Of a DNA stretch of 64,000 nt, positions 1-64,000 are shown one piece after another. The translations under genes and the position numbers were made by a program. The first letter of the stretch is position 1, and every line of letters begins with the position of its first letter. Below the pieces are notes generated by a model. That model did not search any database. It had not been told where the DNA came from and was given only the letters and a program-made list of their open reading frames with translations. The DNA comes from Isoetes taiwanensis (Eukaryota > Streptophyta > Lycopodiopsida > Isoetales > Isoetaceae): the NCBI GenBank assembly GCA_021234155.1, contig JAJEKV010000009.1, positions 8,190,546-8,254,545 on the forward strand, read 5' to 3'.

Positions 1-73
1 TTATCTGGAGCACGATCCTTTGCCTGGATTCCGCTGCCATAATCTCTAGAGCCATTCAAGCTTATGCAAAGCA

Positions 74-427
74 TTAAGTAAACCTAGCCGACTTGTATAA
101 TTCAACACGTTCAAGTTCTGCCATAGCCGCTTCGATCTGGTCATCCATGAAAAGAAACCGAAAAATAGCTTGCCCTGAATTCTTTGTGGGTTGGGAGGAA
201 AAAGTGCACGAAGCGTTTCTTTGTTGCTGGCTAAAAAGGGATACCAGGCATGGGTTTTCCACATTGAAAAAAAGAGTTAACACCTTGTCGTTTTGTTTAA
301 AGTCTAAGAAATATTGTTTTGAACCATTAGGGGGAGTAAAACAAGAAGCATTGTCCTGGAATCCTTTGCAATGAACTTTGCTTGGGGTGCAATTAGCTTC
401 GAAACAAGGGGGTGTTTTATGTTGTTT
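74..427 (-). CDS. Unrecognised open frame at left edge
   Basis: One minus-strand frame stays open from about 427 down to a TAA at 74. It is Cys/Phe-rich in its first half and ends in an acidic helix-like stretch (DDQIEAAMAELERVEL). I do not recognise the family. It could be the last exon of a gene or a retroelement fragment. The opposite strand is also open over 93-374, so coding direction rests only on the more protein-like composition of the minus frame. No start codon or splice site is convincing. Confidence 0.2.
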   Translation of the reverse strand, partial: KQHKTPPCFEANCTPSKVHCKGFQDNASCFTPPNGSKQYFLDFKQNDKVLTLFFNVENPCLVSLFSQQQRNASCTFSSQPTKNSGQAIFRFLFMDDQIEAAMAELERVELYKSARFT

Positions 428-817
428 TCCTTAGGATATGGAAATATTTTAGTGATTTAAATACGTGTCTTAAGGACAAGAATCCTTAGCTTATAATTTG
501 TAGTCATGATGGATTGAAAGATATGTTAATGACGTAAACCGCAAATCAGAGGAACCGCATTAACTAGGATGGGTTTGTTAGACTAACAATGTTTGATGAG
601 TTATCGCAGAACATGGACAGTACGGCGTAAATGAACATCTTGTGGAGGAGTATAAGCGAACTTTGTGAATCATTTGCAATCCTTTATTTATGAAAATATC
701 TAAAGGTGTCAAGTCCTCTAAATGAATTGAGGCCATTTCTAATAGAATTGAAATGAAAGACCTCTAAATGAACCGAGGCAATTTATAGCCTAAAGGGCTG
801 GACTTGAATATTTCTGA
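428..817. other. No feature recognised
   Basis: AT-rich sequence with no long open frame. A short phrase about 'cctctaaatgaattgaggc' occurs twice near 715-775, which suggests a small local duplication. Confidence 0.4.
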
Positions 818-1022
818 TTGTGGACTCAATCAGGGTTGCAACCATGGATTTGATTGTAGTATATTTCTAGTTGAGAAATCAACTAGGGTTGCAGCCAAGG
901 ATTTGGCTGTGGTATATTTCTATTGAGAATTCAACTAGGGTTGCAGCCATGGATTTGGCTGTGGTATATTTCTAGTTGAGAATTCAACTAGGGTTGCAAC
1001 CATGGACTTGGTTGTGGTAAAT
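818..1022. repeat. Tandem repeat, ~54-bp unit, about 4 copies
   Basis: The unit contains 'actagggttgcagccatgg' followed by 'gtggtatatttctagttga' and recurs near 850, 905, 955 and 1005 with small changes (ggctgtgg/ggttgtgg). No coding reading is suggested. Confidence 0.8.
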
Positions 1023-2330
1023 TTGCCATATAATTCCTTGATCGAGGACGATCAATCCCGGGAAAGGGAGGAATTGATATGGTGGTGCTCGGGGAGCGGT
1101 TCAGGCTAATGCATCCAAAATTAATATTAGTTATTAGTTTGTCAAGGGTAGTCTAGATCCTAAACTATATTTTTAAATTATGATGTTTAGGCTATGATAA
1201 ATTCCTTAAAGCAATGAACCATTGAATATTTAGTTTAAATATAAGCATGGCTGATAACGGGTCGCGAACCCGTTAAGCTAAATCTCGGCCGAGAGCATAT
1301 CAGAGTAAGGAAAGGGTCCCGGATCATGGAAAATAGGATGATTTCATCCTGAAAAAGGTCCGGAACTAAGCCGAATCCCTGCTATTTGCCTTTTTAGAAG
1401 ATATTTTTGACTAGACAAACGTATTCCGAAAATAGATTGACCTGCGTCTATAAATTGCTTCGCTGGTCATGGTTTTAGAGTCTTCGGTTGAATGTTGGAG
1501 CTGAGTCCTTCTGTTTTGCCTGCGTCTTTACTGGATGAATCTGTTCTTTAAAGTTGAACACCTGGATGCTATTGGGAATGCGAGATAACGATTTCTTGCA
1601 GAGCCTTGACCCGGTTGGGTGGAGAGATTTGGGCTAAAGGCCTGGTTTTTGGAATGTTTAAAGATTTCATGTTTAAATTTCTGTTTTTCTCTGGCTAACC
1701 CATGATCTGTATCAGATCGACCCACTCAGGTCACCCCACGCCGAAGGGCCTTGCGTCGCGAACGCAGATGCGTTTTGCGCGCAGTAATTCGAGTCACCCA
1801 TTTTTGCATTTTTACATGTTAGATTGACATAAGATACGTTGCTAGATAGCTTAGAATTGAGTCAAACTTGCATTTTAGTATTTTATATCTTCCAAAAATA
1901 TTAAGTTTTAGTCAAAATCGACCCACTCGGATCACTCCATGAGGGCCTTGCGTCGCGAATACAGACGCGTTCCGCGCGGAGTAACCTGAGTCGAGCATAT
2001 TTGACCCAAATTTGTCCAAATTTTATCTAGTAAACTGTTTTATAGTGTTTCTTGACTTGTTTTGCTTAGATTTGCACTTCATTTTACACAGTTTGGACAT
2101 CTATAGCCTTAGAACACAGGTCTACCCGAACAAGAAGTCTTGGGCACGGAAACCTAGGCGGCCTTAGTCTATAAAGGGGGACCTCATTTGACATTTTTCC
2201 TTCACCAAATCTGCTCTCATCCACTCTAGGCGACTTCCCAGCTCCTTGTCAATCTTTCTCAACCATTTTCTACTCCAATCTTTGCTCAATGGCGCCCACA
2301 AACTTTGTTGAATGGTTGTTGGAGCCCCCG
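1023..2330. other. Non-coding stretch with an ~80-bp direct duplication
   Basis: A block beginning 'tcgacccactc', with 'gggccttgcgtcgcgaa' and 'gcgcg.agtaa', occurs at about 1715-1797 and again at 1916-1998. The start-to-start distance is about 200 bp. It is GC-rich with several CpG-rich words, unlike its surroundings. It may come from an old retroelement leader or LTR, but no termini are visible. Confidence 0.45.
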
Positions 2331-5300
2331 TGGCATGTTTGGCCACCTTGGCATGTTTGAGGCTAGGTGGGATTTTGGAGCCCACGGCATGTTTGTGCCA
2401 TCTTGGCATGTTTGAACCTAGGTGGCATGTTGGAGCCCACGGCATGTTTGAGCCACCTTGGCATGTTGGAGCCTAGGTGGCATGTTGGAGCCCATGTGGC
2501 ATGTTTGAGCCATGCACCTTGGCATGTTTGAGCAATCTTCGCATGTTTGACCCTAGGTAGCACGTTGAAGTCTAGGTGGCATGTTTGAGCCACCTTGGCA
2601 TGTTGGAGCCTAGGTTGCATGTTGGAGACTACGTGGCATATTTGAGCCTAAGGTCGCATGTTGGAAGCCCGCGTGGCATGTCTGAGCCACCTTGGCATGT
2701 TGGAGCTTATGTGGCAGATTAGAACCCGCGTGGCATGTTTGAGCTGCCTTGGCATGTTGGAGCCTAGATGGCATGTTGGGAGCCCCCTGTGGCATGTTTG
2801 AGCCACCTTGGCATGTTTGAGCTTAGGTGGCATGTTAGGGCCACCTTGGCATGTTGGAGCCTTGGTGGCATATTGGAAGCCCACGTGGCATGTTTGAGCC
2901 ACCTTGGCATGTTGGAGCCTAGGTGGCATGTTAGAGCCCGCGTGGCATGTTTGAGCCACCTTGGCATGTTTGAGAGTAGGTGGCATGTTGGTGCCTAGGT
3001 GGCATGCTTGCGCCACCTTGGCATGTTGGAGCCTAAGTGGCATGTTGGAGCCCACATGGCATGTTTGAGCCACCTTGGCATGTTGGAGCCTTGGTGGCAT
3101 GTAGGAGCCTGCGTGGCATGTTTAAGCCACCTTGGCATGTTTGAGCCTAGGTGGCATGTTTGAGGCACATTGGCAAGTTGGAGCCTAAGTGGTATGTTGG
3201 AGCCCATGTGGCATGTTTGAGCCACCATGGCATGTTGGAGCCTAGGTGGCATGTTTAAGAACCTTGGCATGTTGGAGCCTAGGTGGCATGTTTGAGCCAT
3301 CTTGGCATGTTAAAGCCACGTGGCATGTTTGAGATACCTTGGCATGTTGGAGCCGAGGTGGCATGTTGGAGCCCACATGGCATGTTTGAGCCACCTTGGC
3401 ATGTTAGAGCCTAGGTGGCATGTTGGAGCCCGCATGGCATGTTTGAGCCACCTCGACATGTTTGAGACTAGGTTGCATGTTGGAGCCTAGGTGGCATGTT
3501 GGAGCCCACGTGGCATGTTTGCGCTGCCTTGGCATGTTGGAGCCCACGTGGCATGTTAGAGCTGCGTGGCATGTTGGAGCCGCTAGGTCGCATGTTGGAG
3601 CCCGCATGGCATTTTGGAGCCTAGGTGGCATGTTTGAGCCACCTTGGCATCTTGGAGTCGAGGTGGCATGTTGGAGCCCACATGACATATTTGAGCCACC
3701 TTGGCATTTTTGAGCCTAGGTGGCATGTTAGAGCCACCTTGGCATGTTGGAGCCTAGGTGGCATGTTGGGAACCCACGTGGCATATTTGAGCCACCTTGG
3801 CATGTTGGAGCCTAGGTGGCATATTAGAGCCCGTACGTGGCATGTTTGAGCCACCTTGGCATGTTTGAGAGTAGGTGGCATGTTGGTGCCTAGGTGGCAT
3901 GCTTGAGCCACCTTGGCATGTTGGAGCCTAGGTGGCATGTTGGAGCCCACATGGCATGTTTGAGCCACCTTGTTATGTTGGAGCCTTGGTGGCATGTAGG
4001 AGCCTTGGTGGCATGTTTGAGCCACCTTGGCATGTGAGCCTATGTGGCATGTTGGAGCCTAGGTGGCATGTTTGAGGCACGTTGGGGAGTTGGAGCCTAG
4101 GTGGCATGTTGGAGTCCATGTGGCATGTTTGAGCCACCTTGGCATGTTGGAGCCTAGGTGGCATGTTGGAGCCTAGGTTGCATGTTGGAGCCCAGGTGGC
4201 ATGTTAGAGACCACGTGGCATGTTTGCGCTGCCTTGACATGTTGGAGCCCACGTGGCATGTTAAAGCCGCATGGCATGTTGGAGCCTAGGTGGCATGTTG
4301 GAGCCTGCATGGCATTTTGGAGCTTAGGTGGCATGTTTGAGCCACCTTGGCATCTTGGAGTCGAGGTGGCATGTTGGAGCCCACATGACATGTTTGAGCC
4401 ACCTTGGCATGTTTTAGCCTAGGTGGCATGTTAGAGCCACCTTGGCATGTTGGAGTCTAGGTGGCATGTTGGGAGCCCACGTGGCATGTTTGAGCCACCT
4501 TGGCATGTTGGAGCCTATGTGGCATGTTAGAGCCCGCGTGGCATGTTTGAACCACCTTGGCATGTTTGAGAGTAGGTGGCATGTTGGTGCCTAGGTGGCA
4601 TGCTTGAGCCACCTTGGCATGTTGGAGCCCAGGTGGCATGTTGGAGCCCACATAGCATGTTTGAGCCACCTTGGCATGTTTGAGCCTATGCGGCATGTTT
4701 GAGCCTAGGTGGCATGTTGGAGCCTAGGTGGCATGTTGGAGCCTAGGTGGCATGTTTAAGAACCTTGGCATGTTGGAGCCTAGGTGGCATGTTTGAGCCA
4801 TCTTGGCATGTTGAAGCCACGTGGCATGTTTGAGATACCTTGGCATGTTGGAGCTGAGGTGGCATGTTGGCCCATGTGGCATGTTTGAGCCACCTTGGCA
4901 TGTTAGGGTCTAGGTGGCATGTTCGAGCCCGCGTGGCATGTTTGAGCCACCTCGGCATGTTTGAGACTAGGTTGCATGTTAGAGCCTAGGTGGCATGTTG
5001 GAGACCACGTGGCATGTTTGCACTGCCTTGGCATGTTGAAGCCCACGTGGCATGTTAGAGCTGCGTGGCATGTTGGAGCCTAGGTGGCATGTTGGAGCCC
5101 GCGTGGCATTTTGGAGCCTAGGTGGCATGTTTGAGCCACCTTGGCATCTTGGAGTCGAGGTGGCATGTTGGAGCCCACATGACATATTTGAGCCACCGTG
5201 GCATGTTTGAGCCACCTTGTCATGATGGAGCCAAGGTGGCATGTTGGAGCCCGCATGACATGTTTGAGCCACCTTGGCATGTTTGAGACTAGGTCGCATG

Positions 5301-5875
5301 TTAGAGCCTAGATGGCATGTTGAAGTCCACGTGGCATGTTTGAGCCACCTTGGCATGTTGGAGCCTATCTGGCATGTTTGAACCATCTTGGCATGTTGAT
5401 GACATGTGTCATGTTTGAGCCACCTTGGCATGTTGGAGCCTATGTGGCACGTAGGAGCCCATATGGCATGTTTGAGCCACCTTGGCATGTTGGAGCATGT
5501 GTGGCATTTTGGAGCCTAGGTGGCATGTTTAAGCCACCTTGGCATGTTTGAGCCTAGGTGGCATGTTGGAGCCCACATGGCATGTTTGAGCCACCTTGGC
5601 ATGTTGGAGCCTAGGTGGCATGGCGGAGCCCACGTGTCATGTTTGCGCGACCTGACATATTGGAGCCTAGCTGGCATGTTGGAGCCTGTGTTGCATTTCA
5701 GAGCCTAGGTGGCATGTTTGAGCCACCTTGGCATGTTGGAGCCTAGGTGGCATGTTGGAGCCCGCATGGCAAGTTTGAGCTACCTTGGCATGTTTTAGAC
5801 TAGGTCGCATGTTGGAGCCTAGATGGCATGTTGGAGCCCACGTGGCATGTTTGAGCTACCTTTGCATGGTCGAGC
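2331..5875. repeat. 3.5-kb satellite array of 19-bp units (57-bp triplets)
   Basis: Nearly the whole stretch is built from 19-bp units of three main types: ggcatgttggagcctaggt, ggcatgttggagcccacgt and ggcatgtttgagccacctt. They tend to follow one another as a 57-bp triplet. Because 57 is divisible by three and stop codons are rare in the unit, long repetitive open frames appear on both strands (motifs such as KHATWAPTCHLGSN and SHLGMLEPRWHVG). I read these as by-products of the array. Units vary by point changes and small indels, with longer blocks duplicated (for example about 2880-3100 resembles 3770-3960). Confidence 0.93.
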
Positions 5876-5876
5876 C

Positions 5877-5961
5877 TCAAAAAACCATACTTCCTTAAAA
5901 AGAAATGGCTACTTAGAAACTACACCTAGTTATAAATCACACCTCAAAAAACCATACTTCC
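5877..5961. repeat. Dispersed AT-rich minisatellite, piece left of the LINE
   Basis: Units of the type 'aaccatacttccttaaaa' plus 'gctacttagaaactacacc' plus 'agttataaatcacacctc' end abruptly at the 5' end of the LINE. The same sequence resumes at about 9215 on the other side, so this is the target into which the LINE inserted. Confidence 0.75.
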
Positions 5962-6575
5962 TTGTTCAAGACAGACAAGCACAACCTGCACTGCGGGTGC
6001 ACAGTGGTGTGCGTGTGCAAAAGCTGCGATGTGCACCCCTCTTTGTGGCGACACGCTACTTTCCACATGCAGAAAGCAACTTCTATCACACCCACTCGGA
6101 TGTGGATAGGCTGGACCCCTATGTCGATCTATATGATGACATACAGCAGCATAAGCAGTTGGGCAGTGTCATACTCCTTGGAGACTTCAATGCACGCACC
6201 GGGGTAGAACAACCCATGAGATTTGATCCCTTGACTGATGATATCCTGCAGTTGCGTCCTGCAGAAGGAGCTTGGCCACAGACATCAGATAACAATCAGG
6301 TCACGCGCTATGGTCGACAGTTGCTTTTGCTCTGCAGTATCTTTGACCCGGTAATCTGCAATGGATCGCACGCTGGCCTTCCACCCATAAAGAGCACTTG
6401 TAGGCAGGAAAACCAGGGGGCGGATCTAGTGTGGTGGACTATGTGTTGGTGCCTGAGCAGGATATGCATGTCATCAAGCACTTTCAGGTGGGAACAACTA
6501 ATAGGGATGAAGAGATCGACTCAGACCACTTACCACTTTACTTGAAGTTGGCTTGGCAGGTTGTGCGAACCCTCG
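5962..6575 (+). pseudogene. LINE endonuclease domain (broken)
   Basis: The frame carries the exonuclease/endonuclease signature LLGDFNARTG near 6175-6205. After a frameshift around 6425 the adjacent frame continues with VVDYVLVPEQ and then SDHLPLYLKL near 6510-6545, which holds the catalytic SDH motif of the exonuclease-endonuclease-phosphatase fold. In a LINE this domain nicks the target DNA to prime reverse transcription. The first part of the domain (catalytic N and E motifs) is absent because of 5' truncation. Confidence 0.85.
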
Positions 6576-7039
6576 GTGCAACAACTCCTCACATGCCTCA
6601 CCATTTGGATTATGAACATGCGAGGGGCTTATGTCCGTGATGCTTATAGATGACTGGCAGAAATTTTGCAATATCCTACACTAGAGCAAATGTATGGCCG
6701 GCTAACCGATGTGCTTAGGGCTGCATGCGTAGAGGTGCTTTGGGATAAGCCGCCCACCTATTGACCTCCGTGAACACAACCTTCCCACGTAATCAATGGT
6801 TTGATGCAGAGTGCAAGGAACACAAACGCTGGCTCCGCCAAGTCACAGACCCTGCTTTACGCCCACATGCAGTCAGACAGTACCGCATCTTCCTTAAAGC
6901 TAAGAAAGCCAGGTACATTGCAGAAGCATCAAAGGGAAATGTTTTACCTCACGGAATGTCACCCCAGGACCTTCTGGCGAAGGGTTCTTAGAAAGCCAGT
7001 ACAACCCACAAGGAATATCACTCCCGAAGGCAATACTTG

Positions 7040-8000
7040 CAACAGCTATACGACCCTCAGGGTGCACATGCGGCAAAGATTACCCTTGCAAGAAGGCCCG
7101 GTCTTTGGAAATCACAGATTCGGACGTGGAACAAGGCTTACAAAGATCTTGCCAATGGGAAAGCCCCGACTTGGATGGTATGCGGCAATTGCTTAAGTGG
7201 GCAGGGGCCGTCCATAATACCGTGCTGACCGCCTTGTTCAACAAGGCATTACAGGAAGGCTTCCCGCTGCAGTGGACCAATAGCAGAGTTGTTCCCATCT
7301 ATAAGGCAGGTGACCCACATTGCCCAGCCAATTACCGAACAATCATGGTCAGTTCGGTATTTGCAAAACTGCTTGTTGGGATTCTCGGCGGCGGTTGACG
7401 GGTCAAGCGTGGTAGCGAGAGGTGCGGGCCCTCACCCAGGCAGGATTCAGACCCCGGCACTCAACCATTGACCACATCTTCACGTTGCGAACTCTGATTG
7501 AAGACAGCAGGAACCGCCGTCAGGATCTATATTGTTGCTTTGTGGATTTTGCGAAGGCGTTTGACACTGTGCCTCGGGAAAAACTATGGACAAGACTGCA
7601 ACAGCTGGGGGTTCTTGTAGATTTGCATAATGCAGTGTACAAGCTATATGAAATATGCTCGGGTCGGTTGCAGCAGACAAACCAACCATTTTATAGTAGT
7701 ATCGGGGTTCGTCAGGGATGCCCTCTCTCCCCAACATTGTTTGGGCTTTACATTGATCAATTGGAGAGATGGCTTGCTGATAATGGGGGCGATGGAGCTC
7801 ACCTTCTCTATCAGATCATCAGACAGTTAATATATGCTGATGATGTGGACCTCCTAGCTTACACACCAGCAGACATGCAACGACATCTCGATGCCCTCGA
7901 CACATTCTGCCAAGCGACTGATATGCGCGTCAACCTGGCTAAGACTAAGGTGGTTTTCATATCATCTTCACGTCAGCCGAGGGTCCCCTCCTTCAGTTAA
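7040..8000 (+). pseudogene. LINE reverse transcriptase domain (broken)
   Basis: Reverse-transcriptase motifs occur in order: NYRTI near 7330, GFRPRHSTIDHIF (7440-7480), DFAKAFDTVPR (7545-7575), GVRQGCPLSPTLFGLYI (7708-7755) and the catalytic YADDVDLLA (about 7830-7857). The two Asp of YADD are intact in this copy. The domain is split over at least two frames, with a shift near 7400, so no single product is possible. Downstream 8022-8645 (VEPVLLYGVEVWGP) is the thumb/linker region. Confidence 0.9.
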
Positions 8001-8021
8001 GTTGCATCCACATACAAGTAT

Positions 8022-9054
8022 TTGGGAGTGGAGTTTCCTTCTACTATGCACTGGGACACATCCATACGACTACGAGTGACGGCAGGCTGGAAGGCACTAT
8101 ATGCAATGCAAAACAATAGTCATAGAACGGAGTTGTATGATTGGGCCCATCAGTCACACCTGTTCAAGGTCTTAGTAGAGCCTGTCCTTTTATACGGGGT
8201 GGAAGTATGGGGCCCAGTAGTATCACTTGCTACTTGGAATGACTTGGAGCAGGTCCAGAAAGCCTTCTTAGTACGAGCACTAGGGGTGAAGTCCACAGTC
8301 CCATATCAAATTCTACTGCAGGAGACAGGATTCTTGCCTCTTCAGAGGGCGGCCCTTGATCGCCACATTATCTATTTTCGTAAGGTGGTCAATATGGGCG
8401 ATGCTCGTCTCCCTAAACTAGCTTATATCATGGCAATGGGGCCGCAGGCGCCAAGGCCTCTTTGGAGGGAAAAGAGAGCTCAATGGTTGGCTAGATGGAA
8501 TGTGCAGAGAACACGTGCATACATGTGCAAACAGGCGGATCGCCATAGCTTGAGGCAATATCTTGACGCTTGCTTCCTCAGCAAGCTTTGGGATGCCAAT
8601 GCCCTTGAACATGTCAAGACAAAGACACTATCAGGCGCCATATAAACCCCCGCATTGGAACGAGGCCCGCAATGCTACCTGCGTACCCACTTGCCCATGA
8701 AAAGGCGCGGACTCATTGCCTCTATTCGCGCACGGGGCACATCATCTTGAATTGAGGCAGGCGGATGGATTGGTGAGCCACGCCAGACTGCACTCATCCA
8801 ATCTTTGCCAAATGGGAGTCATTGAGGATGAATTTCATACCCTTCAAAGTTGCCCAACATATGATCAAATTTGGACGCCGCTTATCTTTGAGTTGGTCGT
8901 CCGCCAGCCAGCCGTTACATGTGACATTGAGCACATCATCCGTACGGGTGCTGGGATCATACCTTCAGGAGGTTATGGACATGCGAGATCAGCTATATCC
9001 TCGGGCACACACTTGACATGTATATATACATTGATGTATACTTGTACAGTTTGA
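8022..9054 (+). pseudogene. LINE C-terminal region with zinc-knuckle-like end
   Basis: A frame at 8022-8645 continues the polyprotein after the polymerase core. A later frame (8716-9054) holds Cys/His spacing of the LINE C-terminal type (NLCQMGVIEDEFHTLQSCPTY). An alternative frame ends with VLGSYLQEVMDMRDQLYP, which closely matches the end of the second LINE fragment at 11450-11722 on the minus strand (LGSYLQEVLDLRTHLCP). This confirms the natural C-terminus of the family. Confidence 0.75.
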
Positions 9055-9062
9055 CAGCATTC

Positions 9063-9131
9063 TTATTACTGCCACGGTTTTTCCCTCGAAAACCCTTCGG
9101 GGCGGGGGTTTTTTAACCCAGACAGTAATAA
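9063..9131 (+). other. Stem-loop in the LINE 3' tail
   Basis: TTATTACTG (9063-9071) pairs with CAGTAATAA (9123-9131). They enclose a core that starts ggtttttccctc and ends ggggttttttaaccc. Related cores with different outer stems occur at 11423-11475, 13822-13898 and 29694-29760. In LINEs such 3' structures are recognised by the element's own reverse transcriptase; that role here is inferred. Confidence 0.75.
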
Positions 9132-9214
9132 GTTTGATGCGCTCCTTATGGGTCCCATAGGCCGATTGGCCTCAGTGGACGATAAATAATCATTCTCATT
9201 CTCATTCTTAAGAA

Positions 9215-9345
9215 ATAACTACTTAAAAACTACACCTAATTGTAAACCACACCACTTCAAAAAACCATACTTCCTTAAAAAAACAACCACTTAAAAACAA
9301 CACCTACTTACAAACCACAACTGAAAAAATTATACTTTATTAAAA
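9215..9345. repeat. Dispersed AT-rich minisatellite, piece right of the LINE
   Basis: The sequence resumes directly after the LINE tail with 'taactacttaaaaactacac', 'ccatacttccttaaaaaaac' and 'ccacttaaaaac'. It matches 5877-5961, 9772-9960 and 15055-15425. Confidence 0.75.
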
Positions 9346-9348
9346 AGG

Positions 9349-9771
9349 GCAAATTATAAAAATGCCGCTATTTGTTTGCAAAATTGTGAAAATGCCCCAG
9401 TTTTAGGGGTAATCTTGATAAAATGACCATAACTTTCTTCTGGTAATCCAAATAGAAATGTATCCTTCAGGTGAATTATATATAAGGATGATATCTTTCC
9501 ATCAAAGCAATTACTTGAATCGGAGTCTGAAATCACAAGTTATGTTATTTTTTATACACAAATAAATTATAACTATAACTTAAGATTCCAGACTCTGATT
9601 TAAACGATTTTAGTTTTGATGGGAAGATATCATCTCAACTATAATTTATCTGAAGGACACATTCTTATTTGGATCGTCATAAAAAGTTATGGTTATTTTA
9701 TAAAAGATACATCTAAAATAGAGGCATTTTCGCAATTTTGCAAAAAAAATAGGGGTATTTTTATAATTTAC
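9349..9771. mobile_element. Foldback (palindromic) MITE-like element, ~200-bp arms
   Basis: The left arm starts gcaaattataaaaatgcc and the right arm ends with its near-complement ggtatttttataatttac. Matching continues inward for about 200 bp, for example 'gaccataactttc' against 'aaaaagttatggtta' and 'atgatatctttccatcaaa' against 'ttttgatgggaagatatcat'. The centre is near 9560. It sits inside the AT-rich minisatellite and has no coding capacity. The arms have drifted, so this is not a recent insertion. Confidence 0.85.
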
Positions 9772-9960
9772 TGTAGCTACTTCAAAACTACACCTAGTTA
9801 TATGAACCACACCTCAAAAAAAACAACACTTCCTTAAAAAATAGCTTCTTAGAAACTACACCTAGTTATAAACTACACCACTTCAGAAAACCATACTTTA
9901 TTAAAAAAACCACCACTTACAAACCACACCTCAAAACACCATACTCCTTTCAAAAATCTT
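9772..9960. repeat. Dispersed AT-rich minisatellite, third piece
   Basis: Units of 'actacacctagttat' and 'cctcaaaaaa' plus 'ccatacttt' continue on the right of the foldback element. The foldback and the LINE therefore both lie within one minisatellite tract of about 5.88-9.96 kb. Confidence 0.7.
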
Positions 9961-11344
9961 CTTTACTAAAATAAGATGGAGCTGGTATTTGTGCCTGGAA
10001 CGCCGCTGTGCAGACACATGCGGCATTCCCTTTCCACTTGCGGCTCCTCTTGCGGGACACAGGTTCGCTAGCATTCAATGTCAATTTGAACCCTTCCCCC
10101 TTGCCGCGTTATATTTCCGCGATGCGTTCCCTTCCCTGGTTGTGACCATCTGTTTCAAAATTTTGCATGCAATTACTCCCTACTTGCACGAGTTCTGCCA
10201 TGGAGTATCCGGCCTGCTGCTTAGAAGCAGTTTATAGCCAGGTTGTTTTATGCGCACACTGGCTGCTACAACGATTATATTGCAGTCGATTGCGTTGTAT
10301 TGACATTGATTCTGATTCCATGCTGCCGATTTACCACTTAGGCCGTAATCAATGATTTGGGCAGCTTTGTTGTCTCATATCCATACTGCAAATGCCATAT
10401 TCAGGAAGAGCTATACTCTTTTTTGCCTCTATTTCTTTCGATTGCTCTTTCAGTCAAGTTTTAATGTCGCTAGAGTCCCTTCTTCTAGATCATTTTCTCC
10501 TGATTCAAAAGGCCGATGCATTTATTTATTGATATAGGGGTTGGTCTGAGAGTACAGGCCGACATCGAGGTCAAGCCCAAGCAAGCTGCGAACTGGACAG
10601 AATAGAAGCAGATGTGGATGTGGATCATTGGGATTCAATGCAGATATTTCCCTTTTGATGATGGCGTCAGAGATATTTCCTTCATGATGATGATAGGTCC
10701 TGATATTGCAGGGTCTATGCCAGATTATGCCCCATCTGTTATGGCATCTGCTCTCGATGTCAGTGGTGCGGAAGGAAGAGTTGGATCCGGTAGACAAAAG
10801 GCCACTGGTAAACCAAGGCCCATGATCAGAAAGAAAGTGAATCATCTTCCCTCTCAACTCTCAACTCTACGCAGGCCTTCTAAATATTTTTCTTATGAAG
10901 CTTTAGTTATGCAGAGCTCTTTGGACTAAATTATGCAAGATGAAAGATGTTTGCACCTGTCATGAATGACATGTCTTACACTGAAGTGCCATAGAGGAAG
11001 TCCCAGGCAAATGAAAAATTCAGCAAATCTATTATTTTTTCATGTCTCTTCATGTTTCGTGGATGCTTTGTATAAAATTCCATGTTTTGTATTCTAGAAC
11101 TGTAAGATCATGCCTCCAAGGGTTGTAGATTTTCTGGCATTCTGCACGTAGAAGAGTTTTTTGGATTTTCCAAGGTATTTACATATTGATATATTTGCAT
11201 GTTTCATAAGGTGCATGTCCAGTACAAAAGTTCTATACGCTTCTTCTAGGCCAGATTTTATATTAATGGACTTTCTTCATTGTTTATCAGCTTCCTTGGA
11301 CAAGTAAAAAATGTGGCAATTGTGGGATTCATATTGAAGAAAGG
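9961..11344. other. Unassigned; one modest open frame at 10612-10929
   Basis: The 105-codon plus frame at 10612-10929 is Met- and Asp-rich at first (FDDGVRDISFMMM) and basic at the end (GRQKATGKPRPMIRKK). I recognise no domain. The flanking DNA looks like plant intron or 3'UTR (T-rich, AT-rich). It may be an exon of a decayed gene. Confidence 0.25.
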
Positions 11345-11725
11345 AAGGAAGGAAGGTTCTTTTATCGTCTGCGGAGGCCAATCGGCCTATGGGACCCAAA
11401 CTACACGGGTGCAGCAAGCCCATTGCTACCCGGATTAAAAAATCCCCCCTTATGAGGGAAAAACCATCGCAGCAACAAGCCTACTGGCAGCTGTACAAAT
11501 ATACATATACACATGAATTCCCGGCACCTCAGGTAGGCACCCGGGGGCAGAGATGAGTCCGCAGATCCAAAACCTCCTGGAGGTAGGAGCCAAGGGATCG
11601 AACTGACGGCGTACTAGGTAGCTCGTGCAGGGGCAGACCAGGTCGCACCAAGGGAATGTAGCGAGCCCGAATCTGACTATAGGCTGGACAGCTCTGGAAG
11701 GAAGAATTGCTTTCAGTGCCATTAG
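11345..11725 (-). mobile_element. 3' end fragment of a second LINE, minus strand
   Basis: Read on the minus strand it contains the family C-terminus (SLGSYLQEVLDLRTHLCP), then a terminal stem-loop, then the conserved tail ggtcccataggccgattggc, ending in a (ccttc)n run at 11341-11353. It is related to, but not a copy of, the LINE at 5962-9214. It is strongly 5'-truncated, as is usual for LINE insertions. Confidence 0.85.
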
Positions 11726-12289
11726 AGGATCATACTGCAGGTGCTTTTAAATCTGTTTTTGTGTAGGTGCTTTTAAATTTAGAAGCAAATATTCATTCCA
11801 CTTTATGTAGACTCTACAGTCCGTTCTTACATTTCCAACTGCCATTGTCTCTAAAGGTTTGTTACCCTTAACTTCGTTATGTTTACTAGAAAGTTTCAAA
11901 TCATTTTTTTTTACCCTTCATTTGGTCGTTTCATACATAAACATCTCCTCTGACTAACTACTTTGCTTCCAACCCAATACAAGCAGCCATTTAGAAAGTA
12001 ATAGAAGCACATGCATCTAACACTATATGCTAGATTAAATGCTATCACAAAAATATAAGAGATATTTTTCATAAAAGCAATATTGGCATGCTCAAGGATT
12101 GAAATAATACTGGGAATCCTTAATAGAGTTGTGGACCTGTATACATGTAGGTTTACCCGATGTCTAATGTTAAGCTGTTCTTACTTATAATACAGCTAAG
12201 ACTGATGTTTTGGATGACAAGGTGGCAACAGATACGCTTTGTTGTTTCATTGCTTCAAGCAAGGCCCGATAATCACATATTAGTTGCAT
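11726..12289. other. No feature recognised
   Basis: AT-rich intergenic DNA without open frames or recognisable repeats. Confidence 0.4.
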
Positions 12290-12297
12290 GTCAAGCA

Positions 12298-12692
12298 CAA
12301 GGGGGCGTCACCTTGTGGAACCTGTCAAAACCACGTGCATCAACGGGAGGGGGGCCATTTTTTACCCTTTTTCGTATGTATACTAGGGGTCATAGGGGTT
12401 TTGGGATGTTCTTCTAGTTGTAAATCCTAGGGTATTAAAGAGTGGCTAAAATTCGCTAAATGGCAATTTTTTAGACCTTTAGTCAAATTTCATGGCTAAA
12501 GTTAATAAAGGTCATTTTCCAAAAAGAAAATAATTTGAATAGAAAAACATTAAGAGCCCTTAAAATTTACCCTGGTAAATCCATACGGAAAGGGGTCAAA
12601 TTTGCCTATAAAAAACACGTATACTAGGGGTTTTTCGGCTACCCTATGCACGCAGGTGGCATATCCCTTATAAAGAAGGTGGATCCCCCGGG
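12298..12692. mobile_element. hAT-like MITE, copy 1 (carries a nested MITE)
   Basis: It begins caagggggcgtcacc and ends ggtggatcccccggg, which form imperfect terminal inverted repeats. It is flanked by 8-bp duplications GTCAAGCA at 12290-12297 and 12693-12700. Without the nested insertion and its duplication the unit is 240 bp, matching copy 2 at 52917-53155. Eight-bp duplications and C-A-rich ends suggest the hAT superfamily. It codes for nothing and would need a transposase in trans. An internal phrase, cgtatgtatactagggg, is partly repeated as acgtatactaggggt. Confidence 0.88.
12428..12574. mobile_element. 147-bp MITE nested inside the first MITE
   Basis: The insert starts tagggtattaaag and ends aatttaccctg (short inverted ends AGGGTA/TTACCCT). 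It is flanked by 8-bp duplications GTAAATCC at 12420-12427 and 12575-12582. The undisturbed site is visible in the other MITE copy near 53037-53045 (gtaaaacc), which proves it is an insertion. This is also a hAT-type signature. Confidence 0.88.
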
Positions 12693-12700
12693 GTCAAGCA

Positions 12701-13821
12701 AAATGGTACTCTAGTATACTAATCTGACCTGATGTTCAGCCATAATTACATCGAATTCATAAACTCCTCTATCAGCAAAAGCAAGTGCTCCTGCAAATAA
12801 AGTATTGAAAATTTGTTTGACATTACATTTAGTTTCAAATGTGTTGTATATGATTTAATATTTTTCCACAGGCTTTCTATGGCGTAAAACATCTACATGA
12901 TTGATAAGGCTATATAAGGTGCAGTGTACTCTAGGTTTCGTCCATTTTAGAATACACTTGCTCGGTGTTTTATTGCCACAAGCATGCCATTCAGGTAAGA
13001 ACTAATATTTAGTTCGATTCACTATTACACTTAATCCAACACACCATGATTGAATGGCCTATCTCTGTTGTTTAAATATGCCTTTTTGAGGCAAACATGT
13101 GAGGCAGTATCGTAAGCAAGGCCTCCATCTGATGTTCAAATGAGCTTCTTATCTCTTTGATGAATCACATAGGTTAATACTTAGACAGATTAGACTATGA
13201 GATATGGTTAGACATAATAGTTTATCATTGTGTTCTATCTTCCATTTCCACCCTTTTAGATTTTGTGTAGCAAGATTTGTATCTGTTGTTACAACAAGCT
13301 TTTTTATTTCTTGGATGAAGCTTAGTTTTGCATTCAGGCCTGCAATTTTGGAATGTTTATCTTACAAACCACTTCTACTTAAGAGGAACGTACTTCCACT
13401 GATATGCTACTATATAATTTAATTGCAACTAATCCATTATGCAGTTTTCAAATTTTATTGACTTCAGATAGCTATTTTTAATCTTGATTTCTGCAATGCA
13501 GATGCCAATGGAACTATTTCGAGGACAGTTTCCAGAGTCAAAATTTTGCTAGCTATGCATTGTGCATGGATTATGCTTAACAAATTGGTGGTTAATTTTT
13601 ACAAACATGTTTATGCTAAAGTATTTATGTTGAAACTTCATTTGAAGGTGAATTCTGGGAAGGGACTCGCAAAGAACACAAAAACTGGATAGGCTTGTCA
13701 TTCATCACAGCAGCAATATACAATGTGTGGTAAAATCTGAATAGGGAGCTGACCATAGGAACAATGTCTAGCTACCCCATAATGAAATAGGAGAATATGC
13801 AAAGGCAAGAGAGAGGACGAT
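12701..13821. other. No feature recognised
   Basis: AT-rich DNA of intron or intergenic type with many T runs. The short open frames here have no recognisable content. Confidence 0.4.
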
Positions 13822-13898
13822 GGCGACAACTTCTCATCGGGATAAAAAACCCCGCCCTTTCGGGTTTTTGAGGAAAATCCTAATGAGAAATGGTCGCC
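13822..13898 (-). repeat. LINE-tail type stem-loop, isolated copy
   Basis: GGCGACAACTTCTCAT at 13822-13837 pairs with ATGAGAAATGGTCGCC at 13883-13898. The core (aaaaaaccccgccc and cgggtttttgagg), read on the minus strand, matches the core of the LINE 3' stem-loop at 9063-9131. The outer stem sequence is different but still paired. It is probably a SINE or LINE remnant. Confidence 0.75.
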
Positions 13899-14114
13899 AA
13901 TGGCCTCAAGGATGCCTTGAATAGCAAGGTAGGAAATTGGGGAAGCCAGCCCAAATGCGCATCAACGCCCTAGAAAAAAGGAGAAATGCCTAGAAAGTAC
14001 CCGTTAAACGTTAATAAAATAAATACAACCATGGCAGGCGAGCACCCCTAAAAAAATAGTTCCCAGAAAGCAAAAACACCCATTAGACATTAGAAACTGT
14101 AAACAAACATATAT

Positions 14115-14340
14115 AGAAATAGAAAACATCACCGAGAGGTGGAAAAAGAAAAAGAGCATCACCAATAGGTGGAAAGAAAAATAGCATCACCCATAGGTGG
14201 AAATCATCTAGCATCACCAACAGGTGGAAATCATCCAGCATCACCCAACAGGTGGAAAAAATAAAGAGATAGCATCACCCAGTGGGTGGAAAATAATTTG
14301 CATCAGCCATCGGGTGGAAAAAAAAAGCATCACCCACATA
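14115..14340. repeat. Minisatellite, ~25-35-bp unit, about 7 copies
   Basis: The phrase 'agcatcacc.aNaggtggaaa' recurs at about 14118, 14153, 14183, 14211, 14237, 14271 and 14300 with variable spacers. Confidence 0.8.
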
Positions 14341-15054
14341 TAAGGGCGGGTAGGGTGGGAAGCAATGGACAAGGAAAGAGAGGCTGATGTGAGAAGACGC
14401 CGATAACGAGCCACAAGAAGGACGAGCATATATATAGCTGCTCGTCCCATCCCAGAATAACGACCCGAGGGCTCGGATCGATGCTAATCTTTTTTAAGGT
14501 GGCAATGGGTTGTCTGTTCGCACAGGGTTATTTGAGAATGATTTTCCAAAATAAAATAAATGGGTGTTTTGTTATTATTTGAACCTGTTCATGTTGCTAT
14601 GAAATTAATAAACAAATGCTCATAATCAATATTTGCTGAATAACAACTATATTTCTTACATTCACACCTATGTCGCACATCCTAGAACAACTATATCATA
14701 TGCCTTCCTCACCCAAACTACACTTATACATCTATGTTTGCAAAATCTATATAATTTCACCATTCAAATTCAGAAGGTACATTCAACAACCTATCTAAAT
14801 ATAACTCCAGTTAAACCATGCTTCAACTTCTCCAATACACTTCAATTACTATTGCAGTAACTACACATTATATTCTGCACTCAGTTTCAACTAGACACTG
14901 CAATTAAGCTACCCATTCCATATGTTTCGGACAATCATGTGGAGCACACACGAGTCACCTCCTAGCATTCCATTCCATCCATAGAGATCATTCTATTAAA
15001 TCTAAAATCCAGACCTGACATGTCAATGACTAATGCCTGGCATCGCCGGACATA
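14341..15054. other. No feature recognised
   Basis: AT-rich DNA. The minus frame near 14241-14450 and the plus frame at 14633-14860 look like chance open frames. Confidence 0.4.
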
Positions 15055-15425
15055 CATTTCTAGTAGCTACTTAAAAACTACATCCACTTATAAACCATAC
15101 CTCAAAAAACAATACCTCAACTTAAAAATTCACACCATTTCAGAACGCTATACTTCTATAAAAAATAGCTACTTAAAAACTACGTCTGCTTATAAACCAC
15201 ACCTCAAAAAACTATACTTCTATTAAAAACAGCTACCTAAAAACTACACCTAGTTATAAACCACACCTCAAAAAACAAAACCTTCTTAAAACCAACATCT
15301 TCTCAAAAAAGAAAAATTATAGTTCCCTTAAAAAAAACCACACCTCAAAAAAAGACCACACCTCCTAAAAATAAAAATTATAGCCCCTTAAAAAAAACTA
15401 CATCGTCTCCCTAATAAACTACACC
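15055..15425. repeat. Dispersed AT-rich minisatellite, second locus
   Basis: The same units as at 5877-5961 and 9215-9345 recur ('agctacttaaaaactac', 'cttataaaccacacctc', 'aaaaaactatacttc'), about five degenerate copies. It lies about 100 bp left of the LTR at 15.5 kb. Confidence 0.75.
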
Positions 15426-15529
15426 TCCACATAACTACATGTAGATTTTTCTGAACAACGGCATGTAGTCCATTGTTTTACTGTTGTTCCCTAATATAGA
15501 CCTAGAATTGGGGTGGTTGTGATGTTGCC

Positions 15530-16126
15530 ACGATTCTCTAGCCGCCCGTGGAGCCACTAGACCTCAGGAAGGGGAGATGCAACCCTTCCTGCCTCATCGA
15601 ACCGGGGAGATGCAACCTGGAGTAGTCTCGATGGGTGATGCCATGAGATTGCGTATTCGACAGGCTATAGTCACGCCAGAGCCTGTCTGCATAGTATGCA
15701 CAGGAGTGGCGGATGGAGTGGTCAACCCGAGCCATTGTATATAGCCAACCTCGCCATTGCCATATCTCGGTCTGCTCTATCTTGAGGCCCAGCTGTCAGT
15801 CTACCTACCTTATGAGTCTGACCTGGGTAGGAGATCATATGTTTTATGGCATGTTGGTATCTTTGATGTATCTTTAGTAGTATGGATGTGCTACCCTTCG
15901 AGGTAGTTGATTGTATTATTTAGTGTTAATGCTGACGTTATGTTATGCTTTCGATGTTATAGGAGCCCATAGGGGAAGGGCGTCAAGGCACCTCTATGTC
16001 CCCTTCCCGCACTGGGGATATCTTGGGTGCGTGATAGATGGAGGGCCCATGCGGCCAGAGGGCTGGATGGGGGATTTCCTACGAGATGTACCACCCGGCA
16101 TCGTATATCTAGTAGGGAGCATCACA
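15530..16126 (+). repeat. LTR (3' part) of an outer LTR retrotransposon
   Basis: This region is homologous to 33290-34340 (shared phrases 'gatgcaacc', 'ggcggatggagtgg' and 'atcttgaggcccag'). It ends in ...gcatcaca just before a tRNA-iMet-type primer site, as a 5' LTR should. The exact left end cannot be seen. The element was later split at 16284/27434 by the Ty3/gypsy insertion. Confidence 0.75.
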
Positions 16127-16127
16127 A

Positions 16128-16139
16128 TGGTATCAGAGC
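16128..16139 (+). other. Primer-binding site, initiator-Met tRNA type
   Basis: TGGTATCAGAGC directly follows the LTR end, with one base between. This is the standard plant LTR-retrotransposon primer site complementary to the 3' end of initiator tRNA-Met. Confidence 0.88.
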
Positions 16140-16284
16140 AATGTTCTTGGTTGGCCAAGAGCTAGCACTCACTATATCCCTGACTAAGTAGTCTAACCAG
16201 CCTAATAGAGCATGGAATAAAAATTCCAGCATTGAACTTCAAAAAATGGGAGAAAATTTTTCTCCTAAGTAGTAGGTCATAAAG

Positions 16285-16872
16285 TGTTTGGGGTCTGGGT
16301 TCGGGAACTCCTGCAAGACAGCCCTCTGTGAGGACTCTTGGATCTAACAGGAGAATCCGGGAGCTATGTCACGCGGGATTTGCAAGAAAAACAAAGGAAA
16401 GGGAAAAGAAAACAAGAGAACAATGAGATCACAATAATAAGCTTCCTTGATGTTAATGAAAATACATGAGCTCTCGCAATCGAGAGAAAACTGAAATGAG
16501 ACAAGACTCAAACTCATCTAAAAACTCATGTGCTAGCTCTACTCATATATATAGTACAATGGCCTTTGGCCCAATATAGACACTCTGACTGATCTCGGTG
16601 CCGACTCCTGGAAGGAGGCCTGATTTGCAGGAATGCTGGCGGTGCCTCTTGAAGTGCCTGGAATCACGCTGACGCTGACGCGGGCGGTGACGGGCCATCA
16701 CTTGTCTGAGCGCCGCCTCTTGGTAGCAGATGCAGGCTTTGACTGCGTGGTCTGCTGCTTGGTCTTCTGCTGGGCCTTTGACGACTGACCCGTGCCTGAC
16801 TGTGGATCCTTGGATTTGACCTGGTCCGTCGTATGCATGAATAGTCCTGTACCAGGAGGCACAGGACTAACA
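16285..16872 (-). repeat. 3' LTR of the Ty3/gypsy element
   Basis: On the plus strand it starts TGTTTGGGG and ends ACTAACA, with TG...CA ends. The 5' LTR at 26836-27433 has matching ends (TGTTTGGGG and TTTAACA). A TATA-like atatatata lies at 16545-16553, read on the minus strand. The accessory ORF runs from the internal region into this LTR and stops at 16698. Confidence 0.95.
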
Positions 16873-19800
16873 CTCCCCCCTACCAAATGACACTCAGTCT
16901 GAAGAAAAGGAGGAAGTGTTTCTGAGGGCGGGAATCCAGTAGTCTGAAAGTGATCCTCACGGGAATGAGGACGGGCACCATTATGGTAAGTGCCTATGAG
17001 ATCCTGACGTATTTGAAGAGCATCAGGAGTGTTGAACCCAAGGGCAGGATCGACATCAAGGAGGAAATGAGAGCGCACCATGTCTTCAAGGGCAGCATGT
17101 GCGGTCGAAGAAACGAACTGGCACTCCATGAGTAGGCAGGTCTGGAGACCGAAGGCACTGACGCTTGCATTCGGGTTGCAGTAAAAGATGGGACGCTGCC
17201 GATTTAAGGAGCTGACCAGGATGCACTTGAGAGCAGCACAGAAACCAGCCTGACGGTGTACTGAGGGGTCTGGTGAGGTGGCGGCATTCTGCAAGAAGGT
17301 GTCGAGGCCATGAATAGCATCAGCGGCCCGTTGCCAACCACGCTCATTAGCAATATAAATCCAATTGGCAGTGTCATCCAGGGTGGCACCATCCTCCCAA
17401 TTGGAGCGTCGGACAAAACGGGGATCCCACCGGAGATCCGTCGAGATCTGAGGCGGAGTCCATCCAGCGTGGCCATCCATGACCTTTGTCCAAAAGGGAA
17501 GACGCCAGTCGGAGGTGAGAAACCGGGGGCGTGGAGGGACACCCAGTGAAGCATATGGAGAGGGAGCCATGCCCGTGGGCGTGGGCCGCTGAGCCTGCTC
17601 CCTGAATGTACGTACAAGGTCGGGATCAAGAGCTTTACACCACTGATCCCACTCAGAAGTAGATAGCTGTGTATAGATAGGAGGACTATCCCATCCCGTG
17701 GGTATGGTCTTGTCTTGCTATCCAGAAGGGCACGCAATTGATTGTAGCCTGCCAAATGCTGCATATAAACTTGGGCAAATGGAAGATCCTCAGGATGTCC
17801 AAGATTCTTTTTCACCTGTTCCAGCATTTCAGCTTGCCAGAGAGGTAAATGCTGAGCAAGCTCAGGCATGTACTCCTGATGAAGAGTATGTGTCCGATCA
17901 TGATCAGACAGATATGGGTTGTTGTCCAAGAGCAACCATTGAACTGTTGAGTCACCCTAAAAGTTCTGATGTGGCCCATCACGAAATTTGTCCTGTGTAT
18001 CAGCCAGATAGAAGTCATGGAAAATGTACGCCATCGGCTGAACAACTCTGAAGGTGATCAAGTCCGGATCTTCACAGTGAATGAGGTCAAAGACTAAAAG
18101 GGCGCAGAGTAAACCTTTGTCTTCAATGGAGAGGTCTGGCCAGATCCGAAGAAAATCCTCAGTGCGCAGGTGGACATCAACTGGACCATCAGCCGCATAC
18201 CACTTCAGAAGAAAGAGGTGGCGGCGGGCAACCACATAATCGAGATAACTGGAAGGAATAGGGAAGTCAACAGATATGTTGAGGGCGATGGTAACGTAGC
18301 CTTCTTGTTTGGTCTGGGCCTCATCAGCAGACTGAATGGCTTGCTGTAGCTGTTGTTCAAGGTCACGGATCCGGTTCTCCTTTTCTAACAGAAGGCGTGA
18401 CTGATCACGGACCCGTTTCTGAGAAGGCGTGGCATGTGAAGAGGATTGCCCAGGAATATTGAGTCGAATCGTGGCAATCTCGGCGTCATCAATAATTTTA
18501 TGTTTCTTAGCCTCCGTAAGCTGATCTTGGAGAGGCGGGAGCTGAGAGGTCAGCGTGGAAAGCTGGGCTTCTAAAGAGGCTATTTGAGCGCTGTAAGATC
18601 TTGGGCTTGAGTGTTGTAATGCCGAGAAAGCTCGGTATACAGCGTGTCCAGCTTGGCAATGTCTTTATCCTTGTCAACCAAGAGAGTCTCCCTTGCCTTG
18701 ACCTGCTCCAATAATTCCTGAATGGTGGTTTGCAATTGCGCCTGCTGGTCAGCAAGCAGACTATGCTGATCGTTGGCAGCTTTTAGATCCTCATGGGCCT
18801 GTAAAAGAGCCTCGTGCTTTGCTTGAAGCTGGTTCTCCAGAGTGTGAACTTGCGTGGTAGCAGCGTGAATGTCTCGGTGAACCGCTTCCGAGGCCTCCAG
18901 GGACGCTTGAACCCCATTCATGAGAGCTTCCTGGGATTCTTGTAACTTGAGAGCAGCAGCTTGAACATCCTGCTGATATTGATACAGAAGCTGGCAAGGA
19001 TGCGGAGGTGGAGGGGCCTGCTGTTGCCGTGTTTGTGACGTTTGTGAGACATGATGAGAACTTGAGGGCCTCGTTTCTGTGGAGGAGGAGGAGTCAGTGA
19101 CATACGTGGTGTTATGTTGGACATGACCAGAAGAAGAAGGGTGTGAAGTCCCAACCTGTTGATTTTGAGGAAGTGAATGGAGGGAGTGCTGAGTGGATGC
19201 ATGAGAATTTGAAACAGACACAGGAACAGGAAGATAATGACGGATGAGGGCTTGAAGATGGCCACCCACAGAAACTTCAAAGACAGAGGAGGGGGTAGCC
19301 CGAATGCGGTCTACTTCCTGAAGAAGGCGGTAGAACAAAAGCTGGGGCCAATCAATGTGGTGGTTGGAGCGGATGGCTGTGATCACCAGATTATAGAACG
19401 GCTTATTGATGTGGGTGTTCTTGATAGAATACCCGAGCAACTTGCGCCACAGAAACTTGACAAAAGTATCATGGGTTTTTGCTATATTGGTGAGGCGATG
19501 CATGTTGGCTTGATAAGAAGGAGCGCCGAACTCAGTGACATCTATATCCTGTAAGGCAGCCCAAGATAAACAAGGTGTTTGCAAAGGAATATGGAATACC
19601 TCAGAAATCAGGGGCTGGGTAAGCAAAATGGTGGTGCCATTGACCACAGTAGCATAGCCGTTCGGGCTGTTGACGATGTGAGCGATGAACTGCTTCAATT
19701 GCTCTGGATTTGGTGCAGGGAGGTCCATCTGTGAGAATTCATAAAGCTTTTGGCGTTCCGCAACTTCACGACTTGGGCCAACGAGGGCGTCACGGAAGGT

Positions 19801-19884
19801 GGGCGTCAAGAAAGACACAGACTCGAAAAGAGCCGGTTCTCTTGGAGCAGTAGCTTGAAGTGTAGGAAATTTAGGTGCAGCCAT
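16698..19884 (-). pseudogene. Large accessory ORF of the Ty3/gypsy element (frameshifted)
   Basis: It starts at an ATG at 19884 (MAAPKFPTLQ; a longer open frame goes back to 20178). It reads through a globular N-terminal part of about 200 residues, a Ser/Thr/Gln-rich linker, a long coiled coil rich in Gln, Glu and Leu (about 19000-18300, crossing a frameshift near 18585), a second globular region (RRHLFLLKWYAADGP, about 18235-17960), and a third region with many Trp (about 17570-16900). It ends with a basic KRRRSDK inside the LTR. The total is about 1,050 codons, with breaks near 18585, 17955 and 17700. The N-terminal part (VVNGTTILLTQPLISEVFHIP) resembles the plant 'transposon protein' or mobile-domain proteins often carried by Tat-like elements. 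That is a resemblance only; the function is unknown. Confidence 0.78.
16873..16890 (-). other. Polypurine tract
   Basis: On the minus strand ATTTGGTAGGGGGGAG abuts the 3' LTR start (TGTTAG), the expected plus-strand priming site. It lies inside the accessory ORF, where it encodes HLVGGS. Confidence 0.88.
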
Positions 19885-20178
19885 GGCGAAGATCGTCGGA
19901 AAGGAACAGGAAGAACAGAGATGCGAAGGCGGAGAGCGGAGAGCGGAAGACGAAAACACAGAGAAGCGAAAAGGTTTTAGGGCACACAAGTGTTGGCGAA
20001 GGGGCGTGATGAGGATGAACAGGCAACCGTTGATGATGCCAGGTGGCGACAGATGCGAAGGAGGCGATTGAGAGGCAAAATTTTGGCTAAGTCCCCAAAC
20101 GGTAAAGGGAGAAGCAGTGAACGGTGGAGATGAGACGTAAGAGAATGATCGGATGTGACAGCTGGCGAAAGGACGCAC

Positions 20179-20708
20179 ATTAATGTTCGACAGGCGTGAA
20201 AAGAAGGAATGTCATTTAATGCTGGCAACTCGAAGTGGGATATCATTAAAACGAAGGTGTCAGAAGGTACCATGGCTAGATATTTCTGGAATTAGAAAGA
20301 GCCGTGCATTGCAAACACGTTGGCAAATTTTTGATTGGTCCACATGGACAGGGAGGTCCTCGGGTGGCTATATAAGACGAACCTTGGGTGAAGCTGAGAC
20401 ACCCGATGGCGCTCAGTATGTCTGCGGCTGGACTTCACGACAAGTGCACCATGCCGTCTAACTGCCTGGAGTGGATAACTTGTAAAATGGACTGTCTGGA
20501 CCTCTGGCGGTGCCACAATCGTGGCATTGCCATGGACGGGTGGTGTGCCGGGATGGCTGAGCATGCCGATCCCCACACCAATGGGATGGAGGTGATTCTG
20601 CACCTGCGCTGGGACCCTGAGCACAACTGGTACCATATCCTGCGTATCACCTCTGCTCCAAACCCGGAGTAGAGGGTTTTTCTTCTTAGGATTTAGGAGA
20701 TAGGGCTC
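20179..20708. other. Spacer between integrase and accessory ORF
   Basis: Open frames exist on both strands but none resembles a known domain. A TATA-like word (ttatatag on the minus strand, near 20370) lies about 480 bp before the accessory ORF start. That is too weak to call a promoter. Confidence 0.35.
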
Positions 20709-22396
20709 TCAGCCCGTTTTTGTAAATAGGGCTCTGCCCATAGCGGAAAATAGATGGGCTCTGCTCACATTTTGTAAAAATTTCACCTCTATAATATAAA
20801 TATGCCGCTTGTTAGTCACTATCTGTTGTGTCAACAGCATCTGGTGGATGATTGTCACTTTCTGTTGTATGAAATTGTTTGAAGCAAAAGCCGGAGTGCC
20901 ATCTAATTCAGCCAGCTTGAAAACGCTGGGTTGCACCACTTGAACAATTTGATAAGGACCAAGCCATCTGAACTTTAACTTGCCCGGAAAACTTTTGTAA
21001 CGAGAATCATAAAGAAGAACCAAATCGCCTTCTTTGGATGTTTTTGTCTTAAGTCATTTGTCATGCAATGATTTCTGCAACCGTTGTCCATGAAGAACAC
21101 AAATGTAAGCATCGCGCCGAAGTTCATCCAACTGTTCCAATTGATAAACCCTTTCCTTGAGTGCAGCAGATGGATTATGGGCTGTAGCAAGTTGAAAACG
21201 GAGAGTTGGAAGAATGTATTCAAAAGGCATGAGAGCTTCTTGACCATAAACCAGTTTGAAAGGAGTGTGACCAGTAGCTATTTTGAAACTAGTGTTGTAA
21301 GCCCAAAGAACAGTAGGCAACTTTTCCTGCCAATCTGTGCGTGAAGCGTCACAAATTTTCTTGAGAACGGTGATGAGTGTTTTGTTGGTACTTTCAGCCA
21401 AGCCATTTCCTTGAGGATAATAGGGTGTACTCTTCCGGTGTTGATGTGAAGATAATCCGTCAGCTCCTTAATGGTATGGTTGACAAAATGCACGCCACGA
21501 TCACTAACAAGTTCCGTGGGACAACCAAAACGCGTGATGATGTGCGTATAGAGAACCTTGGTTGTGCTGGCAGCAGTGTTGTCAGGAAGTGCACAAGCTT
21601 CTGCCCATTTGGTAGCATAATCCGTGATGACCAGAATATAGCGGGCACGGGTGTGCCGCGCCGGTGGGTCCACGGGCCCCACAAAATCCATACCCCATTT
21701 GCTGAAGGGATGTGGCGTGGCGACCGACGTCAATGGAAGAGCGTCACGGGCCGTGGGTTTTCCCACACGCTGACAGACGTCACACGTGCGAGCATAAGCA
21801 TGGGCATCTTTGAAGAGCGTGGGCCAGAAGTATCCTGCCAAAAGAATTTTGCGTGCCGTGGCGTCACCACTAAAATGACCATCACCAAGCCCATCGTGGG
21901 CTTGTCGAACAATATCGGGCATCTCGTGAGGGAGGACACAACGACGGAGGACCATGTCTTTGCCTCGTTTGTACAAATGGCCTGCAACCATGGTATATTC
22001 ACGAACCTCTCTGAGAAACTGACGGTGGCGGGAGCGAAGCTTTTCTAGAGAGAGCGTCGGATCGGCGGGAGGAAGAGCACCAGTGAGAAGATATTGTTGA
22101 AAGGTGTGAAACCAATGGGGCGTGGCCGTGACCAGGAACAATTGAGCATCTGGAAAGGCATCCGAAACACCCGTGGATGGATCATCCGTGTGGATGCGTG
22201 AAAGATAATCAGGCACCACATGAGATTTGCCTGCCTTATGAACAATTTCGAAGGGAGCGAATTCTTGCAGAAGAAGGACCCAACGAGCAATTCTACCCGT
22301 GGGCGTGGCTTTGTTGATCAAATAAAGAAGAGCTTGATGGTCAACAAAGAACTTAATCTGGCTACCCAACAAATAATGTCTGAAACGTTGGACCAC
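20709..22396 (-). pseudogene. RNase H and integrase of the Ty3/gypsy element
   Basis: The first part ends the RNase H domain (FFVDHQALLYLINK, then HKAGKSHVVPDYLSRI). The integrase follows, with an HHCC zinc finger (HDGLGDGHFSG ... CDVCQRVG), core motifs WGMDFVGPVD and TDYATKWAEA, and LVSDRGVHFVNH. The frame then shifts near 21430, and the rest (WAYNTSFKIATGHTPF) continues in the neighbouring frame. The C-terminal GPY/F-type module ([19 protein letters not shown]) is at about 20960-20900. The chain is broken by frameshifts near 21430 and 21050. No chromodomain is visible after the GPY module. Confidence 0.92.
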
Positions 22397-23502
22397 GCAC
22401 CCCCAAAGCTTTATGCTCCGTGGCGAGTAGTTGCGCCAAACAGATTGAGTTTCCTACCGCATAGCGGATTGGTTTATCCGTGATGTCATCATAGGCCCGA
22501 GAGAGAACAACAAAGAATGGCAAAAGCGAGACGCCAACATGAACATGGAAAGGCTTGTCCCATTGAGGAGGAACAAGGACCGGGGCTGAGTAAATGCCTT
22601 TAACTTCGGCGGCTTCCGCTTGGGAATTCCAAGCCCAAGTGGATTCATCACCCGTGAGTTTATGAATGGGGTCAGCTATAGCTGCAAGGCCAGGAATAAA
22701 GGTGGAATAGTAATTTACCTTACCCAGGAAAGAGCGCGTGTCTCTTTGATATTAGACGGTGCTTGAGCTTTCAATGACGGCCCGATTTTAGCGGGATCCG
22801 TGGTGATGCCTTCTTTACCGACCACATGACCCAACGTAACGCGCCGAGGTGACGCTTGAAAGGTGCACTTCTCGTGATTGAGACTAATGCCGATTCATCA
22901 CATTTTTGAAAAACAAGCTCCAATTTGTCTAAATGATCATCCATGGAGTTGTAGGCAGAAAAATCATCTTGGAAGATCTGAAGAAAAGGTTTTTCCTTCA
23001 TAAAGTCTTGAAAGACGCGAGAGAGCATGATCTTGTTGAAAAGGTTGAAGGAGAGTTTGACAAGCCAAAAGGGACCACCTTGTAGGCAAAAGTGCTTACC
23101 CTGGGTGGTGAAGGTAGTTTTGAGTTGATCTTCTTGCTTGATAGAAATTTGATTGTACCCCTAAAACCATCCATGAAAGAGTACATCTCGTGACCAAAGA
23201 ACTTCTTCAAGAACCCGGTGGAGAAGGGAAGCGGAAAGTGATCACGCTCCGTGGCTTTGATTGAGTTTTTCGTAATCCACGCAAAACGCCGATCTTACCA
23301 TTGTGTTTGAGAGCAATGACGATAGGGCTCACCCATTCGAAATGTTTGACCTCATAAATCAGGCCGCAAGCAAGAGTTTGTCAATTTCGGCCTTGACGCC
23401 GGTCCACGATAATTTGGGTTGAGCCCATGATCGTCGTTACTAGATTGGGCGTGCATCAGGTTTGGTAGGAATGGTGAGTTCCCCCAATTCTTTTTTGATA
23501 CC
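22397..23502 (-). pseudogene. Reverse transcriptase of the Ty3/gypsy element (heavily broken)
   Basis: Recognisable pieces in different frames include SFMDGFRG near 23170, FAYKVVPFGLSNSPSTF near 23090 (the usual MPFGLxNAPxTFQ region) and IFQDDFSAYNSMDDHLDKL near 22960 (the catalytic xxDD, here FQDD). Frames change at least four times in 1.1 kb, so this is the most damaged part of the pol gene. Confidence 0.85.
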
Positions 23503-25235
23503 TCAAAGGTCTTTGTAGCTCCAAGCAAAAATATGTTTGAATTTCTTGAACAGCGTCACAGCGCGTGCTTTATAGGGCGGTGGAAGTTTAGCAGCTAAGC
23601 GGACTGGTTGATTGTTTCCAATGTCCACGATTTCCACTTCTGGAGTTTGAATGTGTGGAACAACCTCCGTGTCCTGAACGTGATGAGCAGGAGGCTGAAG
23701 CATGATGGGAGGAGCAGCGTTTTGCGTCATGAAGAAAAGAGGCTGCTGAGCGTCATCAAGCAAGGGTTGCTTCATGACAGCATGAACATCAACTGTCTCT
23801 GAGGAAGGAAGTGGATCAGAAAAATGATCAAGACGTTGAATGCGATTGCAGGAAGCCAGGTAAGGGTCCAAGAGAGCCGCCACGGCCTGGTCCTGATCGA
23901 GCGTCATCTCACCCCAAGGATCAGCATATTCAAGGTAGGATGAGAGAGGCAGACCCGCTGGAGGAGCTTGAACATGATAAATATTTTGGGCTTCTTCGTG
24001 AGTCGATTCCGAGATGGAAGGTTCAAGCATTCTCGGCGAGATCAATTGGCGGTTTCCGAGATCCATTGTGGCATTGAGATGGCCATCGTTGATAATAAGT
24101 TGGTCCGTGGCCCAGTAATGAATACTCTTAGCCTGGCGGAGAAAAGGTCGTCCAACCAGCATTTCATAATCACCAGGATCTTCTCCTCCTTTCCAAACTC
24201 CAAATTCCAAGGGGAATTTGAGATCACCAATGCTGATGTGGAGAAGAGGAGTGACGCCTTGAGGGCGCGTGATATGGCCATTTGCCAATTTGATGTCATA
24301 AGGGGCATGGTATAATTGTTTAATGCCCAATTGCTTCCCTCGAGTTTTATCGATAAGAATGAGATTGATGGCACTACCACCATCAACTTGGACATGATTG
24401 ATATGTTGATTGCCCACCGTGGCATGCACCGGGTGTTGAAGTCGCAAATGCTCCAACCGTAACCGTGGGAAGAGGTAAATCGATCTTTGAGAGCGGGACG
24501 AGTTTCAAAATAGTGGCCAGGCTCAAAGGAATCTTGATCTTTGCAAGTTCCTTCTGAAGTTCCAAGGGAACATGTGAAAAGGGGTCCGCAGGGTCCAATG
24601 GAGCTGGGGGATGTGGGTAAAGAAGCGAAACTTCTTTGAGAAGCTCGACCTCGCGGCAATATTTGGATATGGCCGAGAGGCGTGCAATCGTGGATGAGGA
24701 CGGTCTTTGCGCCTGGACGCCGCTGAAGCTCGTGGTGGCATGAACATTTGCCAGTGTTCGACCTTCCGCAACCTGCATGAGTTTCAGAATACTTTGTCTC
24801 ACTTTAGGCATGACGTGAGGCATAAGTTTGTCAAGATCAGGTGCGAAGTGAACTTTTTTATCATCGTCATGAGGGACGGTTTCCATAGCAAAAGCAAAGG
24901 CGTGTCATGAGGAATGATGGTCAAAGAGCATGAAGCCCGTGTGTGGCGTGGAGACAATACCAACCCAATGGGACCGTTGGGCCGGGAGGGTTGAGAGCCC
25001 GATAAATCTTCTCCCGGGCTTGTTGATCCATAGGATTGGAAGTAGACCTTGATTTCTTGGGCTGCCGTTGTTGAGGCGGCGAGGGAGGCTTCCTCAAAAG
25101 CAGACGAGGGCCCCGCTTCCCATTGGCCACCCGAGTTGATAAGCCGTGAGACTGACCGTTTCCGTTGATTGGAACCCGGAAGTTGAACTTGAACTTGAGG
25201 CGATTGAGGACACGCCGGTGGTGGTGTGACCCCAT
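23503..25235 (-). pseudogene. Gag-pol linker and aspartic protease of the Ty3/gypsy element
   Basis: The protease is in the frame 24456-23503: the active site reads VDGGSAINLI near 24380 (D-G-G-S where retroviral-type proteases have D-T/S-G-A), with the flap and C-terminal motif EMLVGRPFLRQ near 24150. Upstream, 24886-24383 holds the linker (PRQSILKLM-type helix and KIPLSLATIL). The relic at 60.4-62.6 kb matches this linker closely (AKIKIPLS / DKIKIPSQ). Confidence 0.85.
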
Positions 25236-25267
25236 TCATGACAATGATAACATTGAGCTTTGAAGGA

Positions 25268-26798
25268 TCAAAGGGAGGACGGTTGCCTTGTCCCCGTGGG
25301 TCTTTGAGATGGTCTGCATTGTTGATACTGCGGCGGTTGTTGATACTGCTGCGGTTGTTGAGCTTGATATTGCTGAGGCTGATATGACGGTTGTTGTTGA
25401 GGCGTGGTCTGTACTTGAAAGACCATTTTATTGCGAAAAGGTGTAGGATGGGAACGAGTGCATTCTTCCGTGGCGTGATTGCACATATTACATCGTTTAC
25501 AATGAGGAGGTCCACTTGAGGAGTTGCATTCATTTGCCAGATGACCTTGATATTTACAAATAGTACACCAGATGTGAGCGCGTTGGGGATTTGCTTGCTG
25601 AGGTTGAACAGAGTTCTGAGGAACCATGACGGGGGGCATGAAAGGGAGTTCCTGGAGAGCAACACCCCTAGAAGAGACATTGACCGAGTGATTGACCAAT
25701 TCAATGGCCTGCTCCAAGGACTTGGGGACGCAGGTATTCGGTCATGAGTCGAATAGCAGGAGGAAGGCCCTGCAGAAACCAGACGAGGATCTGGCTTTGC
25801 GTGGGGTACTCTTGGAGTTTCCTGACAAGAATGTGAAGACGATCTGCAAAATCCCTGGCAGACTCCGTGGGCTCTTGCTGAAGGTCATTGAGTTGTTTTA
25901 GGAGTAATTGATCATCGTCCGTGGTTTCGTAATGGGACAGAAAGGCAGTTTTCATTTCTTGCCAACTTTGTTTCCAGTGCCTCTTGTTGGCCATTAACCA
26001 CTGATGAGGGGCGCCTCTGAGTGTGGTCGAGAAGATATGAAATTTAAGTTGGGGCTGAGCATGACCATTCAGAATGGCCAAGGCTTCAAATTCCTCCATG
26101 TGTGCCGATGCACTCTGATCCAGAGGTTTGCCTTTGGTGTTGCCAAAAGTGGGATAGGTCAGCTTCAAATTATGAGTTGGAGGTGAAGGTGGTACTGACG
26201 CATAGACAGGTGGATTCGGTAGAGGATGAGTAAAAGCATAGAGAGGTGGAACAGTCTGAGGCTGAGAGCAAGGTGGTGGAACTGAAAAAATATGGGGTCC
26301 AGCAAAAGCAGCATCTGGTGGGGAAGGACCTTGAGAGGCATCCTCATTTGGCTTGAGATCAGTGGTTTGGTAGACAGGAAGAGCATGCTGAAAAGATGGA
26401 GAAGACTGAAAGTCGTGTCCGTGGGTAGGGCCAAAAGACACTTGATGGTAGCCCATCCCACCAGGAGGTGAAGAAGGTTGTGACGGAAGAGGGGTGTGAC
26501 CTGAAGGGATATTGATATAGGTGCTATCAGGAGTCTGGAAATAGTGAGGCGTGGGCTGAACAGGGGTATGGTGTGGATATTGCGGTTGTGAACAATGTCG
26601 ACACCCAAGGGGAGACCCTGGTCGAGAATGTGCCCGAGGGGTAGGAGGGGCCGACTAAGCTCGTGAGCGGATACGACCTCCCTCAATGTCATAAGCAGTG
26701 TCATACATATCCCGAACAGCCTCGCATCGTTGATGGCGCTCCAGCCGAGCCGCCGTTTGGCAAAGAAGTTCTTCAGGAGTGAAACCTCGAGCCGACAT
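25268..26798 (-). pseudogene. Gag of the Ty3/gypsy element
   Basis: The frame starts at an ATG at 26798 (MSARGFTPEELL), passes an in-frame TAG near 26655, then a Pro-rich segment. It reaches the retrotransposon gag core (HQWLMANKRHWKQSWQEM, AFLSHYETTDDDQLL, SARDFADRLHILVRKL) at about 26000-25780. A frameshift near 25710 leads to two zinc knuckles of CCHC character (WCTICKYQGHLANEC and CKRCNMCNHATEEC) near 25560-25440. Gag forms the particle and binds the RNA genome. Confidence 0.9.
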
Positions 26799-26813
26799 GA
26801 GGGAAGGAAAAAA

Positions 26814-26835
26814 AAATCAGACCCCGGCGGCGGCG
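26814..26835 (-). other. Primer-binding site next to the 5' LTR, tRNA-Asp-like
   Basis: Read on the minus strand, the bases just inside the 5' LTR are CGCCGCCGCCGGGGTCTGA. They resemble the tRNA-Asp-type primer site of some plant gypsy elements (CGCC..TGCCGGGGATCGA) with a few mismatches. It starts right at the LTR end as expected. The tRNA assignment is from memory. Confidence 0.55.
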
Positions 26836-27433
26836 TGTTTGGGGTGCGGGTTCGGAACTCCCAAAGGCGACCCTCTGTGAGGACCCTTGGATCTAACAGG
26901 AGAATCCGGGAGCTATGTCACGCGGGATTTGCAAGAAAAACAAAGGAAAGGGAAAAGAAAACAAGAGAACAATGAGATCACAATAATAAGATTCCTTGAT
27001 GTTAATGAAGATACATGAGCTCTCGCAATCGAGAGAAAACTGAAATGAGACAAGACTCAAACTCATCTAAAAAATCATGTGCTAGCTCTACTCATATATA
27101 TAGTACAATGGCCTTTGGCCCAATATAGACACTCGATCGATCTCGGTGCCGACTCACGGAAGGAGGCCCGATTCTGAGGAATCTTTGGCGGTGCCTCTTG
27201 AAGTGCCTAGAATCACTGACGCCGACGCTGGCGGTGGCGGGCCATCACTTGTCCGGCGCCGCCTCTTGGATAGCGGACGCAGGCCTTGACCGCTTTGGTT
27301 CACCGCTGGTCTTCTTTGCTTGGTCTTTGACGACCGCCTTTGGCGGCCCGACCCGTGCATTTGTGGATCCTTGGATTTGACCTGGTCCGTCGTATGCATG
27401 AATAGTCCTGTACCAGGAGGCACAGGTTTAACA
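26836..27433 (-). repeat. 5' LTR of the Ty3/gypsy element
   Basis: It pairs with 16285-16872. It carries the same TATA-like atatatata (27094-27102, minus strand), which is the likely promoter of the element. It also contains the terminal part of the accessory-ORF reading frame (PPGTGLFMHTTDQVKSKDPQ), here without its upstream portion, because that coding segment lies inside the LTR. Confidence 0.95.
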
Positions 27434-27438
27434 TAAAG

Positions 27439-27833
27439 TTAGGCTAAATCATAGATGCATGGAAAAAGGATGAGTCAAATTAACATTCTAGTAAGATTGG
27501 AGTGGAAATTATGCATGAGCATCAAATTTCACCCAAACTGGGTCGAAGATTCATCGCAATCCAAGACCCGTGGCGCAAATCCATAATGGACACATCAAAC
27601 TATTAGGAAAAATTCGAATTTTAAAGGCAATAACTATATATAGTAGAGATATTTAATTTGGGGGTGGGGGAGGGGGGGCGCTATGAGGTATTAATGGTGA
27701 GGAAATATTCCTAGCCCTAAAAGCATCTTTCCCTTTTTAAATATCATTTTAGGGTCCCACTCTCCCAAACACACCCTAAATCACTTTCTCTTGATCCCTA
27801 GCTTAAACTAATCAATTTCCTTGACCGTAAGAT
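27439..27833 (+). other. Leader of the interrupted outer element
   Basis: With the gypsy insertion removed, this joins 16140-16284 and forms a 540-bp stretch between the primer site and the ATG at 27834. It has a G-rich run at 27660-27680. No other feature is seen. Confidence 0.45.
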
Positions 27834-28475
27834 ATGGCTCGCACCAAATGCACAACAAGGAAATACAGAAGCCCCAGGCAGAGACCTTCCATGGCGGAGG
27901 CGGCAGCGGGAGGAGGCAAGAAGATCTCGGAGCACCTCAGGCCTGGGAGGGAGGAGGAGGAGCAGAAGGATTCGTCCACCTCCACGGACGAGACCTTCCA
28001 CTCTTCTCATGAAAAGGCGGCCAACAACTCGTCAGAGACCACACAGCGGACGGGCAAAACAGTCGTGCTCGACACGACCTCGCCGAGCCGAGAGCAATAG
28101 CAGGAGGAGGAGGAGCATCAAGAAGAGGTCGGCCCCAACAAAAAGAAGGGGAAGGAGAAAGTGGCAGAATGGCCGGAGGATAGGGCAACAAGAAAGAAGA
28201 GGGAGGGAGAGAGGGAGAAGAGGTCCAAAAGGGACCAAGATCAGCCCAGGGGGACCGTCCACATTGAAGCACCTCGTTGGGAGGCAACCGACGAGGAGGA
28301 GGAGGTCGAAGAAGAAGAAAGCGGAGAGGAGGAGGAAGAGCCCAAAGGGGATGTCGGGGAGACCTCAAACCCCGGCGCCCAACCACCTTACCCCAAGTGG
28401 CCCAAGCCACCCAAGGTGGTGAAGAAGCAGAAAGCAGGAGAGCGCGAGGTGGGTGACGTGATATTCTTGGTATAG
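27834..28475 (+). pseudogene. ORF with histone H3-like N-terminus, acidic/basic; one internal TAG
   Basis: The frame opens MARTKCTTRKYRS, matching the start of histone H3 (ARTKxTxRK) at all positions central to Lys4/Arg8/Lys9 recognition, then loses all resemblance. It continues as a Ser/Glu-rich, then Lys/Arg-rich, then very acidic chain, and ends PKVVKKQKAGEREVGDVIFLV at 28475. An in-frame TAG at 28098-28100 (between CAA and CAG) splits it; everything after stays in frame, so one C-to-T change would explain it. Its position downstream of an LTR and primer site suggests it is the first ORF of the outer retrotransposon. No nucleocapsid or pol domain follows. Confidence 0.6.
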
Positions 28476-29689
28476 AATCCATGTTTACCTCAAAAACATA
28501 TCAGGAATATCAAGTTTATTCACTTTCCTTTATATGGAACCCCACAAAGGTGACTTAGATAAAATATCATTAGACTTCTAGAACTTTGCTTTATCAAGAC
28601 GGAAGAAATTGCAATTATGCATAGTACTAATAATGTGGGGATCACATTATAAAAGGGGAATCTATTGTCTTTATCCTTTTCCTCTTTCTCCAAGTGTAAA
28701 TAGTCTCCACATACATTTATTTTAATATAATATTTTAATTGTGGTCCTTGGATGACAAGAAAAATGTTAAAGTTCATTCGATCTTACGAATTGGAATCTC
28801 GCAATCCAATGTAATGCTATATTCTTAATGTAATAAAGGTAACACTTGAAAAGATATGAAGTGGGCAATATTTTTTGTTTTAATATCATTAAGGTTGCTT
28901 TCCAACTGTTTTGCAAAGTTATATTTGTAACTCAAGCATATTTGCATCCCTATTCCAATTGAAGTAGTGTTGCTATTGATAGTTGATCCTGTAGTTTGGT
29001 GACCAGAAATTCTCGTCCTATGTTCATATAACTAAGCATACCTTAGGTCTTGCTACCTTCCTTTCGAAGAAAATCAAATGGTTTGACATGGATATTTTCT
29101 ACGGAAGACCAGAAAAGTTAATACCAAACACCTCAAATGTTTTTGAGTGGTGCAAAATGTATATTTGTAGACTTTAAGTAAGGTTTTCATATAATTTTCT
29201 AACTATAATTCCATGTGATGTATTGTTCAGTATTTCTAGAGTGTGGATAATGGAGCAATGATTACCATGTTATAAGCCAATAGTGAACACTCATGTATTT
29301 CTTTTCCAATGTACATCTATTGTGCATGTATTTAGGGCAAGTGCATGCATACATCAAGTGATTCCAATTTAGAGTCTACGGCCAAAGCTCCACGACGGAG
29401 TTGTGATGCCTTGAGCTGCGAATCCATTGCTAGTTCTTCGTCTGTAACTTGCTTGGTTGAAGCCCGAAAGGAGAGCCATCAACACTGGGAGAATCAAGAG
29501 GTTCCTTAGAGATGGTCAGGAATCGTTATTTGACCTTAACATTCCATTCCACGCTCCCACAACTTCTCAAAGCACCATCTGTGCATGACTTGGCATCATA
29601 TATGTTTGAGGTTCTAGATGAGCATCTTCAGTTACTGAGCCCTTAGTAGTCATCATGACCTACTTATTTTTTTCTGCTGTCTAGTATCA
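28476..29689. other. No feature recognised
   Basis: AT-rich DNA without long open frames. It may be decayed internal sequence of the outer retrotransposon. Confidence 0.35.
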
Positions 29690-29815
29690 CCATTACTGCA
29701 AAGGTTTTTTTCCCTTGAAAACCTTTTAAGGCATGAGTTTTTTTAACCTAGTATTAGTGGTTGTACTAGCCCATTGTAGGTCCCATGGCCTTTTGATCTT
29801 CATGGATGTTAAAAA
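29690..29815 (+). repeat. LINE/SINE 3' tail fragment
   Basis: It contains the stem-loop core (ggtttttttcccttgaaaac, then gagtttttttaacc) and the tail motif ggtcccatggccttttgatc followed by ttcatggatgttaaaaaa. This matches the tail of the LINE at 9060-9200. Confidence 0.7.
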
Positions 29816-30663
29816 ATCTATTTTGTTCTACTCTAGAATATAGTGGAGTAATTTGTGGAATGGATTCAGCAATGATGTGCAATATGACAAGCGGATTGAA
29901 GTTGCTTGCATTGACAAACTATCTCTGGAAAAAGCCAACGTATCTGTCTGCCTGCCTAGCCTGTCTGTCATGTGGTTTAAGCTACAATACTTCCTTTCTA
30001 GAGATAAGAGTTGATAAGATTATGTGTGCATGTTAACTAAAATTCTAATTGGTATTGATAGCTTGTAGTTTTTGCAAGAAATAATCTAATTTGATGTGAT
30101 AATCATGCTTGAAATGCTATTTATGTTGGATGTTCATCATGCTTCTGTTTTGTGCAGGAAAACATCAAGCACCCTTTGAGAGACCTTCTAATCTATAGAA
30201 TGGATAGTGCCAGTGACTTCATCCCAATTAAATAACTAAGGGAGGGATATCATGTGGGAAGAAATGGAATGCCCTCAGAGGATTGTAATGAGCCTTTCTA
30301 CAACTGAATAGTCTGATGCATAACTATTCAGAAGCTTTTAGTCGTATATGATGCTCAGCGAATCTATACGATGCTCCAATTATATAAATGTGAAAACTTA
30401 CCCTTCCCGGTGACAGCTATCACTAAGAAAGACACTCCGTCTGACCCAGACCATTTGTGATGAGCTAAGTGTCCAAGCAAAGGACACAGATATTTCATTG
30501 GTCCATTCCTTCTCTGGGACATCCTATACCGCAAACTATACATACATATTAGCACACAACAACAATATATATAATAATATATCACCTCGAAGTGTAACCC
30601 AGCCTAGATTCAGACTCAAGGGCGACTGATAGTTAGGGCTCCAGATAAGAATAGATAGAATCA
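29816..30663. other. No feature recognised
   Basis: AT-rich DNA; the only longer frames (29806-30036 plus, 30364-30585 minus) carry no recognisable content. Confidence 0.35.
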
Positions 30664-30892
30664 TGATTCAAGGGGGATTCTCTTGTGTTACGTGTATAAA
30701 CCATCTAAGTGTATGCTAAGGGGTCTTTTATTGCCTATTTTGTACTTATAATAAGGGGTATTTACCATTTATTTCATTTGTCTAGTTGTATTTTAAGGAG
30801 TATAAGGGTATTGCATATGATAAGGGGGGTTTGCCTGACCCTAGGAACGCAGATGCCCTATCCCTAATATATATAGGCGAATCATCTGGGAT
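30664..30892. repeat. MITE-like repeat B, copy 1
   Basis: It is nearly the same as 36594-36836. Both begin near 'ggggattctcttgt', share 'ggggtatttaccatttattt' and 'ttaaggagtataagggtat', and end near 'gcctgaccctaggaac' plus 'atataggc'. Copy 2 has a small extra segment (gtcaagccagttttctg). Termini and target duplications are not clear. Confidence 0.75.
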
Positions 30893-32599
30893 CATGACCA
30901 TGGCATTGGATAGAATAGAACATTGGCTAGGGTGCTCCACTCCATCCACCCCTCCTGTACACACTTTGCAGATGGGTTGAAGCATGTCGAGCAATGATTG
31001 TAGCCTTCTGGATACGTGATCTTAAGACTCGCTTTGTGAGACCACTCTAGGTTGCATCTTTCCGGTCTAATGAGAGAGGACGAAATATATATCTTCCAAG
31101 AGCACATTGGGATTATGGATGAGCTAGCGGACTGAGATCATCCATCCTTACCCGACTTAAACCCTACTCAAGTGGTGTTAGATCCATACTCGACCCAATG
31201 GGTGTTAGATTCATACCCGGCCCACATAGTGACCGACTATAAGCCCAGCTCACTATAAGGATGCATTCAGTAGGGCCCTATCTTCATAGTTTTAGTATCT
31301 CCCTTATCTGGTACTCGATCATTACATAGCATCTACGACCATGTGAGCTCTTATGCACATGTTAAACTTAACGGGATGTATGGGGATTTCAGCTAGGATC
31401 ATTCATTCATCTACTAGCTTTCAATTCTCTACCTCCTTTTCCCCAAACACAAGAGGTGAAAAATTGAGCTACATACGACTATCAACTAGCATCATATAAC
31501 TACGAATTGATCAAATGAAATACTTAACATTCATCTAGACAAAGAAGGGTCAATTCATAGCCAATAATCCATCTATCTACCTCTCATAGCAGTTTTTTGG
31601 CTCGATCTATTGTCATGGGGTGTACCCATCCTCCTATCTCTAATGCTCCGAAGTCGATCTAAGATAGGCTAACATAGGTTGGGACAATCATTTATGGCAA
31701 GTTACACTTTGCCAATTGATTTGGGCCAAGTGGCATCCCGATAAAGCTTTAATTAATGTACTTAGTTAACATATCTAAATAGTAACTCTAATTGATCATA
31801 CTCTAGTTGCTAAGATAAATAATTAACATAAGTATTAATTATTTATGGTGACATGTCATGCACTTGTACGTATTAACTAGCGTATAAAGTTCTGGAACGT
31901 CGAATAAACTCGCTACTAATGAGCTTGAACATAATAAAATAACAAAAGTTGCTCTGTAGCTTTAGTCTATGGTATTGAAGAAGTCTGTCCAAAAGCACTA
32001 GCAAACTTTGGATTCCTATCTATTATAGTTGCCCTGGGCGTAGTATGGAGTCAAAAAATTTCCTTTGTAAACAAGTAGGTTGTATCCAATGTTGTGCCGG
32101 TGGTTTTGCAAGGCAAAAGGTGCACCACTTTGAGTTTATCCACTACTACCATGTGACGTTCCAGCATAATATATGCTAGAAATACATATATGATACTGCC
32201 ACATCACAGTACATGTCACCAAGATGACATGCACAAGGGTAGGACACGACCATGAGAAGAATTGGTATGTGGCGACCATGAGAAGAATTGGTATATTATA
32301 CTAATGGTATAATACCACCAATGAACCTCGAATATATATGCAGGTCACGTAATATATCCCCTAGGGGCAAAGACTCAACATGTTAATTTAACATGTTAAG
32401 TGTGGGCCATTAAAACCCACATGTGTGGCACATGCATAATTGCATGTGTGACACATATCAAGGGGAGAGCATCGCATTCCAAATGCCTATTAATATATAT
32501 TTGCCATAAAGATGCTAGTCGGCCCCCCACTTGACATATGGCAGGGCATCATTGGGCCAGGTGTTCCAATCGCAGTGCAAGGTCCCAATTTCGAAGCCT
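30893..32599. other. No gene; dispersed repeat debris
   Basis: AT-rich DNA. A 29-bp phrase containing 'gaccatgagaagaattgg' is repeated directly at 32250-32295. Nothing coding is evident. The right part probably belongs to the LTR that follows. Confidence 0.35.
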
Positions 32600-34340
32600 A
32601 TATAAAGGGAGAGCATAAACCGTAAAACCTTTTTAGGTTTCAGACGTTGCTCCAGCGCCTTGTTGTAGAAGATCGTCATGTCAGGTAGTCACAGTGGCGA
32701 GTTGGGCGAGGAATCGGGTTGGTCATACCTTAGTTCGTCAATCTTAGCTTAACAGTAGGAGTTAAGCTAGAAAACACCTATGTTTTAGTGTTAGACGATC
32801 ATGGACCACTAACCCTAAAACCCGACTGACTAAGGAACACTAACCCCCCTTTTATTCTCTAGGGTTAGATATGATGTATTAGAATGGTTGTTCTATTAAG
32901 ATGTTAGATGATCATAGTATGATACTATGTTGCACTTCTTGTGTATGGGGGTTTGGAGAGGGGGTTGGAAGCGGAGGGGTAAGGGATCTAGAACTATGTG
33001 TAGCATGATCGTAGTTCTCGATAATTCCCATTACAATGCAGCTTGTGCATAGAGAGCCCACCTGATCGTGGATCTAGGGTCTTGACTGGCTTAGAATAGG
33101 GGACTTGTTCCGATTGCAGAGGGATCCAAGGTGTGCGTTGTCTACCAGGAACCCATAGCAAGCTAGGCCTAATACTTTGCCACTGTAGAGGGCACTATAT
33201 AGGTTTGACCCCTCCTAGGTGATGCATCACCTCAGCGAGGTTAGGTTGAGTACGAGCAGGAGCGACCTCATCTTTCTAGCTACCTGTGGCAGCAAAATGC
33301 CTCTTGGAAGGACCAGTCTTTCTGCCTCATCGGACTAGGGGAGATGCAACCTTGGAGTAGCCTTATGATTACGTCTCTAGCAGGCTACAGTCGAGACCTA
33401 AAGCTTTTCGATCTATCTACAAAGTATCCACAAGTGGGGCGGATGGAGTGGACTACCCTTGTCATTGTTCTACGTCAGCCAACTCCTTTGTTACAACTTC
33501 CGTCTGGCGTTATCTTGAGGCCCAGACTGTCAGTCCTACCTCATAGAGTCTGAGCTTGGGTCCCACATGTTATGGTATGATGATGTTATGTTTATGATGA
33601 TGATGATGGTGATGTATTGATGGTGCCTCACCCTTTGTGGTGAGCATTTATTTGATGCACGTTGCTTGTGCTTATGTCCACATGGAGATCGGCCTCGGGA
33701 GAAGATGGGGAAGACAAGTTCTTCTTGCACATCGACTCTAGAGCATCACCAGTAGCCGATGCCACATGGACGGCCTCTAGCCGACCTGCAGGGTCGACAT
33801 GAGGTGTAACGTTCCTAACCGGCATGCCCTTAGCCAACTGGGCAAAACTGTCTAGACGTCTAGACGTTTATGAGTAGTCGCTTCTACCCATTTATGTCAG
33901 TGTCTCGGGAATGCCCCACAAACACATTCATAGTTCGAATACTCGAGCGGTCTACCATGGGCCCGTTACAGTCTCTCCCACTAGAATTATGCTCGTCCTC
34001 GAGCATCCAAGGCTATACCATGTCTATGTCATACCATGTCACAATGATTACCAAGTCTTTGCAAATTACCCATGCATATAGGCACCCATGGAGACTCAAA
34101 CTCGAGACCTGCTCTGATACCAACTGTGACGTTCCTAACCGACATGCCCTTGACCAACTGGGCAAAACCGTCTGGACTTTTATGAGTAGTCGCTTCTACC
34201 CATTATGTCGATGTCTCGGGAACGCCCCATAGGCACATTCAAGGTTCGAATACTCGAGCGGTCTACCATGGGCCCGTTACATGAGGGGATCTCAAAATCT
34301 TATACAATGGGAGCATCATATAAGTTAGGGGTACATCACA
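32600..34340 (+). repeat. LTR of the outer-family retrotransposon, interrupted by a TRIM
   Basis: The right end ...gtacatcaca is followed by a primer-binding site, and 33290-33560 is homologous to the LTR at 15.55-15.85 kb. A TATA-like tataaagg near 32602 followed by a cttttta-rich start region may be its promoter. Its left end is not identified. The TRIM at 33805-34281 inserted into it. Confidence 0.65.
33805..34281 (-). mobile_element. Complete TRIM (miniature LTR retrotransposon)
   Basis: Two short LTRs, 33805-33970 (166 bp) and 34125-34281 (157 bp), both begin TGT(A/G)ACGTTCCTAACC and end GGGCCCGTTACA. They flank a 154-bp non-coding middle. Next to the right LTR is the minus-strand primer site TTGGTATCAGAGC; next to the left LTR is a purine-rich AGTGGGAGAGAC. 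The target duplication TGAGG is at 33800-33804 and 34282-34286. All parts of a TRIM are present, so it would depend on another element's enzymes. The LTRs differ at a modest number of sites. Confidence 0.93.
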
Positions 34341-34341
34341 G

Positions 34342-34353
34342 TGGTATCAGAGC
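34342..34353 (+). other. Primer-binding site of the second outer-family element
   Basis: TGGTATCAGAGC follows the LTR end by one base, and the leader after it (aatgaccttgg) resembles that after the first one (aatgttcttgg). Confidence 0.85.
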
Positions 34354-36593
34354 AATGACCTTGGCAGACCAAGATCATAGCAATGGCCATTCATATGCCA
34401 AGAGTTCGTTGAAAGTGAGTGTCGCCTTTTTGCCGCAATAAAAGCATAGTTGACATTGTTTAATATAATTTGCAATCTGTTTCTTCATAATTGGCCAAAA
34501 ATAATTGCTTTTGATTTTAAAGATAAGTTTTCATGAATGCCACATGTCTTGCTATTGGACTATTATGTATGGAGTATACGCTTCCTCACTTTGGATGATT
34601 CTGATACTATAGATAATTTGTTCTTAAAGTACAGGATATTACCTTTCTTCTTATTGAGGTTTTCTTGGTCCTTATCCATTCTCACCTCTTTACGAAGGCT
34701 TTGCCTCTCGGGGAATAGCTTGCTCAATTGTCTTACCAAACTCACATACTGAGTGTTTAAACGGCATTATAATGAGTTTTGGTGATTAATGGGTGGCGAG
34801 ATAATGCCTTAGCAACCACATTATACCTATTCAGCTTGTATATGGCTTCAAAATCATATTCCTCAAGAAATTCCATCCAACAACTTTGTCTAAGATTAAG
34901 AGTCGGCTTGGTCAAAATGTATTGAAAACCTTTGATAGTTAGTATTCAAATAAAATCTTCTAGTGACTGTCTCAAAATTCTCAAGGCCCTTACTAGTGCA
35001 AGTAGTTTTTGGGCATGTGTAGAACAACATTGCTCTGCATCATTCAATTTCTTAAAATCATATGTTATCACCCTTCATTTTTGAATTAAGACACATGCCC
35101 ATCCTATAAAGAACCTTGATGGTAGTTTTGGTTTTAGGTGCAAGGATGATTTCATACTCTATACCCTTGAAAGATGAAAGTTCCTTTATTTCAGAAAAAG
35201 GTCATGAAATTTCTTAATTAGTTTGCTAATGGCTCTAGGCAATTTGCTAATGGCTTCCTCTTACTTCGTTAAGGGTTCTAGAGAGGTCAATGTAACAACA
35301 CACGCAACCTTATTCTTTCTTACAGCTCAATCCAGTTAATTAAAAAACATACACTACATAATCGAACTGATCCTATTACCTGTTATAGTTACTCTTGTAC
35401 TGTTGTAGGAGTAACTTCTCAATTATAGCAATCTATATTGGCTTTTGCTGCCACTAAGAATTACATACCAATAATCAGATCATAACCTTAATCCCCAAAC
35501 TACGTCTTTAGAGACTAGTGAGGGAGCCTGCCCAAGAACATTGGAAGGCCTTCACTTTCAAAATGTTTGGCACTGCTAGAGGCAACAAAGCACATTTGAC
35601 ATCCTTATTTGAGGATGCCAAATTAGTGGCTATTCCGGCCACTAGAGTCACCATAAAAACAAGGATATGCACGTTGGATTAGAGGAGGTAGATAGTAGAT
35701 AGAGCCTCGTTAGTAAAATATTTCCTTCTTTATATAAAATTTTATAAGTTTGTATGTCATTTGCCTCTTCATATATTAGCGTAGTAACAATAAATAGGAT
35801 TGTTGACACCAGTTGTCCATTAAGGTGATATCAACATACAAAAGTGCATTTAAACCCTTCCATGTCTTTGTTCACTCTGACCTCCTCCTCCTCCTCCTGC
35901 CACCATAGCAAGGACGCCACCACCATGGGCACCTCTAAACGCCAAGCATAGTACCTGCAATAAAGCCGCCAGTTCATAGCAATAACATTCGAAGAAGTGG
36001 ACATATTTTACACTATAGATATCAATTTTTAAGGTGATGAAAGTCTACCCCACTACCAGAAGTGGATGGGTTTTTATAGAAAAGGGCGCATCCCATTATC
36101 AAGTGGTGTAGAAGGAGCGTAAGGACTCTACATCCATTATAGTGTCCTGAACTACTTCATAGGCAAAGTAAGTATGGATAATATCAAGAAACATTATCCT
36201 GATTTTCCAAGAGTCAAGAGGAATATATTGGACATATTCTAATGCCTTAGCCATGCCATATCAATAATAATGGCTAAGTTTGTTGAGCTATAAGCTGAAG
36301 AGGAAGAAGAAATAGCAAAATATAGCTCTGATCCAGAAGACGATCTTATGCTCTAACACAATTTAGAGGCAAAGAAAGAGCTAGCCGAGACTACGCCTGA
36401 CCCAAGAGAGCCTATACCAGCCAGTGTTGCATTGGAGAGGGCAGGAGTATCTCATACTAGGAGAAGTATGTGATAGATTGGAAAAGAAAGCTTTCACGCT
36501 TATCCACGAGCTTACCATTTCATGTTAATAACATGCCGAGACATCCCCGAAGAAGTTCTTAAGATCTTAGCCTATTAGTCACCTTGTATTCTG
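34354..36593. other. Degraded retroelement interior; acidic coding relic at about 36260-36475
   Basis: No intact frame. Around 36260-36475 the plus strand reads like a decayed coding region (AEEEEEIAKYSSDPEDD, EAKKELAETTPDPREP) interrupted by stops. It may be the counterpart of the acidic ORF at 27.8-28.5 kb, which lies in the same kind of element; this is a guess from composition. Confidence 0.35.
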
Positions 36594-36836
36594 GGGGGTT
36601 CCAAGGGGATTCTCTTGTATTATATATATAAACCATCTGAGTGTACACTAATGGGTCTTTTATTGCCCAATTTGTACTTATAATAAGGGGTATTTACCAT
36701 TTATTTCACTTGTCTAGTTGTATTTTAAGGAGTATAAGGGTATGTCAAGCCAGTTTTCTGCGTATGATAAGGGGGTTTTGCCTGACCCTAGGAACACAGA
36801 TGCCATATCCAAAATACATATAGGCTTAATCCATTG
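36594..36836. repeat. MITE-like repeat B, copy 2
   Basis: Second copy of the repeat at 30664-30892, with a short extra segment near 36743-36760. Confidence 0.75.
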
Positions 36837-37084
36837 GGGAAAGGGGGTTCACCTCTGCGTTACTTGTGTAACCCAAAAACCTATTGCATATGCCACATTT
36901 ATATCAAAAACCCCTTGTAATGTGACTAGTCAATCGCAAAGAAATGCAACCCATATCATACATTTGCATTGTTAAAAATACATTATGGAGTACTTTTTTC
37001 ATTATGTATGTGTTTTTTTTTTTCAATTCTTATTCTTTTTATTATTACTATTATCTTTATTAAAAATAAATATTATCAGAATAT

Positions 37085-37230
37085 AATAGAATAGAAAAGC
37101 AGGGGTTTTATCGTCCATGGAGACCAATCGGCCTATGGGACTCAACAAAATGGCACAGCGGATTCTGACAAACTTGAACTTGGTGATAGAACATAAAATA
37201 CATCTAGCAATTAGCAAAATAGGCATCTAG
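37085..37230 (-). repeat. LINE/SINE 3' tail fragment, minus strand
   Basis: The minus strand reads gagtcccataggccgattgg and then tctccatggacgataaaa, ending in a (tattc)n-like run. It is the family tail without the stem-loop. Confidence 0.65.
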
Positions 37231-37565
37231 CCTCCTAATGGAAGGTAAAATTTAGTTCTTCGTATGAATACAAAGGTAATGAATACGAGGAGCCTAAAAT
37301 CCTAGTCGTATGGATACGAAGAGCAAACTAGTGCCACCACAATGCTTGTGGTATCCGTAAGACTCTCAAGACCAAATTCCTTATCTTTTAGTAACTATAC
37401 GATATGATCAAACTAGAAACCCATATCGTTCACGCAGATGGTTCATACGACATATACTTGGTGCACCCCCCTTGTATCCCCCCACTGCAAACACTCAATA
37501 GCTTTGCAATATTGAGCATCGAGTCAAGAGCTACCGGGCCGTAGGAACAAGCTCCTCTAGAGTAT

Positions 37566-37806
37566 GAATACGACAAGTGGCAAATGAAGAAGAAGAAGAA
37601 TGGGAAGAAGGGGAAGATTTACCTGCTAGGTCAACCACAAAAGGAACATGAAGAGGTGAACCAAGAGGAAGAGGAAGACTTGGATGTGGAAACATTCAAA
37701 GTCTTCATATCAAAGACCTCACGGAGATGGCCAAGTACAATTTTGACATGTCCATGTACCTTGCTTCGGCTTTTACCAAAATGGCTTCAAAGAAGCTAAA
37801 ACACTA
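37566..37806 (+). pseudogene. Short Lys/Glu-rich ORF relic
   Basis: A frame with MKKKKNGKKGKIYLLGQPQ followed by EEEEEDLDVETF shifts by one base near 37700 and ends DLTEMAKYNFDMSMYLASAF before a TAA. Composition suggests the end of a retroelement ORF. I do not recognise it. Confidence 0.3.
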
Positions 37807-39342
37807 AATTCCTTCCTCGACGATGGACTTAGGAAACTGTATTTATTTTATTTTATTTTATTTTGTTAAGTTGATAAACTCAGCTGCTGACAAACTTTTT
37901 GATGTAATTTGATTTATTGGTTGTCTTTGCTATATTATGATTTTACAACTCAACATTCAATTAAATAAAAATATATAATGAGTTAGATACGAGAATCTAT
38001 TCTGAGTGAGATGCATGGGGAGTTCGAGTAAGTTCTCCTAATTCTTTAAATATCTCTCTAGGAAAACTCCTGATGTTAACAACTTTTCAAACAGGGGCTG
38101 GAAAGCTTTGATGCTCATCTGCAATCAAGTAGCAGACCACCTTAACGAACAATCTAGGCAACCAAAGCCATATTGGGGCAACCAGGGAGATAGTCCAAGA
38201 AGAATTAAATAGCCGTATTCACACATAAATAGAGGAGATGGAATTGTTATTTAATATCCTCATAGTTTGCTCCATAATAGACCATCAAGAGGTCATCAGG
38301 CCTGTCAGATTCATATGCTTGTAGTATTTTTTGTATAGTTGGATTTTTGCAAAGAAGTCAACTGAGTCTTGAACTAGAAGACCAGAAGTGCTATTGCCCA
38401 AAAATCCAAGAGTAAAATAATCTGGGAGCTAGGAGAAATATTAGAATGCAAAGTCAAAATGCGACAGAATGATGACAATTCCAACTCGAAACTATGGATT
38501 GACTTTTGCCAACTCATTCAAGATGTCAACATTACCCTAGGGGGCAAGTTCCATAAGCAGAAGACTACCCTTTGGTCAAGAAGTGCCAAAGAAATTCAAG
38601 TCCAAGACACTTGTAGTCAATTGGTCCAGGTGGTGCATGCGAATACGACTTGGTGAGGCGTCCATGTTCCCTTCTTTGGAACTATAGACTGTGTAGCTTG
38701 GTCTCTAAGGTAATTTCAACAACATGGTGAAGTCGAATTGCTATTTTAGAGCCCTCATCATGCCTGAATGATATAATGGTTGGTTTCTATCTCGTAGCCC
38801 ACATGATGCTTTGCTATTTGATAAGTTTTCCTAGACCGATTTAAAGCGAACTGTACAATGGTCCATCAAGGGATAACTCTAGTGTTAAGAAGATTTTCCA
38901 TTGTACCCAATTCACGCCAGGCGTGAATTGGGCTATTTTGAAGTTTAAACTCTTTGAATGCATTAATAGAATTAGCAGAAGTCTTTGTTGTAAGAGATTA
39001 ATATTAAGATAAGAAAGCTAGTTACTGTATGCAATTCACGCCAAGCGTGTATTGGACTACTTTGCAATTTAAACATTTTGCACACAAACTTAATTCACGC
39101 CTGGCGTGATTTCAAAAGTAAGGTTGAGCTCTCTCAAAACTAAGATTGAAAGAGCGAGAATTCAAAACAGTTTCTGAAGAAATTAAAGTACAGCATTAAA
39201 GTGAGAGTAGAAATTAAAGTGAGAGTAGAAACTAAAGAAACAAATTAAAGGAATTAGGTCTTCGTATTATCAGAAAAATATTTTACATAAGGAAGGCCTT
39301 TTGATAGAGTTGCCCAGCTCTTTGATCCAAAATAACAAAAGT

Positions 39343-39905
39343 TCAAGGCAGTTTAAGGAGATGCCTAGCTCCATTCAAAATCGCCAGGTGAGGCCTTTTT
39401 TGGAGATGCCTCGCTCGCTTTCCTGAACAAAAAACTAAATAACAAAAAAAAAAAAAATAGCCTTCATCCTCCTCGTCCTTCTCTTCTTCCTCTTCGCTTT
39501 CTTCTGCCATCTCTTCAAGGATGGCTTCTGCAACATCTTCATCATCTGAGGAGGAGAGGGCATTCATGATAATCTGCTTCTTCTCTTCCTCCAATTCTTC
39601 GCGCCACTCCTCATCTGCTTCCTCCATTTCTTCTGCTTTTTCGACCTCCTTCTCCAGCTCTTCATCAGAATCTGCAGATGTGTGGGGGACTCCGGACTAT
39701 TAGTGCTGCTACTAAGATTTAGATTTTCTGGGCGAAGCTTGCCCTCCAGAAACAGCTCCTCGCATTCATCCGGACTGTGGTGCGGAAGGCAGCCACAACG
39801 GCATCTGCGGGAGGGGGGAAGGGATTTCTTGACCAATTTCTTGATCTCCTTCGCCTCTCTCAGGCGAGTCCAGCGGGAAGCGGGCCGGGCGACATGGCTC
39901 ACCAT
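39343..39905 (-). CDS. Unrecognised basic, Cys-containing then acidic ORF pair
   Basis: The minus frame 39905-39564 starts MVSHVARPASRWTRLREAKE and contains CRCGCLPHHSPDECEELF, a compact Cys/His cluster that could bind zinc. The overlapping frame 39627-39343 continues as a very acidic chain (DEEWREELEEEKKQ, EEMAEESEEEEEKDEEDE). A frame change around 39690 would join them. The upstream flank (39900-39960) is a ggaaggaa microsatellite. It may be a retroelement gag-like ORF or a small plant gene; no family is recognised. Confidence 0.35.
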
Positions 39906-40104
39906 GGTAAGGAAGGAAGGAAGAAAGGAATGAAGGAAGGATGGGCGCTTGAAGGAAGAAAAGATGGGCGCTTGAAGGAATGAAGGGTTTCATGCAAGAT
40001 ATAGTAGTTGCATGCAAGATTCGTATAGCTTAGTAGGCGCGGTTGTAATTATGATTCCATCACATCATATACGAACTATAACCTATACGAATTAGCTATC
40101 ATTA

Positions 40105-40545
40105 CTTCTATTGAATTAATTACACCCTAGGTTATCATTAATTCTCTAGAATTACCCACATGTCAGCTATACTTACAATCTATTTTTGCCTATACTTAAT
40201 ACTCTAGAATTACAACCTATACTTAACTCTTTAGTACTACTTACATACACCGTATGTTATCATTAATTTTGTGTAATTACCTACACCTCAGCTATACTTA
40301 CAACCTATTTTTGCCTATACTTAATAATCTAGAATTACAACCTATACTTAACTCTTTAGTACTACTTACATACACCCTATGTTACCATTAATTTTGTATA
40401 ATTACCTACACCTCAGCCTATACTTAACTCTTTAGTACTACTTACATACACCCTATGTTATCATTAATTTTGTATAATTACCTACACCTCAGCTATACTT
40501 ACAACCTATTTTTGCCTACACTTACAACATATATTTGCCCATTTA
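40105..40545. repeat. Tandem repeat, ~125-bp AT-rich unit, about 3.5 copies
   Basis: Phrases 'ctttagtactacttacat', 'tatcattaattttgt' and 'attacctacacctcagc' recur in order. Later units are shortened (one lacks the 'ctatttttgcctatac' part). Confidence 0.85.
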
Positions 40546-40771
40546 ATGGTTTTTTTTTTTGTATTTTTTGAAGTTCCCTTTTAATCTATTCTCATAATTA
40601 CTTTGTCCTTTTTTTGAGCTAATATTAAGACATTTAACTTTATATAGGTGAAGTGTGTGGATCCTAGAAAGGGTAAAAATGTAATGCCTATCACCCCCAA
40701 CATGTATCAACATTGTTACCACATGTTCTTATCACATTGTTACTCCATTGTTAACATTGTTCTTGTAGGTC

Positions 40772-41254
40772 AATGGTGTGGACCACCCAAAGGGTGTTGA
40801 GGCTGAGACTACTAAGCAAATTATCCTCTACAGTAGGTTGGATTGGAAGAATAAGAAGGTGAAAGTGAAGCACCAATGCAATAAGAAGCTAGTAAATGAA
40901 GGAACTATCATACTAACTGATCCTATCCAAGTTGTCAATGATGAAAGGTTAGGAGAGGATAAAGTGGGTGTGGCCATAACAAGTTTAGAAGAAAAATGGA
41001 AGGAAGAAGGGTCAAATCACCAGGATTGCACTGCTTGTATTAAACAATTGGAGGTTCCATGCATCATGCCATGCCCTATAGCTTTCATTGAGTTTATAGG
41101 AGAATTCCTTTTACCAGAGCCAGAGGTTGTGGATGACACTGATTTTCTGGGGGAATTAGTGCACAACCTCGTGGAAAACTATTTTAGGGCCTGTCTCCTA
41201 GGGTGTGGCCTCTCCCCGTTCGACATGGGGAAGGCTGCCAGCTCGTCTACCTGA
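40772..41254 (+). CDS. Unrecognised 158-codon ORF, possible exon
   Basis: The frame starts MDHPKGVEAETTKQIILYSR at 40778 and is preceded by a possible splice acceptor (ttcttgtag at 40761-40769). It is rich in Lys and Glu, with a Cys-containing middle (DCTACIKQLEVPCIMPCP), and ends GLSPFDMGKAASSST. Length and sustained composition suggest a real coding segment. I know no family for it. The last 30 codons overlap the ~0.7 kb repeat family. Confidence 0.4.
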   Translation, partial: NGVDHPKGVEAETTKQIILYSRLDWKNKKVKVKHQCNKKLVNEGTIILTDPIQVVNDERLGEDKVGVAITSLEEKWKEEGSNHQDCTACIKQLEVPCIMPCPIAFIEFIGEFLLPEPEVVDDTDFLGELVHNLVENYFRACLLGCGLSPFDMGKAASSST

Positions 41255-42019
41255 CAAGAGGATGCCTGGAAGGAGAATGGCGTTCTGGCATGCTTGCATG
41301 CGTCAGATTCGACCAGGATTTTGCACCATGTCATCATGTAGGGGAGGGTCTCGGTGTCGAAAGATAGATCCTTAAAAACCCTTTGGAAGCGGCTTTTCCC
41401 GAAACTCTTTTATGAAAGGCCTTAGCGATGGAGGGGTGACTTCTCCACCCTAGAACTGCAAATTGGCTCTGTCAATGATCTTTCTCCTTGTAATGGTTAG
41501 GAGATTGCAATAGTGTTCCTTGTCATATCAGAGGTTTACTAGACATGTAATATAGAGCAACAAATACTATGCCACTACCTATAAGGGTTCCACCGTTGCC
41601 CCATGGCGGGATGAAGAACCAAGTGTTAGTTCATACATAAATTTGCTATAGATATTGCAGCAACAACTCCTAGTATTGCTTTGTCAGGTGAAAGCGAGCT
41701 CCTTTCATCTAGATAAGTGAACCTCTAGATTACTTAAGGTAATCACTCTTTTTTGAAAGCAAGCTCCCTCCATTTGCATGTGTGAAAATGGCAAGAACCT
41801 CCATACTATGTAAGCTAATCACTCCTTTTTGAAAAACAACACTTCTTAAAATGTTGCAGGTTGTAATTCCCAATGTTGAAAAAGAACTGGTCAGATTCAT
41901 TTGCTTATAGTATTTTTTTTATGAGTAACGTTTTGCTAAGAGATCAATTGGCCCTTGAACTAGACGATTAGAAGTGCTAGCACTAAAAAATCCAAGAGCA
42001 AATAATTTGGGAGCTAGGA

Positions 42020-42130
42020 ATAGAATAGAATAGAATAGTTTTTTAACGTCCACGGAGACCAATAGGTCATGGGACCCATACAATGGGCTAGTACAATCAT
42101 TACTACTAGGATTAAAAAAAAGTCAATGCA
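42020..42130 (-). repeat. LINE/SINE 3' tail fragment, minus strand
   Basis: The minus strand reads ttaatcctagtagtaatg, then gggtcccatgacctattgg, tctccgtggacgttaaaa, ending in (tattc)n. It is inserted within the diverged repeat family. Confidence 0.7.
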
Positions 42131-43450
42131 AATCAAGTGTGATGGAGGAGTGACTTCCCCAGCATGCGAAAACTGCTTGATGAGGTGTCCATGTGGAAAA
42201 ACTGACCATGTGACTTGACTTCTAAGGTAATTTCAAAGTTCTGGACTACATGGATGGCAAAGCCGAATTGCTATTCCAGAGTCCTCGTCCTGCCTGAACG
42301 ACAGAATAGTTGGGTTTCTACCCACAGTTCACAAGATGATTCGTAGTTTGATAAGCTCCTCCAGACGAATTGTGGCTTTTCTTGAACATGACCATAACAT
42401 CGTTTGCGAATGGAGGAGCCAACGGTCGGATAGGAAAAATGAGCTCCCAAGGAAGGGTATTAGCATACGACCTCATGGAGGGGTGTAGGTGTTTTGATGC
42501 CCTTGCCTGCGTCATATTCGACCACGACTTGGTATCATATCATCACTGAAGGGGAGGGTTTTAATGCAAAAAGATGGATATTTAAGAAGCCTTTGGAAGA
42601 AGCTTTCTCAAAACTCTTTATGAAAGGCCCTGTCGATGGATGGGTGACTTCCCGACCCCTATTTGCAAATTGATTCTGCAATCTGACTTAGAACTTTTGT
42701 GGGTAGAAGACCACCCTTTGGCCAAGAAGCGCCAAAAAGAGCTCAAGTTTAACATACTTATAATTAATTGACCTAGATGTTGCCTGCAGATCCTGTTCCC
42801 TTCTTTCGAAAAACTGACTATATAGCTTGGCCTCTAAGGGAATCTCGACGTTCGTATGACATAATGAAGTCAGATCGCTATTCTATGTCCTCATCCTGCA
42901 TGAGCGACAGAACATTTGGGTTTCTACCCAGTAGCCCAGAGGACACTTCACGGTTTGTTAAGTTCCCTCAGACTGATCCTGGATTTTTTTTTTTTCTAAC
43001 ATGCTTGTAGTATTATCCGTGAATGGAGGATTCAACATCGGATAGGGGAACAACACTCCCAGGGGGGAGAGGAGGGGATTTGGGGGGAGAGGAGGGGATT
43101 GCGGGGGAGACGGCATTAGCCTATGACCTCACAGAGGAGCGTAGTTGGAAAATGCATCGAGAAGTTTTTAAGGTCCGTTTAGTGTATGGCCTCTCCCCTC
43201 TTTAAAGTGCTAGCCCCATTCGTCATGGGAAGGTTGCCAATTTGTCACCGTAGGATGAGAGTCTTGATGCCAAAGGATGGATCCCTAAAAATCCTCCAGA
43301 AGCAGCTTTCCCAAAAACTCTTTCATGGAAGGCGCTGGTGACAAACGTGCGCCCCACCTCTAGAACTATGAATTGTTCCGGCCAATAGATACAGAATGTT
43401 GACTACCATAGAGACCAAGGTTCATGGGTAGAAGACCACCTTGGCCAAAA

Positions 43451-45319
43451 AGTTCTATACACAATATGTTGTATTATTATATTATTATATTTAGACAGAA
43501 ATGTCCTATAGGAATTAAGGATTCAACTGTCAGGTCTAAAAGTTGAAGCCTTTGGGTAGGAGCTTTTGTCGTAGCCCCTTTCTAGTGAAGAGGAGTCTAG
43601 AAGACTAGCTTGTGTCATGTGTACATGTCATGAGGTTATGGTGACATATATATGTGGTTAAGTTTTTTAATAAGTAAGATGCTCCTTAGTATGTCGTATT
43701 AATACATTGTTTTTAATAAAATATTTCTCGTTAGATATTACAAACCTATCTATTACGTTTTCTAATATTCAATGGTTCGATATTTTCTTGCCATGCTTTT
43801 GCCTCTGTGTTCTTACATCAAGTCCGCTGAACCACTCCCCCGAGCTTGTGTCATATCAACGATTCTACCACCTCAATAGGCAGGGATAGCGAATTATCAC
43901 CTCAACGGGCTACGACCCACATTGCACAATCTCTACATCTCGGCATTAGAAAATGGGCGAATAGGGTCTGAGTGGACTACAAAGGGGCGAGTAGATGGCA
44001 GGATATTACACATGGTAATCAATGCCTATAATAGGCGACAATATGTTGTCTTCGACTATTTGGATTGCATAAAATGCCAACAACTAGTTGTAAGGGTCGA
44101 CCCATTATCCACATTGGTTGTTTCTTGTATTTTTCTATTATATTTCATTTGGACCATTCATTTATTGTAGGCCATTGTATTTCATGTGGATCATTGGCGT
44201 CATTTATGGTATTTGGACCATGAATTTGTTGTCTACACTTTTTTTTTTTTTTTAAGTTTTTGATTTCTTGGTTTTTCGTATATTTAATTTGGTTTTGCCA
44301 ATCATATACCCATGGTCATTTATATGCTCTTTTATTTTTTTTATTTTTTTATTTTTTTTTTTTTGGGGGTAACCGTTATGTATTTGACACTAAGATATAG
44401 TATAACTGTATGCTTCATGATCCAACATAAAAAAAAATTGTAGCAACAAAGGGGGATAAGTCCTTAGGAACCTATGATAGCAAATGTAAATATCAAGTTA
44501 CGTTGTCTATTAATGTGTTCATATAAGACAAATGTTTATATGACAAGTTTTTATTACAAGAATACTCCATTGACAAAAATAACACTAAAGAAACCAACAC
44601 AATAAATGCTCAAACAATTAGGGCAACCGGACATAAAGTAAATGATCCTTATCATCTCGTGTTCCTAGGATTCCAATTGTCACAAGGAATTAAAGTTAGA
44701 AAAAAGTATTCATCACTTAGTTTAGGAATGATCACGTGGCTGCCATTTAACTTTGTTAAGAAATATCGGTCATATGCTTTTATGGGTTATTAATTCTTGT
44801 TTTAGGCATGCACTTGTTCATAGCTTTGGGTTTCGTTCTTCCTGTTCAATCTATATTTAAGTTCTATGTAGACATGCTTTTTTTTTGTTTAATTTTTGCA
44901 GGCAATCAAGGACCTGTCACTCATCAGCGCTGTCAAGGTGGGATTATTCTTTATGGACACTTGGAGCATTTTGGTTTGGTCCATGAAGAGACAACCCACC
45001 GAGCTAAATTCAATAGAAAGAGAGAAAGAAGGGCAGAAAGGAAAAGAAGATACTAATGACTTTTGCATCCAATGAAAGCATTTTGCCTATGGGTCCTCCA
45101 AAGAAGGAAACAAAGGAAGCTTCTATAAATAACAATACATAGAATATGTCCAGTGGCTTATAGAAAAGAACAGGAATGGATGGGATAGGCTCTTAGAATA
45201 ATAAGACGAAGAGTGCCCTTGCATGGAATAGGGACAAGTGTAGGTCTTTGTAATGGTAGCTGGTGAATTGGAGTTTAAGTGTTTCACTATTCCTAGGTTG
45301 TGTCTTCAACCAACCATTG
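43451..45319. other. No gene recognised; T-rich tracts
   Basis: AT-rich DNA with long T runs near 44240, 44330 and 44880. A short open frame at 44808-45056 ends in a basic run (KFNRKRERRAERKRRY) but has no recognisable domain. Confidence 0.35.
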
Positions 45320-45885
45320 TTCTGACTTTGGGAATGGTGCAGTAGTAACATTATTGAGTTTAAGGGCTAGGATGTTGCCATGTAGCTAGCTACAATGGTG
45401 TAGGTCCCTTGTTTCAGATCCCACAAGGCACAATATGTCACAACTTGACATGTTCATGTGGTCTAGAAACAAGGTGTTGGGTGAATTGGAATCCAACCGT
45501 TTTAGGATGGATTTGGAACTGGGGCCAAGTTGCAGCTTGAGCCTGCCGTTGATTTGACCTTGGAAACGTCCTCATAACATTATTGAGTTTAGGGTTCTGA
45601 TCTTGCCATGTGGTTAGATACAATAGTGTAGGTCCCTTTTCCAGATCCCACAAGGTTGTCATGGGTGAATTTGCATCAAAGTGCTTAGGATGGATCTGGA
45701 ACTTAGGGTTTACTATTCTTAGGTTGTGGCTTGAGGCACACATTGATATTATCTTTGGGAATGGTTATGATCTTGGGAATGGTATTGTTTAGAGACTGGG
45801 ATGTTGCCATGTAGCTACTTACAGTGGTGTACGCCCCTTGTTTCAGATGCCACATCACAAGTTGCCAAGTTCATGCGGTCTGCAA
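45320..45885. repeat. Three diverged ~210-bp direct repeats
   Basis: A passage with 'attattgagttta', 'tgccatgt.gctag.tacaat', 'gtgtaggtccc' and 'cagatcccacaagg' recurs near 45345, 45575 and 45785. Confidence 0.7.
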
Positions 45886-45949
45886 ATGAGGTTTACTGCA
45901 CGACAAGACTTTGAAACTAGTGTCGGCATCAACCTAAAAATCTCGACCT

Positions 45950-46050
45950 AGACCTCGACCTCAACCTCAACCTCAACCTCAACCTCAACCTCAACCTCAA
46001 CCTCGTCCCTCCTTTGGCCTCATCCTCAGCCTCAACCTCAAGGCCCAACC
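45950..46050. repeat. (cctcaa)n hexanucleotide microsatellite
   Basis: About nine uninterrupted copies at 45955-46010, then broken copies. It lies about 0.85 kb upstream of the F-box gene start. Confidence 0.9.
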
Positions 46051-46264
46051 TCAACCTTTTAGCCCATACATTCCGTATTTCATAAAGCATCCCTTTCTAC
46101 GGCCTCGATTTCAGCGGTTCACCGTCTAACAATCTTCACCGTTGGATTATGGAAGGATGAGATGCCCACACCCAATAGAAAAATCACGATAATATCGACA
46201 TTGGGAGAGATTTACCACACTGCGAATGCAGTACCGGTTCATCATTTTACCCCATTCTAGATTG

Positions 46265-46463
46265 TCATGTTGCGCTTTCGTGTTTTTGATTGCAAGATGG
46301 AGCTCCAGTGCTGGAAGAAACAGAGCTTTTGACCCCTTCTTTCCTTGTTTCTAAGAACAGATTCTGCGGGGCTTTCAATTTGCTCTACTTTACTGTTTCT
46401 CTGTCTCGATCTGGTCCGATTGAGGCGCCCATTAAGGGATTCAGTGCAAAATCGGAGTAAATG
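46265..46463 (+). other. Possible 5'UTR exon of the F-box gene
   Basis: A pyrimidine-rich stretch ends at a good donor (atg|gtaagg, 46464). A possible acceptor lies just before the coding start (gctaag, ending 46869). A 5'UTR intron would explain the 400-bp gap. This is an inference; transcripts would decide it. Confidence 0.35.
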
Positions 46464-46880
46464 GTAAGGCAACGGGCTTTATACTGGATTTTGCTTAGTT
46501 CGTTCCTTGTAACAGGCCTCTGTTTTCTGTGTAACAGCTAGAATTCAATCATGGCATGCCCCCACTGTAAAACTAAATACCGCTAAGGTTCAGAATACTG
46601 GTGGCCAGTGGGTAAGGACGGCGGCAAGGTTACTTCCAAGGGTCAACTTGCTTTCCGTTAGAGGTGGAGCTGGTTATCATACCTTCTTAGAACCGCCGGA
46701 GCTCTTCCGGCAGGTCCATTTAGAAGAAAACAGATAACAGTTAGGAAGATCGTCTTTTGACGCCAGATGCAATGGTATTTTTAAATTTTGACACTCAGAT
46801 GGTGGGTTGTGGCCTTTGGCTAGAAGGGTCTTCTACATAAAAGCTTATCCCCACTTAAGCTCTGCTAAGAATACTGTAAA

Positions 46881-49614
46881 ATGGAAAGATCTCGCCGGAT
46901 TACTATTTTGAATCTTTATGACGACATATTGGAGAAGATCTTTGAGAGGATTAAAAGGCCTACAGAAAGAAACGCCATTTCTGCTGTGTGCAAACGCTTC
47001 AATGAGATAGAAGCTAGGACCAGGCCTCATGTTTTAGTGTACAACATGTATGCTGTGCAACCCATTCAAGTGGCTAAGCGTTTCCCAAATGCCACATCCA
47101 TGACTATCAAGGGAAACCCTCGACTTGTCGACTTCAATATTCTTCCTAGAGATTGGGCTGGACATGCTGGGCCTTGGATTGATATTATAAAAGTCCACTA
47201 CAGGCACCTTAGTCGCCTGCGGTTGAAACGCATGAATATCACTGATTCTCAAATTGAGGACCTGTGTATGGGCTGTGGCACGAACTTGACAATCTTGATG
47301 CTTGACAAGTGCCAAGGCTTCAGCAGCGGTGGTCTTAAAAATATTGCCAAGTATTGCCGGTATGTTTTCTTTTCCATTTTCTCTTTTTGGATATATGATG
47401 CTCATTGTAGTTGCTGCTATGGGAATGTTATGTTATTGTGATTGTTGTTTGATAATAAGAGAATTTTAGTCTGGTTTTTATTTGGGTCATCTGGGGAATA
47501 GAAATGACATTGTTTTGTTGTTGCTCCTTCCTCAAAGTACTAGTTAATGTTACAAGTATGGTTATTTAATCCTCTTCTTTTAATTTATTGCAGAAATCTC
47601 ACCACGCTGAGCTTGGTGCAATCAACGTTTGATAAAGATCCCACCTGGCTGATCAACATGGCCGATGCTTGTCAAAGTCTCGAGTCATTGGATTTGTCTC
47701 TCATAGAATTATTAGATATTGATTATAAAGTACTTATCAAGCTTGCATCTCGCTGCAAAGTTCTTAAACTGTGGGAGGGTGTGCAACCTGATCACATGCC
47801 TGCCGTCATAAATAATTGCACATCTCAACTCTCTGAGCTTGGGATCGAGAGGTTATCTGGTGTATCACAAAACTTGATGGTTAAGTGCACTAGGTTGGAA
47901 GGTTTGGCCGGCATTTATGATTTAAGCGAGGGAGGAATGGAGGCCTTCTTGCCCATCGCGTTGCGAATTACGAAGCTTGATCTGTCTTATGCATCTCTAG
48001 CGGAGGCTGAGATAACTCAAGCGATAAGTGCATGCACCAATTTGCAGCAACTCAGGGTAAAGACTTTTAAAATGGCTCTGTATTTTTTTCAGATTAATGA
48101 TATGACTGATATCCCCAGTTTCAAGCTGGTAGAACTGAGCTTGTCTGATTCTCACACTATCAGGTGCTTGATGCGATTGGAGATGGGGGACTAAGAGCAT
48201 TAGGCAGGTCTTGCAGCAGCTTGCGTCGGCTTGTTGTTGAGAATGCATCAGCTGACGAAGGCGGAATTGTCACACACGTTGGACTCACAGCAGTTGCTCG
48301 AGGATGCAAGAACTTGCAAAAGCTTATTTTCTATGCCTCTGATATGACTAGTGAAGCTCTAGAAACACTTGCAGGAAATTGTGTACAGTTACTAGATGTC
48401 CGCATTTGCCTTGTATCTGTGGTTGCAGCAGGGAATATGGTAGTTGCTAACTGACACTTTGTGATAATTTGTTTTAGCTTATTGTTATTTTCTGACAGAG
48501 CATATGGATTTTTTAGAATTACCGAGAACGAAATTTGGACAAAGGAGTTGGGATACTTCTGAGGAACTGCCAATCTCTCCAGCGGTTGACGCTTACTCTG
48601 GATGTCGGACTAAACTACAGTTACCTTACTGATCATGGACTACGCCTCATTGGTAAATATGGCAAAAGACTACGGTTTCTTACACTTGCTAATTGTGGTA
48701 CTAGTGATGAAGGCCTCTATGCAATACTTAATGGATGTGTAAAGCTTCAGAGGTTGGAGCTTAGGAAATCCCCCTTTTCGGATGCAGGTTGGCATATTTT
48801 TTCTGTTTAGATCTGTCCATTTTGTAGGGTTTCTTTGCTGCAAGTTGTTGCTGTCATCTTCAAGCTTGTTTAATTCTCCCTCTTATGGGATTTAGAAAGG
48901 TCTCAAGGCTTCATAGGTCTCAACTGATGAGCATCATTTTTGGTCCTTCACCTTGTATTAGGTGCTAGTTCTGTTGCACAAATAGTTATATTTCAGAAAC
49001 TGATAACTGCTAAATTTGCAGGTCTAGCCGCAATTGCATTGAATCCAAACCTACACCTTAAGTATTTGTTCGTTCATGGTTGTCAATTGATGACCTTAGA
49101 TGGAGTCAGGATGTTAGCAAAACGAGCACGGGTAACAAATTCTCATTTCTATGTTGAGCTAATTGGGTGCCGGGAAGCTCGTTGTATAGAAGAACATCGA
49201 ATGAGCAGTCCTGATTCTTCCAGCCCAGAGAATAGGGCATGCACCAGCTGCCCCCATTGGCAGGTTTTGGCATATCATTCATTGGCAGAACCACGCAATG
49301 ACAGGCCTTGGTTTATAACACGAGTTGATAGTAATGCCGATCATGATTCACCTTCTAGTGGAAGTGGAAGAAGACGGCAGATGGAGTTTGACCTGAACCA
49401 GCCTCCAAATGGTGGCGATGATGAGGGTTCAAGTGACTTCAGTGAGATCACATCTGACTCTGCACCTTTGCACAACGAGACCCCGCGTCTGCCTAGTGAT
49501 ATAATATTCCCTACTCCCAGGATGCACATAGTTCCACCATTTATGTCTTATGCATCAATGAACTTTGCTTTGGGGTATGGTGGCCCGAACCTTCAAGACA
49601 GAATGCACATATAG
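46881..49614 (+). CDS. F-box/LRR protein of the TIR1/AFB-COI1 receptor superfamily, with EAR-motif tail
   Basis: Five coding exons with GT-AG introns: 46881-47359, 47594-48056, 48164-48439, 48517-48787 and 49022-49614, giving 693 residues. Residues 8-50 form the F-box (DDILEKIFERI...AISAVCKRF), which would join an SCF ubiquitin ligase through SKP1. The rest is a leucine-rich-repeat horseshoe. Marks shared with TIR1 and COI1 are YAVQP, RFPNATSM, KGNPRLVDFN, LKRM, LDKCQGFSS, LRVLDAIGDGGL, CGTSDEGL, LELRKSPFSD and the final VLAYHSLAEPRNDRPW. The first intron falls after the conserved 'YCR'. Nuclear hormone-receptor action is inferred from the family. Some features are COI1-like (Arg81, Tyr371, Arg394, the LAYHSLA end), others TIR1-like (NMYAVQP, DFN, LKRM). 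About 80 residues after the normal end form an unusual tail with SGSGRRRQ and DLNQPP. Fully open across all exons. Confidence 0.92.
49390..49407 (+). other. EAR-type repression motif DLNQPP in the F-box protein tail
   Basis: Residues 620-625 read DLNQPP inside MEFDLNQPPNGG, matching the DLNxxP form of the EAR motif that recruits TOPLESS co-repressors. It follows a basic GRRRQ and precedes an acidic, Ser-rich stretch. Such a motif is not part of the TIR1 or COI1 proteins I know. Confidence 0.7.
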
Positions 49615-50639
49615 TTGATGCGTTGCTGCTTGTTCCTCAAGCCTTGAAGGATCTCGCATCTAGTTGTTAAAATGTTACAATGTATATTAGTTTTATTGCA
49701 TTATGGCGGGGTTATAAAGAAGCTTGACTGTCTTAAGGTATATTCGGATTACATCTGCCATGTTGTCTTTGGCTTGCTATTTAGAGAGCACATGAGGGCA
49801 ATTTTTGCTGATACAGTGTGCCTAAGAATGGCAGGTATTTCATTATAATATTCAGGAGATACCAACGATGAAGTACTTCTGGCGATCACAAAAAGTGAGT
49901 TTATTTCAAGATTAGATGGCACTAACTAGGCGCTAGATTGATTTAGGAGTTTAGCTCAGATCTAAAATTAAGTTATTAAGACCAAGGCAACCTTCAACTA
50001 TCTTTTGTGATGGGCAAGGAAAGGAATTTCTCGATAAGAGCATGAGAGCATATCCTGAACGCACCAAGCGACATGTTACTATGTACCAATATGGGAGTCT
50101 AGGATGGAAGCATGCATTTTTTGTCCTTTGAATTAGGGCTATCTCTGTAAGACTTGCATGTCCTTTGTTCATGAATTGCAGGGTAGAAAAACCAACGGAA
50201 GAAAGCGTAGATAATATCAAGAGTTTTGCCTGGCAGGAAAATCAAGGATACACATATTTTGGCTAGGGTGTAATTAAACATCCACACATGGAAACTTGTA
50301 TTGGACTATTTGGTTCCCTCCTCCCACCAAAGAAGGAAGAAGAACAAAAGAAAACATGACATTACACTGTAAATACAATTTATATTTTTTCACAATTGGC
50401 ATGTTGGTTATTGATGTGGCACTTATCTATGGCATTGATAATTGACGTGGCATTTGGAGTTAGTAGTGGGGCAGAAGATGTAATGATGAGTAGAGATGTG
50501 ATAGACTCATTGGCACACAAATTTAATGGAAAGCATGCTTCTACTTTTTATCTGCATTTTTGTATTGAAGCATTTGATTGAGAGAATATTCTATATTTAT
50601 ATTCCATATCAAAGGCAATTAGATCTTTTAATGGGAGCT
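49615..50639. other. 3' flank of the F-box gene
   Basis: The first ~100 bases look like a plant 3'UTR (aatgtatattagttttattg). The rest is AT-rich DNA with no recognised feature. Confidence 0.4.
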
Positions 50640-51060
50640 TACTAGAATGCCTCTGCAAGATCTGAAAATTACAGAAATGCCCCTCCAAGATAACAAATTA
50701 CCAAATTGCCCTTCGGGTAGGCTTGGGAAGGAACAACAACAACAATGAAAACAAGGAGTTGACTTGATGGGAACATGTTACAAAACTTTGAAATGAAATA
50801 TGAACCAAAGGGCTTTGATGCACTAGATTTCGGCAGGAGGTGTAGCAAGGGTGCAACTTTATCCTAGCTCCACCGCTAGCTCTATCCTAGATTTTAATTG
50901 TAGCACAACACAAATATTGAACTAAACTCCCTAAACTAATCTCTGCCCATTGTTGCCCGGCGCACTGCCGAAGGGAAATCTTATAATTTTCAATCTTCCA
51001 CGGGCAATTCGGTGATTTTACTATCTTCCAGGGGCATTTTTGTACCTTTCCCTTTTTTAT
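50640..51060. mobile_element. Inverted-repeat MITE-like element
   Basis: The left arm (gaaatgcccctccaagat, aaattgcccttcggg) and the right arm (ccgaagggaaatc, cgggcaattcgg, atcttccaggggcattttt) are complementary with drift over about 100 bp each. The middle is unrelated. Target duplications are not resolved. Confidence 0.65.
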
Positions 51061-51703
51061 GTTTAGGAACAAAAATGCATGCAAGTATCAGTGGTAAACT
51101 GAGAATACAAAATATAGTCCGTGCACTAAAGGTCCAAAAACAACTAGGAATGAAGAAGCATGCACTACCATGTCGGAATGACATCATGGAGGAGCAATAA
51201 CTATTGGTAGCACGGGAAAGAAGAGAAGACCCGAGACAAAGGCATGCTTTCCAACTTCTCTATTATAAGGTCCAGATTCCAATGAATGGCCCCTTGTTAG
51301 CATTCAATTTCCATTTCAAAGATTCCCTTTAAAAAAACACCATGCTCTAAAAATTGACCCTTTTTGGAAAAAGTTGAGAATTTCAAAAGGTTCGGATTGT
51401 TTTTCCCTGCATTCTGGGTCCTCATTACGGGACAACCTTGTTTTTGTAAAGAAAAGCACTTGAAAATGGCAAACTTTAGACATGAATATACAATCTCTGA
51501 AAGTAAGATATCAAAAACATCAAAATAGAGTAGAAAGAATAATAATTATTTCTTTAAGTTTTCTTAATACATCAATTTTGGCAATAATTTAGTGTTAACA
51601 ATAAATATTTTAGCGTAAGACAAGTCAAAGGTCCAAGTCATAGTATTCCATTTTTTTTTTCGTGTGTCTCAGCTTAGTCCTTCTCTATCGTCTGCCCCTT
51701 TTA
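51061..51703. other. No feature recognised
   Basis: AT-rich DNA between the inverted-repeat element and the end of the methyltransferase relic. Minus-strand 3'UTR sequence may lie here. Confidence 0.35.
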
Positions 51704-52264
51704 TGGTGATTTACCCTTGTCTGTTTCTACATTCTCTTCAGGAATAGTAGCTAGAGCTACTTCTTTCAGCTTTGCAAAGGTAGCTTCATCGTCTAGAGAG
51801 CTTGTAAATGGAGGCTGTATCTTTGAAGATGTCATCTTGGCATAATCAGATGAAGATTTGGCACCTAACTCTTGATTCTCGTCTGGTAGAGTAGGTAAGG
51901 CAGTCAATCTCATCTTGATAAAGTTCACAGCCTCCTTGTCTATGTCCATGGCTACACAATTGCAGCCCTTCTTAAGTGCACAATCGATTGTTGTACCAGA
52001 GCAATAAAAGCATCAAGCACCCAATCTCCTGGAAGTGAGAACATGTCAAGTAGATGGTTGATCAGCTTTGTGGTTTCTGGTAGTGATTAACTATCCTGCT
52101 TTGTGCACTAGGGTCCTGCAGCACCGCTGAAAACTCTAGGACATTGAAAACATTTTGGCAGGCTGCTGTGTTAAAATGTTCCATGGCTCGCTTTCCATCG
52201 AAACTCCAATAAGCAACATGGAGATATTCCACCTTGCTCAGCAACCTGGGTTCTCCACCATGGT

Positions 52265-52440
52265 AGTTTATAGGGAAAAACTACAAAATACCCTTATATT
52301 TTGACGAATTTCACGACATACCCCTGAGTTTTCATTAATTTTTGTAATGCCCTTGGTCAACGTATCTGGCCCTGTAGAATTTTGTATATCAGCAAATGCC
52401 CTTGTATTTTATGTATTTCATACAAAGCCCTTCTGAATGG
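52265..52440. repeat. AT-rich internally repeated segment
   Basis: Phrases 'caaaatacccttatatttt', 'cgacatacccctgag', 'gtaatgccctt', 'gcaaatgcccttgtatttt' and 'acaaagcccttctg' recur in direct order. It resembles the ends of Mutator-like MITEs and lies in what would be an intron of the methyltransferase relic. Confidence 0.45.
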
Positions 52441-52916
52441 ATGTGCTTTTTCGAATAACAGCAGCAACAAATAGTTCTTGTCATCGATTCTGTCATCAGC
52501 CACAATAATTCTCCCATCAGCGGTTTGCAAAGAGACTTTCAATGATTCCATCAACAATTTTCACAAAAATTTGCTAGCAGCAATTCTGCAAGTGATTTTT
52601 GGAGCAAGGATTTGACATCGGCAGTTTTCGTTTCTGAATAGAAAACAGTGCAGAGATTTAGATGTTCTAACCTGATGGAATTCCAGTGGAAAACCTAGTT
52701 CGACCTGACATGCTTAAATACGCTCTTCACTGCCATATAGATATGAATATCTCTGAATACATTGATCTTGCATTTTTTCAAGGGCATTTTCCAAAGCAAA
52801 ACTGAATGCGAATCCACCTCCTCCAAAATCCATATAGCAAGACTATCTAATATTCTGATCGGAGATCAACATGCAAGCAACTTCAATAACAGAATTGAAA
52901 CATGAAGGAAAGTAAG

Positions 52917-53155
52917 CAAGGGGGCGTCACCTTGTGGAACCTGTCAAAACCACGTGCATCAATGGGAGGGGGCGATTTTTTACCCTTTTCCGTATGTATA
53001 CTAGGGGTCATATGGGTTTTGGGATGTTCTTCTAGTTGTAAAACCATACGGAAATGGGTCAAATTTGCCTATCAGAAACACGTATACTAGGGGTGTTTCG
53101 GCTACCCTATGCACGCAGGTGGCATATCCCTTATAAAGAAGGTGGATCCCCCGGG
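52917..53155. mobile_element. hAT-like MITE, copy 2, inside the methyltransferase relic
   Basis: It has the same ends as copy 1 (caagggggcgtcacc ... ggtggatcccccggg) and is 239 bp long. Flanking duplications AAAGTAAG are at 52909-52916 and 53156-53163. This copy lacks the nested insertion and so shows the intact structure. Confidence 0.9.
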
Positions 53156-53858
53156 AAAGTAAGAAACAACTATATTCCAGAATAAGAACCTTACTAGACC
53201 ATGTTTTCATAACCTGATTGTACAAGGGATCTGAAGTGGTTCTTCCAGGTGGATTCTACAAGACCTGCTTGCATGCTCGAATGAAACACAAAAAGAAGCC
53301 AATGCTTGGCTATTGTAATGTCTTTAATGTTGTCGACGAATGCATTAAATTCAGAGTTTTTGAAGGGCTAGTCGTCGTAGCGGTTGTCCTTCAATTTGAA
53401 GCCATAAGGAATGTCTGCTATGACCAAAGTGAAATCCTTGGCTTTACTGCTCCGATCAATTTCGTGCAGTCCCCATAAATGATCGAAAACAAATTATTTT
53501 GATCAAACATGCTGAATTTCTTAAACTCGGACGTCTCCACGTCTAAGGTCCTTCTCTCGTCCAAAATCCTTTCCTCCGTGCTAATCTCACGAGATGCATG
53601 AAACTTTCGGGAAGGTTTTTATTTTTATTTTTGTTCTAAAAATAGAAGGAGAATTCGGTACATGGATAAAACAAGAGAAACGTATCAAGAGAACTTACCC
53701 AACCCTTGAAATTTGGAGCGTAATAATAATTCCTCATCAGAAGTTGCTACAGGGTAAAGTTATTTATACCTTTTCCAGGTCTGCACGTTCAATTGTTCCA
53801 TCGAACATGTTTGACATGCGGTGACGTCCTTTTGGCTGAGATAAACACCAAGAAGATA

Positions 53859-54130
53859 AGAAAATAGTAATCTTATTCTAGAGTATAAACTTAGCATTCA
53901 TGGAGAAACAAAAATAAAAGTTGAAAAGAAAAGTGTATTCCGGAATACACTTTTGCTATTCTTGAATAGCAAGTGTGTTTTCGAGTACGCTTTGCTTCTA
54001 AGAAAATAGTAATCTTATTCTAGAATACAAATGAGCATTAACGGAGAAACAAAAACAGAAGTTGAAAAGAAAAGTGTATTCTGGAATACACTTTTGTTAT
54101 TCTTGAACAAGTAGTATATTTCGGAATACA
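53859..54130. repeat. 142-bp tandem duplication carrying 26-bp palindromes, in an intron of the relic
   Basis: Two units start at 53859 and 54001 (agaaaatagtaatcttattc). Each contains a palindrome: a perfect 26-bp one at 53929-53954 centred on TTCC|GGAA, and one with a single central change at 54070-54095. It lies between the minus-strand donor near 54170 and the acceptor near 53845. Confidence 0.85.
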
Positions 54131-55980
54131 CATTTGCTTAACTCGAAAGCACACATGAGAGTGGTTGAAGGTAAGCTTACTTGTGCAACTCTTTCGACAT
54201 TTCTTCCAGGGTGAATTCCTTATCTACCACCTTTTGCAAGAGCCTTTCTAGTAAATCTATATTTATGAAGCCCTTCATTTCCCTTCAAACTGTAATAGTC
54301 ATTTCGTTTTTGGGGACGTCGAATCTTTCTTTTTTTTTCAGACATTTTGCCTTTGCTTTTTAATTCATCTCGCTCAACCATATTGAAAATCTCGATCTGC
54401 AGGTTCCATATCTGCACGTGTCAACATTTTTATTAGCAAGTTGCATTCTGGAATAGAATACTAAGCAGACCGTACCGACATTACACTAGTTGCCACAATA
54501 AGCTAAGGAAATGGAACACGACTACCTATTCCGGAATACAAGTATTACTTACCCGGCCCTCCCTGAAAGTTAACTGGAATCAATTATCATGGCCAATGAG
54601 TGGTGTTCTTTTGTTGGCATGTTTGAGGCAACACTCAATGGCACACGCTCTTTTAGCTCTAAAGAATATACAGGCTTTTTCAAGTCTTCTCCATATTTTT
54701 CCTTGATGATCATGTACTCTATGTGCATGAACCTAATTATGTCCACAAAGCTCATTTTTAATTTGTATTCGTTGTCAACATTGTGGGTGTTGGCAACGAT
54801 CTTCGCTTCCTCATCAGTAAGGCCACAGTAGAGTGCACAAAGAACAGACAAATACCTCGGGTTCCTTTTTTCTTTGTGTAGTTGTCTCCTGGCCTTGAAA
54901 CTGTGGTTCCCACCCAAAATGTAATGTGTGTATGTGCCTGCATTTTCTCTATCATAATCGGTGGGGTTTGAGCACTGCTCTCTGTCAACGAGAATGACAA
55001 TTGGAGCAACATGAACATTGGAGTTGCTTCAAATTCTATCCCTCAGGTTCCTCAGATGATCTGCATAAATCTTTCGAACGTGAAGTGGCCGCTCTCTAGC
55101 TTCATTCTTAGGAGGAAGCTTCATGGACGTAACATGCAAGTAGATAACACTCTGCACATACTTGTGCAGGTCTATTTCCTCCATCTTCTCTAATGTCTTG
55201 TCCACCTTTTTTCTTTAATGGCTATCCCAGGTGCCTTGCCCTTGCCCCCTTTTTTTTTGGGGGTATTTCTTCAGGAGCATCTACAACAGAAAGTTGCACA
55301 ACTTTTCTTTTCTTTTTTGGTTCTTTGGCAGCAATGGTCAATCTTTGTTTATTTGGAGGCAGTGCTTGCTGCTCTTCCGATTCTTTTGAACTTCTTTCAT
55401 CTTCTTCTTCGCCAGAGCGACCACTCAGGGGCCTTTATTCTTCCTCGTCTTCCTTCTTTGACTCATTAAACTCAAAGGCCTCACTTTGGGTACTTCGAAC
55501 CCAGCCTATGATGGCATTGAGCTTCCTTTGATTAATGTAGTGTGAAACATACTTGTAAAGGGCTTCAGGCTGCACTCTGACAAGTTTAAAATACGACTCA
55601 TCATCCAATTAAACCCTGGGAAGTCTTGAAGGACATTCTTCTCCATTGTCCAGACTGCCCTGCAATCTCACTAACATCTTGAATCATGTCCATACACACG
55701 AATTCAATCATATCTCTTCTAAACGGGCTCCTACAAACGTATAGAAATGTAAGAATGCTGTATTTTCCAGCCGTGCCCTTGTAAAGAACAACTGCATTTG
55801 AAAGTCTTCATATATCGTAGGCTCAGAAGACTCATCAACTCTTCGTTGTGGATGGGCCTTCTAAGTGATTTTTATCGTCCTCTTTGATTGCTTTTTGTTG
55901 ACGTCTTGCCTGTACAAATGTTGTGATTAATAGACACTATATTCTAAAATACATTTCTCCTAATCGCCCGTGGCAAATGT

Positions 55981-56066
55981 GTATTCTGGAATATACTTTC
56001 ACCTTTTCGAAAAGCAAAAGTGTAAACTTTTGCTTTTCGAAAAGGTGAAAGTGTATTCCGGAATAC
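55981..56066. repeat. 86-bp near-perfect hairpin
   Basis: 41-base arms 55981-56021 and 56026-56066 enclose a 4-base loop (gtaa) and differ at only two arm positions. Each arm contains caccttttcgaaaagcaaaa and ends in GTATTC(C/T)GGAATA. A third, diverged arm follows at 56082-56130. It lies just upstream of the minus-strand methyltransferase relic. Confidence 0.92.
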
Positions 56067-56170
56067 ATTTCTCCTAATCGCCACGGAATACACTTTCACC
56101 TTTTTGAAAAACAAAAGTGTATTCCAGAATATACTTTTGACACTCTCAAGTATTCCAGAATAGGTTTCGA

Positions 56171-56529
56171 TTAGTATGAAAGCTAAAAAGGACGTACATT
56201 ATACTTTTTACACTCTCCATGATCTTCTTTATGCAACATGGAATACAGCTTCGTAGAATAGTTTCGAAGGTGCTAGTGCTGGTGACTCAAGCTGTGTAAA
56301 CGGAATACAGAATGAGACACTAAAATCTTCTTTTAAAGGTTACACATTGTCCCTTCTCCAGTTCTATGTAAAGCAGAATATAACTTGTGTAATTAGCCTT
56401 TTACTGTGTGAGCTTTTAGTTTTCTTCTCCTCTTTTGTTTCCACACCCTTCTTTGTTTTGAATAGTATTGTATTCTCGAATAGCAAATGTACAACTGTCG
56501 AGTGAGTTGCTTACGTATCCCCTAATGTT
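56171..56529. other. Intergenic stretch between divergent gene remnants
   Basis: AT-rich DNA with further imperfect copies of the TATTC-GAATA palindrome (for example gtattctcgaata near 56470). No other feature. Confidence 0.4.
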
Positions 56530-57598
56530 TTGCAGTTGTTGAAGATTTTTAAATGCATTGTGAATAATCTTCTACCCCCTTTTGTTATCTCTAGTTCCTC
56601 TGAGTTGGATGGAGCTGCAGGACAAAACGCTGATGTTCAAGCTTCGATTCCAACTTCAACAACATCCCTTTCCCAGCTAGCAAATAACATGCCACCCCCC
56701 CTTCGAACCATCACCAAGCCCAATTGGAAATAGGTTGCCCCCTCCATTCATTCCATCACAAGTGTATGCAACATGCTTCCACCACCTTTTGTTACATCCC
56801 CCGGAACTACATAGGCTCCATCTCAACAGGTGCTTCGAAACATGCTATCCCCACTATTTGTAGTTTCTCTTGCTTCATGTAGAGGTACAAAGACTTTAGC
56901 ACGATTAGAAGAATGCGAGATTCTCCATAACTTCTCTCACCATGTCTTCGCTACAAATGAGGATGATGTTACATCACCTACTCCTCTTCACACAACTGTT
57001 GTGACACATGGGTTTGCAGAATTTCAATCCGCCATAAGAGAGATATTTACAAGAACTCCTCATTATGATGCTGCGACAACATCTGCTGCTACAACTTCTA
57101 ATGGACCATCGCCAACATTTAACACTGGTACAACTTCATGTGGACTTTTTTCCTCTTCAAACACACCATTGAAGGCAGAGGAGGTCACTCCTAGAGTAGA
57201 ACTATCATCAGAAGATCAAAACACCAATGAGAAGCAACGAGATTATATGTTCTCCAGCCAAAGTTCCAAGAAATTCAAAGTAGATTTTAGCTTGAGAGCA
57301 TGTTCTTTTATAAGGAGAAGAAATCTTATGGAGGAATAGAAAATGAGAAGAATTCTCAAAACTACATGTTGCTTTGGACTGCATTAACAGATTCAACATG
57401 GCTAAGCTTCGTGCACTTAAAGATAAGTACAGTTCTAAGACAGAGGTCAAAAGAAGTAAAAGTTAAAGTTCTTCATTCTCACACTTACTTCATAGAATGT
57501 TTTTCACCTGATTATTGTGCAATGGAACCTTGCTAGACACCGTGAACAACAAGCAGCCGAGAGAAGAAAGCTTGCTAAGCATAGGAAAAAATATTGAA
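56530..57598 (+). CDS. Unrecognised gene fragment, plus strand, probably several exons
   Basis: The frame 56830-57339 (169 codons) is Thr/Ser-rich (TTSAATTSNGPSPTFNTGTT), followed by EDQNTNEKQRDYMFSSQSS. Farther on, short stretches in shifting frames read MAKLRALKDKYSSKTEVKRS and NLARHREQQAAERRKLAKHR before a TGA at 57596-57598, a basic helical end. Composition suggests a decayed or intron-split gene. I recognise no domain. It is arranged head-to-head with the ParB-methyltransferase relic. Confidence 0.35.
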
Positions 57599-57819
57599 CG
57601 TCCATTCCAGCATATGTCTGTTGCAATTGAGGGAATGGATCAAAAAAAGACAATCCTAAGATGTGCCAAAAGAATGCTTTATTAAGGTCCAACTTGTAGG
57701 AGCAATGATCTTCAAAGGAAGTCTAAAGTGCAAAGTCTTTTTGACATATTCTAACTTACATGGTGACCCAAACCTCACAATTACAATTCTTAACAAGGTG
57801 TTGTGTGAGTAAGAGCAGT

Positions 57820-60275
57820 TACCACTAGTGCTTTACCTCCAACTAGACAAATGTACCAGGGAGAATAAGAATCAAACACTCTTCGCTTATTGTACCATTC
57901 TAGTGGAGCTAGAGATCTTCAAAAAAGTAGAGCTTGGATTAAAAGTATGTGATTCACAAGTAGATAGATTTGGGAGATGGTCTATAATTTTATGGCAACA
58001 GGAAGGTAGACTGTGGGGCTTGGTGAATGTTTATGTCCATAACAAACCTAGAGGCAGAGGCGCCCTATGGGCCACTCTTAGGCACAAATTAAAAGGTTTC
58101 GGGAACCAGGTGGATTATGGTAGGAGATTTAAAAAGGTGGAGGCAGTTGTGGATGGACAAGGAGTATTATCTGAAACCGTGCATGGGTTTGAGAAAGTCC
58201 AATGGTGTAAAATGTTAGAAGATATAGGCTTGATGGTAGTAGATGGAGATAAGGAGTATATATGGTGTAACAGATGGGTAGGTACGGGAAGGACTTATGC
58301 AAGACATGACAGATGCTACATCAACGATGAGGCACTCTCCATCCTTCCAAACCTCCATAGATCCAATCTTCTAAAAAATGCTATCTCGGATCACAATCCA
58401 CAGGTGATATCTACTCACATTTGCTAGAAACTTTTAAAACAAGATTCAAACTCAATACCAGATACCTGAATGATCCAGAATTTGTAGAGGCTTGCAAAAA
58501 CATATGGCAAGCGGCTTTTAGAATGGGTTCAGAAATGGAAACCATGATAACGGCCCTGGGCAATATAAAAAATTATGCCAAAAGTTAGGGTAGAGCTAAA
58601 GTGCAAAGGGAGAGGGGAGAGATAGATAGCCTTTATAGTCAGCTCCACTCACTTAGAGCATTGGACCCAAATGATGGAATAGAGGAGAAGGGAATAATAG
58701 AACAAATAAATGCATTAGAGGAAGTCAAGATAATTGAGAACAGGTGCAAAGCAGGATTAACCTGGCTAAAGGAAGTCGACAAATGCATCAAGTCCTTCTT
58801 CAAGTCAGCTAAAGAAAAGAAGAGGTCGTCTACACTATCAACCATCTCATTAGAGGCTGATTCGACTCTCAAATCTCCAAGGGATCTAAAAAGGTACTTA
58901 TATAACCATTTCCATGCTTTCTTTGGGGAACATAAGTTACTATTCCAAGATACATACGAAGAGCTAGTGATCTCAAAAGTCTCGCGCATAATGAGCTCTA
59001 GCCAAAAAGATATTCTAAGCTGCTTTTCACTATTGAGGATCTTAAAAAAGCCACCCTCTTATTGGCTAAAAATAAATGTCCGGGTATGGATGGAATTCCC
59101 ATAGAATTCTACCAATGCAATTGGGAATGGATTAAAGAGGATATTTTCTCTACATATATAGATTTCTTGCAAGCTGATAATTTAAATCCAAGATTGAACA
59201 CAGGTTGCATCGCCTTGATACCCAAGTGAAAGGAGCCAAGTACAATTAATGACTGAAGGCCTATCACACTGCTATCTGCATTTTACAAAATCATGGCCAA
59301 GGCTATGGCAGAGAAGATCAAACCAATTTTAGCAGAAGGTATCTCATAGGCCCAATCTGGCTTCCTTCCGGGTAGGAGCATTCTGAGCGATGTGGCAGCA
59401 GCTTTCGAAGGGTTGCACTGGGCAAGAAAAATATGTAAAAAAGTAGCCTATCTAAAGCTAGATTTCACCAAGGCATATGACTGCATTAGATGGAGTTTTT
59501 TGCATAGAATGGTGCTTAAGCTGGGTCATGGAAGTTTTTTTACAGAAGGGATAATGAAACGAGATCTCTTGAGTCTCAGTCTTATTTCAAGGAGAACCAT
59601 CACCAATATTTGACATTAAGAGGGCATCAGGCAAGGTTGTCCCTTGGCCCCTTCCTCTTCAATATAGCAGCAGAAGCTCTCTCATAGAGTTTCTTGCAAG
59701 CCTTTGCAGACGACCTCATTCAAGGACTAGAAATGTGGGACGATTCTCAACAAATCTATAACTAGTATGCAGACGACTCATTTCTGTTTATAGAGGCAGT
59801 GGAAAATAACTTGTCATGTGCAGGCCAATTACTGGCCTCCTTCTCAATAGCTTCAGGTCGCCTTATAAATTGGAAAAAATGCTCAGTGCAGTGGCCTTTG
59901 GAGAATAGGTATCCTACATGTTTGGAAAGTTTACCATGGAAAATTATCCTTGAGTGTGAACACTCTAGCTTGTTAGGAATCCCAGTGGGCATGAACATCA
60001 CCAATGCACAAATATGGGACAAGATGCTAGGCCTTCATAAACACTTAAATTGGTGGAAGGTAGCAAAGCTATCTCTTGTAGGGAGGATTACTGTGGCAAA
60101 ACATGTATACATGTCATCAATTCTACTTGCTCCTAGGGAGAAGGTGCAAGAATTAGAAGGGTTGATTCGCAACTTTGTCTGGGGAGGAAACGAAGAAGGT
60201 ACAACGGTCAAAATTGCTTGGTGGAAGTGCAAGAGGGACAAAACAGAAGGGGAATTGGTATGTTTAACATAGTAC
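57820..60275 (+). mobile_element. L1-like LINE, broken
   Basis: Successive pieces are present. An endonuclease C-terminal part comes first (GRTYARHDRCYINDEAL, then NAISDHNP near 58385, the SDH-type motif with one change). The RT N-terminal linker follows (58601-59100), with its palm from LDFTKAYDCIRWSFLHRMVL (59460-59515). YADDSFLFIEA (59767-59800, preceded by a stop) and a post-palm region (SIASGRLINWKKCSVQWPL ... GIPVG, KLSLVGRITVAKHVYMS, FVWGG) come last. The motif set is that of plant L1 elements and differs from the LINE at 6-9 kb. Frameshifts and stops are frequent; the 3' end near 60275 joins a gypsy relic without a clear tail. Confidence 0.88.
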
Positions 60276-60409
60276 AGAGTAAAATATTAATAGCCAAATT
60301 CATATGGATGATCCTGCAGAAAAAGGTAAAGTCTCCAGGTATGCACCTCATCAACCAGGCTCTATTATTTTCATGCAAGCATAGTAAGCCCTCCGTTAAG
60401 GTATCGCTC

Positions 60410-62560
60410 CCATGATCACTCTTCTTTAATCTTAAGCTGAGCAGAGAAGCCTTCACCTTCCTGAAGAGACTTATTTCGGCTTGAAACACCATAAAGAAGC
60501 TGTTCACGCTTGACGCCAGCAAATTTGAAGAGCCACATGTCCCAAGAGAACACCAGAGATGATACAGAAACTTCTAGTTTGAGGAGATGATCATCCATGG
60601 AACTGTAAACAAAGAATTCATCTTGAAAAACTTAGAAAGGCATTTTCATTCATGTAATCTTGAAAAAGAGAAAGTATAATGCATTGAAATGTTGAAGGAA
60701 AATTTGATAAACCAAAGAGAACCACTTTATCTGTTAGTCTGGTAGGCTGATGTGTGCCAAGATCAATGATCTTGACTTTTGGAGTTTAGATGCGAGGAAC
60801 GACATCAGCATTCGTGACAGTATGCGCTGTTGGTTGAAGCAAAGCAGGAGGTTCAACACTAACAATCATGAAAAACAAAGGTTTTTATCTTTAGCAACTA
60901 TCAGTCGCTGAAAATAAAGAGCAGTATCCTTTGGCGTAGAACTCAAAAGAGTATTGTCGTCAGGTCTATGGACCAGTTGGACTAGATGGCACGGTGTTAA
61001 ATATGGATCAAGGAGCGTGCAATAGCATTTTCATTGCTGAGATCCATATCAGCGCAAGGGTTTTCTTCTTCTGGCTGAGAATTGATAAGAGGCGCAACAA
61101 CGGATTCTTAAAAGTGTTGTGAACATCATCTGAGCCACTATCAAATAAAGTAGATTCAGCGTGTTCAAGAAAAATGAATTGTTCAGTTCCCAAATGCATA
61201 GTGCCATAAAAGTTCTGTTAGTGATAATGAGTTGATCTATGACCTACTAGTAAATATTTTTTGCTTTACGAAGAATGGGATGCCTGTCGAGCATGTCATA
61301 GTCGCCAAGACCCTCACCTACTTCCAGACTCCCAATTCCAAAGGAAATTTAACATCACCAATGCTGGTCATGAGTTCTGAAGTAATATCTTATGGTTGCA
61401 TGAGGTCATAAGGAGCTTTGTACAACTATTTGATTCCAAGCTGGTGTCTTAAGTTGTCCGTAATACGATTGACGACACTTCACCATCAATTTGAACATGA
61501 GTAATTTGATGATTTCTCACCGTGGCATGAATGATAGATGTAGGGGTGGCTACAACGCTAATTAACACAGTGGGTAAAGGCAGTTGTTTGTGAAGGGCAG
61601 GATAAAGCTTCAAAATAGTGGATAAACTGAGAGGGAATCTTGATTTTATCAAGTTCTTCTTGAAACTTTAATGGAATTTGAGCCAAAGGACTGGGAGGGT
61701 CCACTACCATAGGATACTTAGGTAGTGATGCTGATATTTCATGCAAAAGTTTGACTTCAGCATCAATGTTGGGATATGATTGATTGCGTGTAAAAGGTGA
61801 TGGTGGTGTCGGTTTAGCAAATCGTTGTTGCGCTCGTGTAGTGACTTGAACATTAGCAAACATGCGTTCTTTAGCAGTTTGCATAGGACGGAGTATACTT
61901 TAACGAACTTTGGGCATAACATGAGGCATGAGTATCTCCAAATCTTTTTCAAAGTGAGCAGATTTAATTTGTTTATCCAATGGAATGGTAGCTAATGCAT
62001 AGGCAGAGTGCATGTCTTGAGGCGTAAAATGATGTTGTCTATTGCTCTGTACTTGGCAAGAGACGAGAACTATCTAATTGGACTATTGTACTCGATGATT
62101 GAGGGCGTGAAATATCTCTTCCTGGGGTCTGAAGGAGCTTAAGGAAGAGCTTGTTGAGGTGGCTGTTGTTGCAGAGCGCATGGAGGGCGACGCATATTGG
62201 GCTAAGGATTTGCCCTTGGCAATTCAAAACTGGTAAGCCCTGAGATGTACTGAGGCGGTTTGATTCGTACCTAGAAGTTGGACTTGAACTTGAGGGAGTG
62301 GGAACTTGGCAAAACTACCTGTAGGTGAAGCGAGAACTGACTCCCAAAGTCTCTACCGAAGAAGTTGAGCGGTCGACCTAACTATGACAGTTCGGGCGAC
62401 CTTGAGTAAGGTCATGCCGGAAAGGCCATCTGAGCAAAATAGGAAAGCCACAAGTCGTGGCAACTCAAAAGTGAAATGATCACGCGGCTGAGGCCATGAC
62501 TCGTGAAGCCTGAACTATCACGCTTTGAAGGCCGTGATAACTTGCCAAGGAGGACACATG
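60410..62560 (-). mobile_element. Relic of the same Ty3/gypsy family (internal fragment)
   Basis: The minus strand holds counterparts of the 11-kb element: an RT fragment at 60580-60720 (same 'atgatcatccatgga' and 'catcttg.aa' stretch as 22930-22990), protease-linker sequence at 61450-61900 (PLAQIPLKFQEELDKIKIP matching the SHVPLELQKELAKIKIP of the other copy), and part of the gag-pol linker near 62000-62230. It lacks visible LTRs and is far more decayed, so it is an older or less constrained copy. Confidence 0.82.
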
Positions 62561-62989
62561 CCAAGGGGTCGTGACATCCTCCTCATGTTGAGGTATCCTT
62601 GGTCTTTTTTTACTGTTTGCTGGTGACTTCATAGTAGAGGCAGATCCTGCTACAACCTTTCCACGAGGATCCTTCCCATATATCAGAAATAGTCGTATGG
62701 CTTGGAACACAAAACTAATTTTTTTTGGGAGGGATAGGGGAGATACAAAAGAACTTTCTTTGCTTTTAGAAATAGGTACAAAACCACGTGATAGGAGTGC
62801 ACATATATGTGAATGTGAGATGGGGATAGCTACATGGCATCGTCTTGCACTATTCTCCATTCTAGCATAGAGCAGATTTAGATAAGTTCCCTATAGTTCT
62901 ACCTTTACTCCCCCATTACTCTCAAATACTAGTCTGAATGCTTTTAGTCTTTGTATAATATGGAGTAGTTGTGTAGTCAATACGTATTC
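62561..62989. other. Unassigned; one minus open frame at 62480-62860
   Basis: The 126-codon minus frame (with GKDPRGKVVAGSASTMKSP and KKRPRIPQHEEDVT) is not recognised and may be part of the gypsy relic. Confidence 0.25.
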
Positions 62990-63345
62990 CTCCTAATCCT
63001 CGTCAAGGATTGTGGTGTTTTTCCTTCCATATTGGCTTGATTGTCCAGGCCCTAGCTATAGGGAAGGCCGCCTTGTTTCTCGAGTTTCATAAGATTCTCA
63101 ACAACAATTCTTCCCGAAGAGGTATTCAAAACAATCCAGAATCCAAGTCTATACTACTTGCATTCTCTCACATTCTATTAAGCAATGCTCTATGGACTCC
63201 TCTTCAACTTCATACATGGAACAAAGTGAACTAACATTGTTGTCCAATTTCGAAACGATTGGATCTGCTCTAGATACCCTGTGAATCAGTTGCCAAAGAA
63301 AGGCGACGATATACGCACAAGGGAGGGGGGATATTTTAGCCATGC
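62990..63345 (-). mobile_element. LINE C-terminal zinc-binding (zf-RVT) fragment
   Basis: The minus strand reads AFLWQLIHRVSRADPIVSKL and then CSMYEVEEESIEHCLIECER. This is the W-L-H-R ... C-x2-C-type ... E-S-x2-H-x3-x-C pattern of the zf-RVT region found after the RT in plant LINEs. It is interrupted by a stop at the following residue. Orientation is opposite to the nearby L1-like element, so it is a separate insertion. Confidence 0.75.
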
Positions 63346-63492
63346 ATTTTTTCAGATGTGTTTTAGTTCTTCCTTAGTAAGCACTCATTTCAACATGGTA
63401 GGCACTGGAAGTATCTCCTCAGTCCTCAAACTTTTGTAGCACGAGTTTACAAACTTTTTAGGCTGGAGAGATGGGCGCAGATTCCATGAATT

Positions 63493-63712
63493 TTGATCTC
63501 CTCTATATATAGTGTTTGTATGTGTCCAATTCCACCCCAACAACGGGCTCGTGCTTTCCACGATTTAAACCCATGCCTCCACCTTCTGCTATCGATCTCG
63601 GATCTGCAGCTATGAACAAGGCCATCCCATCCCCTGGGTTTATCCCCTTTACCGTAATAATCTGGTATGTGAACACTGTCGAAAATGATGTCGCCGTGCT
63701 CGTATGCAGCTT
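63493..63712 (-). pseudogene. L-type (legume) lectin domain fragment
   Basis: The minus strand from about 63712 reads TSTATSFSTVFTYQIITVKG, then NPGDGMALFIAADPRSIAEG, then GGGMGL and VVGVELDTYKHY. These match the conserved core of legume-type lectins (SFSTxFxF, GDGxAFxxAP, GGxLGL, VAVEFDTxxN), which bind carbohydrate and, in plants, often form the extracellular part of receptor kinases. The conserved Asn after DTY is replaced by Lys-His and a TAG follows at about 63510. The N-terminal part of the domain is absent or beyond an intron. It is likely a truncated copy. Confidence 0.72.
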
Positions 63713-64000
63713 GTCAAGGACAAACTATCACAGTATTGTCAACTCTCTACACTTTTGCAAACGGCTGCAAAAGAGAAACAAAAACCTCAGGATGCACATC
63801 ATTTGGATAATGATCTGCTTTTATCTCATATCTTCCAAAAACCTAGCTAATGGTCTGTGTCTGAGCATCTCAGTCTCTCTTGAAATTTTAGAAAAAAAAG
63901 GGACTTTCAGAGCCTACGCTGTTCTGCAAATTTGTCTAAGCTAATATGTTTATTTTCTGATTTATCAGTTCTGCAAATTTGTCTAAGCTGATATGTCTAT
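63713..64000. other. Right edge; possible intron or upstream part of the lectin fragment
   Basis: On the minus strand a pyrimidine-rich tract and cttttgcag near 63760 could be a splice acceptor just before the lectin exon. A 29-bp phrase (with 'tctgcaaatttgtctaagct') is duplicated at 63914-63945 and 63970-64000. Confidence 0.35.

Follow-up and report, generated by a model that had tools for sequence, protein, structure and literature searches.

Among the closest described systems is VANC, a protein encoded by VANDAL elements of Arabidopsis, whose motif arrays sit in noncoding regions, including the introns of the element's own genes (according to the available part of PMC5735166). Also described are fungal DNA transposons carrying TET/JBP dioxygenases (available part of PMC12730594), fusions of ParB_N with N6_N4_Mtase in phages and bacteria, and two amino-methyltransferases of bacterial type fixed in eukaryotes, the bdelloid N4CMT and Marchantia MpDN4MT1 (available parts of PMC8885841 and PMC8566409). 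Functional N6-methyladenine (6mA) in land plants and its writer are disputed, and plant 6mA itself has been questioned (PMC12695648, in the part available).

Here we analysed a 64-kb window of quillwort DNA, the whole stretch under study, containing one inactivated member of a multicopy family of lycophyte DNA transposons that are bounded by inverted terminal repeats and flanked by target duplications. Such an element is described in no title or abstract surveyed from the open-licence literature, where we also found no paper on DUF7869, none on DN4MT1 combined with N4-methylcytosine and Marchantia, and none on N6_N4_Mtase combined with fern and moss.

Anatomy of the transposon and its copy in the window

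The original prediction had read the locus as what remains of one host gene. Instead, we find one copy of an ~8.2-kb transposon for which a search of its own genome (1.658 Gb) gave 203 exon-level matches, a number that is a lower bound for large families and in which a single copy may yield two matches. Complete copies span 8.1-8.4 kb and end in ~24-bp inverted repeats, present at both ends in 8 of the 9 copies with the left side fetched; the left terminal repeat was not found in L171. Among the eight complete elements measured, which were picked from the better-scoring matches, the 4-bp target duplications were perfect in every case (AAAC, CATT, TAAG, TTCT, ATCA, GGTT, CCAC and TCTA). A sharp 3' border is common to 19 of 20 fetched copies, with L177 stopping earlier. 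A Helitron, prompted by a 3' hairpin pattern in 17 of the 20 copies, was also considered. Helitrons are not known to have inverted terminal repeats or a target duplication, and the presence of both here led us to reject this assignment.

The element comprises two divergent genes, encoding a DUF7869 protein and a ParB-like methyltransferase. The DUF7869 protein of the complete element L158 matches its Pfam family at 1.9e-51 and is probably the transposase; it gave no meaningful match to solved structures, and Pfam assigned none of the six open frames of L158 to a named transposase family, even at E values as high as 0.5. The copy in the window was delimited by blastn of complete genomic elements (L158, L162 and L172), and its features are as follows:

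51311..57940, minus strand: the degraded transposon copy as a whole (~8.2 kb when complete)
51704..52272, minus strand: last exon, covering methyltransferase motifs X (NHYQKPQK) and I (GDWVLDAF..SGTT) as well as the C-terminal tail
52273..53193, minus strand: intron, swollen by insertions, with a palindrome at 53173
53194..53635, minus strand: exon with IYGDC and ADIPYGF (catalytic motif IV), borders approximate
53770..53835, minus strand: short exon PKGRHRMSNMFDGTIERADLEK, matched in L166, L171, L172 and L176
53836..54180, minus strand: intron holding most intronic palindromes (53874-54128)
54181..54411, minus strand: exon linking the ParB-like to the methyltransferase region, frame broken
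54412..54552, minus strand: intron with palindromes near both ends, at 54444 (one mismatch) and 54527
54553..55909, minus strand: long exon with the N-terminal region, PKKKRKV and the ParB-like region
54573..55214, minus strand: ParB-like region (LGGNHSFKARRQL, GLTDEEAKIVANTHN) with one TGA, mixed profile support
55940..56482, strandless: palindrome cluster upstream of the methyltransferase gene, between the two divergent genes
53173..56482, strandless: span of all 11 exact TATTC-NN-GAATA sites in the window
56526..57940, plus strand: what survives of the divergent gene region for DUF7869, a candidate transposase, up to the LINE-like sequence

Relative to L158, this copy is without ~38 bp at its low end, including the terminal repeat, and is short by ~1.6 kb at its high end; a close match to the terminal repeats is absent from the 64-kb window. 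The peptides quoted in the original prediction are present on the minus strand at 51704-55914, as are the stops and frame breaks that it described: the last exon contains two frame breaks, the frame of its L158 counterpart being open at 6471-7193, and the motif IV exon is interrupted twice, by an in-frame stop and by a frame break. Within the introns, positions 52917-53155 are ~95% identical to window blocks at 12298-12692, and the intron at 53836..54180 includes a 141-bp tandem duplication. The LINE-like sequence starting at 57940 was recognised by eye and had no Pfam match at 0.001.

The methyltransferase gene and its ParB-like region

Introns in the methyltransferase gene are supported by comparison among copies, because the splice sites recur elsewhere in the genome. 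Among eight elements examined, the end of the ParB exon was located in five; its donor reads GTAAGT in four of these and GTACGT in L162, and the acceptor ahead of the next exon is CAG or TAG in all five. Both donor and acceptor of the intron at 54412..54552 were found again in other copies. The several spliceosomal introns originally proposed are supported by this conservation. The further proposal of a nuclear, intron-bearing gene rather than recent contamination is supported as well. Less damaged copies are present in the same genome, 7 of the 8 best-scoring places being stop-free over the matched part. Splice sites and a nuclear-signal-like stretch would also suit a host gene that came from bacteria and was amplified by repeated duplication, but the dispersed copies have their terminal repeats in common, are flanked by target duplications and carry a second gene, such that we give this explanation almost no credence.

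The sequence of the relic is that of a beta-class amino-methyltransferase, as originally predicted from the order of its motifs. The methyltransferase part from the window matched N6_N4_Mtase (PF01555) in Pfam at 2.6e-11, phrog_67 in PHROGs at 2.3e-15 (residues 5-219 of 227) and the CcrM structure 6pbd at 2.8e-6, and that of L158 matched N6_N4_Mtase at 6e-18; motif IV precedes motifs X and I, which is the beta-class arrangement. Catalytic motif IV reads D-I-P-Y in the window copy and D-L-P-Y in 15 of 20 genomic copies, the other five being without a match to a search pattern that demanded D and P. Given its analogy to DPPY under a published class rule (PMC8885841, available part), D-L-P-Y suggests an adenine-N6 rather than a cytosine-N4 target, narrowing an earlier proposal that had admitted either.

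A tblastn search with the methyltransferase part, run up to E 1, matched 422 records from phages and 162 from plasmids, with identities of 20.6-26.6% among the phage (20) and plasmid (8) matches listed, and an alignment-based viral scan identified at least 53 loci, of which 47 were measured. A domain scan of eight of these loci identified two (L023 and L025) as ParB_N-methyltransferase fusions and the other six as not, so that the fusions which the original prediction placed in phages do exist. Single-protein scans of viral and prokaryote contigs, seeded with a few exact peptide patterns, found no relatives, and hence give no sign of recent bacterial transfer. Methyltransferases of this type occur in viruses, and giant-virus insertions reported in moss (PMC12344493, in the part available) offer a precedent for reading the copies as what is left of a large DNA virus that had integrated. 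We regard this as very improbable: the viral matches are weak, the element is short and bounded by inverted repeats and 4-bp duplications, and the six open frames of L158 scanned against Pfam include no viral gene.

The region preceding the methyltransferase in the transposon has moderate and mixed support as a divergent ParB-like domain. The window piece matched a set of 11 diverse phage ParB sequences (A3) at E 1.9e-4 (0 of 200 shuffles as high), and nine unmended genomic copies matched the same set at E 6.7e-6, a level that none of 150 column permutations reached. When compared with solved structures, set A3 in turn finds those of Spo0J, ParB and sulfiredoxin. Against a 42-member ParB-methyltransferase family, controls were not beaten by either the window piece (20.7; 1 of 150 shuffles higher) or the genomic copies (20.9; 4 of 150 permutations higher). 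Full-length fusion profiles gave only an uncontrolled E of 0.02-0.04, and DUF6551 gave E 0.0078-0.12, short of the family cut-off, with E 0.0099 obtained after removal of a loop from the query. Of the predicted fusion, the methyltransferase part stands, and the ParB-like part has mixed support, above controls with the diverse phage set and not with the 42-member family. The profile check proposed at the outset returned N6_N4_Mtase and no curated ParB family, Pfam, NCBIfam, PADLOC and PHROGs all being without a ParB match for this half. The structure prediction suggested alongside it lent nothing to the ParB assignment, a single-sequence fold being uninformative (pLDDT 39, no structural match). 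Searches of a 5.8 billion-sequence protein database with a 764-aa read-through, a 459-aa joint query and the ParB region alone returned nothing, and tblastn of the ParB part gave no phage matches and two spurious plasmid matches. In the N-terminal region of the long exon, profile scans found no known domain.

Palindrome arrays and a proposed function

Across the eight elements we identified 108 exact, 15 one-mismatch and 30 two-mismatch sites of a palindrome with core TATTCCGGAATA (TATTC-NN-GAATA; extended form AAAGTG-TATTCCGGAATA-CACTTT), compared to 0.2, 1.8 and 30.6 expected by chance. Coding hits cover 59% of the elements, yet only 4 of the 108 exact sites overlap them; the other 104 fall outside such hits, and none occurs across 33.8 kb of flanking sequence. 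The sites are often arrayed in the introns and between the two genes. All 11 exact palindromes of the 64-kb window fall inside the transposon copy, whereas 1000 Markov versions of the locus contained a mean of 0.007 and a maximum of 1. The commonest spacing is 42 bp, with 36 of 100 neighbour spacings at 41-43 bp, and folding of 55920-56180 is much more stable than that of shuffles (z -11.9).

These palindromes probably serve the element itself as sites of recognition. Their 42-bp arrays could partly reflect tandem duplication homogenised by conversion. Taken further, the arrays might be protein-free by-products, hairpin-prone repeats spread by local duplication and inversion, consistent with the 42-bp units, the 141-bp tandem duplication, the inverted copies, and the pairing within units of inner spacer positions (162/266 against a control mean of 121, with 0 of 2000 controls as high) but not outer ones (194/228 against 192). 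This we consider improbable, in view of the scarcity of one-mismatch relative to exact cores, the avoidance of coding parts, and six window sites that are alike in the core alone and spread over three introns and the upstream region.

It is rather probable, in our view, that the transposon marks its own DNA, combining a VANC-like layout with a bacterial-type methylase; the identity of the palindrome-binding protein, the occurrence of methylation and its effect are what we infer. The ParB-like methyltransferase would gather on the palindrome arrays, and adenines within or close to them would become methylated by the element's enzyme. Such methylation might label the element as self, and could shield its promoter and introns from host silencing by cytosine methylation or, alternatively, license transposition.

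A lesser though serious contender retains the same transposon with palindromes bound by the DUF7869 protein or by host transcription factors, the methyltransferase acting elsewhere, either across the genome or at the element ends. A shared promoter would be expected in the space separating the two divergent genes, which is where many of the palindromes are found, and GAATA half-sites resemble host factor sites. Moreover, the pairing of palindromes with the methyltransferase is one that we infer; a host factor could equally be the binder, as could the DUF7869 protein. Against this alternative, many sites lie within the methyltransferase gene's own introns, just as VANC-type motifs lie in the introns of their own element (PMC5735166, available part). 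Extending the self-marking proposal, we tentatively raise, while doubting, the possibility of a new eukaryotic cut-and-paste superfamily in which a DUF7869 transposase producing 4-bp target duplications is accompanied by a 6mA self-mark, laid down by a bacterial-type methyltransferase that a ParB-like domain steers to helically phased arrays within the element's promoter and introns. That this mark, in a land plant, would serve silencing evasion or transposition timing is likewise a tentative and doubtful component.

Comparison with described systems

A multicopy transposon bearing both a bacterial-type amino-methyltransferase and candidate sites offers, in a lycophyte whose genome is sequenced, a specific writer and target that can be put to the test, and suggests a role for DUF7869 proteins; such elements also risk annotation as host methyltransferase genes. 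N4CMT and MpDN4MT1 are likewise bacterial-type enzymes, but are described as host genes, whereas the quillwort enzyme is transposon-borne, and N4CMT has the motif SPPY in place of D-L-P-Y (as far as the available parts of PMC8885841 and PMC8566409 extend). With phage and bacterial fusions the plant protein shares the order of ParB first and beta-class methyltransferase second; it is only distantly similar to them, and differs in its long N-terminal extension, introns, D-L-P-Y motif and a loop in the ParB-like core.

The fungal elements are similarly DNA transposons with a DNA-base-modifying enzyme, although TET/JBP acts on methylcytosine and the quillwort element possesses a bacterial-type amino-methyltransferase (PMC12730594, available part). 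VANDAL elements resemble it in encoding a protein alongside a short motif arrayed in their own noncoding DNA, with tandem-repeat arrays that differ between copies. The part of PMC5735166 available mentions no methyltransferase for VANC, and gives the VANC21 motif as YAGTATTAY, which is non-palindromic, unlike TATTC-NN-GAATA; the comparison is one of array layout. If our proposal is correct, the quillwort element would represent a DNA-writing counterpart both to VANC and to the TET-carrying transposons.

The decayed copy in the window and its methyltransferase

All peptides quoted in the original prediction are present on the minus strand at 51704-55914, and the claimed order of a beta-class enzyme held, with motif IV (ADIPYGF) ahead of motifs X (NHYQKPQK) and I (GDWVLDAF..SGTT). 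Read piecewise, the methyltransferase half of this relic matched Pfam N6_N4_Mtase (2.6e-11), phrog_67 (residues 5-219 of 227, 2.3e-15) and CcrM (2.8e-6). Comparison with related genomic elements placed the relic in a transposon copy comprising the methyltransferase gene, an upstream stretch rich in palindromes and what is left of a DUF7869 gene region, with neither element end present. The window is plant DNA, given the TIR1-type F-box gene and the retrotransposon integrase and reverse transcriptase nearby.

Features of the window
7416-7997, plus strand: reverse transcriptase domain (3.1e-27)
21281-22453, minus strand: retrotransposon integrase, H2C2 and RNase H domains
46884-49611: TIR1/AFB/COI1-type F-box gene, whose first open frame matches Transp_inhibit (PF18791, 5.2e-14) and F-box
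51311-57940: decayed transposon copy, methyltransferase gene on the minus strand
to 57940, plus strand: remnant of the DUF7869 gene region, ending where other sequence begins

The two later frames of the F-box gene gave no Pfam match at 0.001, and the sequence starting at 57940 is LINE-like by eye. An insert in the large methyltransferase intron (52917-53155) is ~95% identical to 12298-12692 in two blocks. Upstream, the predicted RNA fold of 55920-56180 reaches -100.7 kcal/mol (z -11.9 relative to shuffles), and this region is a possible source of double-stranded RNA. Elsewhere, 2317-5856 holds a tandem array of ~186 copies of a partly palindromic 19-bp unit, TGTTGGAGCCAACGTGGCA.

A multicopy cut-and-paste-type element

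The methyltransferase query gave at least 203 genomic matches (E up to 0.001); 126 of 4198 first-look candidates were scored, counts are lower bounds for large families, and matching ran per exon, such that a single copy may yield two matches. Less broken copies exist, the matched part being stop-free in seven of the eight best-scoring places. Within 10 kb surrounding each of 20 better-scoring copies, homology ends sharply ~430 bp past the methyltransferase match in 19 (L177 ends earlier), and a pattern search found a hairpin, CGGGAGTG..CACTCCCG, immediately inside this border in 17 of the 20. Left borders differ among copies, of which L166, L168, L169, L170, L173 and L174 are shortened.

Left sides were added for nine copies. 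Eight carry the left end AACAA[AG][AG]TTGCGTATTAAACGGGAG (L162 and L176 as one-base variants) and, inverted at the right end, its counterpart CTCCCGTTTAATTTGCAA[TC]C.TGTT (L162 again a one-base variant); among the nine, no left end was found for L171. All eight are flanked by perfect 4-bp target duplications (AAAC, CATT, TAAG, TTCT, ATCA, GGTT, CCAC, TCTA) and measure 8090-8436 bp. The closest of their 28 pairs, L160/L161, is 94.4% identical, and the seven next-closest range from 82.5 to 87.3%. This anatomy is of cut-and-paste type; its terminal inverted repeats and 4-bp target duplications contradict the earlier reading as a host gene and that of a Helitron, nor does the anatomy fit a LINE. 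In L161, an open frame at 7497-7799 (gene orientation), retrotransposon reverse transcriptase-like by eye, overlaps the right end and continues into the flank.

In the copy L158, the left half encodes, leftward, an open frame matching DUF7869 (Pfam, 1.9e-51), preceded by a 517-aa open frame with no Pfam family above cut-off. The right half encodes, rightward, an N-terminal region, a ParB-like region and the methyltransferase (Pfam N6_N4_Mtase, 6e-18). Among eight elements examined for splice sites, the end of the ParB exon was found in five; its donor is GTAAGT in four and GTACGT in L162, and the following acceptor is CAG or TAG in all five. Motif IV reads D-L-P-Y in 15 of 20 genomic copies, that is, wherever the pattern matched; the pattern demanded D and P, and variants otherwise spelled would escape it. 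Because D opens motif IV, the enzyme is predicted to be adenine-type by the class rule set out in PMC8885841.

The ParB-like region

Support for the ParB half of the predicted ParB-methyltransferase fusion was mixed. Curated families (Pfam, NCBIfam, PADLOC, PHROGs) made no call on the ParB region, and DUF6551 matched L158 at 0.0078, short of the family cut-off. Against an alignment of 11 diverse phage ParB sequences, which itself matches Spo0J, ParB and sulfiredoxin structures, nine unmended genomic copies gave an 88-column alignment scoring 39.1 (E 6.7e-6); none of 150 column permutations scored as high, the highest reaching 21.4. The window piece alone scored 30.8, compared with a maximum of 27.8 among 200 shuffles. 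Against a second set, 42 of 80 loci representing one ParB-methyltransferase family that includes a few truncated members, the result did not stand above controls: the window piece scored 20.7 (1 of 150 shuffles higher) and the genomic copies 20.9 (4 of 150 permutations higher). Full-length fusion profiles gave E values of 0.02-0.04, figures without controls. ParB_N-methyltransferase fusions account for two of eight scanned viral-contig loci, which counts in favour of the ParB-like reading; these two, L023 and L025, share about 21-22% identity with the methyltransferase part (residues 4-208 or 4-206), and the other six loci are not such fusions. A single-sequence fold of the piece was uninformative. 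We regard the region as probably ParB-like.

Palindrome arrays and relation to known systems

The window contains 11 exact TATTC-NN-GAATA palindromes, every one within 53173-56482. No other 5+2+5 arms occur more than twice, and simulated Markov sequences of the locus contain 0.007 such sites on average. Allowing one mismatch gives 15 sites in this interval, and exons of the gene model contain none of them. The eight complete elements hold 108 exact palindromes (8 to 19 each), against zero in the 33.8 kb of sequence flanking them. Coding hits overlap only 4 of the 108, yet occupy 59% of the elements. Sites with one mismatch total 15 (1.8 expected) and those with two total 30 (30.6 expected), and the core is thus kept nearly invariant. 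Among 100 neighbour spacings, 42 bp occurs 28 times, 41 bp five times and 43 bp three times; 42 bp corresponds to four helical turns. The common unit is AAAGTG-TATTCCGGAATA-CACTTT with a diverged spacer. Across 38 units, with kinship among units uncontrolled, inner spacer positions self-pair in 162 of 266 cases versus 121 in shuffled halves (a level that none of 2000 controls reached; eight complete elements, e.g. L160 and L165), and outer positions show no excess (194 of 228 versus 192). At the inner positions, it looks as though the hairpin is conserved even where its sequence drifts. Palindrome centres are CG in 44, TG in 29 and CA in 22 of the 108, a mix that would be expected if CpG there were methylated and deaminating.

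As the encoded protein bears an amino-methyltransferase, the simplest model would be self-marking: the protein would gather on the palindrome arrays and methylate adenines nearby, and this mark might block silencing or license transposition. Alternatively, the palindromes may be read by the protein of the DUF7869 gene, a candidate transposase. Under the self-marking model, the methyltransferase protein itself would read them.

Transposons and transposon-borne epigenetic factors are already known. Transposons carrying TET/JBP dioxygenases show that DNA-modifying enzymes are recruited by such elements (PMC12730594). Among the papers listed by our literature search, judged mostly at title and abstract level, none reports such an element. 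A plant DNA transposon that combines phased palindrome arrays with a bacterial-type ParB-like amino-methyltransferase thus seems to represent a new variant, and possibly a new superfamily. Nearest in layout is the VANC/VANDAL system of Arabidopsis. According to PMC5735166, VANC is transposon-encoded and binds a short motif that recurs in arrays across noncoding DNA of the element encoding it, also within introns; VANC causes DNA methylation to be lost. In the quillwort element, the encoded protein carries an amino-methyltransferase.
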